From the NCBI GenBank assembly GCA_943331295.2, contig CALQLA020000020.1, positions 20,718 to 84,717 of the forward strand: DNA of 64,000 nt, read 5' to 3'. Positions 1 through 64,000 of the stretch are shown here, one piece after another. The DNA comes from Bordetella parapertussis. GTDB lineage: Bacteria > Pseudomonadota > Gammaproteobacteria > Burkholderiales > Casimicrobiaceae. A program made the position numbers and the translations under genes. The notes beneath the pieces were generated by a model. It had not been told where the DNA came from. It ran no database searches and saw only the letters and a program-made list of their open reading frames with translations. The stretch's first letter is position 1, and every line of letters begins with the position of its first letter.

Positions 1-501
1 ATACAGCCGATCGCGGCGCGTCTGCGGCCGCGCGTGCAGGTGGCGCTCGAGTTCCATCAGCGCGCGGCGATAGACCTCGCGCTTGAATTCGATGACGGTT
101 TCGAGCGGCACCCAGTAGGGGTGCCAGCGCCAGGCGTCGAATTCGGGGTGGTCGCTCGCGCGCAGGCAGACGTCGCTGTCGCGGCCCGTGAGCCGCAGCA
201 GGTACCAGATCTGCTTCTGACCGCGGTAGCTGCCTCGCCACTCGCGTCTCACCCAGTGTTGCGGCACCTCGTAACGCAGCCAGTCACGCGTGCGGCCCAG
301 GATCCGGACGTGATGGGGCTGGAGGCCGATCTCCTCGTGCAGCTCGCGGTGCATCGCCTGTTCTGGCGTTTCACCGGGATTGATGCCACCTTGCGGAAAT
401 TGCCACGAGTGTTCGCGTACCCTCTTGCCCCAAAAGACCTGATTCCGTGCGTTTACGACGACAATGGCGACGTTCGGGCGATAACCGTCGCGGTCCAGCA
501 T
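1..501 (-). CDS. rppH: RNA pyrophosphohydrolase RppH (Nudix), C-terminus cut by window edge
   Basis: RppH removes pyrophosphate from the 5' triphosphate end of mRNAs in the cytoplasm, which starts RNase E-dependent decay. The protein begins [20 protein letters not shown], the typical RppH N-terminus. It carries the Nudix box as [20 protein letters not shown] followed by IGL (about residues 38-60), with the REL..EE metal-binding core intact. The frame is open from the ATG at 501 to base 1 (167 codons), so only the C-terminal end lies outside the window. The family is usually 160-190 residues, so little is missing. The gene heads a run of minus-strand genes at the left edge. Confidence 0.93.
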
Positions 502-591
502 CGCGGTCACCCTGAATCATGAAGTTGGCCTGATTGTTCCACAGAACGGGCGCGCTGCAAAGGCGGCGCGATGCCGCCCGCAGGGGCCGTG

Positions 592-1143
592 TCAGCGCGA
601 TGCCGGCGGGGCGAGCGTGGTCACCATTGGCACCTCGACCCGCGCGTCGTCGTCGCTCATCCAGACCTCGCCGTCCTGGATCATGCACTGCAGTCGCATC
701 GTGCGGCGCGCGAGTTTCGCGAGCGCCTGCGTCGCCACCGGAGGCAGCGTGATCACCGTCAGGTTCCCGGCGCGCGAGAGCTTGTCCGCCACCTGGCCCC
801 ACCAGATGTCGGCGCCGGTGCCGTACGCGTAGACGATGACGCGGGCCGCGCGACCGCAGGCCTTGCGGATGCGCCGCTCGTCGGGGCGGCCGACATCGAT
901 CCACGTCTCGATCGCGCCGGTCAGGTCGCGGTGCCAGAGATCGGGCTCGTCGTCGGTGGCGAGCCCCTTGCCGAACGTCAGCGCGTCGCCGGCGTTGAGC
1001 GCGAACGCGAGGAGCCGCACCATCATCCGCTCGTCCGTTTCGGAAGGATGGCGCGCGACGACGAGCGCGTAGTCCTGGTAGTGGTGCCGGTCCATGTCGG
1101 CGACCGTGAGGTCGGCCTTGAAGATCGTTGCCTTCTGTGCCAT
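592..1143 (-). CDS. YaeQ family protein
   Basis: This 183-residue protein is full length for the YaeQ family. The N-terminus reads MAQKATIFKADLTVADMDRH and is followed by HPSETDERMMVRLLAFAL, both hallmark stretches of YaeQ. The fold is related to PD-(D/E)XK nucleases. The biochemical role is not settled; E. coli YaeQ was once linked to suppression of rfaH loss. It lies 90 bases downstream of the rppH start and 93 bases from the recQ stop, all on the minus strand. No regulatory site was seen in the spacers. Confidence 0.9.
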   Translation of the reverse strand: MAQKATIFKADLTVADMDRHHYQDYALVVARHPSETDERMMVRLLAFALNAGDALTFGKGLATDDEPDLWHRDLTGAIETWIDVGRPDERRIRKACGRAARVIVYAYGTGADIWWGQVADKLSRAGNLTVITLPPVATQALAKLARRTMRLQCMIQDGEVWMSDDDARVEVPMVTTLAPPASR

Positions 1144-1236
1144 GAGGGAATGTGTCGTCCGTTGCGGTTCGTGGCCGGCGTCCCGGGCGACGCGCGCCGG
1201 GAACCGGGGATTCGGGTGTGGTGCCGGCAGCCCCGG

Positions 1237-3063
1237 CTACGGCGCCGCGGCGACGAGTTCCAGCAGCGCGGCGCCATAGCGCGCGCGCTTCGCGGCGCCG
1301 ATGCCGCCGATGCCGGCCAGCCCATCGTCGTCGTGCGGGCGCCGGCGGGCGATCTCCGCCAGCGTGCTGTCGTGCAGGATCACGTAGGCCGGCACCGCCT
1401 GCGCGCGCGCCTCGGCGAGCCGCCAGGCCTTCAGCCGCTCGAGCAGCGCACCGTCGGCCGGGACGAGATCGGCGCCCGCGCCGCTCCTCGCCGCCTTCTT
1501 CGGACGGGCGCGCGCGACGACGCGGCGCATCGCGACCTGCGCCTCGCCGCGGAGCACGGGCCGGCTCGCGTCGGTGAGCTTCAGCGCGCCGTGCGCCTCG
1601 TGGTCGACGCGGGCGAAGCCCAGCGCCACGAGTTGCCGGAACACGCCGCGCCAGGCGGCGTCGTCGAGATCGGCGCCGATGCCGAACACCGACAGCTTGT
1701 CGTGGTCCCAGCGCGCGGTGCGCTCGGTCGCCTTGCCGCGCAGCACGTCGATGACGTGGACGGCGCCGAAGCGCTGGCCGGTCCGGTAGATCGCCGACAG
1801 CGCCTTCTGCGCCGCGGCGGTGGCCTCCCACGTCTCCGGCGGCTCGAGGCACGTGTCGCAGTTGCCGCAGGGTCCGCTCTCCTCGCCGAAATAGGCAAGC
1901 AGCCGGACGCGGCGACAGGTCGCGGTCTCGCAGAGTCCGAGCAGCGCGTCGAGCTTGGCCGACGACACGCGCTTGTAGTCTTCGCTCGCTTCCGAGCGGT
2001 CGATCAGCAGCTTCTGCCCGACGAGGTCGGCGAGCCCGTAGGTCATCCACGCGTCGGCGCTCTGGCCGTCGCGCCCCGCCCGCCCGGTCTCCTGGTAGTA
2101 GCCCTCGATGCTCTTCGGCAGGTCGAGGTGCGCGACGAAGCGCACGTCGGGCTTGTCGATGCCCATGCCGAACGCGATGGTGGCCACGACGACGATGCCG
2201 TCCTCGCGCTGGAAACGCGCCTGGTTGCGCGCTCGGGTCGCGGTATCGAGCCCGGCGTGGTACGGCAGCGCCTGCACGCCCTTGGTGGCGAGCCACGCGG
2301 CGGTCTCGTCGACCTTGCGCCGCGTGAGGCAGTAGACGATGCCGGCGTCGCCCGGATGCTCGTCGCGGATGAACCCGAGGAGCTGCGCGCGCGGATCGAC
2401 CTTGTCCACGATGGTGTAGCGGATGTTGGGCCGGTCGAAGCTGGAGACGAAGATGCGGGCGCCGGCGAGGCCCAGCCGGTCGACGATCTCCTGCCGGGTT
2501 TGTGGGTCGGCGGTGGCCGTGAGCGCCACGCGCGGCACGTCCGGGAAGCGCTCGTGCAGCAGCGACAGCTCGAGGTACTCGGGCCGGAAATCGTGCCCCC
2601 ACTGCGACACGCAGTGCGCCTCGTCGATCGCGAACAGCGCGATGCGCGCGCGCTGCAGCAGGTCGAGGCAGCGCGGGGTGACGAGCCGCTCGGGCGCGAA
2701 GTACAGGAGGTCGAGCTCGCCGGCCAGGAGCGCCTGCTCGACCGCACGCGCTTCCGCTGCGTCCTGCGACGAGTTGAGGAAGGCGGCGCGCACGCCGGCC
2801 TGCTTCATCGCGGCCACCTGGTCCTGCATCAGCGCGATCAGCGGCGACACCACGATGCCGGTGCCCTCGCGCAGCAGCGACGGGATCTGGTAGCACAGCG
2901 ACTTGCCGCCGCCGGTGGGCATCAGCACCAGCGCGTCGCGCCCCGCGGCGACGTGCAGGACGACTTCCTCCTGGTCGCCGCGGAAGGCGGGATGGCCGAA
3001 GGTGTCGCGGAGAACGGCGAGCGCCGGCGAGACGGTCTTGGAAGCGGCGGTGGCGGCGGTCAT
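1237..3063 (-). CDS. recQ: ATP-dependent DNA helicase RecQ
   Basis: A superfamily-2 3'-5' DNA helicase acting in RecF-type recombination and fork repair. It has 608 residues, normal for RecQ. The Walker A motif PTGGGKS is at 49-55 and the DEAH box with the RecQ aromatic loop ([15 protein letters not shown]) is near 146-160. The RQC zinc site is CETATC...GPCGNCDTC near 380-405. An HRDC domain closes the C-terminus (about 535-605). The start chosen is the ATG at 3063, which gives [20 protein letters not shown]; translation further upstream loses homology. It stands alone, with a 150-base spacer before the channel gene. Confidence 0.95.
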
Positions 3064-3213
3064 GATCGAGGCGGAAGGGTCGGGCGCGGCGCCCGGCAGG
3101 GTCGCGCGCCGGGCCGGGAGTGCGGATTGTGCCGCAAGTCGGCGCGGCGGGCGCGGGATTCGCGTCGGCCGGACGGATGGCCGCCGCCGGCGACTGCCCC
3201 GCGGGATCGTCCC

Positions 3214-3728
3214 CTAGTTGCCGGCCTCGCGCGCGTTCGGCGGATAGACGCCCGCGAGCCGCGCGATCAGGATGGCGAGGAACAGGCCGCCCAGCACCTG
3301 CTCGACCACGCAGATCGCGCGCGCCTGGCGCGACAGCGGCACGATGTCGCCGCACCCCGTGCTCGTCAACACGGTGAAGCTGAAGTACAGCGAATCGATG
3401 AGCGGCAGCGGCGCCTTCTGCCCGCCGACGGCGAACGACCCCGGGTAGTGAAAGTCGATCAGCGTGAACAGAAAGGACCACAGCACGCCGATCATCAGGT
3501 AGGCAGCGCCAGCACGATGACGAAGACGAACGACAACAGGGCCCGCCCGACGGCGGCGACGGTCGCGATCAGCAGGAGCACGTTGATCGTCGTGACGATC
3601 ACCCGTCCGCGCGCGGTCGGATCGACGAAGGGCACGGCGGCGATCATCGCCAGCAGCAGGAAGAAGAGATAGAAACAGCGCTGGAAGAACACGCGCCCGA
3701 TGGCGTCGCGCGCGATGCGTATGCCCAT
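3214..3728 (-). pseudogene. Broken potassium-channel-like gene (Ion_trans_2 pore), frameshifted and internally shortened
   Basis: Two overlapping minus-strand frames look like one gene. The upstream piece (3495-3728) starts MGIRIARDAIGRVFFQRCFY and holds two hydrophobic helices before a stop. The downstream piece (3214-3495) begins at an ATG overlapping that stop (TGATG). It holds a pore loop, SLYFSFTVLTSTGCGDIVP, and a final helix, as in bacterial two-helix K+ channels. Reading the second frame backwards past its ATG gives AAYLMIGVLW, matching the usual helix before the pore. The pair totals about 170 codons. Related proteins are, from memory, about 220-250, so a segment near 3500-3510 seems deleted with a frame change. 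The filter GCGD replaces the common GYGD. The alternative is two genuine small membrane proteins. Confidence 0.55.
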
Positions 3729-3774
3729 TCTCCTCCTCTTGCCGCGCGCGAAGCCCGCCGTCGCGCCGGATCTG

Positions 3775-4077
3775 CTAGTTGGTTGCGAGTTCCAGCACCA
3801 CGTCGCCCGAGACCGGGTCGGTGACGCCCACGCCTCCGCCCAGGTCCTCCAGCGTATCGCGGAAGCTGTCCAGCATGCCGATCATCACCGGCCTCGCCGC
3901 CACCAGGGCCTCGTGGCTTTCCCACTCGCCGATCACGCAGTAGGCCCGGTCGCCCGTCTTGATCATCGAAAACCGGCGCATGCCCCGCAACTGCGGATTG
4001 AGCCTGCGGTGCGCGTCCAGAAACGCTTCGTCGCGCCCGGGCTTCACCCGGAAACGCACGACATTGAACGTGGTCAT
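3775..4077 (-). CDS. Antibiotic biosynthesis monooxygenase (ABM)-domain protein
   Basis: A 100-residue single-domain protein of the ferredoxin-like dimeric alpha/beta barrel fold. It starts MTTFNVVRFRVKPGRDEAFL, which is the ABM pattern, and continues with RRFSMIKTGDRAYCVIGEWE. Family members include quinol monooxygenases, heme-degrading enzymes and many of unknown role; the substrate cannot be told. The ATG at 4077 is preferred over the longer frame to 4146, because AGGAGG (4085-4090) sits at a good distance upstream and homology begins there. It is isolated between the broken channel gene and the spermidine-synthase fusion. Confidence 0.8.
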   Translation of the reverse strand: MTTFNVVRFRVKPGRDEAFLDAHRRLNPQLRGMRRFSMIKTGDRAYCVIGEWESHEALVAARPVMIGMLDSFRDTLEDLGGGVGVTDPVSGDVVLELATN

Positions 4078-4222
4078 GGCATTGCCTCCTGGTCGTTCGG
4101 CCGCGCTTCGGCGACGCCGCCCCCGGCCCGCGCGGCCAGCCGGCACCGGAGAACCGCCATCATGCCGCCGCGCGCCTCGGCAGACAATCCGGCAGGGTCA
4201 GCGGCGGTTGCCGCTGCGCACA

Positions 4223-7200
4223 CTAGCGCGGGACGGCGGCAAAGGCATGGGCGCGCAGAAGCTCGAAGGGCAATCCCGGCGGCGTTCCGCCCAGCGCCTT
4301 CGGCGAGAACTTATCCCACAGCGCGCGCGCGCGGTCCGGCGCGCCCGCCGCGACCTGGCCCAGCATCGCCATCCCAAGCAGGTAGCGCGCGCGAATCTCC
4401 GTCCCGCCCTGCCCGCTGACCAGCATCGCGTCGGCGACCGGCCCGAATCCCTTGGGATTGCGATCCGCCGCATGGCCCAGCAGCACCGGCCACGCGACCT
4501 GCGCGCCGTAGAGATTATTGAGGCAGGCCGCGCCGCGCAACGCATTGAGCACGTTGCGACCCTCCGCCGGCGACAGGAACGGCAGCACACGCGTCGCGAG
4601 GCGCGCCGCGGCGTAGGGGCTGTCGCCGGGCGGGGGATTGTCGCAGCCGTCGAGGATGCGGGCGCCCTGGTCCAGCTGAGCCTCGGGAATCTGCGAGGGC
4701 ATCGGCAGCACCAGCGGCCCGGTGGCGATGCCGAACAGCGCGTCCTTGACCAGGCGGGCAGCGAGCATGGCGGGCTCCGTCCCGAACTGACGCGTGACCG
4801 AGAGATTCGACGGCGTCGGCAGCGGCGGGCGCCCGCCGATCACCTCGGCGATCGGGAACGGCGACAGGACGACGTCCACGATCCCCGGCCAGAACTGGTC
4901 GAAGAAACGGTCGCGATCGGCGTTCGAATCGAGGTAGGGGTGGTAATCGGAGTTCGCGGCGACCGTGCTCGCCCCGAGCCACGGCCCGAACAGCGCCTTG
5001 TTGCCGACGATGCGGAAGGTGATGTCCGCCTGGTTGGCGACCTCGACGCGCAGCAACTGGCGCAGCAGGCGCGGGGGCATGCCGGCGAACCCGTCACCGG
5101 GAATCGCGATGCGACCGTGCGGCTTGCCCACCAGCAGCGTGTCGCCGTCGTCGAGCGCCACGACGAGATAGTCGTCGAATGCCTGGTCCATCGCCTTGAG
5201 GACGGAGATGAAGCGGTCCGGATGCGTCTCGTAGGTCTGCAACCACTGTGCGAACAGACCGTCCTCGTTCAGGTAGCGGCCGACCTGCCGGTAGAACTCG
5301 ACCGAGAAGAGCCCGGCCACGCCGCTGATCCACGGGTTCGACGGCTCGGAAATGACGAGGTCGTAGGTCTTCCCGCCGGCGGCGAAGAACGACTTGGCGT
5401 CGTCGATGTGGACGGCGCTGCGCGGGTCCGCGTACACGCTGCGGTTGAGATCGCCGAAGTGCCGCGCGAGTGCCACCACCTGCGGCTCGATCTCGATCGT
5501 GTCGAGGTGACGGACCCGGGGATCGGCAAGCAGCGCCTCGCCGGTGATCGCGGACCCGAAGCCGATATTCGCCACGCGTGCCGGCGCGGCGTGGAGCAGC
5601 AGCGGGATCGCCCCCAGCAGCGTCATCGTCACCTGGTCGGGGGCATAGCCGTAGTCGTTGAGGATCGCGCTGGCATCGGGCTTGCCGTTGGTCTTGATCA
5701 TGACGAAGTCGCCTTTGCGCTCGACCGATATGGTCGCCGTCTTGCCGTGGGCGAGCTCGAGCACCTTCCCGGCGGCCACGGCCTTCCCCGTCCGGAACAC
5801 CCCCGATGTGATCTTCTGCGGGTCGAAGGTCGCGGCGACAGCCGCCGTGCCGGCGACGCAGGCCACGAGCGCCGCGATCGCGTACTTGACCCGCCGGGTG
5901 CCGCCGAACGCGACCAGCAGCACCGCGCCCAGCGCGACGTCGACGAGGGCGCCGGCGCCGATCAGGTACTCGAGTCCCAGCCACGGCAAGCCGATGTGGA
6001 CGGCGAACAACAGGCCGGCGATGGCGCCCAGGGTGTTCGCGCTGTAGATGCGCCCGATCGCACGCTCGCCTTCACCGGCGACCGAAAACAGAACCCGGGT
6101 CGCCAGCGGAAGCGTCATGCCCGCGCAGAACGTCGCGGGAAACATGACCAGCGACGCCACGCCGTAGCGCAGCAGGTTGAACAATGCGTAGCCTCCATCC
6201 GTTCGCGGCAGCACGCCCATCGCCCAGGCGACCAGGTCGAACGACAGGCTGTGGAGCGGCACGGTCGCCAGCGCCGCGGCGCCCATCGCGATCTGGACGC
6301 GCCCCAGCAGGATGCCGGGATGCGCGGCCGTATCGATGCGGCGCCGGACCCAGAGCCCACCCAGCGCAAGGCCAAGCACGAACGCGGACAGCATCAACTC
6401 GAACGAATGCGTGGCGCCGCCCAGCACCAGCGACAGCATGCGGATCCAGCCGATCTCGTAGATGAACGACGACGCGCCGGTCAGGAACGACACGGCGAGC
6501 AGCAGCTTCGTCATCGTGGCAGCGGGCAGGCTGCGCTCCGCTGCCTTCGCGGGGGCGGCGGATGCCGCGGCTGCTGCCGCCGTCGCCGCCCGCCGCGCGG
6601 CGTCGCGCTTCGATGCGGGGCGCGCCGCCGGGGCCGGCGGCGCCGGCGCGGTCGGCACGGGCATCGGGGCCGGCGCGGCTTGCGGCGTCGCGGCGTTGCA
6701 TCGCCACAGCACAATCGCTGCAATCGCGAGATTGACGGTCCCCGCCGCGGCGATCGCCCCGAAGAGCCCCGCGGCGGGAATGAGGACGAAGCCCGCCAGC
6801 AGCACGCCCAACGCGCCGCCGAGGCTGTTGGCGGCATAGAGCGTGGCGATCGACCGGCCCTCGGTCGCCGGCGCGTGGCGTGCTGCCGCCGATGCGTACA
6901 GCGGAAACGTGGCGCCGAGCAGTATCGACTGCGGAAGGATCAGCAGGATCGCGAGACCCCATTTCGCCGCGACGAACGGCATGCCGTCGATGTGCTGCGA
7001 GAATGCGAGTTCGTGGAAGCCCCCGGTCGCGGCGACGAACAGCGGATGGAACGCGAGCGCGCAGAGGCCGATCGCCGCCTCGACCAAGGCATAGGTGCGC
7101 AACGGCGCCGAAAGCCTCAGGCCGGATCGCGCGGTCAAGCCTGCGCCGACCGCCATGCCACCCATGAAGATGGCGAGCACCAGCGTCTGCGCATAGGCCG

Positions 7201-7312
7201 CATGGCCCAGGAAAAGCTTGAGGTAGTGGGTCCAGATCGATTCGTAGATCAGGCCCGCGAACCCCGAGGCGAAAAAGACGAGGTCCCGGTATCGATTCAG
7301 CGGATGGCGCAC
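4223..7312 (-). CDS. Membrane-fused spermidine synthase-like protein (MFS-like helices plus SAM-dependent domain)
   Basis: A 1029-residue protein with three parts. Residues 1-215 and about 275-500 are hydrophobic multi-helix blocks (YESIWTHYLKLFLGHAAYAQ and IYEIGWIRMLSLVLGGATHS repeats). They are separated by an Ala/Pro-rich linker (about 215-270). Residues about 520-780 resemble a spermidine-synthase Rossmann domain, with VANIGFGSAITGEALLADP, a DTIEIEPQVVALAR acidic motif and YDLVISEPSNPWISGVAGLF. A C-terminal helical tail (about 850-1029) is of unknown kind. Such fused spermidine synthases are common in proteobacteria but their substrate is mostly unproven. No neighbour points to a polyamine pathway. 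Confidence 0.82.
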   Translation of the reverse strand: MRHPLNRYRDLVFFASGFAGLIYESIWTHYLKLFLGHAAYAQTLVLAIFMGGMAVGAGLTARSGLRLSAPLRTYALVEAAIGLCALAFHPLFVAATGGFHELAFSQHIDGMPFVAAKWGLAILLILPQSILLGATFPLYASAAARHAPATEGRSIATLYAANSLGGALGVLLAGFVLIPAAGLFGAIAAAGTVNLAIAAIVLWRCNAATPQAAPAPMPVPTAPAPPAPAARPASKRDAARRAATAAAAAASAAPAKAAERSLPAATMTKLLLAVSFLTGASSFIYEIGWIRMLSLVLGGATHSFELMLSAFVLGLALGGLWVRRRIDTAAHPGILLGRVQIAMGAAALATVPLHSLSFDLVAWAMGVLPRTDGGYALFNLLRYGVASLVMFPATFCAGMTLPLATRVLFSVAGEGERAIGRIYSANTLGAIAGLLFAVHIGLPWLGLEYLIGAGALVDVALGAVLLVAFGGTRRVKYAIAALVACVAGTAAVAATFDPQKITSGVFRTGKAVAAGKVLELAHGKTATISVERKGDFVMIKTNGKPDASAILNDYGYAPDQVTMTLLGAIPLLLHAAPARVANIGFGSAITGEALLADPRVRHLDTIEIEPQVVALARHFGDLNRSVYADPRSAVHIDDAKSFFAAGGKTYDLVISEPSNPWISGVAGLFSVEFYRQVGRYLNEDGLFAQWLQTYETHPDRFISVLKAMDQAFDDYLVVALDDGDTLLVGKPHGRIAIPGDGFAGMPPRLLRQLLRVEVANQADITFRIVGNKALFGPWLGASTVAANSDYHPYLDSNADRDRFFDQFWPGIVDVVLSPFPIAEVIGGRPPLPTPSNLSVTRQFGTEPAMLAARLVKDALFGIATGPLVLPMPSQIPEAQLDQGARILDGCDNPPPGDSPYAAARLATRVLPFLSPAEGRNVLNALRGAACLNNLYGAQVAWPVLLGHAADRNPKGFGPVADAMLVSGQGGTEIRARYLLGMAMLGQVAAGAPDRARALWDKFSPKALGGTPPGLPFELLRAHAFAAVPR

Positions 7313-7502
7313 CGGTCAGCCCGCCCTGGCGACGCGAAAGCCGGACGCGCGGTTCGAATCGGATGGCAGGCGATGGCGCATGAGGCAGCGGGGATTGTCC
7401 GGATCGGCGGGGCGTCGGGCGCGACATCCTCCGGCCGACGGCGATTCTACCGTGGGTGGAGTGGCATGGGCGGAGTTCCCTTGCGCCGACGCCAGATTGC
7501 GT

Positions 7503-8609
7503 TCAGCGGGCCCGTGTCCCCGGCGGCGCGGTGCTGCCGCGGATCACCAGTTCGAACGGAAGCGTCTGGTACGGCTCGTGCGGCCGGGCTTCCAGCCGCG
7601 CGATCACCTGCTCCGCCGCGGCGCGGCCGACGGCGACGATCGGCGTGCCGATGGAGGTCAGCGGCGGGGTCTGCGTCGCGCCGAGGTCGGTATTGTCGAC
7701 GCCGGTGATCGAGATGTCGGCGGGGATGCGCACGCCCGCCTCGCGGCAGGCGATCATCCCGCCCACCGCGAAGACGTCGTTGGTGGCGACCACTGCCGTC
7801 GGCCGCGACTTCGCCGCCAGCAGCCGGTGCATCATGCCGGCCGCAGCCGCGAGGTCGATCGGGCCGTACTGCGCGCAACGCTCGTCGAACGCGATTCCCG
7901 CCTGCGCCAGCGCCGCGCGCATGCCGGCACCCCGCTCGGTCGCGCGATCGTTGCCGTCGGTGATGGCGGAGAGGAGGCCGAAGCGCTGGTGCCCGAGCCC
8001 GATCAGGTGCCGGGTCATCTCGAACGTCGCGGCGCGATTGTCGAAGCCGATGCTGGGACGCCGCCGCATCGGGTCGACGCCCCAGGTCAGCACGTAAGGT
8101 CGGCCATAGTTGGCGAGCAGCGCGAACAGCGCGGGATCGTGGTGCAGCCCGACGAAGACGAAGGCGTCGACGCCTCGGCTGACCAGCTGCCCGGTGATGC
8201 GAACCTCGGCTGCAAGGTCGTAGTGGTGCTCGGCCAGCACCAGCGAATAGCCCTTCGGGTCGAGCACGGTCTGCATCGCGCTGCTGGTGCGCGCGTACAG
8301 CGCGTAGTTGAACGACGGCACCACCGCGCCCACCATCTGGCTGCGGTGGCTGCGCAGCGCGCGCGCGGCGCCGTGCGGCACGTAGGCGAGCTTGGCGACG
8401 GCGTCGCGCACCCGCTGCCGCGTGTCGGCATCCACCTGCCCGGGCAAGTTGATCACGCGCGACACGGTGGCGGTCGACACGCCCGCGAGGCGGGCAACGT
8501 CCTTCGCGCTCGCGCGCCGGCCGTTGCGGGCGGGGACTTCGCGGTCTGGCGGCGGGGTGGGCATCGTGGCGTTCGGCGCGGTGCGCGGCGGATCCGGTAT
8601 CGTTTGCAT
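7503..8609 (-). CDS. LacI-family transcriptional regulator
   Basis: A 368-residue LacI/GalR-type repressor. The helix-turn-helix is ASAKDVARLAGVSTATVSRV (about 29-48), followed by the hinge segment that ends near HGAARALRSHRSQMVGAVVP. The periplasmic-binding-protein-like sensor domain fills the rest. The start taken is the ATG at 8609 (MQTIPDPP); the frame is open to 8699, and a later ATG giving MPTPPPDRE is also possible. It diverges from the truncated sugar-binding protein gene at 8780. A LacI-type operator sits between them, so it probably controlled that locus, which is now decayed. Confidence 0.88.
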   Translation of the reverse strand: MQTIPDPPRTAPNATMPTPPPDREVPARNGRRASAKDVARLAGVSTATVSRVINLPGQVDADTRQRVRDAVAKLAYVPHGAARALRSHRSQMVGAVVPSFNYALYARTSSAMQTVLDPKGYSLVLAEHHYDLAAEVRITGQLVSRGVDAFVFVGLHHDPALFALLANYGRPYVLTWGVDPMRRRPSIGFDNRAATFEMTRHLIGLGHQRFGLLSAITDGNDRATERGAGMRAALAQAGIAFDERCAQYGPIDLAAAAGMMHRLLAAKSRPTAVVATNDVFAVGGMIACREAGVRIPADISITGVDNTDLGATQTPPLTSIGTPIVAVGRAAAEQVIARLEARPHEPYQTLPFELVIRGSTAPPGTRAR

Positions 8610-8684
8610 TGCATTGGAGCCGGCGGGGCGCGATCCCTTCCTGAGCAGGGGGTCGTGTCGCCGGCGACTCGCTGGCAACGTTAA

Positions 8685-8698
8685 TGTAAACGAATACA
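8685..8698. promoter_or_regulatory. Putative LacI-family operator
   Basis: TGTAAACGAATACA is an imperfect palindrome centred on CG, the usual plan of LacI/GalR operators (outer arms TGTA/TACA match). It lies in the 170-base gap between the divergent LacI gene and the solute-binding protein gene, so it could serve both. The surrounding stretch is locally AT-rich against a very GC-rich background, as expected of a promoter. Confidence 0.5.
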
Positions 8699-8779
8699 AA
8701 AAAACCGGCTACGGGGCGCGACAGAGAGCGCGGACCCGCCGTCGGACCCGCCGTTTTCCCACCGCCTGGAGGCAACCCG

Positions 8780-9709
8780 ATGACAAAGCGCGCTCCCGAA
8801 GACCGCGCTCCGCTCCTTCCCCGCCGCCGCGAGCTGCTGCGGCACGGTGCGGCCCTCGGCATCGCCGGCGCGCTGGGACCGCAGTTCGCGGGTTCCGCGT
8901 TCGCGCAGGCCGACGACCTCGCGCCGTACAAGGCCGCGAAGATCAACTGGCGGCAGGTCGAAGGCGAGTCGATCACGGTCGCCGTGATTCCCGCCAGCTA
9001 CTTCGAGAACCTGATCTCGCTGCAGCCGCAGTTCGAGGCGCTCACCGGGATCAAGCTGCGCTTCGAGAAGGTGCCGCCGGGCCAGGTCCGCCAGAAGGCG
9101 CTGCTCGACCTGTCGTCGAAGACGGCAACCTACGCGACGCATGCCGCCGACCCGATGTACTACCCGCTCTATGTCGCCAACAAGTGGGTGGAACCGCTCG
9201 ACCGCTACCTCAACGACGCCACGCTGACCGACGGCGCCTGGTTCAAGTTCGACGACATCATCAAGGCCTGGCGCGACGCCGACTCGATCGACGGCAAGCG
9301 CGTGACGTCGATCTGGAACTGGGGCTTCCCGATCAACGCGGCGCTGTCCGATCGCGCGAAGAAGGCGACGTGGCTGTTCGTCGAATGGGCGGCGTCCGCG
9401 GAAACGCAGGCGCGCACGTCGTGGAAGTTCGCCGGCCCCGCCAAGCGCTCTGGCATCAACCGGGTCTCGCAGTGGCGCTCGCCGGAGTTCGCGGCGGCGA
9501 TGAAGGACGCCGGCGACAACTTCATCCCGGCGGCGATCGAGTCGCTGGAGCAGGACACCGACGTCGATTGGCGGCCGCGCGTGCCGCAGTGGCCCGCGAT
9601 CGGCGAGGCCATGGGCACCGCCGTGCAGTCGGCGCTCGTCGGCCAGAAGAAACCGAAGGAAGCGCTGGACGAGGCGCAGGCCCGCATCCAGCAGATCCTG
9701 AAGGGCTGA
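8780..9709 (+). CDS. Sugar ABC transporter solute-binding protein, internally shortened
   Basis: A periplasmic extracellular solute-binding protein (SBP family 1), 309 residues. It has a Tat-like signal (RRRELLRHGAALGIAGALGP, cleavage after AFA near residue 42), then the family start ITVAVIPASYFENLI. The C-terminal portion KRVTSIWNWGFPINAALSDR...WLFVEWAASAETQ is also typical. Members are usually about 420-450 residues. The text jumps from SIDGK directly to RVTSIWNWGF near base 9296, so about 120-140 central residues (much of the sugar cleft) appear deleted in frame. No permease or ATPase gene follows; the next genes are a broken sulfatase and a broken FGE. It is probably non-functional as a transporter component. 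Confidence 0.75.
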   Translation: MTKRAPEDRAPLLPRRRELLRHGAALGIAGALGPQFAGSAFAQADDLAPYKAAKINWRQVEGESITVAVIPASYFENLISLQPQFEALTGIKLRFEKVPPGQVRQKALLDLSSKTATYATHAADPMYYPLYVANKWVEPLDRYLNDATLTDGAWFKFDDIIKAWRDADSIDGKRVTSIWNWGFPINAALSDRAKKATWLFVEWAASAETQARTSWKFAGPAKRSGINRVSQWRSPEFAAAMKDAGDNFIPAAIESLEQDTDVDWRPRVPQWPAIGEAMGTAVQSALVGQKKPKEALDEAQARIQQILKG

Positions 9710-9876
9710 GATGACTGCCCCCACGCTCACTCCCGTTCGCTGCCCCCCGGGGGGGCGCGTCAGCGGCCTTCGGGCGGCCGGGCGGCCGCTGAGATGACTG
9801 CCCCCACGCTCACTCCCGTTCGCTGCCCCCCGGGGGGGCGCGTCAGCGGCCTTCGGGCGGCCGGGCGGCCGCTGAG
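9706..9876. repeat. Tandem direct repeat, two copies of an 83-base unit
   Basis: The segment 9706-9788 is repeated without visible change at 9789-9871, followed by a 5-base stub of a third copy. Each unit contains a C-run/G-run inverted stretch and a GGCCTTCGGGCGGCC hairpin. The first copy overlaps the stop of the solute-binding protein gene; the second ends nine bases before the ATG of the broken sulfatase frame. This looks like a betaproteobacterial intergenic repeat, and it sits exactly where the missing transporter genes and sulfatase N-terminus should be. The end of the window carries a similar element. Confidence 0.9.
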
Positions 9877-9884
9877 GACCGCCG

Positions 9885-10679
9885 ATGGGTGAGAGGTCGC
9901 GGCCTGCGCCGTCGCTCGAGAAATCGGGACAGATCGACAACACGGTGATCATCTTCCTGTCCGACAACGGCGCGTGCGCCGAGGACATACCGGAGTCCGT
10001 GACCATCGACGAGCTCGTCAACAAGCTGATGATCGCGAAGTCGCACACCCGCGCCGGCGAGCCGGTCCACTTCGGCAACGATCCGGCGCGGATGCCCGGC
10101 CCCGAGAACACCTACCAGAGCTACGGCGGCGCGTGGGCCAACCTGTCCAACACGCCGTTTCGCTTCTACAAGCACTGGATTCACGAGGGCGGAATCTCGA
10201 CGCCGCTGATCGTGCACTGGCCGCAGGGCATCGCCGCGAAGGGCGCGATCCGGCACGCGCCGGGCTACCTGCCCGACATCATGGCGACGATCCTCGACGT
10301 CACCGGCACCGCGTATCCCGAGATCTTCGACGGCAGGCCGATCGAGCCGCTCGAAGGCCGGTCGCTGGCGCCGGTGTTCGACCGCGACGGTCTCGAGCGA
10401 CCGCCGATGTTCTGGGAACACGAGGGCAATGCCGCGGTGCGCATCGGCAAGTGGAAGCTCGTCCGCGACTACCCCCGGCCGTGGGAACTCTACGACATGG
10501 AAGCCGACCGGACCGAGCTGCACGACCTGGCAGCGGCGCATCCGGATCGGGTCGCCGAGATGGCGCGCCAGTACGACGCGTGAGCCGCGCGCTGCGGCGT
10601 GATCCCGCGCGAGGAGATCCTCGCGCTGATGGGGCGCCAGGGCGTGACCCGCGCCTTCTGGGAGAAGCCGGAGGGATGA
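9885..10679 (+). pseudogene. Arylsulfatase remnant (C-terminal half, with in-frame stop)
   Basis: The frame [11 protein letters not shown] joins sulfatase sequence at [20 protein letters not shown], and continues through [20 protein letters not shown] and [19 protein letters not shown] to the usual C-terminus. Family members are about 500-570 residues. The N-terminal half, with the CxPSR formylglycine signature and the first metal ligands, is absent. The open frame stops at a TGA (10581-10583) right after RQYDA. Reading through gives [15 protein letters not shown] up to a second TGA at 10677-10679. Intact sulfatases end ...DAWxxRCGVxPxxE, so a TGG to TGA change is the simplest reading. The gene is therefore doubly broken and cannot be catalytic. 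Confidence 0.8.
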
Positions 10680-11224
10680 ACGCGCAGGGCCGTGCCGGGC
10701 GCGACTGCCGGAGCGGGCGGCGCGGACGCAATCCGGCGCGCGCGCGCCCGACGCGGTGCAGGGCGATGGCGAAGGCGACGCGCCACGTGACCGATGCCGA
10801 GCGTGCCGGATGGTCGTTCGTGTTCCACCTGCAGTTGCCGGAGCCCGCCCGCCGGCAGGCGCGGCAGGCCGTCGCCGGGCTTCCGTGGTGGCTGCCGCTC
10901 GAGCACGCCTCGTGGCAACGGCCGGAGGGCGCCGGGACGCACGTCCATGCACGGCCCGACCATCCGGTGGTGCACGTGTCCTGGAACGACTGCGCGGCCT
11001 ACTGCGCGTGGTCCGGCACGCGGCTGCCCACCGAGGCCGAGTGGGAGTTCGCCGCGCGCGGTGGGCGCGACGGCCTGCGCTTTCCGTGGGGCGACGACCT
11101 CATGCAGGACGCGGTGCCGCGCTGCAACGTCTGGCGCGGCGTTTTTCCCGACGCGCCGGCGTCCGATTGGCGGCCGGAGCCGGTGCCGGCGCGCGCGTTC
11201 GAGCCGAACGGCTACGGCCTGTAG
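10676..11224 (+). pseudogene. Formylglycine-generating enzyme (sulfatase maturase) remnant, truncated at both ends
   Basis: The ATG at 10676 overlaps the original sulfatase stop (ATGA), a sign of former translational coupling. The first 30 codons are unlike any protein family. FGE homology starts at [20 protein letters not shown] (about residue 32) and continues through [19 protein letters not shown] and [15 protein letters not shown] to [12 protein letters not shown] at 11222 then ends the frame where intact enzymes continue with GNVWEWC and the C-terminal cysteines. The N-terminal iron/GG motif region and the catalytic cysteines are missing. The break point at the 3' end abuts an inverted repeat (11240-11328). 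A sulfatase beside its own maturase is a standard pairing; here both are ruined. Confidence 0.78.
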
Positions 11225-11239
11225 CCGTCAACGTCTGCC

Positions 11240-11328
11240 GTAGCCCGGGTTGAGCGAACGCGAAACCCGGGTGGACCGTGCCGATTGCCGCAACCACCCG
11301 GGCTTCGCTCGCGCTCAACCCGGGCTAC
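11240..11328. repeat. Inverted repeat of a CCCGGG-containing intergenic element
   Basis: Arm 1 (11240-11274) starts GTAGCCCGGGTTGAGCG and arm 2 (11294-11328) is its near-exact reverse complement, ending CTCAACCCGGGCTAC. The arms are 35 bases with a 19-base loop, so a strong cruciform or hairpin is possible. The same core occurs at 19602-19646. It borders the 3' break of the FGE remnant and lies before the convergent CoA ligase gene, where it could also stop transcription from both sides. Confidence 0.85.
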
Positions 11329-11366
11329 GCGATGCCGGATCCCCGCGCGGCGAGCGGCAACGGGCG

Positions 11367-12989
11367 CTAGCCGGCGCGCGTCACCTGCTTCACGAGCTCC
11401 GGCCGCCGGATCTTGCCGGTGGGCGTCATCGGCAGCTCGGGCAGCACGATCAGTTCCTCGGGCAGCTTGTAGTCGGCCACCCGGCCGCGCAGGAACGCCA
11501 CGACCTCGTCGAGCGTCAGCACGGCACCCGGCTGCACCACGACGCACATGCAGTTCTTCTCGCCCAGCCGGAGGTCGGGCGTGCCGACGATGGCGACCTG
11601 CACGATCTTCGGGTGCTCGTAGAGAAGTTCCTCGATCTCGCGCGGGAAGTACTTCTTGCCGCCGCGGTTGATGATCTCCTTCTTCCGCCCCGCGATCCGG
11701 ACGTTGCCCTCGCGGTCCACGAACTGGCCCAGGTCGCCGCTCCGGAACCAGCCGTCGGCGGTGAAGGCGTCGCGATTGGCCGTCGGGTTGTCGAGGTAGC
11801 CCAGGTGGACCGACGGCCCGACCGCGGCGATCTCGCCCACCTCGCCGAACGGCACGTCGTTGCCCGCGTCGTCGATGATGCGCAGCCCCATCGTCGCCAC
11901 GCAGTGGCCGACCGTGCCGTTGACCTTCAGCGGGTCGTCGGTGAGGCGGGTGAACGCGTGATAGCCGGTCTCGAGCATGCCGTAGAGTTCGATCAGCTTG
12001 GCGCGCGGCACCGCGACCTGGAACGCCTTGATGGTCTCCACCGCCGCCGACGCGCCGCCGGTGATCACGATCCGCAGCGACGACAGGTCGCGCTTCGCGA
12101 GCGACGGCGCGTTGAGGATGGCGACGATCGACGCCGGCGCGGTCGGGATGTAGGTGACCTGCTCCTTCTCGATCAGGTCGAGCACGCCCTCGGCCGAGAA
12201 GCGTTCCATCAGCACGACGCGGGCGCCGGCCATCACCGACTGCACCAGCGTCATGTAGCCCCAGTTGAGCCCCACCGGCAGGTAGTCGAGCAACACCTCG
12301 CGCTCGGTGACGGCAAGCTCCGCGTTGAAGGTCTCGCAGGCGAACAGCGTCGTCTCGAAGCAGTGCAGCACGCCCTTGGGATTGCCGGTGGTGCCCGACG
12401 TGAAGCACATCCGCATCACGTCGAGCGGCGACATGTGAACGCGGTCCTGCGGCGCGATCTCGGGCGTGCCGTCGACCACCTTCGCGAAGCTCGCCACGTC
12501 CGGCGCCGCGACGTCGTCGACGCAGACCATGAGCGACAGTTCGGCGAGCTTCGGCCGCAGGTCGCGGATCATCGCAAGGTAGTCGAAGCCCTTGAACTGC
12601 GCGGCGCAGACGTAGGCCTTCGACTTCGAGAAGCGCAGGATGTACTCGACCTCGGTGGCGCGGAAGTCGGCGCTGATCTTGTTGGCGACGGCGCCGATCA
12701 GCTCCAGCGCGAAGAAGACGACCGGGAACTCGATCCGGTTGGGGAGCTGCAGCGTCACGACGTCGCCGCGCGCGACGCCCTGCCGGCGCAGGAACTCGGC
12801 AAAGCGCTTGACCTCGACCCACAGCTGCCCGTAGGTGATCCGCCGCCGCGCGTCGCACATCGCCTCGCGGTCTGGCGTCTCACGCGCGCGCTTTTCCAGC
12901 ACCTGGGCGAAGGTCTCGCCCTTCCACCAGCCCTTCGCCCGGTAGTTCTCGATGTCCTGCGGGGTGGGCGGACGGGGTACGTCGATCAT
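11367..12989 (-). CDS. AMP-dependent acyl-CoA synthetase (ANL superfamily)
   Basis: A 540-residue ATP-dependent carboxylate-CoA ligase. It carries the P-loop TSGTTGNPKG (197-206), the adenylate site ELYGMLETGYH, the hinge SGDLGQFVDREGNVRIAGRK, and the C-terminal catalytic lysine in PTGKIRR. The start at 12989 (MIDVPRPPTP) has AAGGAG upstream; the longer open frame is spurious. It is the last gene of the livKHMGF-amidohydrolase-SDR run, so it probably activates the imported acid or a breakdown product to its CoA ester. Sequence alone does not tell whether the substrate is aromatic, alicyclic or medium-chain. Confidence 0.88.
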   Translation of the reverse strand: MIDVPRPPTPQDIENYRAKGWWKGETFAQVLEKRARETPDREAMCDARRRITYGQLWVEVKRFAEFLRRQGVARGDVVTLQLPNRIEFPVVFFALELIGAVANKISADFRATEVEYILRFSKSKAYVCAAQFKGFDYLAMIRDLRPKLAELSLMVCVDDVAAPDVASFAKVVDGTPEIAPQDRVHMSPLDVMRMCFTSGTTGNPKGVLHCFETTLFACETFNAELAVTEREVLLDYLPVGLNWGYMTLVQSVMAGARVVLMERFSAEGVLDLIEKEQVTYIPTAPASIVAILNAPSLAKRDLSSLRIVITGGASAAVETIKAFQVAVPRAKLIELYGMLETGYHAFTRLTDDPLKVNGTVGHCVATMGLRIIDDAGNDVPFGEVGEIAAVGPSVHLGYLDNPTANRDAFTADGWFRSGDLGQFVDREGNVRIAGRKKEIINRGGKKYFPREIEELLYEHPKIVQVAIVGTPDLRLGEKNCMCVVVQPGAVLTLDEVVAFLRGRVADYKLPEELIVLPELPMTPTGKIRRPELVKQVTRAG

Positions 12990-13045
12990 GATGGGCTCCT
13001 TGGGTTCGAGTATGCGGCGGCGGCGAAGCGGCGCGGGGGCCGGCG

Positions 13046-13825
13046 TCAGCGCACGGCCCGCAGCAGGCCGCCGTCGACCTGGATCGCGGTGCCGGTGATG
13101 TAGCGGCCCTTCGGCGATACCAGCAGCGCAACGAGGTTGGCGATGTCGCCGGTGGTGCCCACGCGCTTCATCGGAATCTCGTCGGTGAGCCGCGCCTTGA
13201 CCAGGTCGGCGGGCTCGCTGCCCGCGGCGAAGACCTTCTGCAGCCGCGTGGTGTCGATGTAGCCCGGGCAGATCGTGTTGACGTTGATGCCGTGCGGCGC
13301 GACCTCGAGCGACAGCGTCTTCGCGTAGCCGATGACGCCCGACCAGGTCGCGACCGACAGCGCGAAGCCGGGGATCGGCTGGATCGCCGAGATGGCGGTG
13401 ATGTTGAGGATGCTGCCGCCGCCGCGCTCCAGCATCGACGGCACCGCCTCGCGCGCCATCCGCACGACGTACATCAGGTTCTGCTCTACCGCCTTCGCCC
13501 ACGCGAGGTCGTCGAAGGACAGCGCCGCGCCGAGCGGCGGCGCGCCGTCGTTGTTGACCAGGATGTCTATCCCGCCGAGTTCGCGCCGGACCGTCGCCGC
13601 CACCCGCGCGCAGTCCTCGGCGCGACGGCAGTCGGCCTGCACCGGCAGCACCGTGGCGCCGGTCCCGGCCCGGATGCGCTCCGCCGCGGCGACGAGGTCC
13701 GCCTCGCGCCGCGCCGTGATCGCGACCACCGCGCCCTCCTCCGCCAGCGTGTGCGCGATGCCGTAGCCGATGCCCTGGCTGGCGCCGCCGACGATCGCGA
13801 CCTTGCCTTCGAGGCCGAGCTTCAT
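13046..13825 (-). CDS. SDR-family protein lacking the YxxxK catalytic pair
   Basis: A 259-residue short-chain dehydrogenase/reductase fold. The NAD(P)-binding motif GGASQGIG is at 13-20, NNDG (normally NNAG) at 91-94 and the C-terminal family signature is TGTAIQVDGG. The catalytic region reads GFALSVATWSGVIGYAKTLS (153-172). Aligned to the usual PGxxxYxxxKxAL, the Tyr and Lys positions hold Ser157 and Trp161. The fold seems intact and the frame is clean, so this may be a substrate-adapted or non-oxidoreductase SDR rather than a pseudogene. It overlaps the amidohydrolase stop by four bases (ATGA) and is followed by the CoA ligase. Confidence 0.88.
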   Translation of the reverse strand: MKLGLEGKVAIVGGASQGIGYGIAHTLAEEGAVVAITARREADLVAAAERIRAGTGATVLPVQADCRRAEDCARVAATVRRELGGIDILVNNDGAPPLGAALSFDDLAWAKAVEQNLMYVVRMAREAVPSMLERGGGSILNITAISAIQPIPGFALSVATWSGVIGYAKTLSLEVAPHGINVNTICPGYIDTTRLQKVFAAGSEPADLVKARLTDEIPMKRVGTTGDIANLVALLVSPKGRYITGTAIQVDGGLLRAVR

Positions 13826-14682
13826 GGCCGCTTCATCGCCGCGAGAAAGCGCTCGGCGTTGTTGAGGAAGACGTCCTGCAGCACGTCGTCGGCGTAGCCC
13901 TCGCTGCGCCAGTCGCGCAGCAGCCGCTCGTAGGTGAACAGCGGGTAGTCGGCGCCGAACATGACCCGGTCGCGCAGGCGGCGCGGAATCTCGTGCTTCA
14001 GGTCCGGCGTGAAGTACTTGGGCGACCAGCCGTGCACCTCGTACCAGATGTTGCGCTTGTGCATCAGCACGGCGATGGTCTCGGGCTGCCACGGCCAGCC
14101 GGGCCGGGCGGCGACGATCTTCATCTGCGGGTGCGCGGCGGCCACGCGGTCGAGGTGGCGCGGATGGCAGTCGTCGAGGATGATGCCGTCGCCGCCGGGC
14201 AGCCCGGCGCCCAGCCCGGTGGTGCCGACGAAGATCAGCACCGGAATCCCGGCCTCGATGCACAGCGCGTAGAAGGGCTTCCAGGCCGGATCGCTCGCGG
14301 GGCCGCTGCCCGAGCCCGACACGGCGAAGCCGATGAACCCCGGCGCGTGGTCGATGCAGCGCCGCAGTTCGCGCACGCCGTCGGCCCCGGTGTGCGGGTC
14401 GACGTGGATCCAGTGCCCCAGCACCACGTCGGGATGGGCGCGCTGCGTGGCGAAGCCGTAGTCGTGGACGGACCGGGCCTCCTCCAGAGGGATGTACTTC
14501 GTGTAGCCGAAGTCGAGCACCGTGCGCACGTCGCTCTTGCGGAAGTAGTCGGCCATCTCGTCCTCGGTCGCGTACTTCGGCTCCGAGTTCCACGTCTTCT
14601 TCTGCTGCGCGAGCTCCGCCTCCGTGCGCAGCGCGTAGCCGCGCTTCGTCCCCCAGTGGGAATGGATGTCGATCATCTTCAT
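13822..14682 (-). CDS. Amidohydrolase-family protein (amidohydrolase 2 type)
   Basis: A 286-residue TIM-barrel hydrolase or decarboxylase of the amidohydrolase-2 group. It starts MKMIDIHSHWG, giving the first metal HxH pair, and ends with FGADYPLFTYERLL, the conserved C-terminal Asp strand. The family includes ACMSD-type decarboxylases, lactonases and ring-cleavage hydrolases acting on carboxylates. It lies between livF and the SDR in the same direction. The likely job is an early hydrolysis or decarboxylation of the compound brought in by the Liv-type transporter; the substrate is not identifiable. Confidence 0.85.
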   Translation of the reverse strand: MKMIDIHSHWGTKRGYALRTEAELAQQKKTWNSEPKYATEDEMADYFRKSDVRTVLDFGYTKYIPLEEARSVHDYGFATQRAHPDVVLGHWIHVDPHTGADGVRELRRCIDHAPGFIGFAVSGSGSGPASDPAWKPFYALCIEAGIPVLIFVGTTGLGAGLPGGDGIILDDCHPRHLDRVAAAHPQMKIVAARPGWPWQPETIAVLMHKRNIWYEVHGWSPKYFTPDLKHEIPRRLRDRVMFGADYPLFTYERLLRDWRSEGYADDVLQDVFLNNAERFLAAMKRP

Positions 14683-14685
14683 GGT

Positions 14686-15396
14686 CTAGTGGCCTGCTCC
14701 AAGGTAGGTTTGTTCGATGCGGGCGTCGCGCAGCAGGTCGGCACCCGTGCCGTCGAACGCGACGGCGCCGTTCTCCAGCACGTAGCAGTGGTGGGCGATC
14801 CGCAGCACCTTGCGCGCGTTCTGCTCGGCGATCAGGATCGACGCGCCGGCGGCGTGGATCGCGACGACGCGCTCGAGGATCGTGTCGAAGGCCTTCGGCG
14901 CGAGGCCGAGCGACGGCTCGTCCAGCAGCAGGAGCTTCGGGTTGCCCATCAGCGCGCGGCCCAGCGCCAGCATCTGCTGCTCGCCGCCGGACAGGTATGC
15001 GGCCGCCTGCCCGCCGCGCTGCGCCAGCACGGGGAACATCTCGTGGACGAGGGCGAGCCGCTGCCGCGCCGCGGCGCGGTCGGTCTGCAGGTACGCGCCC
15101 AGCTCGAGGTTCTCGCGCACGGTCATCGAGCCGAACAGCATCCGCCCCTGCGGCACCTGGACCACGCCCTGCCGCACGACGGCGTCGGGTGCCGCGTTGG
15201 CGAGCTCGGCGCCGTCGAAGCAGATCTGCCCGCCACGCACCGGGTTGAGTCCCGAGATCGCCCGCAGCAGCGCGGTCTTGCCGGCGCCGTTGGGGCCCAG
15301 CACGCCGACGATCGCGTTGTCGGGCACGACCAGCGCGACGCCCTTCAGCACGTCGACGCCGGTGTAGCCCGAGCGCAGCGACTCAATCCGCAGCAT
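14686..15396 (-). CDS. livF: Branched-chain-type ABC transporter ATP-binding protein LivF
   Basis: A 236-residue ABC ATPase. Walker A is GPNGAGKTALLRA (about 34-46), the signature is YLSGGEQQMLALGRALM and Walker B is LLLLDEPSLGLAP. The short size, the start MLRIESLRSGYTGVDVLKGV and the C-terminus ending EQTYLGAGH are typical of LivF. It overlaps the livG stop by 14 bases and pairs with LivG in the cytoplasmic engine of the HAAT-family importer encoded by this operon. Confidence 0.93.
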   Translation of the reverse strand: MLRIESLRSGYTGVDVLKGVALVVPDNAIVGVLGPNGAGKTALLRAISGLNPVRGGQICFDGAELANAAPDAVVRQGVVQVPQGRMLFGSMTVRENLELGAYLQTDRAAARQRLALVHEMFPVLAQRGGQAAAYLSGGEQQMLALGRALMGNPKLLLLDEPSLGLAPKAFDTILERVVAIHAAGASILIAEQNARKVLRIAHHCYVLENGAVAFDGTGADLLRDARIEQTYLGAGH

Positions 15397-16165
15397 CGGT
15401 CGCCTCCTCGCCGAGATAGGCGTCGATGACGATGCGGTTCGTCTGCACCTCCGCCGGCGTGCCCTCGGCGATCACGCTGCCGTACTGCATCACCGTCACC
15501 GTGTGGGCGAGCGCCATCATCACGCGCATGTTGTGCTCGATCACCAGCAGCGTGATGTTCTGCGACTCGGCGAGCGAGCGCGCCGCGGCGATCGCGCGGT
15601 CGGCCTCGGATGCGCTCATTCCGGAGGTCGGCTCGTCCAGCAGCAGGAGCTTCGGGCGCGCGGCAAGCGCGCGCGCGAGGTCCATCCGCTTCAGCACGCC
15701 GAACGGCAGTTCCGAGGCCGGCGCATCGCGCCACGCGAGGAGGTCGAAGCGCTCCAGCACGGCGAGCGCCTCGTCCATCGCGGCGCGCTCGCGGCGGCGC
15801 GCGAGCGGCGTGGCAAAGGCCGCATGGACGAACGGCACGCGCTCGTGCCGGAAGACGCCCAGCACCACGTTGTCCAGCACCGACATCTCGCCGAACGGCT
15901 CGACGTGCTGGAACGTGCGGCCGATGCCGAGGCGGCTGATCGCGTGCGCCGGCAGGCCGGAGACCGGCTGGCCGTCGAGCAGCACCCGGCCCTGCGCGAT
16001 CGGAACGACGCCGGTGATCGCGTTGATGGCGGTGGTCTTGCCGGCGCCGTTGGGGCCGATCAGCCCGCGGATCTCTCCGGGCGCAACGCGGAGCGACAGC
16101 TCGCGCACCGCCACCAGCCCGCCGAAGCGCACCGAGACCGCGTCCAGCGTGAGCCGGTCGGTCAT
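15383..16165 (-). CDS. livG: Branched-chain-type ABC transporter ATP-binding protein LivG
   Basis: A 260-residue ABC ATPase starting MTDRLTLDAVSVRFGGLVAV at the ATG at 16165. Walker A is GPNGAGKTTAINAITG and Walker B is LLLLDEPTSGMS. The C-terminal BCA_ABC_TP extension (GSVIAEGTPAEVQTNRIVID) is diagnostic of LivG. The signature loop, usually LSYGQQ, reads LPFGVLKRMDLARALA, so the canonical LSGGQ serine/Gln pattern is altered. This is seen in some HAAT ATPases but worth noting. It overlaps livM by four bases (ATGA). Confidence 0.9.
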   Translation of the reverse strand: MTDRLTLDAVSVRFGGLVAVRELSLRVAPGEIRGLIGPNGAGKTTAINAITGVVPIAQGRVLLDGQPVSGLPAHAISRLGIGRTFQHVEPFGEMSVLDNVVLGVFRHERVPFVHAAFATPLARRRERAAMDEALAVLERFDLLAWRDAPASELPFGVLKRMDLARALAARPKLLLLDEPTSGMSASEADRAIAAARSLAESQNITLLVIEHNMRVMMALAHTVTVMQYGSVIAEGTPAEVQTNRIVIDAYLGEEATDAAD

Positions 16166-17124
16166 GGCGCCGGCGCCGCGTTCGCCGGCGGCGCGCGGCG
16201 CAGCCGCGCAGTCGCCTTGTGCCACACCGTGATGAGCCCGTGCGGCAGGAAGATGAGGAAGCCCAGCAGGATCAGCGTGTAGATGATGTCGCTGTATTCC
16301 TTGACCGGCCGCAGCGCCTCCGGCAGCGCCGAGAGCACCGCGGCCCCGAGCACCGAGCCGCCGACCGAGCCCATGCCGCCGACGACGATGAAGGTGATCT
16401 GCCGCAGCGCGGCCGAGACGCCGAACTCGACCGGGTCGATGAAGCCGACGACGATCGCCTGCAGCCCGCCGGCGACGCCCGCGTACGCCGCGGACAGCGC
16501 GAACGCCGCCAGCCGCACCCGGTGCACCGACACGCCCAGCGCCTGCGCCGCATGGGGCGACAGCCGCACCGCGTTCAGCTCGCGCCCGACGCGCGAGGCG
16601 AGCAGGTTGCGCGCCGTCCAGATCGCCAGCGCGCAGCAGCCGAGGACGATCAGGAACCGCGCGTATTCGCTGACCACGACCCCGCCCAGCGCCGCCTTGG
16701 GCACGGCGAGGCCACGCACGCCGCCGGTGACGCCGGCGAATTCCTCGATCACGATCTGCACGATCTGCAGGAACCCGAGCGTCGCCAGCGCGAGGTAGAT
16801 GCCGGAGAGGCGGCTCGCCGGTGCGCCGAGCAGCGCGCCCATGCCTGCCGCCAGCGCGGCGCCCGCCGGGACGGCCGCCCAGAACGGGACGCCGAACTTC
16901 GCGGCGAGCAGCGTCGAGCCGTACGCGCCGATCGCCATGAACGATGAATGGCACAGCGAGATCTGCCCGGAGTTGCCGGTCACGAGGTTCAGGCCGACGG
17001 CCGCGATGACGTTGATCATCGCAAGGCTCATCAGGTAGATCGGATAGCTGCCGAGCTTCGCCGCCGCCGCGCCGGCGAGCGCCGCGGCGACGAGCAGGAC
17101 GAGCGTGAGCCGGCCGCCCTTCAT
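16162..17124 (-). CDS. livM: Branched-chain-type ABC transporter permease LivM
   Basis: A 320-residue inner-membrane permease with about nine hydrophobic helices. The family stretches GLNLVTGNSGQISLCHSSFM (near residue 45) and VVGGMGSVGGSVLGAAVLSA (near 265) are present. The start at 17124 (MKGGRLTLVLLVAAAL) is preferred, since the open frame continues upstream only as a shadow of livH. It sits two bases after the livH stop and overlaps livG, consistent with co-translation. Confidence 0.92.
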   Translation of the reverse strand: MKGGRLTLVLLVAAALAGAAAAKLGSYPIYLMSLAMINVIAAVGLNLVTGNSGQISLCHSSFMAIGAYGSTLLAAKFGVPFWAAVPAGAALAAGMGALLGAPASRLSGIYLALATLGFLQIVQIVIEEFAGVTGGVRGLAVPKAALGGVVVSEYARFLIVLGCCALAIWTARNLLASRVGRELNAVRLSPHAAQALGVSVHRVRLAAFALSAAYAGVAGGLQAIVVGFIDPVEFGVSAALRQITFIVVGGMGSVGGSVLGAAVLSALPEALRPVKEYSDIIYTLILLGFLIFLPHGLITVWHKATARLRRAPPANAAPAP

Positions 17125-17126
17125 CG

Positions 17127-18002
17127 TCAGACCCGCTTCACTTCGGCGCTGCCGAAGAGCCCCTGCGGGCGGAACACGAGCAGCACCATCAGCAGGATGA
17201 ACGGCACGAGGTTCTTGAACGCGCTGCCGATCAGCACGCCGGAGTAGGTCTCGATGAGGCCCACCGCGAGGCCGCCGACGATCGCGCCGGGGATGCTCGT
17301 GAACCCGCCGATCACTGCGCCCAGCAGCCCGCGCATGATCAGCTGGCCGATCTCGGGATTGATGCCGATCAGCGGCGCGACGAGCAGGCCGGCGAGCGCG
17401 CCGATCGCCGTGCTGATCGCCCACGACCAGCGGTAGACGGTGGTCACGCGGATGCCCATCAGCCGCGCCGCCTCGGCATTCACCGACACCGCGCGCATCG
17501 CCATCCCGAGCCGGGTCCAGCGGAAGAACAGGATCACGGCGAGCGTCACCAGCAGCGTGCAGGCGAAGATCCACACCGACGTCGGGTTGAAGCGCAGCCC
17601 GGCGGCGACGATGGGATCGGTGCCGAACGGCCCGTCGATGCTGTTCGGGCTGTCGCCGAAGCGGACCGAGATGATGCCCTTGATCAGCAGTCCGATCGCG
17701 AACGTCGCGATCACCAGCGTGAACTCGGGCGCCTTGACGATCGGCCGGATCAGCACGCGCTCGACGACGATGCCGCCGACGGCGCCCAGCGCCAGCACGC
17801 AGGCGAGGACGACCGGATAGGGGAGCGCCAGCTGGGTGAGCACCAGCGCGATGTAGGCGCCCAGCGTCACGTTCTCGCCCTGGCCGAAGTTCAGCACGCC
17901 CGACGCCTTGAACGGGATCACGATCGCCAGCGCGACCAGCGCGTAGATGCTGCCGACGCTGATGCCGGCAATGGCGAGTTGAACGGCGAGCGTGGCGGTC
18001 AT
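17127..18002 (-). CDS. livH: Branched-chain-type ABC transporter permease LivH
   Basis: A 291-residue inner-membrane permease of the LivH type. It starts MTATLAVQLAIAGISVGSIY, followed by GVLNFGQGENVTLGAYIA, the conserved cytoplasmic-loop motif. The cytoplasmic coupling helix lies around SVNAEAARLMGIRV. It partners LivM. A 180-base spacer separates it from livK upstream, richer in possible stems than the other junctions of the operon; this may allow higher expression of the binding protein. Confidence 0.93.
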   Translation of the reverse strand: MTATLAVQLAIAGISVGSIYALVALAIVIPFKASGVLNFGQGENVTLGAYIALVLTQLALPYPVVLACVLALGAVGGIVVERVLIRPIVKAPEFTLVIATFAIGLLIKGIISVRFGDSPNSIDGPFGTDPIVAAGLRFNPTSVWIFACTLLVTLAVILFFRWTRLGMAMRAVSVNAEAARLMGIRVTTVYRWSWAISTAIGALAGLLVAPLIGINPEIGQLIMRGLLGAVIGGFTSIPGAIVGGLAVGLIETYSGVLIGSAFKNLVPFILLMVLLVFRPQGLFGSAEVKRV

Positions 18003-18182
18003 CGCGTCGGGAAGTCGGGGCCGGAGGGTGGCGCGGCGGCGGCGCGGCGACCGGCCGCGGGAACGGTGGCGGGGATCACGCCGTGCGTCCGGCGCAATGC
18101 CCGCGTGCGCGCCGGGCCGCAGCTGCCGGCCCCGCCGCGCAACGCGCGCAGCGGGCCCGGACGTGCAGCCGCGGCAGCGGCT

Positions 18183-19388
18183 TCAGTTGTAGCGCTTGAG
18201 GATGTCGCTCTCGCGCGTGCTCGACCACTGGACGGGTTCCCACTGGCCGTCCTTGACCACCATCGGCACCAGCGTCAGGTTCCCGATGTGGTGCTTGGTC
18301 GAGAACGTCCGCGGCGTGGCGACGGGACCGACACGGTAGTTCTGGATCCCCTCCAGCGCCTTGATGAGGCTGTCGGTCGTCAGGTTGGCGCCGGCGCGCT
18401 TCATGCCCTCGGCCAGCACGTACATGTCGCCGTACGCGAGCAGGTCGAAGTTGTTCGGACGGCCGGAGGGCGCGCTCGGGTACTCCTTCTTCCAGGCGGC
18501 TTCCCACTTGACCATGTCCGCCGCCTTCGAGCCCGGCAGGTAGGGGATGAGCGAGAAGCCCATCACGCCTTCGGCGGAGGTCTTGGCCGCGGCGACGAGC
18601 GCCGGGTCGACCATGTTGCTGCCGATGAAGAACGGCTGCTTCAGGCCGAGTTCCTTCGCCTGCCGCATCGCGATCGCCGCCTCGGCCGGGTTGCCGAAGA
18701 AGGCGATCACGTCGGGGTTGGACTTCTGCACCTCGACCAGCTGCGGGGTGAAGTCCTTGTCGCCGATGTTGAACTCGACGCGGGCCACCGGCGCCATCTG
18801 GAACCAGGTCTTCAGCTTGTCGGCCGTGGCGTCGCCTTCGTTGCGCGGGTATTCCTCGCGCCCGCTCATGATCGCGATCCGCTTCGCCTTGTAGTAGGTG
18901 ACGAGGAACTCGGCGTAGAGCTCGCCGTAGCGCGCCGACTCGGTGGTGCCGCCGCGGAACAGGTTCTTCGCGTGCGGCCAGGTCACCGGCGGCGCCGAGG
19001 CGATCGACACGTAGTACGGGAGGCCCTTCTCCTTCATGTAGTCGACGGCACCGACCGTGGCGTTGCTGCCCCCGACCGACATCACGACGAAGACCTTGTC
19101 CTGCTCGACGAGCTTCTTGACCGCGGCCAGCGCCTTCGTCGGCGAGTGGCCGTCATCCTCGAACACGGCGGCGATCTTGCGCCCGTTGATCCCGCCCGCG
19201 GCGTTGATTTCCTTGATCGCGAGCAGCATCCCGTCGCGACCGGCGAGGCCGATGTAGGCGGCCGGCCCGGTGATCGGCCCGTGCGCGCCAACGGTGATCG
19301 TGTCCGCGGTCACGCCCTGTTGCTGGGCGGCGATTGGCAGCGCGAGGGCGAGCAGCACCCCGCCTGCGGCAAGCAGCAGCTTCTTCAT
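18183..19388 (-). CDS. LivK-type periplasmic substrate-binding protein
   Basis: A 401-residue HAAT-family (type I) binding protein. The Sec signal peptide is MKKLLLAAGGVLLALALPIA with cleavage near AAQQQ. The mature start ITVGAHGPITGPAAYIGLAG is the usual Peripla_BP_6 opening. The ligand could be an amino acid, aromatic acid or other carboxylate; the operon partners favour a carboxylic acid needing CoA activation. It is the first gene of the operon, with a good SD (AGGAGGAGTTCG just upstream). A perfect palindrome, proposed as the TetR operator, lies about 40 bases upstream. Confidence 0.9.
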   Translation of the reverse strand: MKKLLLAAGGVLLALALPIAAQQQGVTADTITVGAHGPITGPAAYIGLAGRDGMLLAIKEINAAGGINGRKIAAVFEDDGHSPTKALAAVKKLVEQDKVFVVMSVGGSNATVGAVDYMKEKGLPYYVSIASAPPVTWPHAKNLFRGGTTESARYGELYAEFLVTYYKAKRIAIMSGREEYPRNEGDATADKLKTWFQMAPVARVEFNIGDKDFTPQLVEVQKSNPDVIAFFGNPAEAAIAMRQAKELGLKQPFFIGSNMVDPALVAAAKTSAEGVMGFSLIPYLPGSKAADMVKWEAAWKKEYPSAPSGRPNNFDLLAYGDMYVLAEGMKRAGANLTTDSLIKALEGIQNYRVGPVATPRTFSTKHHIGNLTLVPMVVKDGQWEPVQWSSTRESDILKRYN

Positions 19389-19424
19389 CGAACTCCTCCT
19401 GTGGCCTATGCGGCTTCAAAAAAC

Positions 19425-19440
19425 TGACTGAGCGCTCAGA
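19425..19440. promoter_or_regulatory. Putative TetR operator, livK-proximal
   Basis: TGACTGAGCGCTCAGA contains the perfect 12-base palindrome CTGAGCGCTCAG (19428-19439). It sits 37 bases upstream of the livK ATG, in a promoter position. A second copy sharing 12 of 16 positions is at 19550-19565. Paired sites between a divergent TetR gene and its target operon are the standard arrangement. Confidence 0.55.
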
Positions 19441-19549
19441 ATATGGCCCGGTGCCGCGGCGTGTCAATATTGCGGCGCAGCATGGGTCAGCAGTGGACGC
19501 GGCATGGCGCGGGGCTTGCCGACGGCATCGCTGCGCGGTTAATCTAACC

Positions 19550-19565
19550 TGACCAGCCGCTCAGA
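19550..19565. promoter_or_regulatory. Putative TetR operator, second site
   Basis: TGACCAGCCGCTCAGA matches the livK-proximal site at both ends (TGAC and CGCTCAGA) but has lost the perfect dyad centre. It lies about 90 bases before the TetR start, so it may mediate autoregulation. Support is the similarity only. Confidence 0.42.
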
Positions 19566-19601
19566 ATCCTCCGCGTTCCCCCTGCCTCCTCCGTGTTTCC
19601 C

Positions 19602-19646
19602 CTGCCGTAGCCCGGGTTGAGCGCGGCGAAACCCGGGTTACGGCAG
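19602..19646. repeat. CCCGGG-containing hairpin repeat, single copy
   Basis: Arms of 17 bases (19602-19618, starting CTGCCGTAGCCCGGGTT, and 19630-19646) pair with only one G-T mismatch around an 11-base loop. The core is the same element as at 11240-11328. Its position just before the TetR start could shape that transcript's 5' end. Confidence 0.8.
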
Positions 19647-19656
19647 GACCGGCCGC

Positions 19657-20388
19657 GTGAACACGGGCCACGCCATTCACCGGAAACAGGCATCGAAAGT
19701 GTCGTCACCGCCGCCCATCCCGAGTCTCCGCCCGGTGCAACCCCGGCGCATCAAGACCGCCACCAAGAACCCGGAGCGCGTGCGCGAGCGGCGCGAGCGG
19801 CTCATCAACGCCGCGATCGAGGTTTTCATGGAGCGGGGGTTCCACAACGCGACCGTCCGCGACATCGGGCGCGTCGCGAACATGACGCAGGGGACGATCT
19901 ACAATTACGTCAGCTCGAAGGACGACATCCTGTACATGGTCTGCGACCGGATCGTCGCCGAGTACAACGACCAGGCGCGAAAGGCGCTGGAGGTCTCGCA
20001 CGACCCCGTGGAACGGGTGCGGGGCGCGGTGCGGGCGATCTCGCAGGTGATGTACCGGCACCGCCGCGAGATCCTGCTGATCTACCAGGACAGCCACCTC
20101 CTCGAGCCGCGCTCGCGCAAGGTGATCCTCGCCCGGGTGGAGGAATTCATCGGCATGTTCGAGCAGATCATCACCGATGCCGCCGGCGAACTGGAGGTGC
20201 CGCTGCCGCATCCCCACCTGTCGGCGAACATGCTGACGTTCCTGCCCGTGATGATCGCGCTGCGCGGCTGGTCGCTGAAGAACGACGCGACGCCGGAGGC
20301 CGTGGTCGGGGAAATCAGCGACTTCGTCGTGCGCGGCCTCGGCTTCGGGGTTCCGCGACCCGCAAGACCCCATGGCGGACAGGGTTGA
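19657..20388 (+). CDS. TetR/AcrR-family transcriptional regulator
   Basis: A 243-residue regulator. The N-terminal TetR helix-turn-helix is RLINAAIEVFMERGFHNATV, then RDIGRVANMTQGTIYNYVSS (about 48-90), followed by a variable helical ligand domain of the TetR_C type. The frame opens with a GTG at 19657. The first 35 residues are not conserved, and a later start close to the HTH is possible. It diverges from livK, and two similar palindromic sites lie in the gap, so it probably represses the liv-amidohydrolase-SDR-ligase operon and responds to the substrate or its CoA ester. Confidence 0.87.
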   Translation: MNTGHAIHRKQASKVSSPPPIPSLRPVQPRRIKTATKNPERVRERRERLINAAIEVFMERGFHNATVRDIGRVANMTQGTIYNYVSSKDDILYMVCDRIVAEYNDQARKALEVSHDPVERVRGAVRAISQVMYRHRREILLIYQDSHLLEPRSRKVILARVEEFIGMFEQIITDAAGELEVPLPHPHLSANMLTFLPVMIALRGWSLKNDATPEAVVGEISDFVVRGLGFGVPRPARPHGGQG

Positions 20389-20431
20389 ACCCGTGCCGAC
20401 GCCCCCCGTTTCCGCGTAGACTCATCCCCGG

Positions 20432-20445
20432 TTGATCTGGCTCAA
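20432..20445. promoter_or_regulatory. FNR/ANR-type box upstream of hemN
   Basis: TTGATCTGGCTCAA matches the FNR/ANR consensus TTGATnnnnATCAA at nine of ten fixed positions. It is 36 bases before the hemN ATG. hemN is a classic ANR/FNR target in proteobacteria, so induction under low oxygen is likely. Confidence 0.72.
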
Positions 20446-20481
20446 TTCACCACCCGGAATCCGCTGGCACGATACTGGCCC

Positions 20482-21891
20482 ATGGACCCGACCTCACTGC
20501 ATGCCCCCGCCGCGGGGCTTTCCTTCGATTCCGAGCTGATCAGGAAGTACGACGGCTTCGGCCCCCGCTACACGTCGTACCCGACGGCCGACCGCTTTCA
20601 CGCGAAGTTCGGCCCGGACAACCTCGCCAACGCGCTGCTCGCGCGGCAGGGCGCGGGCGCCGCGCAGCCGTTGTCGCTGTACGTGCACCTGCCGTTCTGC
20701 GACACGATCTGCTACTACTGCGCGTGCAACAAGGTCATCACCAAGGACCACGGCCGCTCCGCCAAGTACATCCGCTACCTGGGCCGCGAGATGGCCATCG
20801 TCGCGGGGCTGGTCGACGCCGGCGCGCCGGTGACGCAGCTGCACTGGGGCGGGGGCACGCCGACGTTCCTCTCGGCCGAGGAAATGACCGACCTCATGGG
20901 GATGCTGCGTGGCACGTTCGCGTTCTCCGCCGACGCCGAGTGCTCGATCGAGATCGACCCGCGCAAGGTGTCCGCCGAGACGGTGGCGCTGCTCGCCCGG
21001 CTGGGCTTCAACCGGATGAGCCTCGGGGTCCAGGACTTCGACCACGACGTGCAGGTCGCGGTGAACCGGATCCAGAGCGAGGCCGAGACGCGGCTCGTGC
21101 TGGACGCGGCGCGGGCCAACGGCGTCACGTCGATCAACGTCGACCTGATCTACGGTCTGCCGCGGCAGACGATCCCCGGCTTCGCCGTCACGCTCGACCG
21201 CGTGATCGCCATGCTGCCCAGCCGGATCGCGCTCTACAACTACGCGCACGTCCCGCACATGTCGAAGCCGCAGCGGCGGATCAGCGAAGCCGAGTTGCCC
21301 ACGCCGGAGGACAAGCTCGCGATCCTGCGCCTCGCGATTCAGAAGCTGACCGACGCCGGCTACGTCTACATCGGGATGGACCACTTCGCCCGGCCCGACG
21401 ACGAGCTCGCGGTGGCGCAGCGCGAGGGCAAGCTGCACCGCAATTTCCAGGGCTATTCGACGCAGGCCGACTGCGACCTGCTGTCCTTCGGCATCTCCGC
21501 CATCGGCAAGGTCGGGCGCACCTACAGCCAGAACGTGCGCACGCTGGACGACTACTACGCGCGGCTCGACGCCGGCACGCTGCCCTGCTTCCGCGGCTAC
21601 GACCTCACCGCCGACGACGACCTGCGGCGCGACGTGATCCAGGCGCTGATGTGCCAGTTCCGCGTGCGCTACGCCGACATCGAGGCCGCGCACGGCATCG
21701 CGTTCGCGCCGACGTTCGCGACCGAGCTCGCGCTGCTGCAACCGCTCGCCGCCGACGGGCTGGTCGAGATCACGCCGGAAGGCATCGATGTGACCCTGCG
21801 CGGCCGCCTGCTCGTGCGCAACGTCGCGATGGTGTTCGACCGCTTCCTGCGCGAGCAGACCGAGCGCGCGAGCTACTCGCGCGTGATCTAG
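20482..21891 (+). CDS. hemN: Oxygen-independent coproporphyrinogen III dehydrogenase HemN
   Basis: A radical SAM enzyme converting coproporphyrinogen III to protoporphyrinogen IX without oxygen, in the cytoplasm. It has 469 residues, standard length. The early motif GPRYTSYPTADRFH (about 29-42) and the cluster motif PFCDTICYYCACN (CxxxCxxC plus the fourth HemN cysteine) identify it, followed by LHWGGGTPTFLS. The C-terminal HemN domain is intact. The FNR-type box upstream fits anaerobic expression. It opens the plus-strand run leading into the hemerythrin gene and the RiPP-like cluster. Confidence 0.96.
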   Translation: MDPTSLHAPAAGLSFDSELIRKYDGFGPRYTSYPTADRFHAKFGPDNLANALLARQGAGAAQPLSLYVHLPFCDTICYYCACNKVITKDHGRSAKYIRYLGREMAIVAGLVDAGAPVTQLHWGGGTPTFLSAEEMTDLMGMLRGTFAFSADAECSIEIDPRKVSAETVALLARLGFNRMSLGVQDFDHDVQVAVNRIQSEAETRLVLDAARANGVTSINVDLIYGLPRQTIPGFAVTLDRVIAMLPSRIALYNYAHVPHMSKPQRRISEAELPTPEDKLAILRLAIQKLTDAGYVYIGMDHFARPDDELAVAQREGKLHRNFQGYSTQADCDLLSFGISAIGKVGRTYSQNVRTLDDYYARLDAGTLPCFRGYDLTADDDLRRDVIQALMCQFRVRYADIEAAHGIAFAPTFATELALLQPLAADGLVEITPEGIDVTLRGRLLVRNVAMVFDRFLREQTERASYSRVI

Positions 21892-21939
21892 CGCCCCGCC
21901 GGCAGGACACCCGGCGCCGGGCAACCGAAGGAGAGGCTC

Positions 21940-22518
21940 TTGGAGGCAATCCGGATCATCCAGGACGAGCATCGCTCGCTCGCCGCCGTGCTGCACGGCA
22001 TGCTGTTCCTGGTGCACGAGGTGAAGGACCAGGGCGCGAAGCCCGATTTCGCGGTGCTGGGCGCGATGGTGCACTACATCGACACGGTGCCCGAGCGCTT
22101 CCATCACCCGAAGGAAGACCGCTACCTGTTCGCGCGGCTGCGGGCGCGCTGCGCCGAGGCCGCCCCGGTGCTCGATGCGCTGCACGCGGAGCACGCGGTC
22201 TGCACCGACAAGGTCCGCGCGCTCGAGCAGGCGCTGTCGCGCTACGAGCACGGCGGCGCCGAGTTCTATCCGGCCTTCGCCCAGGCCGTCGAGGACTTCG
22301 CCGCGTTCCACTGGAATCACATGGGGCGCGAGGAAACGGAGGTCCTGCCGCTGGCGCGTGCCCACCTGTCGGCCGACGACTGGGCCGAAATCGACGCCGC
22401 GTTCAAGGGTCACACCGACCCGCTGTTCGGCGCCGACGCCGCCGCGCAGCAGGACAAGCTGTTCACGCGCATCGTGAACCTCGCGCCGCCGCCGATCGGG
22501 CTCGGCCCCGCGACCTGA
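21940..22518 (+). CDS. Hemerythrin (HHE) domain protein
   Basis: A 192-residue diiron-binding four-helix-bundle protein. It starts with TTG at 21940, chosen for the strong SD AAGGAGAGG just upstream and because homology begins at MEAIRIIQDEHRSL. Likely iron ligands are His11, His55/His56 (HHPKED), and His124/His127 with Glu131 (HWNHMGREETEV). HHE proteins bind or sense O2 or NO, or protect Fe-S enzymes. It follows hemN by 48 bases and is probably co-transcribed, which fits a low-oxygen or nitrosative role. It also lies upstream of three radical SAM genes. Confidence 0.85.
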   Translation: MEAIRIIQDEHRSLAAVLHGMLFLVHEVKDQGAKPDFAVLGAMVHYIDTVPERFHHPKEDRYLFARLRARCAEAAPVLDALHAEHAVCTDKVRALEQALSRYEHGGAEFYPAFAQAVEDFAAFHWNHMGREETEVLPLARAHLSADDWAEIDAAFKGHTDPLFGADAAAQQDKLFTRIVNLAPPPIGLGPAT

Positions 22519-22759
22519 GCGCGCACGCCAGGGGGCCGGCGCGGCCGGCCGGATCGGCCCTCCGCTGCCGGAAAGCCGGCAGGATCGGCAAAATTCCGCA
22601 GCCGGTTCTGGATCAATGCCCGATCTCCCCGCATAATCCACCGTTCCGCCGGCACGAACGTGCCGTCCTGCCGCCCGCCCGCGGCGCGCCCTCAGGGGCG
22701 GCAGCGGGCAGCGGGCCCCTTGTCCAAATCCACCAAACCAGCCTTTTGGCGCAATCGAC

Positions 22760-23011
22760 ATGAAACTCTCAAAGTACGTCAAGTTCCGCGAAGAAAAATT
22801 CGGCGGCGTCCTCTTCGAGACCCGATCGGAGAAGGTCTTTACGCTCAACGCCGTCGCGACCGCGGTCGTGCGCGAGATGAAGGCGGGGGGCGACGAGAAG
22901 GCCATCGTCGCTCGGCTCAGGGAAACGTACGACGACAGCGGCGGCGCCATCGAGCGCGAAGCGCTGGCCTTCATCGCCGACCTGCGGCAGAAAGGCCTGG
23001 TCGAGGATTGA
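22760..23011 (+). CDS. PqqD-like peptide chaperone (RiPP recognition element)
   Basis: An 83-residue protein of the PqqD/MftB type. It reads MKLSKYVKFREEKFGGVLFE then TRSEKVFTLNAVATAVVREM and ends in an FIADLRQKGLVED helix. This is the winged-helix RRE fold that grips the leader of a RiPP precursor and presents it to a radical SAM enzyme. It lies four bases before the first radical SAM gene. No PQQ genes (pqqB, C, E) and no recognisable PqqA are present. The start has no strong SD. The role as leader-peptide binder is inferred from the family and the neighbourhood. Confidence 0.85.
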   Translation: MKLSKYVKFREEKFGGVLFETRSEKVFTLNAVATAVVREMKAGGDEKAIVARLRETYDDSGGAIEREALAFIADLRQKGLVED

Positions 23012-23015
23012 CGAC

Positions 23016-24020
23016 GTGACCGGAACGACCGCCAACCCCATGCCGCCGCCGCCCGCGGCCTCGTCAGCGCTGTCGGCCCCGGCCGAATCGAGCGACCTCG
23101 GCGCGCCGCTCTACGTCGCCTGGCAGATCACCAACGAGTGCAACCTCGCCTGCCTGCACTGCATCGAGGAGAGCGGCCCCGGCAAGGCGTTTCCCGACGA
23201 GCTCGACCGCGACCAGGTCTTCGACGTCCTCGGCCAGTTCATGGACCAGGAGATCCCGTACCTGTCCTTCTCCGGCGGCGAGCCGATGGTCCACCCGCTG
23301 TTCTTCGAGATGGTCGAGTACGTCTGCTCGCGCGGCGCGCAGCTCAAGGTGGAGACCAACGGCCACTACCTGACGCCCGGGAACTGCGAGCGGATGAAGG
23401 CGCTGGGGGTCAAGGCGGTCCAGGTCAGCATGGACGGGGCGACGGCGGCGACGTTCAACCGGATGCGCATCCGCGGCAACTTCGACACCGCCGTCGACGG
23501 CGTGCGCAACCTGCACGCGGCCGGCGTGCCGATCGAGATCAACTACTCGCCGACGTTCTTCAACGTGCACGAGATCGGCACCGCGATCGACCTCGCCCAC
23601 GAGCTCGGCGCCTACAGCTTCTACACCGGCCGCACGATGTTCACCGGCAACGCGGTGAAGGCCTGGCACAAGCTCGCGCTGTCCGAGGAGCAGTACCACG
23701 CGTTCTTCGACACGCTGCACCGCAAGACCGGCGAGTACGAGGGCCGGATGCGCGTGCACTACCACGAGATGGGCCTCCTCGAGGAGCTGCGCTACCGGCT
23801 GGTCCACCCGGCCGCGCTGCTGATCGTGCTGCCCAACGGCCTCGTCAAGCTGATCAACGCGCTGCCGTTCATCTGCGGCGACCTCCGCCGCCAGTCCATC
23901 GCCGAGATCTGGGCGAACTTCCAGCGCGCCTGGCAGGACCCGCGCGTCGCGCAGTTCATCGACGACCTCGCGGCCGATCCCGGCAAGACGGCGACGCTCC
24001 ACAAGTGGGTCTACGTATGA
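23016..24020 (+). CDS. Radical SAM protein 1 of the RiPP-like cluster
   Basis: A 334-residue radical SAM enzyme with CNLACLHC (Cys42, 46, 49) binding the SAM-cleaving [4Fe-4S] cluster, then SGGEP near 86-90 as the SAM-contact motif. It starts with a GTG and has a Pro/Ala/Ser-rich N-terminal tail absent from its two paralogues. The C-terminal part (VLPNGLVKLINALPFICGDL) looks like a vestigial SPASM region, with one cysteine rather than the several needed for auxiliary clusters. Family members coupled to PqqD-like proteins make C-C, C-O or C-S bonds in peptides. Its stop overlaps the UbiA start (ATGA). Confidence 0.87.
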   Translation: MTGTTANPMPPPPAASSALSAPAESSDLGAPLYVAWQITNECNLACLHCIEESGPGKAFPDELDRDQVFDVLGQFMDQEIPYLSFSGGEPMVHPLFFEMVEYVCSRGAQLKVETNGHYLTPGNCERMKALGVKAVQVSMDGATAATFNRMRIRGNFDTAVDGVRNLHAAGVPIEINYSPTFFNVHEIGTAIDLAHELGAYSFYTGRTMFTGNAVKAWHKLALSEEQYHAFFDTLHRKTGEYEGRMRVHYHEMGLLEELRYRLVHPAALLIVLPNGLVKLINALPFICGDLRRQSIAEIWANFQRAWQDPRVAQFIDDLAADPGKTATLHKWVYV

Positions 24021-24949
24021 CGGTGGGGGCGACCCCGACGCTCGCGGGCACGTCGCCGCTGGCGCGGGTGCTGTGGATCTTCAGCATGGTCCGCTACCGG
24101 TTCTTCCTGTACGCGGGCCTCCTGCCCTACGGCCTGGGCGCGGCCTGGGCCTACGGGTCGACCGGCACGCTCGACGGCCCGATCTTCTGGAGCGGCCTCT
24201 CCGGCGTGGTCTGCGCCGTGATCGGCGTCGAGACCTTCAACGAGTACTTCGACTCGCGGATGGGCACCGACCGGGTGTTCAACCCGGCGGACCTGCCGCC
24301 GATGTCGTCGCTCGTCATGTGGATCGGCATCGCGGCGTTCGCCGCGGCGTTCGCGGTCGGCGTCTACCTCGCCTACCGGGGCGGGTGGCCGATCCTGCTG
24401 TTCGCGGTGCTGGGCGGCATGGCGGCGATCTTCTACGTGGCGCCGCCGATCCGCTGGGCGTATCGCGGTCTGGGCGAACTCGTGATAGCGCTGTCGTACG
24501 GCCCGTGGATGGTGCTGGGCAGCGTCTACCTCTACACCGGGAAGCTGCCGTGGGGCGCGTTCTGGGCGTCGCTGGTGCCCGGATTCCTGATCATGGCGCT
24601 CGCGGTCGTCAACGCGATCCCCGACTTCCACCAGGACCGCCTGGTCGGCAAGCGCAACCTGTGCGTCCGCGTGGGCCGCCGCAACGCCGTGTGGCTCTAC
24701 CTCGGCCTCGCCTCGGCCGGGCTGCTGGTCGTGCCGCTGGGCGTGGCGGCGCGCGTGTTCCCGCCCGCCTGCCTCGCCGCGCTCCTCGCCGTGCCGCTGC
24801 TCGCGGCGAGCGCGCGCGCCGCCGTTGCCACCTACGAGATCCCGCGCCTCTTCGTGCCGGCGATCCGCAACATCGTCACGTGCTACGCCGTGGCGGTGAC
24901 GCTGTTCACCATCGGGCTGCTCGCTGCCGCCTGGTGGCCGGTCGGATGA
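24017..24949 (+). CDS. UbiA-family prenyltransferase embedded in the RiPP-like cluster
   Basis: A 310-residue polytopic membrane prenyltransferase with about eight to nine helices. The first Asp-rich motif is NEYFDSRMGTD (75-85) and the second is NAIPDFHQDR with Asp203/Asp207 followed by VGKRNLCVRVG. These bind the Mg-prenyl diphosphate, and the pattern is closest to MenA-type members. Both ends overlap radical SAM genes by four bases (ATGA at 24017 and at 24946), so it is translationally coupled to them. No menaquinone or ubiquinone genes are nearby. I infer that it prenylates the cluster's product or a quinone that the product works with; this is unproven. Confidence 0.86.
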   Translation: MTVGATPTLAGTSPLARVLWIFSMVRYRFFLYAGLLPYGLGAAWAYGSTGTLDGPIFWSGLSGVVCAVIGVETFNEYFDSRMGTDRVFNPADLPPMSSLVMWIGIAAFAAAFAVGVYLAYRGGWPILLFAVLGGMAAIFYVAPPIRWAYRGLGELVIALSYGPWMVLGSVYLYTGKLPWGAFWASLVPGFLIMALAVVNAIPDFHQDRLVGKRNLCVRVGRRNAVWLYLGLASAGLLVVPLGVAARVFPPACLAALLAVPLLAASARAAVATYEIPRLFVPAIRNIVTCYAVAVTLFTIGLLAAAWWPVG

Positions 24950-25899
24950 CGCACTGGATCGACGGCCTCGCCGGGCCGCTCCTGGTGTCGTGGCAGCTGA
25001 CGCGCGACTGCGACCTCGCCTGCCTGCATTGCTGCACCGAATCGGCGCCGGGCAAGAAGATGCCCGGCGAGCTCGACGCCGCCGAAGCGCTGGCGCTCGC
25101 GGCGGACATCGTGGCCGCGAACGTCCCCTACGTCATGCTGTGCGGCGGCGAGCCGCTGGTCGTCCCGCACTTCTTCGAGGTCGCCGGGGCGCTCGGCAAC
25201 GGCGGCGTCAAGCTCAAAGTCGAGAGCAACGGCCAGTTGTTCGACGACGCGGTCGCCGCGCGGCTCGCCCGGCTGCCGATCCGGTCGATCCAGATCAGCA
25301 TCGACGGCGACACGCAGGAAACCTACGAGCGCCAGCGCCCGGGCGCGTCGCTCGCCCGGGCGCATGCGGCATGCCGCGCCGTGCGCGCGGCCGGGCTGCC
25401 GCTCGAGATCACGTTCGCCCCGACCCGTCTCAACCTGCACGAGGCCGCGGCGGTCATCGCGCGCGCCCGGTCCTTCGGCGCGTTCCGCTTCAATACCGGC
25501 CGCCTGATGCGCATCGGCACCGCGGCGAAGCTCTGGGGCCGACTCGAGCCCTCGGCGGCGGACTACGAGGCGTTCCTCTCCCTCCTCGCGCGGGAAGAGG
25601 GACGCATTGGCCGCGAAATGGAACTCTGCTATATTCCCTTCGCGATGAAAGATGCCCTGCAGGGCATGCTCGAGGAGCCCCCTGCGACGATGCTCGTGTT
25701 ACCCAACGGCTGGGTGAAAGTTGCGGCGGCCCTGCCGGATGTTTGCGCTGATCTGCGCCGCAAGACGTTTGCCGAGGCGTGGGAAGCGTACTGCGGTGCC
25801 TGGCGGAACGATGCGATGGCACCCGCGATACGCCGGGCGATCAGCGATGAATCGCGGCACGCGGAAGCGAACAAGTGGCAGTTGAAAATTGGCGGTTGA
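24946..25899 (+). CDS. Radical SAM protein 2 of the RiPP-like cluster
   Basis: A 317-residue radical SAM enzyme paralogous to protein 1 from end to end. It has CDLACLHCC (Cys22, 26, 29), CGGEP for the SAM motif, and ATMLVLPNGWVKVAAALPDV before the single C-terminal cysteine (VCADLRRK). It ends with an ANKWQLK tail that matches HKWVYV of protein 1. There is no long N-terminal tail. It begins inside the stop of the UbiA gene and ends 36 bases before the precursor-peptide gene. Which bond it makes cannot be told from sequence. Confidence 0.87.
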   Translation: MTHWIDGLAGPLLVSWQLTRDCDLACLHCCTESAPGKKMPGELDAAEALALAADIVAANVPYVMLCGGEPLVVPHFFEVAGALGNGGVKLKVESNGQLFDDAVAARLARLPIRSIQISIDGDTQETYERQRPGASLARAHAACRAVRAAGLPLEITFAPTRLNLHEAAAVIARARSFGAFRFNTGRLMRIGTAAKLWGRLEPSAADYEAFLSLLAREEGRIGREMELCYIPFAMKDALQGMLEEPPATMLVLPNGWVKVAAALPDVCADLRRKTFAEAWEAYCGAWRNDAMAPAIRRAISDESRHAEANKWQLKIGG

Positions 25900-25935
25900 T
25901 TTCGGTGGCCCCAGTCTGACCTTACAGGAGAGCAT

Positions 25936-26088
25936 ATGAGCGGACATGCAGCGACGGAAAGCGAACGGAAGGCCGACCACAAAGTGGCCACCTCGACGAA
26001 GCCCAACGAGAAGCTGACCTGGGAAACGCCCAAGCTCGAGGACGTCTCGGAACAGGTGATGGCGCAGCCGTACATCCGGTTCACCTGA
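25936..26088 (+). CDS. Candidate RiPP precursor peptide, 50 residues
   Basis: A short ORF with a clear SD (CAGGAG, 25925-25930) starting MSGHAATESER. The N-terminal half is charged and low in complexity (Lys/Glu/Thr-rich), like a leader. The C-terminal half has LTWETPKLEDV then SEQVMAQPYIRFT to the end. W29-x-x-P32-x-L34 followed by Glu39 and Tyr46 recalls the PqqA plan (W-x-x-P, then Glu and Tyr that are cross-linked), and also the aromatic-x-x-P-x-L leader motif read by RRE proteins. It lies between radical SAM genes 2 and 3 on the same strand. No cysteine is present, so thioether products are excluded. I did not match it to a named precursor family. Confidence 0.75.
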   Translation: MSGHAATESERKADHKVATSTKPNEKLTWETPKLEDVSEQVMAQPYIRFT

Positions 26089-26089
26089 A

Positions 26090-26109
26090 ATTGCCGGATT
26101 TCCGGCAAT
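26090..26109. promoter_or_regulatory. Perfect 20-base palindrome between peptide gene and radical SAM gene 3
   Basis: ATTGCCGGA (26090-26098), TT, then TCCGGCAAT (26101-26109) form an exact inverted repeat. It begins one base after the peptide stop codon and contains the first two bases of the next gene's ATG (26108). As RNA it would fold over the start codon and ribosome landing zone of radical SAM 3, lowering its translation relative to the peptide. It could also protect the 3' end of a processed peptide mRNA. There is no U-run, so it is not a classic terminator. A DNA operator is another possibility. Confidence 0.6.
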
Positions 26110-27067
26110 GAGCGGGCGCGCGGTCGATGCATACCGGGCGCCCCTTTTTTTCGCCTGGCAGCTGACGAACCGCTGCACGGCGCGGTGCCTCGCCTGCTGC
26201 GAGGAGTCGGGCCCCGACCGTGCCTGGCGCGATGAGCTGACGCGAAGCGAGGCGCTCGACGTCACGCAGTCGATCATCGACATCGGCATCCCCTTCGTCG
26301 CCTTCGGCGGCGGCGAGCCGCTCGGGGTACCGCACAGCTGGGAAATCTTCGACCGCCTCGCCGCCGCCGGCGTCGCGCTCAAGCTGGAAACCGACGGCAG
26401 CCGCATCGACGACGCCGCTGCCGACCACCTCGCGGCGCTCGCCGTCGAGTGCATCCAGATCTCGATCGACGGCGCCACGGCCGCCACCCACGAGCGCTCG
26501 CGCCCCGGGCAGAGCTTCGCGGGCGCCGTCGGCGCGATGAAGCGGCTCGTAGCGCGCGGCATGACGCCGCAATTCGTCTTCGTCCCCAACCGCTTCAACA
26601 TCGGCGAGATCGTCGCCGCCTGGGACCTCGCGGCCGATCTCGGCTGCGGCGCGTTCATCACCGGCCCCCTGATGCGCCTGGGGCGGGCCGCGGCGGCGTG
26701 GGACACGCTCGCCTGCACCGACGAGGAATGGCGCCGCGCCGCCGACGCGCTGCGGGAGCGCGCCTCTGCGCGCGCCACCGGCATGGCGCTGTCGATCTAT
26801 CCGTGGGACATCGTCACGGAAATGGAGACGCGCCTCGGAAGCCCCCAGGCGATGCTGCTGGTCGTCCCCAACGGCAAGGTCAAGCTGCTGAACGCGCTGC
26901 CATTCGCGCCGGCCGACCTGCGCCGCGTCTCGCTCGACGCGGCCTGGGACGCCTACCGCGACGCATGGAAGAGCGACGAGGTGCGCACCTTCGTCACGTC
27001 GGTCCGCGGCAACCCCGCGCTCCTGCTGCACGCCAACGAGACGTGGGAAATGGGCGCGCGGCGCTAG
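26108..27067 (+). CDS. Radical SAM protein 3 of the RiPP-like cluster
   Basis: A 319-residue radical SAM enzyme, third paralogue. It has CTARCLACC (Cys23, 27, 30), GGGEPLGVPHSW, ISIDGATAATHERSRPGQSF, and LVVPNGKVKLLNALPFAPAD at the C-terminus, where even the single cysteine of its paralogues is lost. The tail ANETWEMGARR keeps the conserved Trp. It directly follows the precursor gene (19-base gap filled by a palindrome). Three such paralogues around one 50-residue peptide suggest successive modifications, or a split between catalytic and partner roles. Confidence 0.87.
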   Translation: MSGRAVDAYRAPLFFAWQLTNRCTARCLACCEESGPDRAWRDELTRSEALDVTQSIIDIGIPFVAFGGGEPLGVPHSWEIFDRLAAAGVALKLETDGSRIDDAAADHLAALAVECIQISIDGATAATHERSRPGQSFAGAVGAMKRLVARGMTPQFVFVPNRFNIGEIVAAWDLAADLGCGAFITGPLMRLGRAAAAWDTLACTDEEWRRAADALRERASARATGMALSIYPWDIVTEMETRLGSPQAMLLVVPNGKVKLLNALPFAPADLRRVSLDAAWDAYRDAWKSDEVRTFVTSVRGNPALLLHANETWEMGARR

Positions 27068-27085
27068 CGCTCCGCGCTTCCCTCG

Positions 27086-27101
27086 CCGCGCCGGCGCGCG
27101 G
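27086..27101. terminator. Possible bidirectional hairpin between convergent genes
   Basis: CCGCGC, CGGC, GCGCGG forms a perfect six-base stem with a four-base loop in the 42-base gap between radical SAM 3 (plus) and the kinase gene (minus). There is no T-run on either side, so termination strength is doubtful. The position is the main argument. Confidence 0.35.
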
Positions 27102-27109
27102 CCCCCGCC

Positions 27110-28603
27110 TTACTCCGAGTCCTTCCCTCCGCCCGGCGGCATCCCGCCCGGCTCCGGGCTCCCGGCGACGCCGTAGGCGGCCTGCCGCAACTGGCCGCGG
27201 CGCTCCGGCACGCGCACCACGTGGACGCTGCACGGCGCGTTCGCCGTCACCGTCGATGCGGCCGAGCGCCACCATCCGAGCTTCCGCTGCGAAGGCACCG
27301 GCGCGCCCAGCACGATCAGGTCGACGTGGTTGGCGCGGGCGAGTTCGAGCAGCGTGTCGGCGGCGTTGACGGCCTCGACGACGTGCAGCGAGACCCGCGA
27401 CGCCGGCAGCTTCAGCGGTTCCACCCAGTACCGCAGGCGCGTCTTGTGCTCGATGTGCTTGCCTGTCGTTGTCTCGAGTTCCGTGGCTCCCTGCCCCACC
27501 GGCGCGCTCTTGATCACCGACACGCACATCAGCCGGAACGCGGGGTTGAGCGAGGCGATCTGCGCCGTCGTCCACTGCAGCGGCGTATGGCGCTCGTCGT
27601 CCGGATGCTCGGTGTCCACGGCGACGAGGATCACCGCCGGCCCCGGCACGGAGTCGCCCTCGCGGCGATTGCGCGGATCGGCGCCGCGCTTCAACCGCCA
27701 CCACCGTCCGAGGTGCCCGAAGAAGCTCGCGGCCGCTGTCCGTTCGGCATGCGCCGTCAGCTCGACCTGCTCGGGATGACGCAGATCGAGCGCAACGTGC
27801 GCGGCCGACTGGTAGCGCTTCGCCACCTCGCGCTCGAGGCAGCCGAGGATGATTTCCTGCAGCCACGGCGGCACCGCGGGATTGACCGCGCGCGGCGGCA
27901 CCGGCACGCGCCACAGCCGGTCGCGCATGCCGGTGAGCGTGCGCGGCTGCCCGAACGGCTGCGTACCCGTGGCGAGCTCGTAGAGCACCACGCCGAGCGC
28001 AAAGAGGTCGCTGCGGGGATCGCTGCGGTCGTCCTGCAGCTGTTCGGGCGACACGTAGGCCGCCGAGCCGGCGGCGTACTGACGCTCCTCCGCCAGCAGG
28101 TCGGGATAGCGCGCGTGCCGGGCGAAGCCGAAGTCGAGCAGCACCGCCCCGCCCCCCGGGCGCAGGATGAAGTTCTCAGGCTTGATGTCGAGGTGGACGA
28201 CTTCCTGCAGGTGCACGCTGTGGACGGCGTCGGCCAGCGCCGCCCCGATGCGGGCGACCTCTTCCGGCGGCAGCGGCGCCCGCGCGACCACCGTCGACAG
28301 CGGCGCGCCCTCGACCCACTCCATCACGAGGTACGGGGTGGTCGTCACGTCGCCCGCCGCCACGAATCGCGGCACGTGCGGGCCTTCGAGCGTCGGCAGT
28401 ATCGTCTGCTCCATCTCGAAGCTGTCGATGCCCACGCTCGGTTCGCCGCGGCCGAGGAACGGCGCCTTCAGCACGATCGGGAACCCAGGCTCCTTGTGCC
28501 TCGGGGCGACGGCGCGGAAGATGGCGCCGGTGCCGCCTTCATGAATGCACTCGCCGACGAGGTAACCGTCGACGATCGCGCCGGGCTGGATGATTTCCCG
28601 CAT
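27110..28603 (-). CDS. Ser/Thr protein kinase fused to a C-terminal UspA-like domain
   Basis: A 497-residue protein. Residues about 8-275 are a Hanks-type kinase with the lysine in IVLKAPF, the catalytic loop HLDIKPENFIL, DFGFA for the magnesium loop, and YVSPEQ in place of APE. After a linker, residues about 320-470 (VILVAVDTEHPDD ... DLIVLGAPVPSQRKLGWWRS, then VTANAPCSVHVVRVPERR) form a universal-stress-protein domain with its nucleotide-binding G-rich end. The start at 28603 (MREIIQPGAIVDGYL) is set by kinase homology. The gene converges on the RiPP-like cluster, and the phosphoesterase gene lies 14 bases upstream on the same strand, a kinase/phosphatase-like pairing. Confidence 0.86.
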   Translation of the reverse strand: MREIIQPGAIVDGYLVGECIHEGGTGAIFRAVAPRHKEPGFPIVLKAPFLGRGEPSVGIDSFEMEQTILPTLEGPHVPRFVAAGDVTTTPYLVMEWVEGAPLSTVVARAPLPPEEVARIGAALADAVHSVHLQEVVHLDIKPENFILRPGGGAVLLDFGFARHARYPDLLAEERQYAAGSAAYVSPEQLQDDRSDPRSDLFALGVVLYELATGTQPFGQPRTLTGMRDRLWRVPVPPRAVNPAVPPWLQEIILGCLEREVAKRYQSAAHVALDLRHPEQVELTAHAERTAAASFFGHLGRWWRLKRGADPRNRREGDSVPGPAVILVAVDTEHPDDERHTPLQWTTAQIASLNPAFRLMCVSVIKSAPVGQGATELETTTGKHIEHKTRLRYWVEPLKLPASRVSLHVVEAVNAADTLLELARANHVDLIVLGAPVPSQRKLGWWRSAASTVTANAPCSVHVVRVPERRGQLRQAAYGVAGSPEPGGMPPGGGKDSE

Positions 28604-28617
28604 CGGAGGCGGGCTGG

Positions 28618-29397
28618 CTAGATGCCGAGCTCGACGCGGTACGCGAGCGAACCCGGCAGGCCGCACTCGCGAATCCGGGCGGCCGCAGTCTTCGCGTCAT
28701 AGACGATGCGGCAGAACGTGACTTCCCTCCGCGCCAGGTCGAAGAGCGTGTACGCCGCGGCCGGGTTGCGGTCGCGCGGCTGGCCGACGGAGCCGACGAT
28801 CCCCACCCAGCGGCGCGGGCTGCGCGCCGGGATCGGCGTGCCGGCGGACGGGCGGAACTCGCACATCCGGCCCTGCGAATTCTCGAAGTAGAGAAGCTGG
28901 TCGTGGACGTGGCCGCAGAACGTGTAGGTGGCAAGGGCAGCGTCGACGCAGCGCCGCGCGGCCGTCGGGCTGTCGATGTATTCCCAGCGCTCCGGATAGG
29001 CAGCCGATGCGTGGACGTAGCAGATCTCGCCTTCGCGCGCGATCATCGGCAGCCCGGCGAGGAAGCGCTTCTGGGCCGGCGTGAGCGCATTGCGCGCCCA
29101 TTCGAGGGCCGCTTCGGCGGCCTCGTTGAAATAGCCGGCGCTGGTGGCGATGGCGTCGTCGTGATTGCCCTTCAGCACGATCGCGCCGTCCGCCGCGTAC
29201 CGTTCGACGATGTCGACGACCGCGCCGGGGTCGGCGCCGTAGCCGACGAGGTCGCCGAGGAATACATAGCGCTCCGCGCCGCGGTCGCGGGCGTGCGCAA
29301 GGCAGGAATCAAGGGCTTCGACGTTGGCATGAACGTCGGACATGAGGGCGATTAGCAACGGACTCGCTCCGGTCAGTCGCGAAGACGCAATTCTCAT
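28618..29397 (-). CDS. Calcineurin-like metallophosphoesterase
   Basis: A 259-residue cytoplasmic phosphoesterase. The metal-binding motifs are in order: SDVHAN, GDLVGYGADP, GNHDD, VHAS and GHVH. The YfcE/MJ0936 or PrpE-like group fits best; the substrate (phosphodiester, phosphoprotein or diadenosine polyphosphate) is open. The ATG at 29397 is used; the beta strand LLIALMSDVHAN needs a start upstream of the internal Met, and a TTG close to LLIAL is an alternative. It is probably co-transcribed with the downstream kinase-Usp gene, so it may oppose that kinase. Confidence 0.84.
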   Translation of the reverse strand: MRIASSRLTGASPLLIALMSDVHANVEALDSCLAHARDRGAERYVFLGDLVGYGADPGAVVDIVERYAADGAIVLKGNHDDAIATSAGYFNEAAEAALEWARNALTPAQKRFLAGLPMIAREGEICYVHASAAYPERWEYIDSPTAARRCVDAALATYTFCGHVHDQLLYFENSQGRMCEFRPSAGTPIPARSPRRWVGIVGSVGQPRDRNPAAAYTLFDLARREVTFCRIVYDAKTAAARIRECGLPGSLAYRVELGI

Positions 29398-29477
29398 GGT
29401 AGCAGAGGTTCGCGGACCGGAGCAGCCGGCAGGGCCGGGACCGCGCGGCCGGCGAAGGGGCGGCGGCGGCCGCCGAG

Positions 29478-30290
29478 CTACTTCATGCCGATGCTCACCA
29501 TCTTGCGGCGCATGAAGGCGATCTGCGTGGCGAGCGGCAGGTTCTTCGGGCACACGTCGTGGCAGGCGAGGAGCGACATGCAGCCGAACACGCCGTTGTC
29601 GTCGCCGATCACGTCGTAGAAGTCCTGGTCCGTGCGCGCGTCGCGCGGGTCGAGCCGGAAGCGGGCGACGCGGTTCAGCCCCACCGCACCGACGAAGTCC
29701 TCGCGCATCCGCGCCGTGCCGCAGGCGGCGACGCAGCAGCCGCACTCGATGCAGCGGTCGAGCTCGTAGATGCTGTCGGCCAGTTCGGGCTCCATCTTCT
29801 CCTCGAGACGCGTGAGGTCCGGATCGGGATTCTTCATGTGCAGCCAGCCCTGCACCCGCTCGCTCATGCCGCGCATCCACTTGCCGGTGTCGACCGAGAG
29901 GTCGCCGATCAGCTCGAAGAACGGCAGCGGCGCCAACGTGATCTCCGGGTCGAGGTTCTTGGTCAGAGTGCGGCACGCCAGCGTCGGCCGGCCGTTGATC
30001 ACCATCGCGCAGCTGCCGCAGATCCCCGCGCGGCAGACGAAGTCGAACTGCAGCGACGGGTCCTGCGTCTCGCGGATCTCGTTCAGCGCGATGAACAGCG
30101 TCATGCCGTCGGCCTCCTCGAGGTCGTAGGTCTGCATGCGCGGCACGCTGTCCTTGTGCTGCGGGTTGTAGCGCAGCACGCTGATCTTCAGCCGGCGATG
30201 CGCGCCGTTGCCGTCGCCGGCGCCGCCCCCGCCGTTGCCGGCCACGACCCCGTTGCCCACGGGGAACACCTTGATGACCGCGCGGTTCAT
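29478..30290 (-). CDS. frdB: Fumarate reductase iron-sulfur subunit FrdB
   Basis: The 270-residue electron-transfer subunit of quinol:fumarate reductase. The plant-type [2Fe-2S] site is CRAGICGSC...LACRT, and the [4Fe-4S] and [3Fe-4S] sites are in [13 protein letters not shown] and [12 protein letters not shown] with KNLP after it. A Gly/Asn-rich insert (about 12-30) lies near the N-terminus. It overlaps the frdA stop by four bases. With a five-helix FrdC and the gene order C-A-B, this is the Wolinella-type (type B) enzyme rather than the E. coli type. Direction in vivo (fumarate reduction or succinate oxidation) cannot be fixed by sequence. Confidence 0.93.
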
Positions 30291-32278
30291 TTGTCGTTCC
30301 CGAAAAGTTCGTCGATGCGTTCGTTGCGGCCCCGTATCGGCTCGGGCAGCAGCGCGTCGTAGGGCATCAGCGCCGACTGCACGGCGAAGCGCGGGGCACC
30401 CGCCATCCGGGCCTTCAGCGCCTCGACTTCGGCGATGCGGCCGGGCGTGTCGGGATGGTCGACGTAGTCCTTGGCGCCGTAGCCGCGCCAGCCCGGCGGC
30501 AGCTCCATGCGCCTGACGTCGAGCGCCTGCCAGTCGAGCGTCGGCAGCGTGTCGTTCTCGCTCTTCCACGACGCCAGCGTGCGGGACAGCCATTGCGCGT
30601 CGTTGCGGCGCGGGAAGTCCTGCCGGAAGTGCGCGCCGCGGCTCTCGGTGCGCGTCAGCGCGCCGTAGGCGATGCAGAGCGCGACCTTCAGCATCTTCTG
30701 CACGCGGTAGGCGGTGACGAGCTCGGGGTTGGACCCGCGCGACTTGTCGGACAGGCCGATGTTACGGCTCTTCACCAGCAGCTGCTGCAGCTCGTCGACC
30801 GCCGCCTGCAGGTCCTCGCCGCGGCGGAAGATGCCGACCTTGGCCGTCATCAGGTCCTGCATGCGGCCCTTGATCGCGGACGCGTCCTCGGTGCCGCCGC
30901 CGTCGATCAGCGTGTCGATCTTCGCCTGCTCGCGGCGCAGGAACTCGTGCGCGAGCCGGGTCGGGATGTCGGTCTCGTTCTCGAGCCTGTCGCAGAAGTC
31001 CGCGATGTACTCGCCGACGATCATGCCCGCCACCACCGTCTCCGCGACCGAGTTGCCGCCCAGCCGGTTGAAGCCGTGCATGTCCCAGCAGGCCGCCTCC
31101 CCCGCGGCGAACAGGCCCTTCAGCGCCGGGCTCTCGCCGGTGTGGTTGGTGCGCACGCCGCCCATCGTGTAGTGCTGGGCGGGGCGCACCGGGATCCATT
31201 CCTTGATCGGATCGACGCCGAGGAAGTGGTGGCAGATCTCCCAGACCTCGCGCAGGTTGTGCCGGATGTGCTTCTCGCCCAGCAGCGTGATGTCGAGCCA
31301 GATGTGGTCGCCGAACCGGCTCTTGGCGCCCTTGCCCTTCGCGATGTGCTCCTCCATCCGCCGGCTGACGACGTCGCGCGAGGCGAGTTCCTTCTTCTCG
31401 GGCTCGTAGTCGGGCATGAAGCGGTGGCCGTCGACGTCCTTCAGCAGGCCGCCGTCGCCGCGGCAGCCCTCGGTGACGAGGATGCCCGCCGGGAAGATGC
31501 CCGTCGGGTGGAACTGCACCGCCTCCATGTTGCCGAGCGTGGCCACGCCGGTCTCCAGTGCCAGCGCGCTGCCGATGCCCTCGCAGATCACGGCGTTGGT
31601 GGTGACGCGGTAGATGCGGCCGGCGCCGCCGCTGCAGATCGCCGTGGCCTTGGCGACGTAGGCGACGAGCTCGCCGGTGACGAGGTTTCGCACGATGGCG
31701 CCGAAGCAGCGGCTGCCGTCGTGGATCAGCGCGATCGCCTCGGTGCGCTCGTGCACGGGAATCGCGGCGCCGATCGCCTGGTCGCTCATCGTCTGCAGCA
31801 TCGCGTGGCCCGTGCCGTCGGAGACGTAGCAGGTCCGCCACTTCTTGGTGCCGCCGAAATCGCGCTGCGCGACCAGGCCGTGCGCCTCGTCGCGCTCGGT
31901 GATGGTGACCGGCTGGCCGTTGATGATGACCGTGCGGTCGCCGCGCCGCACGCGGCTCCACGGCAGGCCCCACGCGGCGAGCTCGCGCACGGCCTTGGGC
32001 GCCGTGTTGACGAACATCCGCACGACCTCCTGGTCGGCACCCCAGTCGCTGCCGCGGACCGTGTCCTCGAAGTGGACGTCCTCGGTGTCGCCCTGGCCCT
32101 TGATCACGTTGCCGAGCGAGGCCTGCATGCCGCCCTGCGCCGCCGCCGAGTGCGAGCGCTTGGGCGGCACCAGGGACAGGATGATGACGTCGTGGCCGCG
32201 GCGCCTCGCGCCGATGGCGACGCGGAGGCCTGCCAGCCCGCCACCGATCACGAGCACGTCGGTATAGATGATCTTCAT
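30287..32278 (-). CDS. frdA: Fumarate reductase flavoprotein subunit FrdA
   Basis: The 663-residue catalytic subunit reducing fumarate at covalently bound FAD. The dinucleotide motif GGGLAG is at 12-17. HSAAAQGG at 43-50 has the His that carries [23 protein letters not shown] and the active-site Arg in [14 protein letters not shown] are present. The C-terminal domain ends near ELFGNDK. The start at 32278 ([14 protein letters not shown]) overlaps the frdC stop. The length fits Wolinella-type FrdA (about 650) better than SdhA (about 590). Confidence 0.94.
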
Positions 32279-33057
32279 TTCACGCCACCTGCAGGTGTCT
32301 TGTCGAGCCAGGTCGGCACGTACGGCTTGCCATAGTCGGCCTGGTGCTCGATGCCGATCCTGATGTACGCGGCGAGCGTCGCGAATCCCAGCACGAGGAA
32401 GAACACCGTGATCGCCCACTTGACGCGCTTCAGGCGCACGCGCATCGCGTCGGGCGCGGCCTCGCCGATCCAGCCCCACTTGACGCAGAGCCGGTAGAGG
32501 CCGATGCCGCCGTGCAGCTCGACCGCCAGCAGCAGCAGGATGTAGAGCGGCCACATGTAGTCGCTCCACACCCGGTCGGCGGACTCGTACGGGCCGATCC
32601 GTTCGGGATGCGTCAGCATGATGTACAGGTGCACCGACGCGAGGAAGAACAGCGCGAAGCCGGTGAACACCTGCCAGAACCAGAGCGTGGTGTCCTCGTG
32701 CCGCATCACGCGCATGTGGCCGCGGTAGGTGTCGTACTGGCGCCAGCTGATCGGGAACTTGCGCAACGCGAGCAGCGCGTGGCCGACGAACAGCACGATC
32801 ACGCAGGCGACGACGATCGAGACGAGGCCGGGGAACGAGCGGCCGAAGACGAAATAGCCTTCGAAGAACTTGGTGATGGTCCACATCGCGTCCTTCGATA
32901 TCAGGATCGACGACACGAAGAACATGTGGCCCCACATGAACAGCCCCAGCACGAGGCCGCTGGCGCTCTGCGCGAAATCGAGCCGCGCCGGCCAGCGGCT
33001 TTTCCGCTCGCGGTGCGCCAACCCGGCTCCGGCGATGATCTGCCTGCTCGATTCCAT
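32275..33057 (-). CDS. frdC: Fumarate reductase cytochrome b subunit FrdC (five-helix, di-heme type)
   Basis: A 260-residue membrane anchor with five predicted helices, including [56 protein letters not shown] and [17 protein letters not shown]. The His residues in these helices (WGHM, VGHAL, SVHLY, ELHGG) match the four heme b ligands of the Wolinella enzyme. It takes electrons from menaquinol or a similar quinol. The start at 33057 is set by GGGAGAG just upstream. It is the first gene of frdCAB, downstream of two tandem FNR-type boxes. Confidence 0.91.
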
Positions 33058-33201
33058 CAGCTCTCCCTTTCGCGGGTAAATGCCGGCCAAGAGAATACGG
33101 CCGGACCTGACTCGCCATCAACCGGCGCGACGTGCCGCACTGCAACATGCAACGCGGCCCCGGCTTGGCGACAAGGGTAGCGTCCGAACGCGCCGCCGCC
33201 A

Positions 33202-33234
33202 TTGACTTGCATCAACACAGTTGACTTGCATCAA
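33202..33234. promoter_or_regulatory. Two tandem FNR/ANR-type boxes in the frd / malic-enzyme intergenic region
   Basis: TTGACTTGCATCAA occurs twice, at 33202-33215 and 33221-33234, as a 19-base direct repeat. Each matches TTGATnnnnATCAA at nine of ten fixed positions. They lie 145 bases upstream of the frdC ATG and 133 bases upstream of the malic-enzyme ATG, in a 309-base gap (33058-33366) that otherwise holds no gene I can support. Divergent low-oxygen control of fumarate reductase and malic enzyme is the natural reading. Confidence 0.7.
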
Positions 33235-33366
33235 CAGAGCCGCCATCAACGCTTGCGCGGCGATTCGACGACTAACGACAATGGCGCATCGTCGGCGCGG
33301 CAGGGCAGCGCGCGTCACGACCGGAAGGCGGCGACGACACACCCCGGACAACAGGATACGAATACG

Positions 33367-35034
33367 ATGACCGACGACCGATCCGCCGCGCAGCCCCCGT
33401 TGGCGGCAACGACCTCCCGTGGCATGACGCTGCTGCGGGACCCCACCCTGAACAGGGGCACCGCGTTCACGGATGCCGAGCGCGAGGCGCTCGGGCTCAC
33501 GGGCCTCCTGCCGCCCCGGGTGTTCACGCAGGAGCAGCAGGTCGAGCGCGTGCTCGAGAACTTCCGCAGCAAGACCACCAGCCTCGACAAGTACATCAAT
33601 CTCGCCGCGCTGCACGACCGCAACGAGGCGCTCTACTTCCGCATCCTGATCGACCACCCGGACGAGATGACCCCGATCGTCTACACGCCGACGGTGGGCC
33701 TCGCGTGCCAGCAGTTCGGCCACATCTTCCAGCGGCCGCGCGGCCTCTTCGTCAGCGCGAACGACCGCGGCCGCGTCGCCAGCGTGCTCGCCAACTGGCC
33801 GCGCCGCGACGTCGCGATCATAGTGGTCACCGACGGCGAGCGCATCCTCGGTCTCGGCGACCAGGGCGCCGGCGGGATGGGCATCCCGGTCGGCAAGCTC
33901 TCGCTCTACACCGCCTGCGCGGGCATCCCGCCGGACACCTGCCTGCCGGTGCTGCTCGACGTCGGCACCAACAATCCGGATCTGCTCAACGACCCGCTCT
34001 ACCTCGGGCTGCAGCAGTCGCGGCTGCGCGGTGAGGAATACGACGCGCTGGTCGACGAGTTCATCACCGCCGCCCGGCAACTGTTCCCCGACGTGGTCAT
34101 CCAGTTCGAGGACTTCGCCACGCAGAATGCGTTCCGGCTGCTGCACAAGTACCGCGACCGCATCCCGACCTTCAACGACGACATCCAGGGGACCGCGGCG
34201 GTGTCGCTGGCCGGCGTGCTGTCGGCGCTGCGCATCACCGGCGGGAAGCTCGGCGCACAGACGCTGCTGTTCCAGGGCGCCGGCGAGGCCGCCACCGGCA
34301 TCGCGGACCTGGTGGTCGCGGCGATGGTCGCCGAAGGCCTCGACGAGGCCGGCGCCCGCCGCCGCTGCTGGCTGGTCGACTCGCAGGGACTGGTGGTCCG
34401 CTCGCGCGCCGACCTCGCCGCGCACAAGCGGAACTACGCGCACGACCACGCCCCCGAGGCCAGCCTGCTCGGCGCGATCAAGTCGCTGCAGCCGACGGCC
34501 ATCATCGGCGTCGCCGCGGTCGCCAACGCGTTCTCCGAGGAGGTCGTGCGGGCGATGGCGGCGATCAACCAGCGGCCGATCGTGTTCGCGCTTTCCAACC
34601 CGACCTCGAAGTCGGAATGCACGGCCGAACAGGCCTATCGCTGGTCGGATGGGCGAGCCATCTTCGCCTGCGGCTCGCCATTCGCGCCTGTGACGCTCGG
34701 CGGGCGAGCCTTCGTGCCGCGCCAGGGCAACAATTCGTATATCTTCCCGGGAGTGGGCCTCGGCGCCATCGCCGCCCGCGCAACCCGGATCACCGAGGAA
34801 ATGTTCATGGCGGCGGCCCGCGCGCTGGCAAACCTGGTCACTCAGGCCGACCTCGACCAGGGCAGCCTCTATCCGCCGCTCGGGAGCATCCGCGAGGTAT
34901 CGGCGCAGATCGGAGCCACCGTGGCCGCTGTCGCTTATAGTCGGGGCTTGGCAGGCGTACCGCGACCGGCCGACCTCCTGGCCCACGTGAAGGCGCAGAT
35001 GTACGAGCCCCGGTACGTTGCGTATGCCGAATGA
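33367..35034 (+). CDS. NAD-dependent malic enzyme (malate decarboxylating)
   Basis: A 555-residue enzyme converting malate to pyruvate and CO2 with reduction of NAD+. The malic N-terminal domain carries YTPTVGLACQQFGHIFQRPR and the signature IQFEDFATQNAFRLLHKY..FNDDIQGTAAV (about 250-285), with metal-binding Glu/Asp/Asp. The NAD-binding loop is LLFQGAGEAATGIADL. The large eukaryote-like form of about 550 residues fits. The open frame continues upstream to 33202, but the ATG at 33367 (MTDDRSAAQPP) matches family starts. It faces frdCAB across FNR-type boxes; together they route malate to pyruvate or to succinate. Confidence 0.94.
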   Translation: MTDDRSAAQPPLAATTSRGMTLLRDPTLNRGTAFTDAEREALGLTGLLPPRVFTQEQQVERVLENFRSKTTSLDKYINLAALHDRNEALYFRILIDHPDEMTPIVYTPTVGLACQQFGHIFQRPRGLFVSANDRGRVASVLANWPRRDVAIIVVTDGERILGLGDQGAGGMGIPVGKLSLYTACAGIPPDTCLPVLLDVGTNNPDLLNDPLYLGLQQSRLRGEEYDALVDEFITAARQLFPDVVIQFEDFATQNAFRLLHKYRDRIPTFNDDIQGTAAVSLAGVLSALRITGGKLGAQTLLFQGAGEAATGIADLVVAAMVAEGLDEAGARRRCWLVDSQGLVVRSRADLAAHKRNYAHDHAPEASLLGAIKSLQPTAIIGVAAVANAFSEEVVRAMAAINQRPIVFALSNPTSKSECTAEQAYRWSDGRAIFACGSPFAPVTLGGRAFVPRQGNNSYIFPGVGLGAIAARATRITEEMFMAAARALANLVTQADLDQGSLYPPLGSIREVSAQIGATVAAVAYSRGLAGVPRPADLLAHVKAQMYEPRYVAYAE

Positions 35035-35144
35035 GCGGAGCACGATGGTGACTGGCGGGCGCCACAGCGGCACCCGCCGACCGTGAGCGGTATCCCCACG
35101 CAGCGAACCCCCCGCACAGCGGGCAGAAAGGAAGGCAGCCCATC

Positions 35145-35621
35145 ATGACTGACAGCGTGTTAGCGATGCTACAGCGGCACCCGTTCCTGGGAGAATTCCA
35201 GGCCCAGCACGTCCAGACGCTTGCGACGTTGGCCACCCGGGCCCGCTTCGCGAAGGACCAGGTCATCTTCCGCGAAGGCGATGAGTGCTCCGATTTCTAT
35301 CTGATCGCGTCCGGGCTGATCGCGCTCGAGATCGAGGCCCCGGGGCAGACCTACCGGGTGCAGACGCTTTCCGCCGGGCACGAGCTGGGGTGGTCGGCGG
35401 TGTTGATGGGCAGCGGGAAGCACTTCCAGGCCCGGGCGCTCGACCCCGTCGACGCGCTGGCCTTCCACGGCGGTGACCTGCTGGCGACCTGCAAGCGCGA
35501 TCCGCAGTTCGGCTTCGTCTTCATGCACCGGCTGCTGGCCCTGGTGGCGGAACGGCTGCAGGCGACGAGGTTGCAGCTGCTCGACATGCATTCGCCGGTC
35601 GCCAAGCGCGCCGGGATGTAA
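35145..35621 (+). CDS. Cyclic-nucleotide-binding domain protein
   Basis: A 158-residue single cNMP-binding (CAP_ED) domain. It shows VIFREGDECSDFYLIASGLI and LSAGHELGWSAVLMGSGKHF, the double-stranded beta-helix and phosphate-cassette area. No helix-turn-helix follows, so it is not a CRP/FNR regulator; the C-terminus is a single helix (HRLLALVAERLQATRLQLLD). It may be a redox- or ligand-responsive partner of another protein. It follows malic enzyme by 110 bases and may share its transcript. Confidence 0.82.
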   Translation: MTDSVLAMLQRHPFLGEFQAQHVQTLATLATRARFAKDQVIFREGDECSDFYLIASGLIALEIEAPGQTYRVQTLSAGHELGWSAVLMGSGKHFQARALDPVDALAFHGGDLLATCKRDPQFGFVFMHRLLALVAERLQATRLQLLDMHSPVAKRAGM

Positions 35622-35627
35622 GTCGCT

Positions 35628-35668
35628 GCGCGCCCCAGCCGCGCGCAACGGTGCGGGCCGGGGCGCGC
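35628..35668. terminator. Possible hairpin between convergent cNMP-protein gene and nuoN
   Basis: GCGCGCCCC (35628-35636) pairs exactly with GGGGCGCGC (35660-35668) around a 23-base loop. It sits seven bases after the cNMP-protein stop and 93 bases from the nuoN stop on the other strand. There is no T-run. It is a candidate transcription end for one or both units. Confidence 0.35.
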
Positions 35669-35760
35669 GTGCGCCGCGCCTCGCACCGATTTCGCCGCAC
35701 TGATTGCGCCGGAAGCCGCCGGGGCCCGCGTTTGCCTGCCCGCCCGTTGCGGCCGGCCCG

Positions 35761-37146
35761 CTACAGCCGCCCGATCACCCAGCCCGGGAACACCGCGAGC
35801 ACGATCGCCATGGCGACGCAGAGCGCGCCCGCCCCCAGTGCCATCGCGCCGGGCGCGCCGCGCACGGCATTCGTGTCCTCGGCACTCATGAACAGGATCT
35901 GGATCACCCGCAGGTAGAAGTAGATGCCGAGGTAGCTGCCGACAAGGCCGAGCACGGCATAGGTCGTGTAGCCAGCGGCCATCACGTTGCGGAAGATCAG
36001 GAATTTGGCGATGAATCCGGGCAGCGGCGGCAGGCCCGCGAGCGAGAACATGGCGACGGCGATCAGCACAGCCGAGACCGGCCGGCGATGGTAAAGGCCC
36101 TTCAGGTTGTCCAGGCGATCGCGGGCAGCGTCGTCCTCGTGCCTGGGAAGCGCGGCGAATGCGAGCAGGTTCATTGCGCCGTAGGCGATGACATAGAAGA
36201 GCACCGCCTGGAAGCGTCCCGCGGGGTCGCCGAGGAAAGCGTAGAACAGGTATCCCGCGTGCGCGATCGACGAGTACGCGATCATGCGCCGGAAGCTCTG
36301 CTGCCGCATCGCGGCGAGGTTGCCCCAGACGATCGAGAGCAGCGGCAGCAACGCGATGAGTTCGGTGACCGACCCCGAGGTCGTGGCGGCACCGAACATC
36401 CGCACTGCCGCCAGCAGCACGCCCGCCTTGACGACGGTCGCCATGTACGCGGTGACCGGGATCGCGGCCGCCTCGTACGCGTCCGGCGCCCAGGCGTGGA
36501 ACGGCACGATCGCCGCCTTCAGGAAGAACGCCACGATGATCAGCACCACCGCCATGCGCGTCATCGCGTCGGTCGCGGCCAGTGCATCGGCGAAGCCGGC
36601 CAGTGCCAGCGACCCGGTGCCGCCGTACAGCAGCGAAACGCCCATCAACAGCGTCGCCGTGGCGGTCCCGCCCAGCACCAGGTACTTCAGCGCCGCCTCC
36701 GCGCTGGCCGGGCGGCGATAGGCGAGCACCACCAGCGCATAGAGCGGGAGCGACATCAGCTCGAGGCCGATGAACAGCGTGAGGAAACTGTCGGCGGACA
36801 GCAGCAGGCAAACGCCGTACAACGAGGAGAGCAGCAGGATGTGGAACTGCCGCTGGGCGGCCTCCTCGAAGGACATCAGCACGACCGGGATCGCCAGCGC
36901 GAGGACGACGAATTTCGCGAGCAGCGCCGATGGGTCGACCGAGAATTGGCCGGGGAACGCGTCCCAGGCATAGCCCTGCCAGCACAGCCAGAGCGCCAGC
37001 GCGGCGCCGAGCGCCAGCGCCGCCAGCGACACGCCCAGTGCGCGCTCCTCGCGGCTCGCGCCGATTTCCTGCAGGATCAGCACGACGATGCCGGCGAGCA
37101 GCACCGTCTCGGGCAGCATCGCGAGCAGCACATTGCTCCAGTTCAT
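35761..37146 (-). CDS. nuoN: NADH-quinone oxidoreductase subunit N
   Basis: A 461-residue antiporter-like proton-pumping subunit of complex I with about 14 helices. It starts MNWSNVLLAMLPETVLLAGI, has the proton-path Glu and Lys helices (HILLLSSLYGVCLLLSADSF and AFFLKAAIVPFHAWAPDAYE), and the broken-helix segment RQQSFRRMIAYSSIAHAGYL. It is the last gene of the nuoA-N operon and overlaps nuoM by four bases. Confidence 0.95.
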   Translation of the reverse strand: MNWSNVLLAMLPETVLLAGIVVLILQEIGASREERALGVSLAALALGAALALWLCWQGYAWDAFPGQFSVDPSALLAKFVVLALAIPVVLMSFEEAAQRQFHILLLSSLYGVCLLLSADSFLTLFIGLELMSLPLYALVVLAYRRPASAEAALKYLVLGGTATATLLMGVSLLYGGTGSLALAGFADALAATDAMTRMAVVLIIVAFFLKAAIVPFHAWAPDAYEAAAIPVTAYMATVVKAGVLLAAVRMFGAATTSGSVTELIALLPLLSIVWGNLAAMRQQSFRRMIAYSSIAHAGYLFYAFLGDPAGRFQAVLFYVIAYGAMNLLAFAALPRHEDDAARDRLDNLKGLYHRRPVSAVLIAVAMFSLAGLPPLPGFIAKFLIFRNVMAAGYTTYAVLGLVGSYLGIYFYLRVIQILFMSAEDTNAVRGAPGAMALGAGALCVAMAIVLAVFPGWVIGRL

Positions 37147-38735
37147 CGCGCACCCGCCTTCGCTTCGCCGGTGGCGTCCGGCGCCGGCCGGATGGCCGCG
37201 ACCGCGGGCGCACCGGTCCGGGTTTCCAGGACCAGTTGCCGGAAATGCCGGGCAGCCACTTCCGTCTTGCGCAGCGGCTCGGCCGGGAAGAGCCCGAGCC
37301 AGAAGACCGCGCCCATGATCGTCACCAGGATGAAGCGCTCACGCAGGTTGATGTCGCCCAATGGCTGGTGCGGCGCCTTGACCGGTCCGAACAGGAAGCG
37401 CTGCGCAAACCACAGCATGTACAGCGCACCGAGCACCACGCCGGCGATCGCGCTCGCGTTGATGAAAAGCGGATAGAACTCGCCGCGCCCGTAGGACGGC
37501 CAGGCCGAGCTGAACGCCCCCAGCAGCACCAGGAACTCGCCGGTGAATCCGCTGGTCGTGGGCAGGCCGATGGCGGCCAGCGTGAACACCACCACGAAGA
37601 CCGAATACACCGGCATGATCGACGCCAGTCCGCCGTAGGCCGCGAGTTCGCGGGTGTGGCAGCGCTCGTAGACCATGCCGACCAGCAGGAACAGCGCGCC
37701 GGCGACCAGCCCGTGGCTCACCATCTGCATCACCGCGCCCTGGATACCCAGCAGGTCGAGGCTGATCAGGCCCAGCATGACGAAGCCCAGGTGGCTGATC
37801 GACGAGTAGGCGATGATCTTCTTGATGTCGGTCTGCACCAGCGCGAGGCACGCGCCGTAGATGATGCTGACCACCGCCAGGGTCGAGATGACCGGTGCCA
37901 GCAGCCGCGTCGCGTCGGGGAACAGGGGGAACCCAAGTTTCATGAAACCGTACGTGCCCATCTTGAGCAGCACGCCGGCCAGGATCACCGAGCCGGCCGT
38001 CGGCGCCTCGACGTGGGCGTCCGGCAGCCAGGTGTGCAACGGGACGATCGGCACCTTGATCGCGAACGACAGGCCGAACGCGGCGAGCAGCAGCACCTGC
38101 ACGCGCAGCGGCAGCTGGGAGCGGTACAGGTCGGTGAAGGCGAACGAGGTCACGCCGGTCGTGGCGTCCAGCGACCAGACGAGGTAGATCAGCGCGGCCA
38201 GCATCAGGATGCTGCCGAACGCCGTGTACAGCACGAACTTGAAGGTGGCGTAGATCCGGCGCTCGCCGCCCCAGATGCCGATGATGAAGAACATCGGGAT
38301 CATCATCGCTTCCCAGAACAGGTAGAACAGGAACAGGTCCTGCGCGACGAACGCGCCGACCATCGCGAACTGGATCAGCAGCACCATCGCGTGGAAGAGC
38401 TTGACGTCCTGCCGGATCGCGGTGAGCGACCCCAGCACCACCAGCGGCCCGAGGAACGCGGTCAGCAGGACCAGCAGGAGGTTGTAGCCGTCCAGTCCGA
38501 TCCGGTACGCCACGCCCCAGTCGGCGATCCACGGCACCGTCGTCTCGAACTGCAGGCCCGTGGCGGCGGCGTCGAACCGCAGGTACAGGATCGCGGCCAG
38601 CACGAACTGGGCGAGCATGACCGCCAGCGTCACCAGCCGCACCGGCGCGTCCTGCTTCGGCGCCAGCGCGAACAGGACCAGCACGCCGGCGACCGGCAGC
38701 CACAGCACGAGGTTGAGGAGGCCAGCGTCAGCCAT
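37143..38735 (-). CDS. nuoM: NADH-quinone oxidoreductase subunit M
   Basis: A 530-residue antiporter-like subunit of complex I. Key stretches are LFYLFWEAMMIPMFFIIGIW with the proton-path Glu, FAIKVPIVPLHTWLPDAHVE, and QTDIKKIIAYSSISHLGFVM around the discontinuous helix. The C-terminus is rich in Ala/Pro and extends a little beyond the usual end. It overlaps nuoL by eight bases. Confidence 0.96.
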   Translation of the reverse strand: MADAGLLNLVLWLPVAGVLVLFALAPKQDAPVRLVTLAVMLAQFVLAAILYLRFDAAATGLQFETTVPWIADWGVAYRIGLDGYNLLLVLLTAFLGPLVVLGSLTAIRQDVKLFHAMVLLIQFAMVGAFVAQDLFLFYLFWEAMMIPMFFIIGIWGGERRIYATFKFVLYTAFGSILMLAALIYLVWSLDATTGVTSFAFTDLYRSQLPLRVQVLLLAAFGLSFAIKVPIVPLHTWLPDAHVEAPTAGSVILAGVLLKMGTYGFMKLGFPLFPDATRLLAPVISTLAVVSIIYGACLALVQTDIKKIIAYSSISHLGFVMLGLISLDLLGIQGAVMQMVSHGLVAGALFLLVGMVYERCHTRELAAYGGLASIMPVYSVFVVVFTLAAIGLPTTSGFTGEFLVLLGAFSSAWPSYGRGEFYPLFINASAIAGVVLGALYMLWFAQRFLFGPVKAPHQPLGDINLRERFILVTIMGAVFWLGLFPAEPLRKTEVAARHFRQLVLETRTGAPAVAAIRPAPDATGEAKAGAR

Positions 38736-40608
38736 GGCGCCAACTCCAGGCCAGCGTGACGATGAGTCCGACCAGCGCCAGCAGCGCGTACCGGTGCAGG
38801 TTGCCGTTCTGCACCCGCCCGAGAACGCCCGCGGTGCGCTTGCCCAGCGCCGCCATGCCGTCGAGTGAGCCGTCGATCAGCGCCCGGTCGCCCAGTCGCA
38901 GAAAGACGTGGTCGGAGACCCAGACCAGCGGCCGGGTGATGAAGCGATCGTAGGCCTCGTCGACGAAGTACTTGCCGGAGAGCAGCGTGTGCAGGCCGGC
39001 GAACTGCCGCCCTGCCCGCTCGGCGCGCGCAGCGGCGCCGCCGAACATGAACGCGGCGCCCAGCACGCCGATCACCGCCAGGACCACCGATACGACCACA
39101 AGCGTGTGCTCCAGATGCCCGATCGCCTCGGGTACCGGCGGCAACGGCAGCAGCGCTTCGAGGAAGTGCGGGATCGGCAGGAAACCGCCGACCGCCGAGA
39201 GCACGGCCAGCACGATCAGCACGCCGGTCATCGCCGGCGGCGACTCGTGGACATGGTGCTCGGTTTCCGCGCTCATCCGCGACGCGCCGAAGAACGTGAG
39301 CCACAGCAGCCGGAACATGTAGAACGACGTGATCAGCGCCGTGCCCGCCGCCACCGAGTAGAGCAACGTCGAGCCGCCGCGGCTGCTCGCGAAGGCGAAC
39401 CAGAGGATCTCGTCCTTCGAGAAGAACCCGGACAGCGGCGGCAGCCCGGCGATGGCCGCGGTCGCGACCGCGAAGGCGAAGAAGGTCACCGGAATCCGCC
39501 GCGCGAGCCCGCCCATCTTGCGGATATCCTGCTCCCCGCCGAGCGCGTGGATCACGCTGCCGGCCGACAGGAACAGGCAGGCCTTGAAGAACGCGTGCGT
39601 GACGAGGTGGAAGATCGCGACCCCGTAGGCGCCCACGCCCAGCGCCACGAACATGAAGCCCAGCTGCGAGATGGTGGAATACGCGAGAACCTTCTTGATG
39701 TCGGTCTGCACGACCGCGATCGTCGCCGCGAAGAACGCGGTGGCGACGCCGATTCCCGCGACCAGCGCGCTGGCCTCCGGCGCGTGCAGGTAGATCCCCG
39801 ACAGCCGGGCGACCAGGTACACCCCCGCCGTCACCATCGTCGCCGCGTGGATCAGCGCCGACACCGGGGTCGGGCCTGCCATGGCGTCCGGCAGCCACAC
39901 GTGCAGCGGAATCTGCGCCGATTTGCCGGTCGCTCCGATGAACAGCAGTATCCCCACCAGGCTCGCCGACACCGCCGGCGCCGGACCGCTCAGGAACGCG
40001 GTGTTGATCGTTACCATGTCCAGCGTGCCGAACGCCTGGAACAGCACGAACATGCCGAGCAGGAAGCCGGCGTCGCCGACCCGGTTGGTGATGAAGGCCT
40101 TCTTGCCCGCGCGGGCCTTGTCCGGGTCCTCGAACCAGAAGCCGATCAGCAGGTAGGACGCGAGCCCCACCCCCTCCCAGCCGACGAACAGGACCAGCAG
40201 CGACTTGCCCAGCACCAGCATCAGCATGAAGAACAGGAACAGGTTCAGATACGCGAAGTAGCGGGCGTAGCTCTTGTCCTCCTTCATGTAGCCGATCGAG
40301 TAGATGTGGATCAGCGAGCCGACCCCGGTCACGACCAGCGCCATGACCGCGGTGAGCCGGTCGAAATAGAAGGCGATCTCGAAGGGGTGGGTGGTGCCGA
40401 GCACCCAGGTGTAGGCGACCTCGGTGACGGGCGCGCCGCCCGGGGCCGTGAGGCCGAGGAAAGCCTGCACCACCAGGACGAAGGCGAGGATGGGCATCCC
40501 GCAGGCGACGACCGACACGAAGCGTTTGCCCAGCTGCCTGCCGAAGAGGCCGTTGAGCAGGAAGCCTGCCAACGGCAGCGCAACGATCAGGCCGAGCGCG
40601 TGTCGCAT
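38728..40608 (-). CDS. nuoL: NADH-quinone oxidoreductase subunit L
   Basis: A 626-residue subunit with about 16 helices and the long lateral amphipathic helix at the C-terminus, which couples the distal proton channels. It has LFVGWEGVGLASYLLIGFWF, QIPLHVWLPDAMAGPTPVSA and QTDIKKVLAYSTISQLGFMF. It starts MRHALGLIVALPLAGFLLNG, three bases after nuoK. Everything expected of NuoL is present. Confidence 0.96.
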   Translation of the reverse strand: MRHALGLIVALPLAGFLLNGLFGRQLGKRFVSVVACGMPILAFVLVVQAFLGLTAPGGAPVTEVAYTWVLGTTHPFEIAFYFDRLTAVMALVVTGVGSLIHIYSIGYMKEDKSYARYFAYLNLFLFFMLMLVLGKSLLVLFVGWEGVGLASYLLIGFWFEDPDKARAGKKAFITNRVGDAGFLLGMFVLFQAFGTLDMVTINTAFLSGPAPAVSASLVGILLFIGATGKSAQIPLHVWLPDAMAGPTPVSALIHAATMVTAGVYLVARLSGIYLHAPEASALVAGIGVATAFFAATIAVVQTDIKKVLAYSTISQLGFMFVALGVGAYGVAIFHLVTHAFFKACLFLSAGSVIHALGGEQDIRKMGGLARRIPVTFFAFAVATAAIAGLPPLSGFFSKDEILWFAFASSRGGSTLLYSVAAGTALITSFYMFRLLWLTFFGASRMSAETEHHVHESPPAMTGVLIVLAVLSAVGGFLPIPHFLEALLPLPPVPEAIGHLEHTLVVVSVVLAVIGVLGAAFMFGGAAARAERAGRQFAGLHTLLSGKYFVDEAYDRFITRPLVWVSDHVFLRLGDRALIDGSLDGMAALGKRTAGVLGRVQNGNLHRYALLALVGLIVTLAWSWRHG

Positions 40609-40611
40609 CGC

Positions 40612-40914
40612 TTATCCTTTCAGGTCGACGTAGGCGTCGAGGTCCAGCGCGTGCTTCTGCCGCACCAGCAGCAGCACGATGGGGATGGCGATGGCGATCT
40701 CGGCGGTCGCGACCACGAAGACCAGGAACACCAGCACGGCGCCCGCCGAGGCGCCGGTCTGCTGGGCAAAGGCCACGAGGCTCAGGTTCACGCCGTTGAG
40801 CATCAGTTCCATGCACATCAGCATCACCAGCACGTTGCGCCGGACGATGACCCCGACCAGCCCCAGCGCGAACAGCGCGAAGGCGACCGCCAGCAAGAAC
40901 TGCAGCTTATCCAT
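40612..40914 (-). CDS. nuoK: NADH-quinone oxidoreductase subunit K
   Basis: A 100-residue three-helix subunit in the membrane arm. It shows RNVLVMLMCMELMLNGVNLS with the conserved membrane Glu, and FVVATAEIAIAIPIVLLLVR with the second. Its start overlaps the nuoJ stop by eight bases. Length and sequence are standard. Confidence 0.96.
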   Translation of the reverse strand: MDKLQFLLAVAFALFALGLVGVIVRRNVLVMLMCMELMLNGVNLSLVAFAQQTGASAGAVLVFLVFVVATAEIAIAIPIVLLLVRQKHALDLDAYVDLKG

Positions 40915-41410
40915 GCTTGCGCCGTCCGATCTGCAGCACCGCCAGCGCGGCGACCACGGCGGCGACCAGCAGGACCGACGCCAGTTCGAAATGCAGCCAG
41001 TAGTGGGACAGGAATTCCAGCGAGAACTCCTTCACGCCGAACAGCGTGCCCGCCGCCCCCGCGGGCTCGCCCCGTGTGTGCCAGAGCCCGTGGCCGATGA
41101 TCGCCAGGAACGCCACGAGGCCGATCACGCCCGGTATCAGCAGCCGCGAGAAGCGCCCGGTGTACGAGCGGTCGCGAACGTCGAGCAGCATGATCGCGTA
41201 GACCATGAACACCATCACCGCACCGACGTAGATCAGCACCTGGAACACGGCGATCACGTGCACCGACAGCAGCGCGTAGACGCCGGCGAGCGAGATCATG
41301 CTGGCGACCAGCGCCAGCGCGACCCGCATCGGGTGGCGCAGCACGAGCATCAGCGCCGCCGCGCCCAGCGCGGTGAGCGCGAACAGGTAGAGCAGCGCGG
41401 TCTCGATCAT
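40907..41410 (-). CDS. nuoJ: NADH-quinone oxidoreductase subunit J
   Basis: A 167-residue five-helix membrane subunit. The start is MIETALLYLFALTALGAAAL at 41410; the longer open frame upstream is a shadow of nuoI. AVFQVLIYVGAVMVFMVYAI contains the pi-bulge helix TM3 that transmits conformational change. It overlaps the nuoI stop by four bases. At 167 residues it is shorter than many betaproteobacterial NuoJ (about 200), lacking part of the C-terminal tail. Confidence 0.94.
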   Translation of the reverse strand: MIETALLYLFALTALGAAALMLVLRHPMRVALALVASMISLAGVYALLSVHVIAVFQVLIYVGAVMVFMVYAIMLLDVRDRSYTGRFSRLLIPGVIGLVAFLAIIGHGLWHTRGEPAGAAGTLFGVKEFSLEFLSHYWLHFELASVLLVAAVVAALAVLQIGRRKHG

Positions 41411-42009
41411 TCGGCACCTCGCGCGCCGCCGGTCGCCGGCTTCGGGGGATACGGCTTCGCCACGTCGCTCTGCGGCTTCCAGTGCAGCAGCTCGTCGAGC
41501 GACAGCCAGAGCCGGTCGCGATCGTGGGTCGGGAGATCCGGCACTTCCTTGACCATGCGGATGGCGTCCTCGGGGCAGGCTTCGACGCACAGGCCGCAGA
41601 AGACGCAACGGGAGTAGTCGATGGTGAAGGCGACCGGGAACTTCGGGTGCGCCGGATCGTCCGGGTCGAAGCCGGCCTCGATCTCGATCACCTTGGCCGG
41701 GCACACCGTCGCGCACATGTTGCAGGCGACGCACTGCGGGCTGCCGTCCGGCCGCTGCGTCAGGACGTGCTTGCCGCGGTTGCGCTCGGCGTAGTCGACG
41801 CGGGTTTCCTCGGGGTAGTAGGTGGTGAGCGCGCCCTTGCGGAACGTCATCCACTTCCACATGTTGCGCAGGAACACGCCGCCGGTGATGCCGAGCCCCC
41901 GCAGGATCTCGAACAGGTACGCCCGCTCCCACCACGACATCGTGGGCTCGTTCCAGTACCGCTTGCGGACGTAGGGTTTCCGGGTCACGGGCGGAGTCTC
42001 AGAGGGCAC
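41407..42009 (-). CDS. nuoI: NADH-quinone oxidoreductase subunit I
   Basis: A 200-residue peripheral-arm subunit carrying two [4Fe-4S] clusters (N6a, N6b). The motifs are CVACNMCATVCPAKVIEIEA and CVFCGLCVEACPEDAIRMVK. It is longer than the usual 162 residues, with an N-terminal extension (MPSETPPVTRKPYVRK) and a Pro-rich C-terminal tail. An internal ATG (MSWWERAYLF) would give a protein closer to the common length. It overlaps nuoH by eleven bases. Confidence 0.94.
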   Translation of the reverse strand: MPSETPPVTRKPYVRKRYWNEPTMSWWERAYLFEILRGLGITGGVFLRNMWKWMTFRKGALTTYYPEETRVDYAERNRGKHVLTQRPDGSPQCVACNMCATVCPAKVIEIEAGFDPDDPAHPKFPVAFTIDYSRCVFCGLCVEACPEDAIRMVKEVPDLPTHDRDRLWLSLDELLHWKPQSDVAKPYPPKPATGGARGAE

Positions 42010-43150
42010 GCAGGAGCCAGATCGCGACGACGGTCACGGTCAGGTTGGCGAGAGCCAGAGGGAACATGAACTTCCAGGCGAAGGTCAGCAGCTGGTCGTA
42101 GCGGAAGCGCGGCAGCGACCAGCGCACCAGGATCTGGAAGCTGCACACCAGCAGCACCTTGGCCAGGAACACGACCAGCTGCGTGACCACCACCGCCCAA
42201 TGCGGGAGCGCGACCGTTTGCCCGCCCGGCAGCGAGAAGCCGGCATCGGTCATGAACGGAAGGTTGTAGCCGCCGAGGAAAAGCGCGGTGAACAGCGCGC
42301 CGATGATCGCGATCTCGATGAACTCGGCGAACATGAACAACCCCATCTTCATGGCGCTGTACTCGGTGTAGTAGCCGGCGATCAGCTCCGACTCCGCCTC
42401 CGGCAGGTCGAACGGTATCCGCTTGTTCTCGGCGATCGCCGCGGTCATGAACAGGATGGCCGCGAACGGCTGGTAGACGATGCCCCAGGCGGGCAGGGCG
42501 CCCAGTGCCACCCCCGACTGCTGCTGCGCGATCGCCGTCAGGTCCACCGTGCCGTAAAGCAGGATCAGCCCCAGCACCGTGAGGCCCATGATCAGCTCGT
42601 AGGAGATCATCTGCGAGCCCGCGCGCAGCGCGCCCAGCATCGAGAACTTGTTCGACGACGACCAGCCGGCCAGCATCGTGCCGATGATGGTCAGCCCGCC
42701 GAAGGCGAACACCACCAGCAGCCCGGCATCGAGGTTCGCGATCTGCAGCGCGTAGTGGCGATCGCCGAACCAGTTGGCGATGGCGGGAATGCCCTGGAAC
42801 AGCGTCGCGGGCACCAGCACGCCGCCGAACGGAATGACGGCGAACACCAGCAGCACCGGCGTGAACACGATCCACGGCCCCAGTGCGTAGGCCACGCGGT
42901 CGTAGGATTGCGGCCTGAAGTCCTCCTTCAGCATCATCTTGAGACCGTCGGCCAATCCGTGGAACAGCCCCAGCCAGATCAGCTTGATCTGCGTGAACGG
43001 AAGCCGGACGTACGCACGGTTGGCGCCAATCCGGTCGGCCATGACCGCCGCCTGCTTGCGCTCGACCCAGGTCAGCACGGTGCCGAACAGCAGCAACACG
43101 CCGACGGCGTAGCCGATGAACACCAGTTCGACGACCAGGTCCTGGATCAT
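41999..43150 (-). CDS. nuoH: NADH-quinone oxidoreductase subunit H
   Basis: A 383-residue eight-helix membrane subunit forming the quinone chamber. It starts MIQDLVVELVFIGYAVGVLL and carries the conserved loop VERKQAAVMADRIGANRAY, the charged quinone-site segment YYTEYSAMKMGLFMFAEFIE, and KIPFDLPEAES-type ENKRIPFDLPEAESELIAGY. It is 30-40 residues longer than E. coli NuoH. The start overlaps the nuoG stop. Confidence 0.95.
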   Translation of the reverse strand: MIQDLVVELVFIGYAVGVLLLFGTVLTWVERKQAAVMADRIGANRAYVRLPFTQIKLIWLGLFHGLADGLKMMLKEDFRPQSYDRVAYALGPWIVFTPVLLVFAVIPFGGVLVPATLFQGIPAIANWFGDRHYALQIANLDAGLLVVFAFGGLTIIGTMLAGWSSSNKFSMLGALRAGSQMISYELIMGLTVLGLILLYGTVDLTAIAQQQSGVALGALPAWGIVYQPFAAILFMTAAIAENKRIPFDLPEAESELIAGYYTEYSAMKMGLFMFAEFIEIAIIGALFTALFLGGYNLPFMTDAGFSLPGGQTVALPHWAVVVTQLVVFLAKVLLVCSFQILVRWSLPRFRYDQLLTFAWKFMFPLALANLTVTVVAIWLLRAL

Positions 43151-44586
43151 GTGACGGGAACCGCCGAAGGGGCGAGCGCGCCGAACAGCGTCGCGGCGTC
43201 GGCCACCGTGGGCGGCTTCGGGAAGCACGCGGCGAACGCGCTGACGGTGCCTTCGCAATTCGTGTAATGGCCGGCGCGCTCGGTCTGGATGCTGAGCGGG
43301 ATGAAGACGTCGGCTGCCGCGTTCTCGGCGGCCTGCCAGGCGTCGAGGTAGATGACCCGCGCGCCTGCCGGCACGCGCGCGAAGTCGAAACCCGCGCCCC
43401 AGACCAGCACGAGGTCGGTCGTCGCGGGAATCGCCGCGGCGCTGTCCGTCTGCGCGAACAGCGCGCGGGCACCGGCGGTGTTGGGGTTCTTGTCGGGCCG
43501 GATCAGCAGGTCGTCCTCGACCAATTCACCCGGCTGCGGACGGCAGTCGGTCTTGACCACGGTGGCGAAGCGCGAGCCGAACTGCTGCTGGAAGGCGGCC
43601 AGTTCCTCGTTCGAGCCCCAGTTGGACACGAGCGCGACCCGCTGCTGCGCCGCGTCGATCAGGCGGCGAGCCGCGGCGATCGCCGCCGCCATCTCGACGG
43701 GCACGCCCTTCAGCAACGGCGCCAGCGCCCGCGGGCGCTCGAACAGCGCCACCAGATCGCGGGCCTTGTTGCAGATCCACGGTCCATTGACTTCGGCGTT
43801 CTCCAGCGGCGTCACGCGCTCGATGCGCAGGTTCTGCTTCGGGTCGAGGCCCTGGAACTTCCACTCGACCTTGCGATGCCACAGCTTGACAGTGCAGCCG
43901 CGTTCGCAGCCCGGGCAGACCGAGGGCGTCGGCTCCAGGTACCAGACCCGCGACCTGTACAGGAACGACCTCGACAGCAGCGCGCCGACCGGGCAGATGT
44001 CGACGATGTTGTCCGAGTACGGGTCGGCGTCCAGCGGATGATCCTCGGCCGCGCGAACCAGCGACGCGTCGCCGCGCTGCACGATGCCGAGCGCGTGCGA
44101 CTTCGAGACCTCGTGGGTGAAGCGGACACAGCGCGAGCACAGCACGCAGCGCTCGTTGTCGAGGATGATCCGGTCGGACAGCGGGTGGAACTTGGTGGCG
44201 CGCACCTTCGGGTCGCAGGACTGCGAGCGCTCGCCGTTGTACTGGTAGTGATAGTCCTGCAGCCTGCACTCGCCGGCCTTGTCGCAGATGCCGCAGTCGA
44301 CCGGGTGGTTGAGCGTCATCAGCTGCATGATCGACTTGCGGTACTCCCGCACCTTCGGCGAGTCGGTCAGCACGCGCAGACCGTCGCTGACCGGCATGTT
44401 GCAGGCGATCTCGACCCAGCTGCGGTCCTCGACCTGGATCGCGCAGACCCGGCAGTTGCCGGCCACCGACAGCTCCGGATGCCAGCAGATGTGGGGGATC
44501 TCGACGCCGTTGGCGCGGGCGACCTCGATCACCGTCTGGTCGCGCTCCGCCGCGTAGGGCTTCCCGTCTATGAAGATCTGCGGCAT
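43147..44586 (-). CDS. nuoG: NADH-quinone oxidoreductase subunit G, short form
   Basis: A 479-residue Fe-S subunit of the peripheral arm. N-terminal [2Fe-2S] ligands are Cys34, Cys45, Cys48 and Cys62. The N5 site is HPVDCGICDKAGECRLQD, N4 is CVLCSRCVRFTHE with CPVGAL, and the extra N7-type motif CPGCERGC...ICNKARD is present. Most NuoG proteins are about 690-900 residues, because a large molybdopterin-oxidoreductase-like domain follows; here only about 220 residues remain (ALVSNWGSNEELAAFQQQ onward) before an orderly end. The frame is clean, so this looks like a natural short NuoG rather than a break. It overlaps nuoF by 19 bases. Confidence 0.92.
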   Translation of the reverse strand: MPQIFIDGKPYAAERDQTVIEVARANGVEIPHICWHPELSVAGNCRVCAIQVEDRSWVEIACNMPVSDGLRVLTDSPKVREYRKSIMQLMTLNHPVDCGICDKAGECRLQDYHYQYNGERSQSCDPKVRATKFHPLSDRIILDNERCVLCSRCVRFTHEVSKSHALGIVQRGDASLVRAAEDHPLDADPYSDNIVDICPVGALLSRSFLYRSRVWYLEPTPSVCPGCERGCTVKLWHRKVEWKFQGLDPKQNLRIERVTPLENAEVNGPWICNKARDLVALFERPRALAPLLKGVPVEMAAAIAAARRLIDAAQQRVALVSNWGSNEELAAFQQQFGSRFATVVKTDCRPQPGELVEDDLLIRPDKNPNTAGARALFAQTDSAAAIPATTDLVLVWGAGFDFARVPAGARVIYLDAWQAAENAAADVFIPLSIQTERAGHYTNCEGTVSAFAACFPKPPTVADAATLFGALAPSAVPVT

Positions 44587-45866
44587 TCCAGATTCCCGTC
44601 GTAGCGCGAACGCTTGTGCTCGATGCAGTACTCGAACTCGTCGCGGAATTTGTTGAGGATGCCGGCGGTGGCGTAGCCGGCCGCGTCACCCATGCCGCAG
44701 ATCGTCGTGCCGTCGTTCCAGGCCGAGATCCTGTAGAGCTGTTCGACGTCCTCCGGCCGGCCGCCGCCGGCCACGATCCGGTCGATGATCCGGTGCAGCC
44801 AGCCCATGCCTTCGCGGCACGGCGTGCACTGTCCGCAGGACTCGTGGTGGTAGAAGCGCAGCAGCACCTGCAGCAGCCGCACCATGCAGGTTCCCTCGGC
44901 GATCACGACCATGCCGCCCGAGCCCAGCGAGGAGCCGGCGGCCTCGACCTCCTGGTTGTCCAGGCGCAGCGTGGCGACTTCGGCGCCGGTCAGCACCTTG
45001 GTGGAGATGCCGCCGGGGATCACCGCCTTGATCGCACGCCCCTCCGGCACCCCGCCGCAGTCCTCCTCGAGGAACTTCGCCCACGGATAGCCGATCTCGA
45101 TTTCATACACGCCCGGCTTGCGGATGTGGCCCGAGATCGAGATCAGCCGCGTGCCGGGGTTCTTGGCGGTCCCGTACTTGCGGAAACCCGCCCCGCCGAG
45201 CTCGATGATGCCCACGATGTTGGACAGCGTCTCGATGTTGTTCACGACCGTCGGGCTCTGGTACAGGCCGCGCACCGTGAGCCGCGGCGGACGGTTGCGC
45301 GGGTAGCCCTTGCGGCCCTCGAGCGAGCTCAGCAGCGCCGACGCCTCGCCGCAGACGTACGACCCGGCGCCCCGGTAGATCACGATGTCGCAGGAGAAGC
45401 CGGTACCGAGGATCTTCTCGCCGATCAGGCCCGCGGCGTAGGCCTCGTCGAGCGCGGCGGCCAGCCGGCGGTACGGCTGGTCGAACTCGCCGCGGATGTA
45501 GACGAACGCGTGGCGGACCTGCAGCGCGTAGGAGGCGATCAGCATCGACTCCAGCAACCGGTGCGGGGCGTACTCGAGGATCCAGCGGTCCTTGAAGGTC
45601 CCCGGCTCGCCTTCGTCGGCGTTGGCGCACAGGTAATGCGGCTTGCCGTCGTTGAGCTGCACGACGTTCCACTTGCGCCCCATCGGGAACGCCGCGCCGC
45701 CGCGGCCCTGGATGCCGGACGCCGTGACTTCCTCCGTCACCTGCTCCGGCGTCATCTCGCGCAGCACCTTCGCCAGCGCGCCGTAGCCGCCGCGCGCACG
45801 ATATTCGGAGAGCAGATGCGACGTCGCCGTCACCGGGAACGTCATCAGCAGGTTGCGCTCGTTCAT
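44568..45866 (-). CDS. nuoF: NADH-quinone oxidoreductase subunit F
   Basis: The 432-residue NADH- and FMN-binding subunit. The NADH/FMN motif reads GRGGAAFPMGRKW and the second Gly-rich site is IYRGAGSYVCGEASALLSSL. The N3 cluster ligands are SCGQCTPCREG and the Cys in TTICGMGDA. The ATG at 45866 gives MNERNLLMTFPV; a second Met at residue 8 is possible. It lies one base before the nuoE stop on the coding strand, so the two are translated together. Confidence 0.96.
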   Translation of the reverse strand: MNERNLLMTFPVTATSHLLSEYRARGGYGALAKVLREMTPEQVTEEVTASGIQGRGGAAFPMGRKWNVVQLNDGKPHYLCANADEGEPGTFKDRWILEYAPHRLLESMLIASYALQVRHAFVYIRGEFDQPYRRLAAALDEAYAAGLIGEKILGTGFSCDIVIYRGAGSYVCGEASALLSSLEGRKGYPRNRPPRLTVRGLYQSPTVVNNIETLSNIVGIIELGGAGFRKYGTAKNPGTRLISISGHIRKPGVYEIEIGYPWAKFLEEDCGGVPEGRAIKAVIPGGISTKVLTGAEVATLRLDNQEVEAAGSSLGSGGMVVIAEGTCMVRLLQVLLRFYHHESCGQCTPCREGMGWLHRIIDRIVAGGGRPEDVEQLYRISAWNDGTTICGMGDAAGYATAGILNKFRDEFEYCIEHKRSRYDGNLECRRSS

Positions 45867-45867
45867 G

Positions 45868-46332
45868 TCAGCGCAGCTCCGCGAGCAGCTGGTCGATCCG
45901 CTCGGCGCTCACCGCCTCGTGGCAGGTCTCGTTGATCACGACCACCGGCGCGCCGCCGCAGGCCGCCATGCACTCGACCGTCGACAGCGTGAAGCGCCCG
46001 TCCGCCGTGGTCTCGCCGGGCTTGATGCCGAGCTTGTGCGAGACGTGGTCGAGCAGGCGTTCGGCGCCCAGCAGCGAACAGGACACGTTGCGGCAGGCCT
46101 GGATGTGCCAGCGCCCGATCGGCCTGCGCCGGAACTGCGTGTAGAAACTCAGCACTTCCTCGACCTGGATCCGCGGCACGCCGAGGTAATCGACCAGCCC
46201 GGCGATGTCCTCGTCCGCGACGTACCCGCGATCCTCCTGGATGCGGCGCAGGCAAGGCAGCACCAGCGACGACGTGAACCCCTCGGGAAAGCGCGCGCGC
46301 AGGATGTCGAATTCGGGGATCAGGTGCTTCAT
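45868..46332 (-). CDS. nuoE: NADH-quinone oxidoreductase subunit E
   Basis: A 154-residue thioredoxin-like [2Fe-2S] (N1a) subunit. The cluster ligands are CRNVSC near residue 81-86 and CMAACGGAP near 122-130. The helical N-terminus (IQEDRGYVADEDIAGLVDYL) is typical. It starts at 46332 (MKHLIPEFDILRARFPEG), overlapping nuoD by four bases. Confidence 0.95.
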   Translation of the reverse strand: MKHLIPEFDILRARFPEGFTSSLVLPCLRRIQEDRGYVADEDIAGLVDYLGVPRIQVEEVLSFYTQFRRRPIGRWHIQACRNVSCSLLGAERLLDHVSHKLGIKPGETTADGRFTLSTVECMAACGGAPVVVINETCHEAVSAERIDQLLAELR

Positions 46333-47558
46333 CGATCGCACTCCCCGCCGATCATGTTGACCGAGCCGAAGGTCGGGATCACGTCGGCGAGCTGGTAGCC
46401 CTCGAGCATCTTCTGCACCCCGCCCATGTGCACGAAACTGGGCGAGCGCACGTGCATCTTGTAGGGCATGCCGCCGCCGGTGCTGACCAGGTAGAAGCCG
46501 AGTTCGCCGTTGGGCGCCTCGTGCGCGAGGTAGACCTCGCCGGCCGGCACCTGCGGCCCATCCATGACCAGCTTGAAGTGGTTGATCAGCGATTCGATCT
46601 CCGTGTACACGAGATGCTTCTCCGGCAGCATGCAGCGCGGGTCGTCGACATTGAGCGGGCCTGTCGGCAGCATGTCGGCCAGCTGGCGGATCATGTGGAC
46701 GGACTCGTCCATCTCGCACATGCGGACGTAGTAACGGTCGTAGTTGTCGCCGTTGATGCCGACCGGCACTTCGAAGTCGAGCTCCCCGTAGGCGAGGTAC
46801 GGCGCGTCCTTGCGCAGGTCGCGCGGCACGCCGGTGGAGCGCAGGATCGGCCCGGTGAAGCCATAGCTGACTGCGTCGGCGGCGGACAGGACCCCGACGT
46901 TGCGGGTGCGGTCGATGAAGATGCGGTTGCGGTCCATCAGCCCGTGGATGCGGCCGATGAAGACCTCGTACTGGCCCAGGATCTCCTCGAGGCGCACGAG
47001 CCAGCCGTCGGGCAGGTCCTGCGCCATCCCGCCGATGCGGCCGTACGTGTAGGTCACCCGCGCGCCGGTCAGCGCCGCCAGGTGCTCGTAGAAGTAGTCG
47101 CGGATCATCACCAGGTACAGGAACGCGGTCATCGCCCCCAGTTCCATCAGCGAGGCAGCGACGCAGGTGAGGTGATCGGCCAGGCGCGAGTACTCGGACA
47201 GCAGCGTGCGCAGGTACCTGCAGCGCGGCGTGATCTCGATGCCGAGCAGTTCCTCGACTGCCGCGCAGTAGGCGAAGTTGTTGATCAGCCCGGAGCAGTA
47301 GTTCAGCCGGTCGACGTAGGGGATAACGTTCGCCCAGGTGTGGCTTTCGCACTCCTTCTCGAAGCCGCGATGCAGGTAGCCGCAGTGCACGTCGACGTGG
47401 CGCACCTTCTCGCCGTCCAGCGCCGCGATGACCTGGATGGTGCCGTGCGTCGCAGGGTGCGACGGCCCGATGTTGACGACCACCGCGCCTTCGGTGTCGC
47501 CGCGGGTGAACGCCGGGCGGACCGGATTCGGGAACGGGTCGGGGAGCGGAGTGGCCAT
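46329..47558 (-). CDS. nuoD: NADH-quinone oxidoreductase subunit D
   Basis: The 409-residue 49-kDa-type subunit forming the quinone site with NuoB. It has NIGPSHPATHGTIQVIAALD near the start, with the quinone-contacting His, and CGYLHRGFEKECES, the relic of the NiFe-hydrogenase ligand region. ANVIPYVDRLNYCSGLINNF and the C-terminal FGSVNMIGGECDR end are typical. It is separate from nuoC (12-base gap), not fused. Confidence 0.96.
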   Translation of the reverse strand: MATPLPDPFPNPVRPAFTRGDTEGAVVVNIGPSHPATHGTIQVIAALDGEKVRHVDVHCGYLHRGFEKECESHTWANVIPYVDRLNYCSGLINNFAYCAAVEELLGIEITPRCRYLRTLLSEYSRLADHLTCVAASLMELGAMTAFLYLVMIRDYFYEHLAALTGARVTYTYGRIGGMAQDLPDGWLVRLEEILGQYEVFIGRIHGLMDRNRIFIDRTRNVGVLSAADAVSYGFTGPILRSTGVPRDLRKDAPYLAYGELDFEVPVGINGDNYDRYYVRMCEMDESVHMIRQLADMLPTGPLNVDDPRCMLPEKHLVYTEIESLINHFKLVMDGPQVPAGEVYLAHEAPNGELGFYLVSTGGGMPYKMHVRSPSFVHMGGVQKMLEGYQLADVIPTFGSVNMIGGECDR

Positions 47559-47570
47559 CGTGGTCGCGCG

Positions 47571-48044
47571 TTACTTGCGGTACGGAACCAGCGGTTGCTC
47601 GTGCTGCTTCGCGTAGTCCTTGCGCAGCGGATGACCCTGGAAGCCCTCGTAGAGCAGGATCGGCCGCAGGTCGTCGTGGCCGCGGAAGCGAATGCCATAC
47701 ATGTCGTGGCACTCGCGCTCCATGAAGTCCGCCGAGCCGTACAACCCGATCAGCGAGTCGACGGTGGGATCGGCCTCGGTGACGCGCAGCTTGAGCCGTG
47801 CGCGGACGAAGTGCACCGTCGAGTAGAAGTGATAGACGACCTCGAATCGCGGGTCCTGGCCCAGCCAGTCGACCGCCGTGACGTCGAGGAAGAGGTCGAA
47901 CTCGAACCCGCTCTTCAGCTCGCCGACCGTCGCCAGCAGCGCGGTCGCGGGGATGACCCGCACCAATACGCCGTGCGCGATGCGCCAGCCGCCGTCGGCG
48001 TCGCCGCAGCGCTGGTCGAGCAGTTCGATCGTCGGGACGGCCAT
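47571..48044 (-). CDS. nuoC: NADH-quinone oxidoreductase subunit C
   Basis: A 157-residue 30-kDa-type peripheral subunit. The signature is MERECHDMYGIRFRGHDDLR, followed by ILLYEGFQGHPLRKDYAKQH. The start at 48044 (MAVPTIELLDQRCGD) fits; the frame above it is a shadow of nuoB. It is shorter than the 200 residues common in betaproteobacteria, missing much of the N-terminal helix bundle but keeping the core. Confidence 0.94.
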   Translation of the reverse strand: MAVPTIELLDQRCGDADGGWRIAHGVLVRVIPATALLATVGELKSGFEFDLFLDVTAVDWLGQDPRFEVVYHFYSTVHFVRARLKLRVTEADPTVDSLIGLYGSADFMERECHDMYGIRFRGHDDLRPILLYEGFQGHPLRKDYAKQHEQPLVPYRK

Positions 48045-48046
48045 GG

Positions 48047-48562
48047 TCAGAAGGTGTCGGTCAGGATCGGATGGTGGCTGCGCGCGATCCGCTCCTGCAG
48101 CTGCATGATCGCGTCGATGACCGTCTCCGGCCGCGGCGGGCAGCCGGGCACGTACACGTCGACCGGGATGATCCTGTCGATGCCGGCGACCGCAGCGTAG
48201 TTCTGGTAGAAGCCCCCGCTCGTGGCGCAGGCGCCGAAGGCCATCACCCACTTCGGCTCGCACATCTGCTCGTACACCTTGAGCAGGACCGGCGCCTGCT
48301 TGTGCGTGACCGTGCCCACGACCATCAGCAGGTCGGACTGCCGCGGGGAGAACCGGGGCAGCGCCGCGCCGAAACGGTCGGTGTCGTACGGCGACGAGCT
48401 CACCGCCATGAACTCCATCGCGCAGCAGGCGGTGACGAACGGGTACGGGAACAGCGAGAACTTGCGCGCCCAGCCGACCAGCTCGTCCTTCTTGGTCGAC
48501 AGGTATTCAAATCCCGCCGACGGGGCCTGGGCGGAGCGGATTGGGATCGGGTTCTGTGCCAT
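48047..48562 (-). CDS. nuoB: NADH-quinone oxidoreductase subunit B
   Basis: The 171-residue PSST subunit holding cluster N2. Ligands are in the tandem CC of VTACCAMEFM, the Cys of VMAFGACATSGGFY, and VYVPGCPPRPE. The start is MAQNPIPIRSAQAPSAGFEY at 48562. The sequence matches standard NuoB throughout. Confidence 0.96.
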   Translation of the reverse strand: MAQNPIPIRSAQAPSAGFEYLSTKKDELVGWARKFSLFPYPFVTACCAMEFMAVSSSPYDTDRFGAALPRFSPRQSDLLMVVGTVTHKQAPVLLKVYEQMCEPKWVMAFGACATSGGFYQNYAAVAGIDRIIPVDVYVPGCPPRPETVIDAIMQLQERIARSHHPILTDTF

Positions 48563-48564
48563 GG

Positions 48565-48930
48565 CTAGTCGGTGACGGCCTCGAGCAGCCGGGCCTTGTA
48601 GACGTAGAGAAGGATCAGCACCAGCAGCACGGTGAACACGAAGTAGGTGAACACCATGAACGTGCCGAGCGGCTGCGCGCCCAGCGCCCACAGGTACAGG
48701 AACACCGTTTCCAGGTCGAACAACAGGAACGCGATGGCCACCGCGTAGTACTTGATCGACACCGGCCTGACGTTCTGGGTCTCGATCAGGGTCGCGCCGC
48801 ACTCGAACGGCTCCAGCTTCAGCGCGGAGCTGACCGGCTTCGGCCCCAGCATCCGGTTGAGGAGCAGCGTGACCCCGACGAAGCCGAGGATCGCGGCGAG
48901 ATACAGCAGGAAGGCGACGTACGGATTCAT
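48565..48930 (-). CDS. nuoA: NADH-quinone oxidoreductase subunit A
   Basis: A 121-residue three-helix membrane subunit. The loop PFECGATLIETQNVRPVSIK has the redox-state-sensitive Cys, and KYYAVAIAFLLFDLETVFLY the conserved acidic helix. It starts MNPYVAFLLYLAAILGFVGV at 48930 and is the first gene of the 14-gene operon. The upstream region, shared with the divergent hydroxyacid dehydrogenase gene, has FNR-type boxes. Confidence 0.96.
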   Translation of the reverse strand: MNPYVAFLLYLAAILGFVGVTLLLNRMLGPKPVSSALKLEPFECGATLIETQNVRPVSIKYYAVAIAFLLFDLETVFLYLWALGAQPLGTFMVFTYFVFTVLLVLILLYVYKARLLEAVTD

Positions 48931-49135
48931 GCAAGGCGCCCGAACGCTGCAGTCGACGCGGGCACGCCTGCGGTGCGGCACGCCGCCGCCGCGCGCCGAT
49001 GGCTCCGGCTCGCGGGCCGCAGTCGCGTACCGGGGTCCCCTTGTTTGGTCTTGTCCATGGCCATTGCGCGCGCGACCGTGATTGCACGGCCGCTTTCCTC
49101 AGGGCGAAGAGTAAGCGCCCCCGCGCCGGCTCCGT

Positions 49136-49149
49136 TTGACTTGGATCAA
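49136..49149. promoter_or_regulatory. FNR/ANR-type box, nuo side
   Basis: TTGACTTGGATCAA matches the FNR/ANR consensus at nine of ten fixed positions. It differs from the boxes at 33.2 kb only in the spacer (TTGG for TTGC). It lies 206 bases upstream of the nuoA ATG and 317 bases from the dehydrogenase ATG. Confidence 0.65.
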
Positions 49150-49222
49150 TAGGCGCGAATCGAAATGCAGTTTGTCCCTACTGAACACAGGGCGAAGGAA
49201 GCGCGCGAATCCGCGCACTTGG

Positions 49223-49236
49223 ATGATCTGGATCAA
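49223..49236. promoter_or_regulatory. FNR/ANR-type box, dehydrogenase side
   Basis: ATGATCTGGATCAA matches TTGATnnnnATCAA at nine of ten fixed positions. Its spacer CTGG is the same as in the hemN box. It lies 230 bases upstream of the ATG at 49466. Confidence 0.55.
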
Positions 49237-49465
49237 TTCGGGTGCGCTGCCGGCGAGTTAACGTCCGCCGACGCGCGTGGGGCGCGTCCGCGACCGACGT
49301 CGCGGGGCTTCGGCAGGAACCGGCAGATCGCCACGAGGCGGCGCCGGTCACCCTCGGGGGATGGAAGATGCAGGGGTCACGAGTCCACGATCAGCGCGGC
49401 CGCGCGATGCCGCCGCCAGGCGCGCGTTCCGCTGCCGGGGCGACGGCCCGCCACGCGCGACGCCC

Positions 49466-52318
49466 ATGACGCCGCAAGCGACCCTCGCCCTCACGGCCGA
49501 CCTGGCCGGGTTCATTCCCGCGCACCGGCTCGTCACCGATCCGCTGCGCCGCCTCGCGTGGGGCACCGATGCCAGCTTCTACCGGCTCGTGCCGGCCGTC
49601 GTCGCGGTGGTCGAGAACGAGGACGAGGTTCGCGGCGTGCTCGCCGCGTGCCGCCGCCACGCCGCCCCCGTCACCTTCCGCGCCGCCGGCACCAGCCTGT
49701 CCGGCCAGGCGATCACGGATTCCGTGCTGCTGCTGCTGGGCGACGGCTGGCGCGACGCGACCGTCGGCACCGGTGCCGAGACGATCACGCTGCAGCCCGG
49801 CGTCGTCGGCGCCGCCGCCAACCGCCGGCTCGCGCACCACGGGCGCAAGATCGGGCCCGACCCGGCGTCCATCGACGCCGCGATGATCGGCGGCATCGCC
49901 GCCAACAACGCGAGCGGGATGTGCTGCGGCACGGCGCAGAACAGCTACCACACGCTGGCGGCGATGCGCGTCGTGCTGGCCGACGGCACCGTGCTCGACA
50001 CCGGCGACCCGGCGAGCCGCGCCGCCTTCGTCGCCGGCCGCGGCGACCTCGTGCGCGAGCTCGACGCGCTGGGCCGCGCGGTCCGGGGCAACGACGCGCT
50101 CGCCGCGCGCATCCGGCACAAGTTCCGGATGAAGAACACCACCGGCTACAGCCTCAACGCCCTCATCGACTACACCGATCCCGTCGACATCCTCGCGCAC
50201 CTGATGATCGGCTCCGAGGGAACGCTCGGCTTCATCAGCACGATCACCTACCGCACCGTCCCGGACCATGCGAACAAGGCGAGCGCGCTGATCCTGTTCG
50301 ACGACCTGGGCGCCGCCTGCCGCGCCGTGTCGGCGCTGAAGAGCGCCCCGGTGGCGGCCGTCGAACTCGCCGACCGCGCGGCGCTGCGCTCGGTGGAGAA
50401 CAAGCCGGGCCTCCCCGGCGCGATCCGCGCGCTCGGACCGGAGGGCGCGGCGCTCCTCGTCGAGACCCGCGCCGCCGACGCGGCCGCGCTGGCCGCGCAG
50501 GTCGCGGCCGTCGTCGCCGCGCTCGACGGCATGCGGACGTCGGGCCCGGTGCGCTTCTCCACCGACCCCGCCGAATGCGCCGGCTTCTGGAATGTCCGCA
50601 AGGGCATGTTCCCGACCGTGGGCGCGATGCGCAAGACGGGAACCACCGTCATCATCGAGGACGTCGCGTTCCCCGTGCCGCGGCTCGCCGAGGCCACGCT
50701 CGACCTGCAGCGGCTGCTCGCCTCCCACGGCTACACCGAGGCGATCATCTTCGGCCACGCGCTCGAGGGCAACCTGCACTTCGTGTTCACGCAGGACTTC
50801 AACACGCCGTCCGAGATCGCGCGCTACGGCGGCTTCATGGAGGCGCTCGCGGTGCTGGTCGTCGACGCCTACGACGGGGCGCTGAAGGCCGAGCACGGCA
50901 CCGGCCGCAACGTCGCGCCGTTCGTGGAAAAGGAATGGGGGGCCGAGGCCTACGCGCTGATGCGCAGGATCAAGCGCCTCTTCGATCCCCTCAACCTGCT
51001 GAATCCCGGCGTCATCCTCAACGGCGACCCCGGCGCGCACCTCAAGCACCTGAAGCCGCTGCCGGCCTGCGACGAGATCGTCGACAAGTGCATCGAGTGC
51101 GGGTTCTGCGAGGTGAAATGCCCGTCGCGCGGCCTTACGCTGTCGCCGCGGCAGCGCATCGTCGGCTGGCGCGAGATCGCGCGGGTCGAGGCGGCCGGCA
51201 ACGACGCCGCCGGCCTCGCGACGCTCTCCGGGCTCTACGACTACCAGGGCATCGACACCTGCGCGGGGTGCGGCCTGTGCGCGACCGCCTGCCCCGTCGG
51301 CATCGAGACCGGCGTGCTGATCAAGTCGCTGCGCGGCCGTCGCGCGGGCCCGTTGACGCGCCGCGTCGGCGACCTCGTCGCCGGCCACTACGGCGCCACG
51401 ACGGCGGGCGTCCGGATGGGACTCGGCGCCGCCAACCTGCTGCACGGGCTCGTCGGCACGCGGACGATGCAGGGCTCGCTCGGCTTCCTGCGCCGGATCT
51501 CGGGCGACCGCCTGCCCAAGTGGTCGCCGGCGCTGCCGCGTCCGGTGCATTTCGTGCCGCCGTCCCCTGCCGCTCCCGCCGCCGCGGGAGCCGGCCGCGA
51601 GCGGATCGTCTATTTCCCGAGTTGCGCCGCGCGCTCGATGGGGGCGCAGCGCGGCCACGAGGGCACCGACGCCCTCCCCGTCGCCGCCGAGCGGCTCTTC
51701 CGGCGCGCGGGCTTCGACGTCGTCTACCCGGAGCGCCTGTCCGAGCTGTGCTGCGGCCAGCCGTTCGAGAGCAAGGGCCTCGCCGCCGCCGCCGACCGCA
51801 AGTCGGGCGAGCTCGAAGCGGCGCTGCGCGTCGCGAGCGAGGACGGCCGGCTGCCGATCGTGTTCGACACGAGCCCGTGCGCGTACCGGATGAAGCGGTA
51901 CCTGCAGGGCCGGCTCGCGGTGCAGGACAGCATCGAGTTCATCCACGACGCGGTGCTGTCGCGGGTGGCGCTCGAGCGACAGGCCGCTCCGGTGGCGATC
52001 CACCCGGTGTGCAGCGTGCGCAAGATGGGCACGGTCGACCGCCTCCTGCGCATCGCGGCGTGCTGCAGCGCCGAGGTGGTGACGGTGGACGAGGTGCTGT
52101 GCTGCGGGTTCGCCGGCGACAAGGGCTTCAACCGCCCCGAGCTGAACGAGCACGCGCTGCGGCGCCTGAAGCCTTCGCTGCCGGCCGGATGCGTGACCGG
52201 CTATTCGTCCAGCCGGACCTGCGAGATCGGGCTTTCCGAATACGCCGGCTTCCCCTACGATTCGATCATCCAGCTGGTCGACGCCTGCGCCGAGGCGGCG
52301 GCCGGCCGGGGCAGGTAG
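49466..52318 (+). CDS. FAD-linked D-2-hydroxyacid (D-lactate) dehydrogenase fused to Fe-S/CCG domains
   Basis: A 950-residue two-part oxidoreductase. The N-terminal half is a VAO-type FAD domain (FRAAGTSLSGQAITDSVLLL; PDPASIDAAMIGGIAANNAS; GSEGTLGFI) with the FAD-oxidase C-terminal domain (GHALEGNLHFVFTQDF, EHGTGRNVAPFVE). The second half has two [4Fe-4S] motifs, CIECGFCEVKCPS and CAGCGLCATACPV (about 540-610), and HdrD-like cysteine-rich domains (ELCCGQPFESKG, VLCCGFAGDKGF). Family members oxidise D-lactate or D-2-hydroxyglutarate to the 2-oxoacid and pass electrons to a cytochrome or quinone. The start at 49466 gives MTPQATLALTADLAG. It heads an operon with lutABC, which favours lactate. 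Confidence 0.9.
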   Translation: MTPQATLALTADLAGFIPAHRLVTDPLRRLAWGTDASFYRLVPAVVAVVENEDEVRGVLAACRRHAAPVTFRAAGTSLSGQAITDSVLLLLGDGWRDATVGTGAETITLQPGVVGAAANRRLAHHGRKIGPDPASIDAAMIGGIAANNASGMCCGTAQNSYHTLAAMRVVLADGTVLDTGDPASRAAFVAGRGDLVRELDALGRAVRGNDALAARIRHKFRMKNTTGYSLNALIDYTDPVDILAHLMIGSEGTLGFISTITYRTVPDHANKASALILFDDLGAACRAVSALKSAPVAAVELADRAALRSVENKPGLPGAIRALGPEGAALLVETRAADAAALAAQVAAVVAALDGMRTSGPVRFSTDPAECAGFWNVRKGMFPTVGAMRKTGTTVIIEDVAFPVPRLAEATLDLQRLLASHGYTEAIIFGHALEGNLHFVFTQDFNTPSEIARYGGFMEALAVLVVDAYDGALKAEHGTGRNVAPFVEKEWGAEAYALMRRIKRLFDPLNLLNPGVILNGDPGAHLKHLKPLPACDEIVDKCIECGFCEVKCPSRGLTLSPRQRIVGWREIARVEAAGNDAAGLATLSGLYDYQGIDTCAGCGLCATACPVGIETGVLIKSLRGRRAGPLTRRVGDLVAGHYGATTAGVRMGLGAANLLHGLVGTRTMQGSLGFLRRISGDRLPKWSPALPRPVHFVPPSPAAPAAAGAGRERIVYFPSCAARSMGAQRGHEGTDALPVAAERLFRRAGFDVVYPERLSELCCGQPFESKGLAAAADRKSGELEAALRVASEDGRLPIVFDTSPCAYRMKRYLQGRLAVQDSIEFIHDAVLSRVALERQAAPVAIHPVCSVRKMGTVDRLLRIAACCSAEVVTVDEVLCCGFAGDKGFNRPELNEHALRRLKPSLPAGCVTGYSSSRTCEIGLSEYAGFPYDSIIQLVDACAEAAAGRGR

Positions 52319-52368
52319 CGCCGCGACGCGATGCGCGGCCAGCGTTCATCCCGCGAGGAACCCCGCCG

Positions 52369-53112
52369 GTGAAAGTCGCCCTGTTCGTGCCCTGCTACGT
52401 CGATGCGTTCTTCCCGGAGGTCGGCATCGCGACGCTGGAACTCCTCGAGCGGTTCGGCATCGAGGTCGCCTATCCGCTCGACCAGACCTGCTGCGGCCAG
52501 CCGCTGGCCAACAGCGGCTGCCACAAGGAGGCCGCCGCCACCGAGCAGCTGTTTGTGCAGAACTTCGCCGGGTTCGACTACGTGGTCGGGCCGACCGGCA
52601 GCTGCGTGCACCACATCCGCGACCACCTGACCGCGATCCCGCAGACCCCGGAGGTCGCGCAGGTGCGCGCCTGCACGTTCGAGCTGGTGGAGTTCCTGCA
52701 CGACGTGCTCAAGGTCGACGCGTTCCCGTGGGCCGAGTTCCCGCACAAGGTCGGGCTGCACACCGGATGCTCGACGCTGCGCGCGCTCGGGCAGGCAAGC
52801 ACGAGCGAGATCGCCGGCCCGCGCTTCTCGAAGCCGATGGCGCTGCTGTCGAAGGTGAGGGGCATCGAGTTCGTCATGCCGGACCGGCCCGACGAGTGCT
52901 GCGGCTTCGGCGGCACCTTCTCGGTCTTCGAGGAGCCGGTGTCGGCACGGATGGGCTACGACAAGGTCAACGACCACCTGCGCGCGGGTGCCGAGTACGT
53001 CGTGTCGGGCGACATGTCGTGCCTGATGCACCAGCAGGGATGCGCCGACCGGCAGGGCCTGCGGCTCAAGTTCATCCACGTCGCCGAAGTGCTGAACGGG
53101 GCGCGGGAATGA
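52369..53112 (+). CDS. lutA: L-lactate utilization protein LutA (Fe-S, CCG domains)
   Basis: A 247-residue protein with two cysteine-rich CCG domains: TCCGQPLANSGCHKEA near residue 43 and ECCGFGGTFSVFEEPVSARM near 180, which bind an Fe-S cluster. It starts with a GTG at 52369, giving (M)KVALFVPCYVDAFFP. It acts with LutB and LutC in oxidation of L-lactate to pyruvate. The start lies 50 bases after the FAD/Fe-S dehydrogenase, and its stop overlaps lutB by four bases. Confidence 0.93.
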   Translation: MKVALFVPCYVDAFFPEVGIATLELLERFGIEVAYPLDQTCCGQPLANSGCHKEAAATEQLFVQNFAGFDYVVGPTGSCVHHIRDHLTAIPQTPEVAQVRACTFELVEFLHDVLKVDAFPWAEFPHKVGLHTGCSTLRALGQASTSEIAGPRFSKPMALLSKVRGIEFVMPDRPDECCGFGGTFSVFEEPVSARMGYDKVNDHLRAGAEYVVSGDMSCLMHQQGCADRQGLRLKFIHVAEVLNGARE

Positions 53113-54515
53113 AGCGCATCGACCACGCCGAGGCCTCGTCGAAGTTCATCCGGGCGAAGGACCACGTCGAGTTCCACGACCGGCGGCTGTGGGACCTGCG
53201 CGGCAAGCGCGACCGCGAGAGCGCGGCGCTGCCCGAGTGGGAGGCGCTGCGCACGCTCGCCTCGGAGATCAAGGAGCACGCACTCACCCACCTCGCCGCC
53301 TACCTGCTGGAGTTCGAGCGGAACGCCGTCAGGAACGGCGCGCACGTGCACTGGGCGACGGATGCCGCCGAGCACAACCAGATCGTCTTCGACATCCTGC
53401 GCGCGCATGGCACCCGCACGCTGGTCAAGGCCAAGTCGATGCTGACCGACGAGTGCGAGATGCGGCCCTTCCTCGAGGCGCGCGGGATCGAGGTGATGGA
53501 AACCGACCTCGGCGAGCGCATCCAGCAGCTGGACGACGAGCCGCCCAGCCACATCGTCGTGCCCGCGGTGCACAAGCTGCGGGGCGACGTCGCGCGCGTG
53601 TTCGGCGAAAAGATCGGCACCGACCCGGCCAACAGCGACGTCCACTACCTTGCCGAGAGCCAGCGGCAGCACACGCGGCCCTGCTTCCTCAAGGCCGAGG
53701 CCGGGATGACCGGCGCCAACTTCGCCGTCGCCGAGACCGGCGCGATCGTCGTCTGCACCAACGAAGGCAACGCCGACCTGTCGGTCAACCTGCCGAACCT
53801 CCATATCGCCTCGGTCGGCATCGAGAAGATCATCCCCCGCACCGAGGACCTCGGGGTGTTCGTCCGGATGCTGTCGCGCAGCGCGCTGGGCTCGCCGATC
53901 ACGCAGCTCACCTCGCACTTCCGCGCGCCGCGCAAGGGCACGGAGATGCACATCGTGCTGGTCGACAACGGCCGCGCCGACCGGCTGGGGATGGCCGACT
54001 TCTGGCCGTCGCTGAAATGCATCCGCTGCGGCGCCTGCATGAACACCTGCCCGGTCTACCGCCGCAGCGGCGGGTTGAGCTACGGCGCGACGTACTCGGG
54101 GCCGATCGGCGTCATCATCGATCCGACGTTCAGCCTGCGCAAGTACAGCGCGCTGCCGTTCGCGTCGACGCTCAACGGCAGCTGCACCAGCGTCTGCCCG
54201 GTGCGGATCAACATCCACGACCAGATCTACAAGTGGCGCCAGGTCATCAGCGAGCACAACGCGCTGCCGATGGTGAAGAAGGAGGCGATGCAACTCGCCG
54301 GCCGGGTGCTGTCGAAGCCGAGGCTCTATCGCGCCGCGGTCGCCGGCGCCGGCGCGGGTGTCGGGCACCTGCCGCGGTTCATGATGTACAGCCGGCTCAA
54401 CGCGTGGGGCCGGCAGCGGGAAGTGCCCGCGGCCCCCGCGCAGACCTTCCGCCAGTGGTACCTCGCGAATCGTGGTGGCAGCGGCGGCGGCGGCCGGGGC
54501 GGAGCGAAATCGTGA
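53109..54515 (+). CDS. lutB: L-lactate utilization protein LutB (iron-sulfur)
   Basis: A 468-residue Fe-S protein. The LUD domain spans about residues 65-300 (VKAKSMLTDECEMRPFLEAR; VGIEKIIPRTEDLGVFVRML). The cluster motifs CIRCGACMNTCPVYRRSGG and SCTSVCPVRINIHDQIYKWR follow, where one of the second set of cysteines is spread out. The C-terminus ends in a Gly/Arg-rich tail. It overlaps both lutA and lutC by four bases. It is presumed to be the electron-carrying core of the LutABC L-lactate oxidase complex. Confidence 0.93.
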   Translation: MKRIDHAEASSKFIRAKDHVEFHDRRLWDLRGKRDRESAALPEWEALRTLASEIKEHALTHLAAYLLEFERNAVRNGAHVHWATDAAEHNQIVFDILRAHGTRTLVKAKSMLTDECEMRPFLEARGIEVMETDLGERIQQLDDEPPSHIVVPAVHKLRGDVARVFGEKIGTDPANSDVHYLAESQRQHTRPCFLKAEAGMTGANFAVAETGAIVVCTNEGNADLSVNLPNLHIASVGIEKIIPRTEDLGVFVRMLSRSALGSPITQLTSHFRAPRKGTEMHIVLVDNGRADRLGMADFWPSLKCIRCGACMNTCPVYRRSGGLSYGATYSGPIGVIIDPTFSLRKYSALPFASTLNGSCTSVCPVRINIHDQIYKWRQVISEHNALPMVKKEAMQLAGRVLSKPRLYRAAVAGAGAGVGHLPRFMMYSRLNAWGRQREVPAAPAQTFRQWYLANRGGSGGGGRGGAKS

Positions 54516-55099
54516 CGAGCCGCGACGACATCCTCAGCCGCGTGCGGCGGAACCAGCCGGCGGCACGCCCGCTGCCCGCGATCCCGGCGTTCGTGCCGGC
54601 GCAGCCGCCGACGTTCGACGCGTTCCGGACGAGCCTCGCCCGGATGGGCGGCAAGTGCGCCGACGTTCCCGCCGGCGGCGACCTCGACGCGCTGGTTCGC
54701 GCGCTGTTTCCCGACGCCGCGGTGGTCGCGTCCGCGACGCCCGAGGTGCGGGGCAACCGCGACCTCGCCCGGGTGCGGGCGCCGAAGGACCTCGCCGACG
54801 TCGACGTGGGCGTGGTCCGCGCGGCGTTCGGCGTCGCGGAGACCGGATCGGTATGGCTATCCGAGGCGCAGTTCCAGGTCAACGCGCTGGGCTTCCTCGC
54901 CCAGCACCTCGTCGTGCTGCTCGATCCCGCCGCGATCGTCGCCGACATGCATGCCGCGTACCGCCACCCCGGCTTCGTCGAGGCGAAGTACGCCGTGTTC
55001 ATGACCGGCCCGTCGGCGACGGCCGACATCGAAGGCATCCTGATCCATGGCGCGCAGGGCATCCGCACGCTGACCGTCATCCCCGTCTCCGCGCCATGA
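54512..55099 (+). CDS. lutC: L-lactate utilization protein LutC (LUD domain)
   Basis: A 195-residue LUD-domain protein starting with GTG at 54512 inside the lutB stop. It reads (M)TSRDDILSRVRRNQP, then VRAAFGVAETGSVWLSEAQF, with the C-terminal family signature PSATADIEGILIHGAQGIRT. It lacks cysteine clusters and is the partner subunit of LutAB. It is the last overlapping member of the lactate group; a 61-base gap follows. Confidence 0.92.
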   Translation: MTSRDDILSRVRRNQPAARPLPAIPAFVPAQPPTFDAFRTSLARMGGKCADVPAGGDLDALVRALFPDAAVVASATPEVRGNRDLARVRAPKDLADVDVGVVRAAFGVAETGSVWLSEAQFQVNALGFLAQHLVVLLDPAAIVADMHAAYRHPGFVEAKYAVFMTGPSATADIEGILIHGAQGIRTLTVIPVSAP

Positions 55100-55160
55100 C
55101 ATTCCCTCACCCGGGCGCCGGCTGTCCGCCCCGCATCCTCTTCTCCCGAGGTCGCAACGA

Positions 55161-56848
55161 ATGAGCTTCATTCCCAAGGACATCACCCCCGTCTACAAGA
55201 CGACGATCGGCAAGGGCACCGGCGCGCGGCGCTGGCAGCGGCCGGTCTACGTGGACCTGCTGCCGCCGTGCAACAACGCCTGCCCGGCGGGCGAGAACAT
55301 CCAGGCCTGGCTCGACCTCGCCCAGGCCGGCCGCTACGAGGAGGCCTGGCGGAAGTACATGGAAGAGAACCCGCTGCCCGGCACGCACGGCCGCGCCTGC
55401 TACCACCCCTGCGAGAGCGCGTGCAACCGGACGGAGCTGGACGCCGCGGTGTCGATCCATTCGCTCGACCGCTTCCTGGGCGACATGGCCAACGCGAAGG
55501 GCTGGACGATTCCGCCGGGACCGCCCACCGGCAAGCGCGTGCTGGTCGTCGGCGCGGGGCCGGCCGGGCTCACCTGCGCGTACCACCTCGCCCGGCTGGG
55601 CCATGCCGTCGAGATCCGCGACGCGTCCCCGACACCGGGCGGGATGATGACTTACGGCATCCCGCAGTACCGGCTGCCGCGCGAGGGCCTGACGAAGGAA
55701 ATCGAGCGGATCATCGCGATGGGCGTGAAGATGACGTGCGGCCACCGCGTCGACGACGTGGTGGCGGCGAAGGCCGCCGGCGGCTTCGACGCCGTCTTCC
55801 TCGCCGTGGGCGCGGAGGTCGCCAACCACATGGACATCCCGTCGATGGACGGCGCCAAGATGATCCACGCGCTCGACCTGCTCGAGCAGGCCGGCCAGGG
55901 CCACGCGCCGAAGCTCGGCCGCGTCGTCGGCATCGTCGGCGCCGGCAACACCGCGGTGGACGCGGCGCGGGTCGCCAAGCGGCTGGGCGCCGAGGAAGCG
56001 ATCCTCATCTACCGCTCCGACCGGAAGCACATGCGCGCCCATCCGGAGGAGGCCGCCGAGGCCTTCGCCGAGGGCGTGAAGGTCCGCTGGATGTCCACCG
56101 TGAAGGAAATGGGCCGCGACGAGATCGTCGTCGAGGAGATGGAGATGGCGCCGGACGGCAACGGCACCGTCGGCACCGGCCGCTTCGAGCACCTCAAGAC
56201 CGACTCGCTGGTGCTGGCCGTCGGCGAGCACGCCGACGTGGCGTTCATCCGCAACCTCGAGGGCATCCGGATCGGCCGCGGCGACGTCGTCGAGGTCGAC
56301 GCGCACATGCGCACCGGCCACCCGGGCGTGTTCGCCGGCGGCGACATGATCGGCGGCGCGCGAACGATGACGGCCGCGGTCGGCCACGGCAAGAAGGCCG
56401 CCCGCAACATCGACGCCTGGCTGCGCGGCGACACCTACGAGGGGAAGCCGAAGCACCCGATCGTCCACTTCGAGGCGCTCAACCTGCCCGTGTTCCTCGA
56501 CGCCGACCGGCGCGAGCAGGCGGTCCTGCCGGTCGCGGAACGCTCGGGCTTCGCCGAGGTGGTGGCGGGGCTCTCCGAGGCCGAGGCGCGCTACGAGGCG
56601 CGCCGCTGCCTGTCCTGCGGCAACTGCTACGAATGCGACAACTGCTACGGCTCCTGCCCGGAGCAGGCGATCGTCAAGCTGGGCCCCGGCCGGTTCTACC
56701 GCATCGACTACGACCTGTGCACCGGCTGCGCCGTCTGCTACGAGCAGTGTCCCTGCCATGCGATCGAGATGGAACCCGACCCCGCCGCCGCCCACGGCTC
56801 CGGCGTCCGCGGCGACGCCGCGATACCGCCGAAGTTCAAGGTCCGTTC

Positions 56849-56852
<4 letters not shown>
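55161..56852 (+). CDS. GltD-like NAD(P)-dependent FAD oxidoreductase with C-terminal ferredoxin domain
   Basis: A 563-residue Fe-S flavoprotein resembling the glutamate synthase small subunit. Residues about 35-100 carry the N-terminal Fe-S helical domain (PPCNNACPAGENIQAWLDLA, YHPCESACNR). GAGPAGLTCAYHLARLGHAV (about 131-150) binds FAD and GIVGAGNTAVDAARVAKRLG (near 257-276) binds NAD(P)H. The C-terminal 4Fe-4S motifs are CLSCGNCYECDNCYGSCPE and CTGCAVCYEQCPCHAIE. No glutamate synthase large subunit is present. It overlaps the pyruvate:ferredoxin oxidoreductase gene by four bases, so it probably moves electrons between ferredoxin and NAD(P)H. Confidence 0.88.
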
Positions 56853-60451
<3,599 letters not shown>

Positions 60452-60453
60452 CC

Positions 60454-61461
60454 ATGGACCTGACCAGCACCTATCTCGGCCTGCCGCTCAAGCATCCGAT
60501 CATCGCCTCCGCGTCGCCGCTCACGGGGACCGTCGACGGGATCCGCGCGCTCGAGGACGCCGGCGCCGCCGCGGTCGTCATGCGCTCGCTGTTCGAGGAG
60601 CAGGTCGAGGCCGAGGACACCGCCTACGCGATGTACACCGACCATGGCTCGTACAGCCAGGCCGAGGCAGGCAGCTACTTCCCGGAACTCGCGACCTACG
60701 ACAGCGGCATCTCGGGGCACCTCGACACGCTGGGCCGCGCGGTCGCGGCCGTCGACATCCCGGTAATCGCGAGCCTCAACGCGGTCACGCTCGAAGGCTG
60801 GGTCGACTACGCCGCGCGCCTGCAGGAGGCCGGCGCCGCGGCGCTCGAGCTCAACATGTACGCGATCCCGTCCGATCCCCTGCAGAGCGGCGCCGACATC
60901 GAGAAGCATTACATCGACGTCGTGCGCGCGGTGAAGGCGGTGGCGAAGGTGCCCGTCGCCGTGAAGCTGCCGCCTTACTTCAGCTCGGTCGGCAACCTCG
61001 CCCACCGGCTGGCCACCGCGGGCGCCGACGGCCTCGTGCTGTTCAACCGCTTCTACCAGCCGGATTTCGACCTGTCCACGCTGGCCGTGCGGTCGGAACT
61101 GAAGCTCAGCACCAGCCACGAGGCGGGGCCGGCGCTGCTGTGGATCGCGCTGCTGGCGGGCCGGCTCGGACGGTCGCTGGCGGCGACCAGCGGCGTCGAG
61201 AGCGCCGAGCAGGTGGTGAAGTACCTGCTCGCGGGCGCGGACGCCGTGATGACGACCTCCGCGCTCCTCCGGCACGGCCCCGGCCACATGAAGACGCTGG
61301 TCGCCGGCCTCGCCGAATGGCTCGCGGCCAACGGCCACCCGTCCGTGGCGTCCATCCGCGGCCGCCGGAGCGCCGAGGCGAGCGGCAACGCGGGAGAGCT
61401 CCTGCGCGCCCAGTACATGAGCCTGCTCACCGAGTACGTGCCGCGGCAGCTCGCGGCCTGA
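60454..61461 (+). CDS. Dihydroorotate dehydrogenase-like FMN protein
   Basis: A 335-residue FMN-binding TIM barrel of the DHOD group, starting MDLTSTYLGLPLKHPIIASA. NMYAIPSDPLQSGADIEKHY replaces the usual NxSxP catalytic stretch, and VKLPPYFSSVGNLAHRLATA and GLVLFNRFYQPDFDLSTL follow. No pyrimidine genes are nearby, and the gene starts two bases after PFOR. Proteins of this subgroup commonly sit beside PFOR and GltD-like genes; the parallel with the PreA/PreT and Nfn systems suggests an electron-transfer role rather than UMP synthesis. The true substrate is unknown. Confidence 0.84.
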   Translation: MDLTSTYLGLPLKHPIIASASPLTGTVDGIRALEDAGAAAVVMRSLFEEQVEAEDTAYAMYTDHGSYSQAEAGSYFPELATYDSGISGHLDTLGRAVAAVDIPVIASLNAVTLEGWVDYAARLQEAGAAALELNMYAIPSDPLQSGADIEKHYIDVVRAVKAVAKVPVAVKLPPYFSSVGNLAHRLATAGADGLVLFNRFYQPDFDLSTLAVRSELKLSTSHEAGPALLWIALLAGRLGRSLAATSGVESAEQVVKYLLAGADAVMTTSALLRHGPGHMKTLVAGLAEWLAANGHPSVASIRGRRSAEASGNAGELLRAQYMSLLTEYVPRQLAA

Positions 61462-61872
61462 CGCCGCATTCGCCGCCGGCGTGAAAGGACGGCGCGGGTC
61501 GCCACCCATGCGCCGTCCGCGCCGGGCGGCCGCCCGGCGCGCGGCCGGGTGCCCCGGCTCGTCCCCGAATCGCGACATCGCGTCCGTTCAGTGGACGAAG
61601 CTTGACCGAGGTCATGCGCCCCCGGTGGCAGTCGGACGAAACTTCGATCAGGCATGCCCGCGCATCACCGGGTCGAGGTCGACGCGAGGGACTCCCGGAC
61701 GAGATCGTCCCCGAACGCCCCGCAGCACCTCGGGTTCCGCTATGCGCGGGGACTTGCCGATCCTCACCGCCAGGACGACTGCCATGGACAAGCACGATCA
61801 CGCACTGACCACACCCGGCGCCACCGGCGCGGCGGCCCGCGGGGGCCCCGGGCACCGCCCGGCAGCCGCGCG
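61462..61872. other. Gap before the HdrD-like gene, with a weak FNR-type site and a possible tiny ORF
   Basis: The 411-base stretch has no gene I can support. TTGACCGAGGTCAT at 61602-61615 resembles an FNR box with a degenerate right half. A 30-codon ORF at 61784-61876 (MDKHDHALTTPGATG...) ends in a TGA overlapping the next ATG (ATGA at 61873), so it could be a translated leader. It has no visible homology. Confidence 0.45.
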
Positions 61873-63888
61873 ATGAGCCCGGTTGGCATCACCCTGCTGA
61901 TGCTGGTGGCATTCGCCGGCTTCTTCCACCTCGCGTGGCGCAAGCTGGCGATCGTCGCTGCGCTGAAGCCGGAAGTCCGCTGGGACGATCCGGTCGCGCG
62001 GGCGGGCGTCGTCGTCCGCAACGGGTTCCTGCAACTCCGGATGATCCGCGGCGAATGGAAGCCCGGGATCATGCATGCGGCGATCTTCCTGGGCTTCATG
62101 GCGCTGCTCGCGCGGAAGCTGCAGCTGATCGTCATCGGCTACGACGCGGGCTACGCGTTCCCCGGCATGTTCGGCGCGGCGTTCGCGTTCGGCAAGGACT
62201 GGGTCGAAGTCGCGGTGCTCGCCGCCGTCGTCTACGCGTTCGTGCGCCGGCTGGTGCTGAAGCCGGCCCGGTTCGAGACCAACCACGAGGCGCTCCTGGT
62301 CCTGACGCTGATCGCGGTGATCATGGTCACCGATTTCCTGTTCGACGGCTTCCGCTTCGCGCTGGCCGCGGGGCGCGACGCCGGCATCGCGCACGAGGAG
62401 CACTACGCGGTGATCGGTGCCGCGGTCGCGCGGGCGTTCTCGGGGATGAGCGAACCGGCACTCGCCGCCGGCCTGCACCTGTCGTACTGGGTGCAGATGA
62501 TCACCGTGTTCTCGTTCCTCGTTCTGCTGCCCGTCGGCGAGCATTTCCACATCGTCACCGCGCTGCCGACGCTGTTCTTCGCCCGGCGCGGCTCGTCGAA
62601 CCGCGTCCCGTCGGTAGACCTCGACAAGCTGATGGTGGACGACGGCGGCGAGGAAATGGCGGTCGGCGTGCGCACCGCCGCCGACCTCGCGTGGATCGAC
62701 GCGCTGGATGCGTTCACCTGCACCGAGTGCGGCCGCTGCAAGGATTCCTGCCCGACGTTCCTGACCGGCAAGCCGCTGGCGCTGAAGTGGGTGTTCGACG
62801 GCCTGAAGGCGCACCTCGTCGACCAGCGCGAGGCGATCATCGCGCACAAGGCGGACGCGCTGCCGCCGCTGGTGCCCGACGTGATCGGCGAGGACACGCT
62901 GTGGGCGTGTACCACGTGCGGGTACTGCGAGTCCGCGTGTCCGATCGAACTGGAGCACCTGCCGCGGCTGTTCCGGCTGCGCCAGCACCGGGTGATGATG
63001 GAGGGCGAGTTCCCGCACGAGCTGAAGGCGGTGTTCGACGCCTACGAGGTGCAGGGCAACCCGTGGGGCCTCGCCGCCGACACGCGCGGCGCGTGGGCCC
63101 GCGAGCTCGACCTCCCGGTGGTCACGACGGCCGCCGAAGTCGCGGCGCTGGACTGGCTGTTCTACGTCGGCTCGGCCGAGTCGTTCGACCCGCGCGGCCA
63201 GAAGATCGCGCGCGCGTTCGTCGCCGTGATGCGCGCCGCCGGCGTGCGCATCGGCATCCTCGGCGCCGCCGAGGGGTCGACCGGCGAGTGCGTCCGCCGC
63301 GCCGGCAACGAGATGCTGTTCCAGACGCTGGCGAAGGGGCTCGTCGAGACGCTGAACGGCCTGGGCGTCACGCGGATCGTCACCTGCGACCCGCACGCGT
63401 ACAACAGCCTGCGCAACGAGTTTCCCGAGTTCGGCGGGCGTTACGAGGTGATCCACCACACCCAGCTCATCAGCCGCCTGATCGACGCCGGAAAGCTGGC
63501 GCTGCAGGCCCGCCACCAGAAGGTGATGCTGCACGAGCCCTGCTACCTTGGCCGCCACAACGGCGAATACGAGGCGCCCCGCCGGGCGCTGGCCGCCGTC
63601 TGCACCGACGCGCCGCTCGAATTCCCGCTGCACCGCGACCAGGCGATGTGCTGCGGCGCCGGCGGCGCCCGGATGTGGATGGAGGAGACGATCGGCCGGC
63701 GCATCAACGTCGTGCGGGTCGAGCAGGCGCTGCCGCAGGCACCGGCGACGATCGCGACCGCCTGCCCCTACTGCGCGGTGATGATGGGCGACGGCATTGC
63801 CGCGCTGGGCCACGAAGGCACCATCGTCGCGCGCGACATCGCTGAACTGGTGGCCGAGGCGCTCGCGCCGGTGCCGGCGCCCGCCTAG
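61873..63888 (+). CDS. Membrane HdrD-like Fe-S oxidoreductase with NarI-like cytochrome b domain
   Basis: A 671-residue membrane electron-transfer protein. Residues 1-240 hold about five to six helices of the nitrate-reductase-gamma type (MHAAIFLGFMALLARKLQLI; LHLSYWVQMITVFSFLVLLP) with His residues suited to b hemes. Then come two [4Fe-4S] motifs, CTECGRCKDSCPT and CTTCGYCESACPI (about 290-365). Two CCG domains follow (CYLGRHNGEYEAPRRALAAV; MCCGAGGARMWMEE). Such proteins link quinones to soluble oxidoreductases such as ETF or lactate/glycolate dehydrogenases. The position after the lactate/PFOR genes suggests a quinone outlet for their electrons. No ETF genes are in view. Confidence 0.88.
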   Translation: MSPVGITLLMLVAFAGFFHLAWRKLAIVAALKPEVRWDDPVARAGVVVRNGFLQLRMIRGEWKPGIMHAAIFLGFMALLARKLQLIVIGYDAGYAFPGMFGAAFAFGKDWVEVAVLAAVVYAFVRRLVLKPARFETNHEALLVLTLIAVIMVTDFLFDGFRFALAAGRDAGIAHEEHYAVIGAAVARAFSGMSEPALAAGLHLSYWVQMITVFSFLVLLPVGEHFHIVTALPTLFFARRGSSNRVPSVDLDKLMVDDGGEEMAVGVRTAADLAWIDALDAFTCTECGRCKDSCPTFLTGKPLALKWVFDGLKAHLVDQREAIIAHKADALPPLVPDVIGEDTLWACTTCGYCESACPIELEHLPRLFRLRQHRVMMEGEFPHELKAVFDAYEVQGNPWGLAADTRGAWARELDLPVVTTAAEVAALDWLFYVGSAESFDPRGQKIARAFVAVMRAAGVRIGILGAAEGSTGECVRRAGNEMLFQTLAKGLVETLNGLGVTRIVTCDPHAYNSLRNEFPEFGGRYEVIHHTQLISRLIDAGKLALQARHQKVMLHEPCYLGRHNGEYEAPRRALAAVCTDAPLEFPLHRDQAMCCGAGGARMWMEETIGRRINVVRVEQALPQAPATIATACPYCAVMMGDGIAALGHEGTIVARDIAELVAEALAPVPAPA

Positions 63889-63898
63889 AGGGTCGACG

Positions 63899-64000
63899 GC
63901 CCCCGGAGCGCGCTGAAGCGCGCCTCCCCCCAAGGGGGCAACCCGCGCCCTTGGGACGGCCCGGCGGGCGCGGGGCAGCCCCCGGAGCGCGCTGAAGCGC
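63899..64000. repeat. Tandem intergenic repeat, 79-base period, running off the window
   Basis: The 23-base segment at 63899-63921 (core CGGAGCGCGCTGAAGCGC) recurs identically at 63978-64000, giving a period of 79 bases; the second copy is cut by the window edge. Like the 83-base unit at 9.7 kb, it has a C-run/G-run inverted stretch followed by a GC-rich hairpin. It starts 11 bases after the stop of the HdrD-like gene. Confidence 0.8.

Follow-up and report, generated by a model that had tools for sequence, protein, structure and literature searches.

A conserved radical SAM, PqqD-like and UbiA gene cassette predicted to make a peptide-derived, prenylated redox lipid in Proteobacteria and Elusimicrobia

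Six genes on the plus strand of the window (the whole 64,000-nucleotide stretch that was analysed) form a compact cassette at positions 22760-27067. In order, they encode an 83-aa PqqD-like RRE protein (22760..23011; PF05402, 4.9e-13), the radical SAM protein rSAM1 (23016..24020; PF04055), a MenA/UBIAD1-like prenyltransferase of the UbiA superfamily (24017..24949; PF01040, 8.6e-23), the radical SAM protein rSAM2 (24946..25899; PF04055), a 50-aa precursor peptide (25936..26088) and the radical SAM protein rSAM3 (26108..27067; PF04055). Pfam cut-offs were exceeded for PqqD, UbiA and all three Radical_SAM domains. The pqqD-like gene and rSAM1 are four bases apart, the rSAM1/UbiA and UbiA/rSAM2 junctions are each an ATGA overlap, and AGGAG precedes the ATG of the peptide gene. 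Coordinates, junctions, AGGAG and domains all agree with the original prediction of a six-gene set on one strand with a small peptide gene. The predicted lack of pqq or mycofactocin partners also stands, the PQQ and mycofactocin NCBIfam models having scored below cut-off among the families listed.

The peptide resembles a RiPP precursor with separate recognition and core segments. It has no family match in the NCBIfam/Pfam scan and 1389 homologues at E<=1 (120 of them listed); residues 35-50 are invariant in 30 aligned homologues. The predicted core is the tail V-M-A-Q-P-Y-I-R-F-T (26056..26085). In a set of 46 copies found by BLAST, free of any pattern, AQPYIRFT is present in all, and position -9 is M in 45 and T in one (L031). 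A second set, of 48 loci, was collected with a pattern that fixed the last nine residues, with M or T allowed at -9, and lacks the L031 peptide; here all variation in the last ten codons is synonymous, and V occupies -10 in 48/48. The W of a W-x-x-P motif (W29 and P32; 26020..26031) is kept in 47/48 of these peptides and the P in 48/48. This motif is predicted to be of the recognition type of PqqD and lasso RREs, whose recognition sequences are of the W/Y/LxxP type according to an excerpt of PMC12710340.

Of the proteins encoded around the peptide, none reaches the cut-off of an NCBIfam family among those listed. Searched against the PDB, a profile of 20 orthologues of the PqqD-like protein matched the lasso RRE TfuB1 first (1.3e-9), then TbiB1 and PqqD; the protein falls below the NCBIfam cut-offs for PqqD (30 of 46 bits) and MftB (19.5 of 33 bits). 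Among the best 25 of 74, 54 and 50 NCBIfam matches, rSAM1-3 reached no cut-off, haem, PQQ and mycofactocin models included; within these, MftC was the best or second-best match for each (110-126 of 265 bits), and PqqE scored 45-71 of 381 bits. The CX3CX2C motif of rSAM1 is invariant, with its Cys columns filled in 28/28 aligned sequences, and in rSAM2 and rSAM3 it is extended by one neighbouring Cys to CX3CX2CC (19/19 and 18/18). The two best structural matches of the predicted rSAM1 structure (pLDDT 87) are SkfB (6efn) and PqqE (6c8v), both peptide maturases. rSAM1 scores 13.3 of 21.5 bits for SPASM, below cut-off, and has no SPASM cysteine set; the Pfam scan did not list the SPASM model for rSAM2 or rSAM3. 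Further cysteines are nonetheless conserved: C287 of rSAM1 in all aligned sequences and one more in 25/28, four in 14-18 of 19 rSAM2 sequences, and two in 14-15 of 18 rSAM3 sequences. The lack of any match above cut-off to the haem, PQQ or mycofactocin models listed and the closeness of the rSAM1 model to SkfB and PqqE support the view, first put forward from the locus alone, that the product is ribosomally derived. Two marks of an RRE-dependent RiPP locus are present: a PqqD/RRE gene adjoining precursor and modifying-enzyme genes, and a short gene for a precursor whose predicted recognition and core segments are both conserved.

The prenyltransferase is classed from its sequence as a UbiA superfamily member, by its predicted fold and by the motifs NxxxDx5D and DxxxD, both found in 28/28 aligned sequences. 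UBIAD1 is its nearest structure by fold and the sole PDB match of its profile at 0.01. Scores for the MenA equivalog (105.6 of 264 bits) and menA (60.5 of 102 bits) models lie below their cut-offs.

Relatives of the cassette occur at 49 loci in Proteobacteria and Elusimicrobia, with gene order preserved and the AQPYIRFT tail invariant across phyla. The RiPP reading would have been in doubt if homologous clusters lacked the peptide or the PqqD-like gene; the PqqD-like gene is present in 49/49 and the peptide gene in 44/44 whose contig extends to its place. An apparent absence of the peptide at L041 was an artefact of the ORF start, and two loci with unrelated radical SAM genes (L072 and L074) were excluded before counting. 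One genome (G183) has a four-gene form comprising the peptide, pqqD, one radical SAM gene and UbiA. When pairwise distances are compared among the five large genes, they correlate only moderately (Spearman 0.39-0.65; 39 loci, leaving out L066 and seven others, mostly with cut or broken genes). The peptide motif is found in 2/64 genomes of the family and 3/399 of the order, the window's genome counted in each, and every positive genome has cassette genes at the motif site. Plasmids gave no rSAM1 match at 1e-40. Two carriers have strain names and are not labelled as MAGs: Rhodovibrio sodomensis DSM 9895 (L040) and Betaproteobacteria bacterium GR16-43.

The neighbours of the cassette in other genomes point to prenyl chains and electron transport. 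Just upstream, 32/33 loci from Elusimicrobia or unnamed organisms carry a gene for a polyprenyl diphosphate synthase, as do 0/16 from Proteobacteria. In the nine Elusimicrobia loci read, what seemed to be a separate small gene between this synthase and pqqD proved to extend the PqqD-like protein in frame at its N-terminus. At L031 the cassette begins 55 bases downstream of pufLMC. In the three alphaproteobacterial loci tested, it adjoins a PF03364 START protein, which we take to be COQ10-like. A caspase-domain gene begins at the end of rSAM3 in five Elusimicrobia or unnamed loci. No exporter was found among the ten recurring flanking families scanned, five of which have no Pfam match.

In Elusimicrobia, the cassette goes together with a haem-copper oxidase and appears to exclude the futalosine pathway. 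Cassette-positive Elusimicrobia have NuoH (10/10) and COX1 (12/12), with MqnA/D in 0/12 and MenD over cut-off in 0/12; nearly all carriers are MAGs, so missing genes may be gaps. Among 149 sampled genomes of the phylum, the seven carriers (called by rSAM1-3 matches, on which G160 was counted) all fall among the 15 with COX1, a haem-copper oxidase (Fisher 2e-8), and strong MqnA/D matches occur in 0/7 carriers versus 6/8 oxidase-bearing non-carriers (p 0.007), values that overstate independence because the carriers are few and related. The six positive non-carriers have two strong matches each, and MenD exceeds its cut-off in 0/7 carriers. Two oxidase-bearing genomes (G173 and G138) have neither the cassette nor clear MqnA/D or MenD, so absence of the known pathways alone does not imply the cassette. 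The four-gene carrier G183 had no COX1 match. Other UbiA proteins encoded near COX1 have haem-O synthase as top match in 8/8 examined (6 over cut-off), and in 8/10 Elusimicrobia any other UbiA is a haem-O synthase or is oxidase-adjacent in the same manner; G066 encodes one more MenA-like UbiA. Among proteobacterial carriers, each of the 11 searched gave 3-7 unclassified UbiA-family matches, and thus ubiquinone is probably present there too.

The surroundings of the cassette in the window are likewise respiratory. An FNR-like box with one mismatch to TTGATN4ATCAA (20432..20445, plus strand) precedes hemN, which is followed by a hemerythrin gene and the cassette; the FNR-boxed hemN of the original prediction is thus borne out. 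Succinate dehydrogenase/fumarate reductase genes identified by Pfam (ORF extents 29478..33202, minus strand) have two FNR-like boxes at 33202-33234, and two more, at 49136 and 49223, lie by a second complex I (nuo) operon (35761..48981, minus strand), recognised from its ORFs, NuoH (PF00146, 42032-43105) and Nqo3 domains. The window holds six FNR-like boxes versus 0.17 expected, a number reached in 0/100 shuffles. A D-lactate dehydrogenase is also encoded in the window. The NuoH of the window shares 78% identity with a NuoH of G057 but only 39-43% (b-type) or 35-38% (a-type) with those of Elusimicrobia; given these low identities to Elusimicrobia, the second complex I was rejected as a dedicated partner and we claim no special link between it and the cassette.

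We propose, with a probability of roughly 60%, that the cassette turns the peptide's C-terminal tail into a quinone-like lipid with a polyprenyl chain, which likely shuttles electrons from one respiratory complex to another. The PqqD-like RRE would grip the peptide at the W-x-x-P-x-(L/M/I) segment and offer its AQPYIRFT tail to rSAM1, joined in the six-gene form by the related rSAM2 and rSAM3. These enzymes could act at or beside the invariant tyrosine (Y46) to give an aromatic, redox-capable head group; against this, the cassette has no ring hydroxylase. The MenA/UBIAD1-like enzyme would then add a polyprenyl chain, supplied by the neighbouring synthase in Elusimicrobia and by housekeeping enzymes in Proteobacteria. 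A host peptidase, or perhaps the caspase-domain protein encoded after rSAM3 at five loci, may free the head group. The lipid would be the pool quinone of respiring Elusimicrobiota, and Proteobacteria would have it alongside ubiquinone as a second quinone, probably of lower potential; we infer that it substitutes for menaquinone in the former and supplements ubiquinone in the latter. A more tentative suggestion, to which we give slightly less than even odds, is that oxygen-respiring Elusimicrobiota would have no pool quinone other than this gene-encoded one, and that Proteobacteria would use it as an additional quinone of low potential, in one case with a photosynthetic reaction centre. The product is predicted, and the polyprenyl synthase neighbour, the exclusion of MqnA/D and the linkage to pufLMC strengthen the earlier idea of a prenylated redox carrier in the membrane.

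Several known systems share parts of this scheme. PQQ is also a redox cofactor made from a ribosomal peptide (PqqA) by a radical SAM maturase (PqqE) together with a PqqD-type RRE, and the cassette tail likewise holds an invariant Tyr. However, the cassette lacks PqqB, PqqC and PqqF as well as a SPASM cysteine set, its proteins score below the PqqD and PqqE cut-offs, and it has a UbiA and another core. Mycofactocin (MftA-F) offers an MftB/MftC-like pair and a peptide-derived redox carrier, as predicted here, but the cassette has no MftD/E/F-like gene, its core is AQPYIRFT, and UbiA is present. The futalosine and Men pathways similarly lead to a polyprenylated quinone through MenA, the counterpart of the MenA-like UbiA here, and a long-chain prenyl diphosphate, whereas the head group of the predicted lipid would come from a peptide rather than from chorismate. 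TfuB1, the best solved-structure match of the RRE profile, recognizes a YxxP leader comparable to the W-x-x-P of the cassette, although the six genes include radical SAM enzymes and UbiA in place of a lasso cyclase. A methyl-plastoquinone recently found in Nitrospirota suggests that more respiratory quinones may be hidden; no peptide origin is described for it in an excerpt of the report (PMC13386864). The second pqqADE copies of Hyphomicrobium look different, with no adjoining UbiA mentioned in an excerpt of PMC12423496, and we rejected them as the same system. A term search of portions of two RRE papers (PMC12710340, PMC7470986) found no mention of UbiA, and the excerpts of open-licence papers on PqqD and UbiA do not describe the present cassette. 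In the open-licence literature searched we found no description of PqqD, radical SAM, UbiA and a precursor peptide together; titles retrieved for PqqD, radical SAM, prenyltransferase and Elusimicrobia were off-topic.

Other products are conceivable. The peptide could be a regulator or assembly factor, with the radical SAM enzymes and UbiA acting on an ordinary small molecule; UbiA enzymes usually take small aromatics, and no modified peptide has been seen. We think this very improbable, as the RRE profile matches TfuB1 and PqqD, the peptide bears a fitting W-x-x-P, and it is present at 44/44 loci. The product might instead be a prenylated RiPP outside the quinone pool, serving a single enzyme as its membrane-anchored cofactor, acting as a signal or being secreted. 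An RRE, radical SAM enzymes and a prenyltransferase suit a lipidated RiPP equally, the distribution is patchy (3/399 in the order), and the caspase-domain protein could remove the leader of any RiPP. Yet the tail does not vary from phylum to phylum, as a diversifying antibiotic would, the flanking families scanned yielded no exporter, and the cassette is co-distributed with the oxidase and mutually exclusive with MqnA/D; we regard such a product as unlikely.

A further alternative, that the cassette provides a third way of making menaquinone itself, in which the peptide supplies the naphthoquinone ring and the MenA-like UbiA prenylates it, seems to us quite doubtful. The closeness of the UbiA to UBIAD1/MenA and the mutual exclusion of cassette and futalosine genes in oxidase-bearing Elusimicrobiota fit it. 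Excerpts of published reports add MK-10 in the genus Rhodovibrio (PMC7179689), to which the carrier R. sodomensis belongs, and in R. salinarum (PMC11316597), a model of Rhodopila globiformis with menaquinone as the QA quinone (PMC9640540), of interest for the pufLMC linkage, and four species with measured menaquinone and no menaquinone pathway (Chobert et al. 2026). However, neither R. salinarum nor R. globiformis appears in the titles of the cassette relatives. Moreover, we know of no chemistry that yields a naphthoquinone from these peptide residues, which counts against this route.

We favor a peptide-derived, quinone-like lipid distinct from menaquinone. To our knowledge, all membrane quinones of familiar pathway are built from small metabolites, and a gene-templated quinone would unite RiPPs and bioenergetics. 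If our proposal is true, respiration would likely be explained in some oxidase-bearing bacteria without detected genes of the known quinone pathways, and the cassette is a concrete candidate in a group where futalosine and Men markers were not found.

The six plus-strand genes predicted at 22760-27067 of the window were all confirmed at their expected positions: a pqqD-like gene, rSAM1, UbiA, rSAM2, a gene for a 50-residue peptide, and rSAM3 (rSAM1-3 being the three radical SAM proteins). The intergenic distances are, in order, 4, -4, -4, 36 and 19 bases, and gaps of this size are consistent with a single operon. The proteins match the Pfam families PqqD, Radical_SAM (three times) and UbiA, and no Pfam family matched the peptide. 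Among the best 25 of 74, 54 and 50 NCBIfam matches to rSAM1, rSAM2 and rSAM3, the nearest families are mycofactocin maturase and the haem b synthase AhbD, and all three proteins fall far under the cut-offs of every one of these families. In alignments each keeps CX3CX2C and none keeps the SPASM cysteine set; rSAM2 has four extra, partly conserved cysteines. The three are paralogues as judged by sequence: identity to rSAM1 is 38% for both rSAM2 and rSAM3 in the genome of the window, and 36-42% across the phylum to which the cassette-bearing genome G060 belongs. We think that the cassette works like the PQQ and mycofactocin systems, yet it is a member of neither because its proteins stay below their cut-offs.

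The arrangement is conserved. Scanning genomes with an rSAM1 alignment returned 51 loci, from which two unrelated radical SAM genes (L072 and L074) were dropped; the remaining 49 rely on exact rSAM1 patterns and are therefore no census, and two of them (L066 and L021) are one contig seen twice. The pqqD-like gene precedes rSAM1 in all 49. Five loci (L057, L065, L068, L069 and L071) stop short of the peptide gene, and in the 44 that reach it the gene always sits between rSAM2 and rSAM3 (in L041 via frame reading). rSAM3 runs off the contig in L024 and L060, is cut short by masked sequence in L039, and lies behind 1.7 kb in L070; frames are broken in UbiA of L049 and in rSAM2 and rSAM3 of L058. 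In L052 (9989-11485) rSAM1 is fused in frame to a UbiA without its first third, which is either genuine or an assembly error. Peptide-first searches agree with this set: of the 64 genomes in the window's family 2 carry the motif, as do 3 of the 399 in its order (the window's own included in each), with cassette genes at the motif site every time. A second, decayed cassette (L022 3915-5014, G025 contig 323) has an intact peptide gene and broken rSAM2 and rSAM3, and shares its contig with an intact copy.

Counting from the C-terminus of the peptide (last residue, -1), 48 loci show no change at P(-19), V(-14), S(-13) and V(-10), and 47 of them have W(-22); the invariant positions use several synonymous codons, and the N-terminal half is variable. 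The search pattern for these 48 already contained the last nine residues; the tail AQPYIRFT is present in 46/46 copies found by BLAST alone, in which position -9 is M in 45 and T in one (L031). The W-x-x-P segment matches the W/Y/LxxP type of recognition sequence listed for PqqD and lasso RREs in PMC12710340. The first match of a profile of 20 PqqD-like proteins among solved structures is TfuB1, a lasso RRE. We infer that W-x-x-P acts as the handle, with the tail as the core. In Elusimicrobia loci the PqqD-like protein has an N-terminal extension of ~60 residues (e.g., L056 9504-9702), missing from the window's protein.

Both Asp motifs are present in UbiA of 28/28 aligned, and the UbiA model and profile are both closest to UBIAD1. 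Of the 33 loci whose names read Elusimicrobia or only "bacterium", all but L064 have a trans-polyprenyl diphosphate synthase gene upstream of pqqD on the same strand, 116-251 bases from its end to the pqqD-homologous start (identified by PF00348 in L056, by NCBIfam in L056 and L058 and otherwise by similarity; L059 holds a fragment at the contig start). The surroundings of its DDxxD motif resemble those of long-chain synthases. None of the 16 named Proteobacteria has the gene at this place; in L073 a relative (29% identical) lies 5.5 kb away on the opposite strand. In nine of the Elusimicrobia or unnamed loci an ArsR/MarR-like regulator gene lies upstream of the synthase (L046 8047-8574, L055 8060-8575 and seven more).

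In the window the cassette shares an island with hemN and with genes for a hemerythrin-like protein, SDH/fumarate reductase, malic enzyme, a second complex I (35761-48981), D-lactate dehydrogenase, Lut and pyruvate:ferredoxin oxidoreductase, some of them named by reading the sequence. The NuoH of this complex shares 31% identity with the other NuoH of the same genome and 78% with a NuoH from another genome (G057). Six FNR/ANR-like boxes were observed versus 0.17 expected (33202-33234, 49136-49236, 20432-20445 and 17359-17372), with a tandem pair ahead of malic enzyme/SDH and another two in the interval that separates nuo from D-lactate dehydrogenase; five precede island operons and one lies within a gene. 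We read the boxed stretch as a probable anaerobic regulon island. In the gammaproteobacterial locus L031, pqqD starts 55 bases past the stop of pufC (order pufL-pufM-pufC) and DUF3623 lies beyond rSAM3 on the other strand, which by gene content places the cassette inside a photosynthesis gene cluster (1995-4962), with pufLMC directly upstream and DUF3623 downstream. MtrB porins and multihaem cytochromes lie close by in L030 and L032. A COQ10-like START protein of the broad family PF03364 adjoins rSAM3 in L028, L036 and L038, with a close relative in L035. In five Elusimicrobia or unnamed loci (L045 5436, L047 9146, L048 13935, L049 7129, L070 15565) the end of rSAM3 coincides with the start of an ankyrin/caspase-domain gene, assigned to PF00656 from the copy in L049, and the product of this gene is a candidate processing peptidase, possibly the leader peptidase.

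Ten Elusimicrobia or unnamed carriers (G060-G069, which include the complete chromosome CP096137.1) all have NuoH and COX1 (10/10 each). None has the futalosine markers MqnA/D or a MenD match over cut-off; weak sub-cut-off matches to the MenD model occur in five. Each carrier has its cassette copy among the UbiA matches, and in G062 this is the sole one; the other nine also have copies within 3 kb of COX1, and G066 has one additional MenA-like protein. Haem-O synthase is the top match of all eight classified COX1-near copies (6 over cut-off), which come from seven genomes: G060, G061, G063, G065 and G067-G069. Among 149 genomes drawn from the phylum, with carriers called by rSAM1-3 and G183 counted apart, the cassette is present in 7 and COX1 in 15, including all seven carriers (G060 is the genome of L058, the cassette of G164 was read, and G160 was called from rSAM1-3 alone). 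MqnA/D are found in 0/7 genomes with the cassette versus 6/8 oxidase-bearing genomes without it (two strong matches each; one weak partial match in G138, none in G173), and thus cassette and futalosine genes are mutually exclusive among oxidase-bearing genomes of this small, phylogenetically linked sample. MenD was over cut-off in 0/20 genomes searched, including all eight with an oxidase and no cassette. G138 and G173, with an oxidase and without the cassette, clear MqnA/D or MenD, perhaps have another hidden quinone route or assembly gaps.

A reduced form is present in G183, a genome of the Elusimicrobiota phylum, in which a peptide with the same tail, a PqqD-like protein, one radical SAM protein and UbiA are encoded near a sigma-factor-like gene (L110 4288-6869). 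The three proteins are 34-46% identical to those of the window. rSAM2 and rSAM3 are absent from this 11-kb stretch, and G183 has no second rSAM1 relative at 1e-60 and neither COX1 (at 1e-30) nor MqnA/D. This reduced gene set suggests that one radical SAM enzyme plus UbiA provide the core chemistry.

A third route to menaquinone, which we regard as improbable, is the closest competing reading of the cassette, and its consequence would be similar. The cassette is present in Rhodovibrio sodomensis (L040), and MK-10 is reported for the genus (PMC7179689) and for R. salinarum (PMC11316597). We favor, with a probability of about 0.6, a peptide-derived, polyprenylated quinone-like lipid as the product of the cassette, toward which every enzymatic step is one that we infer.
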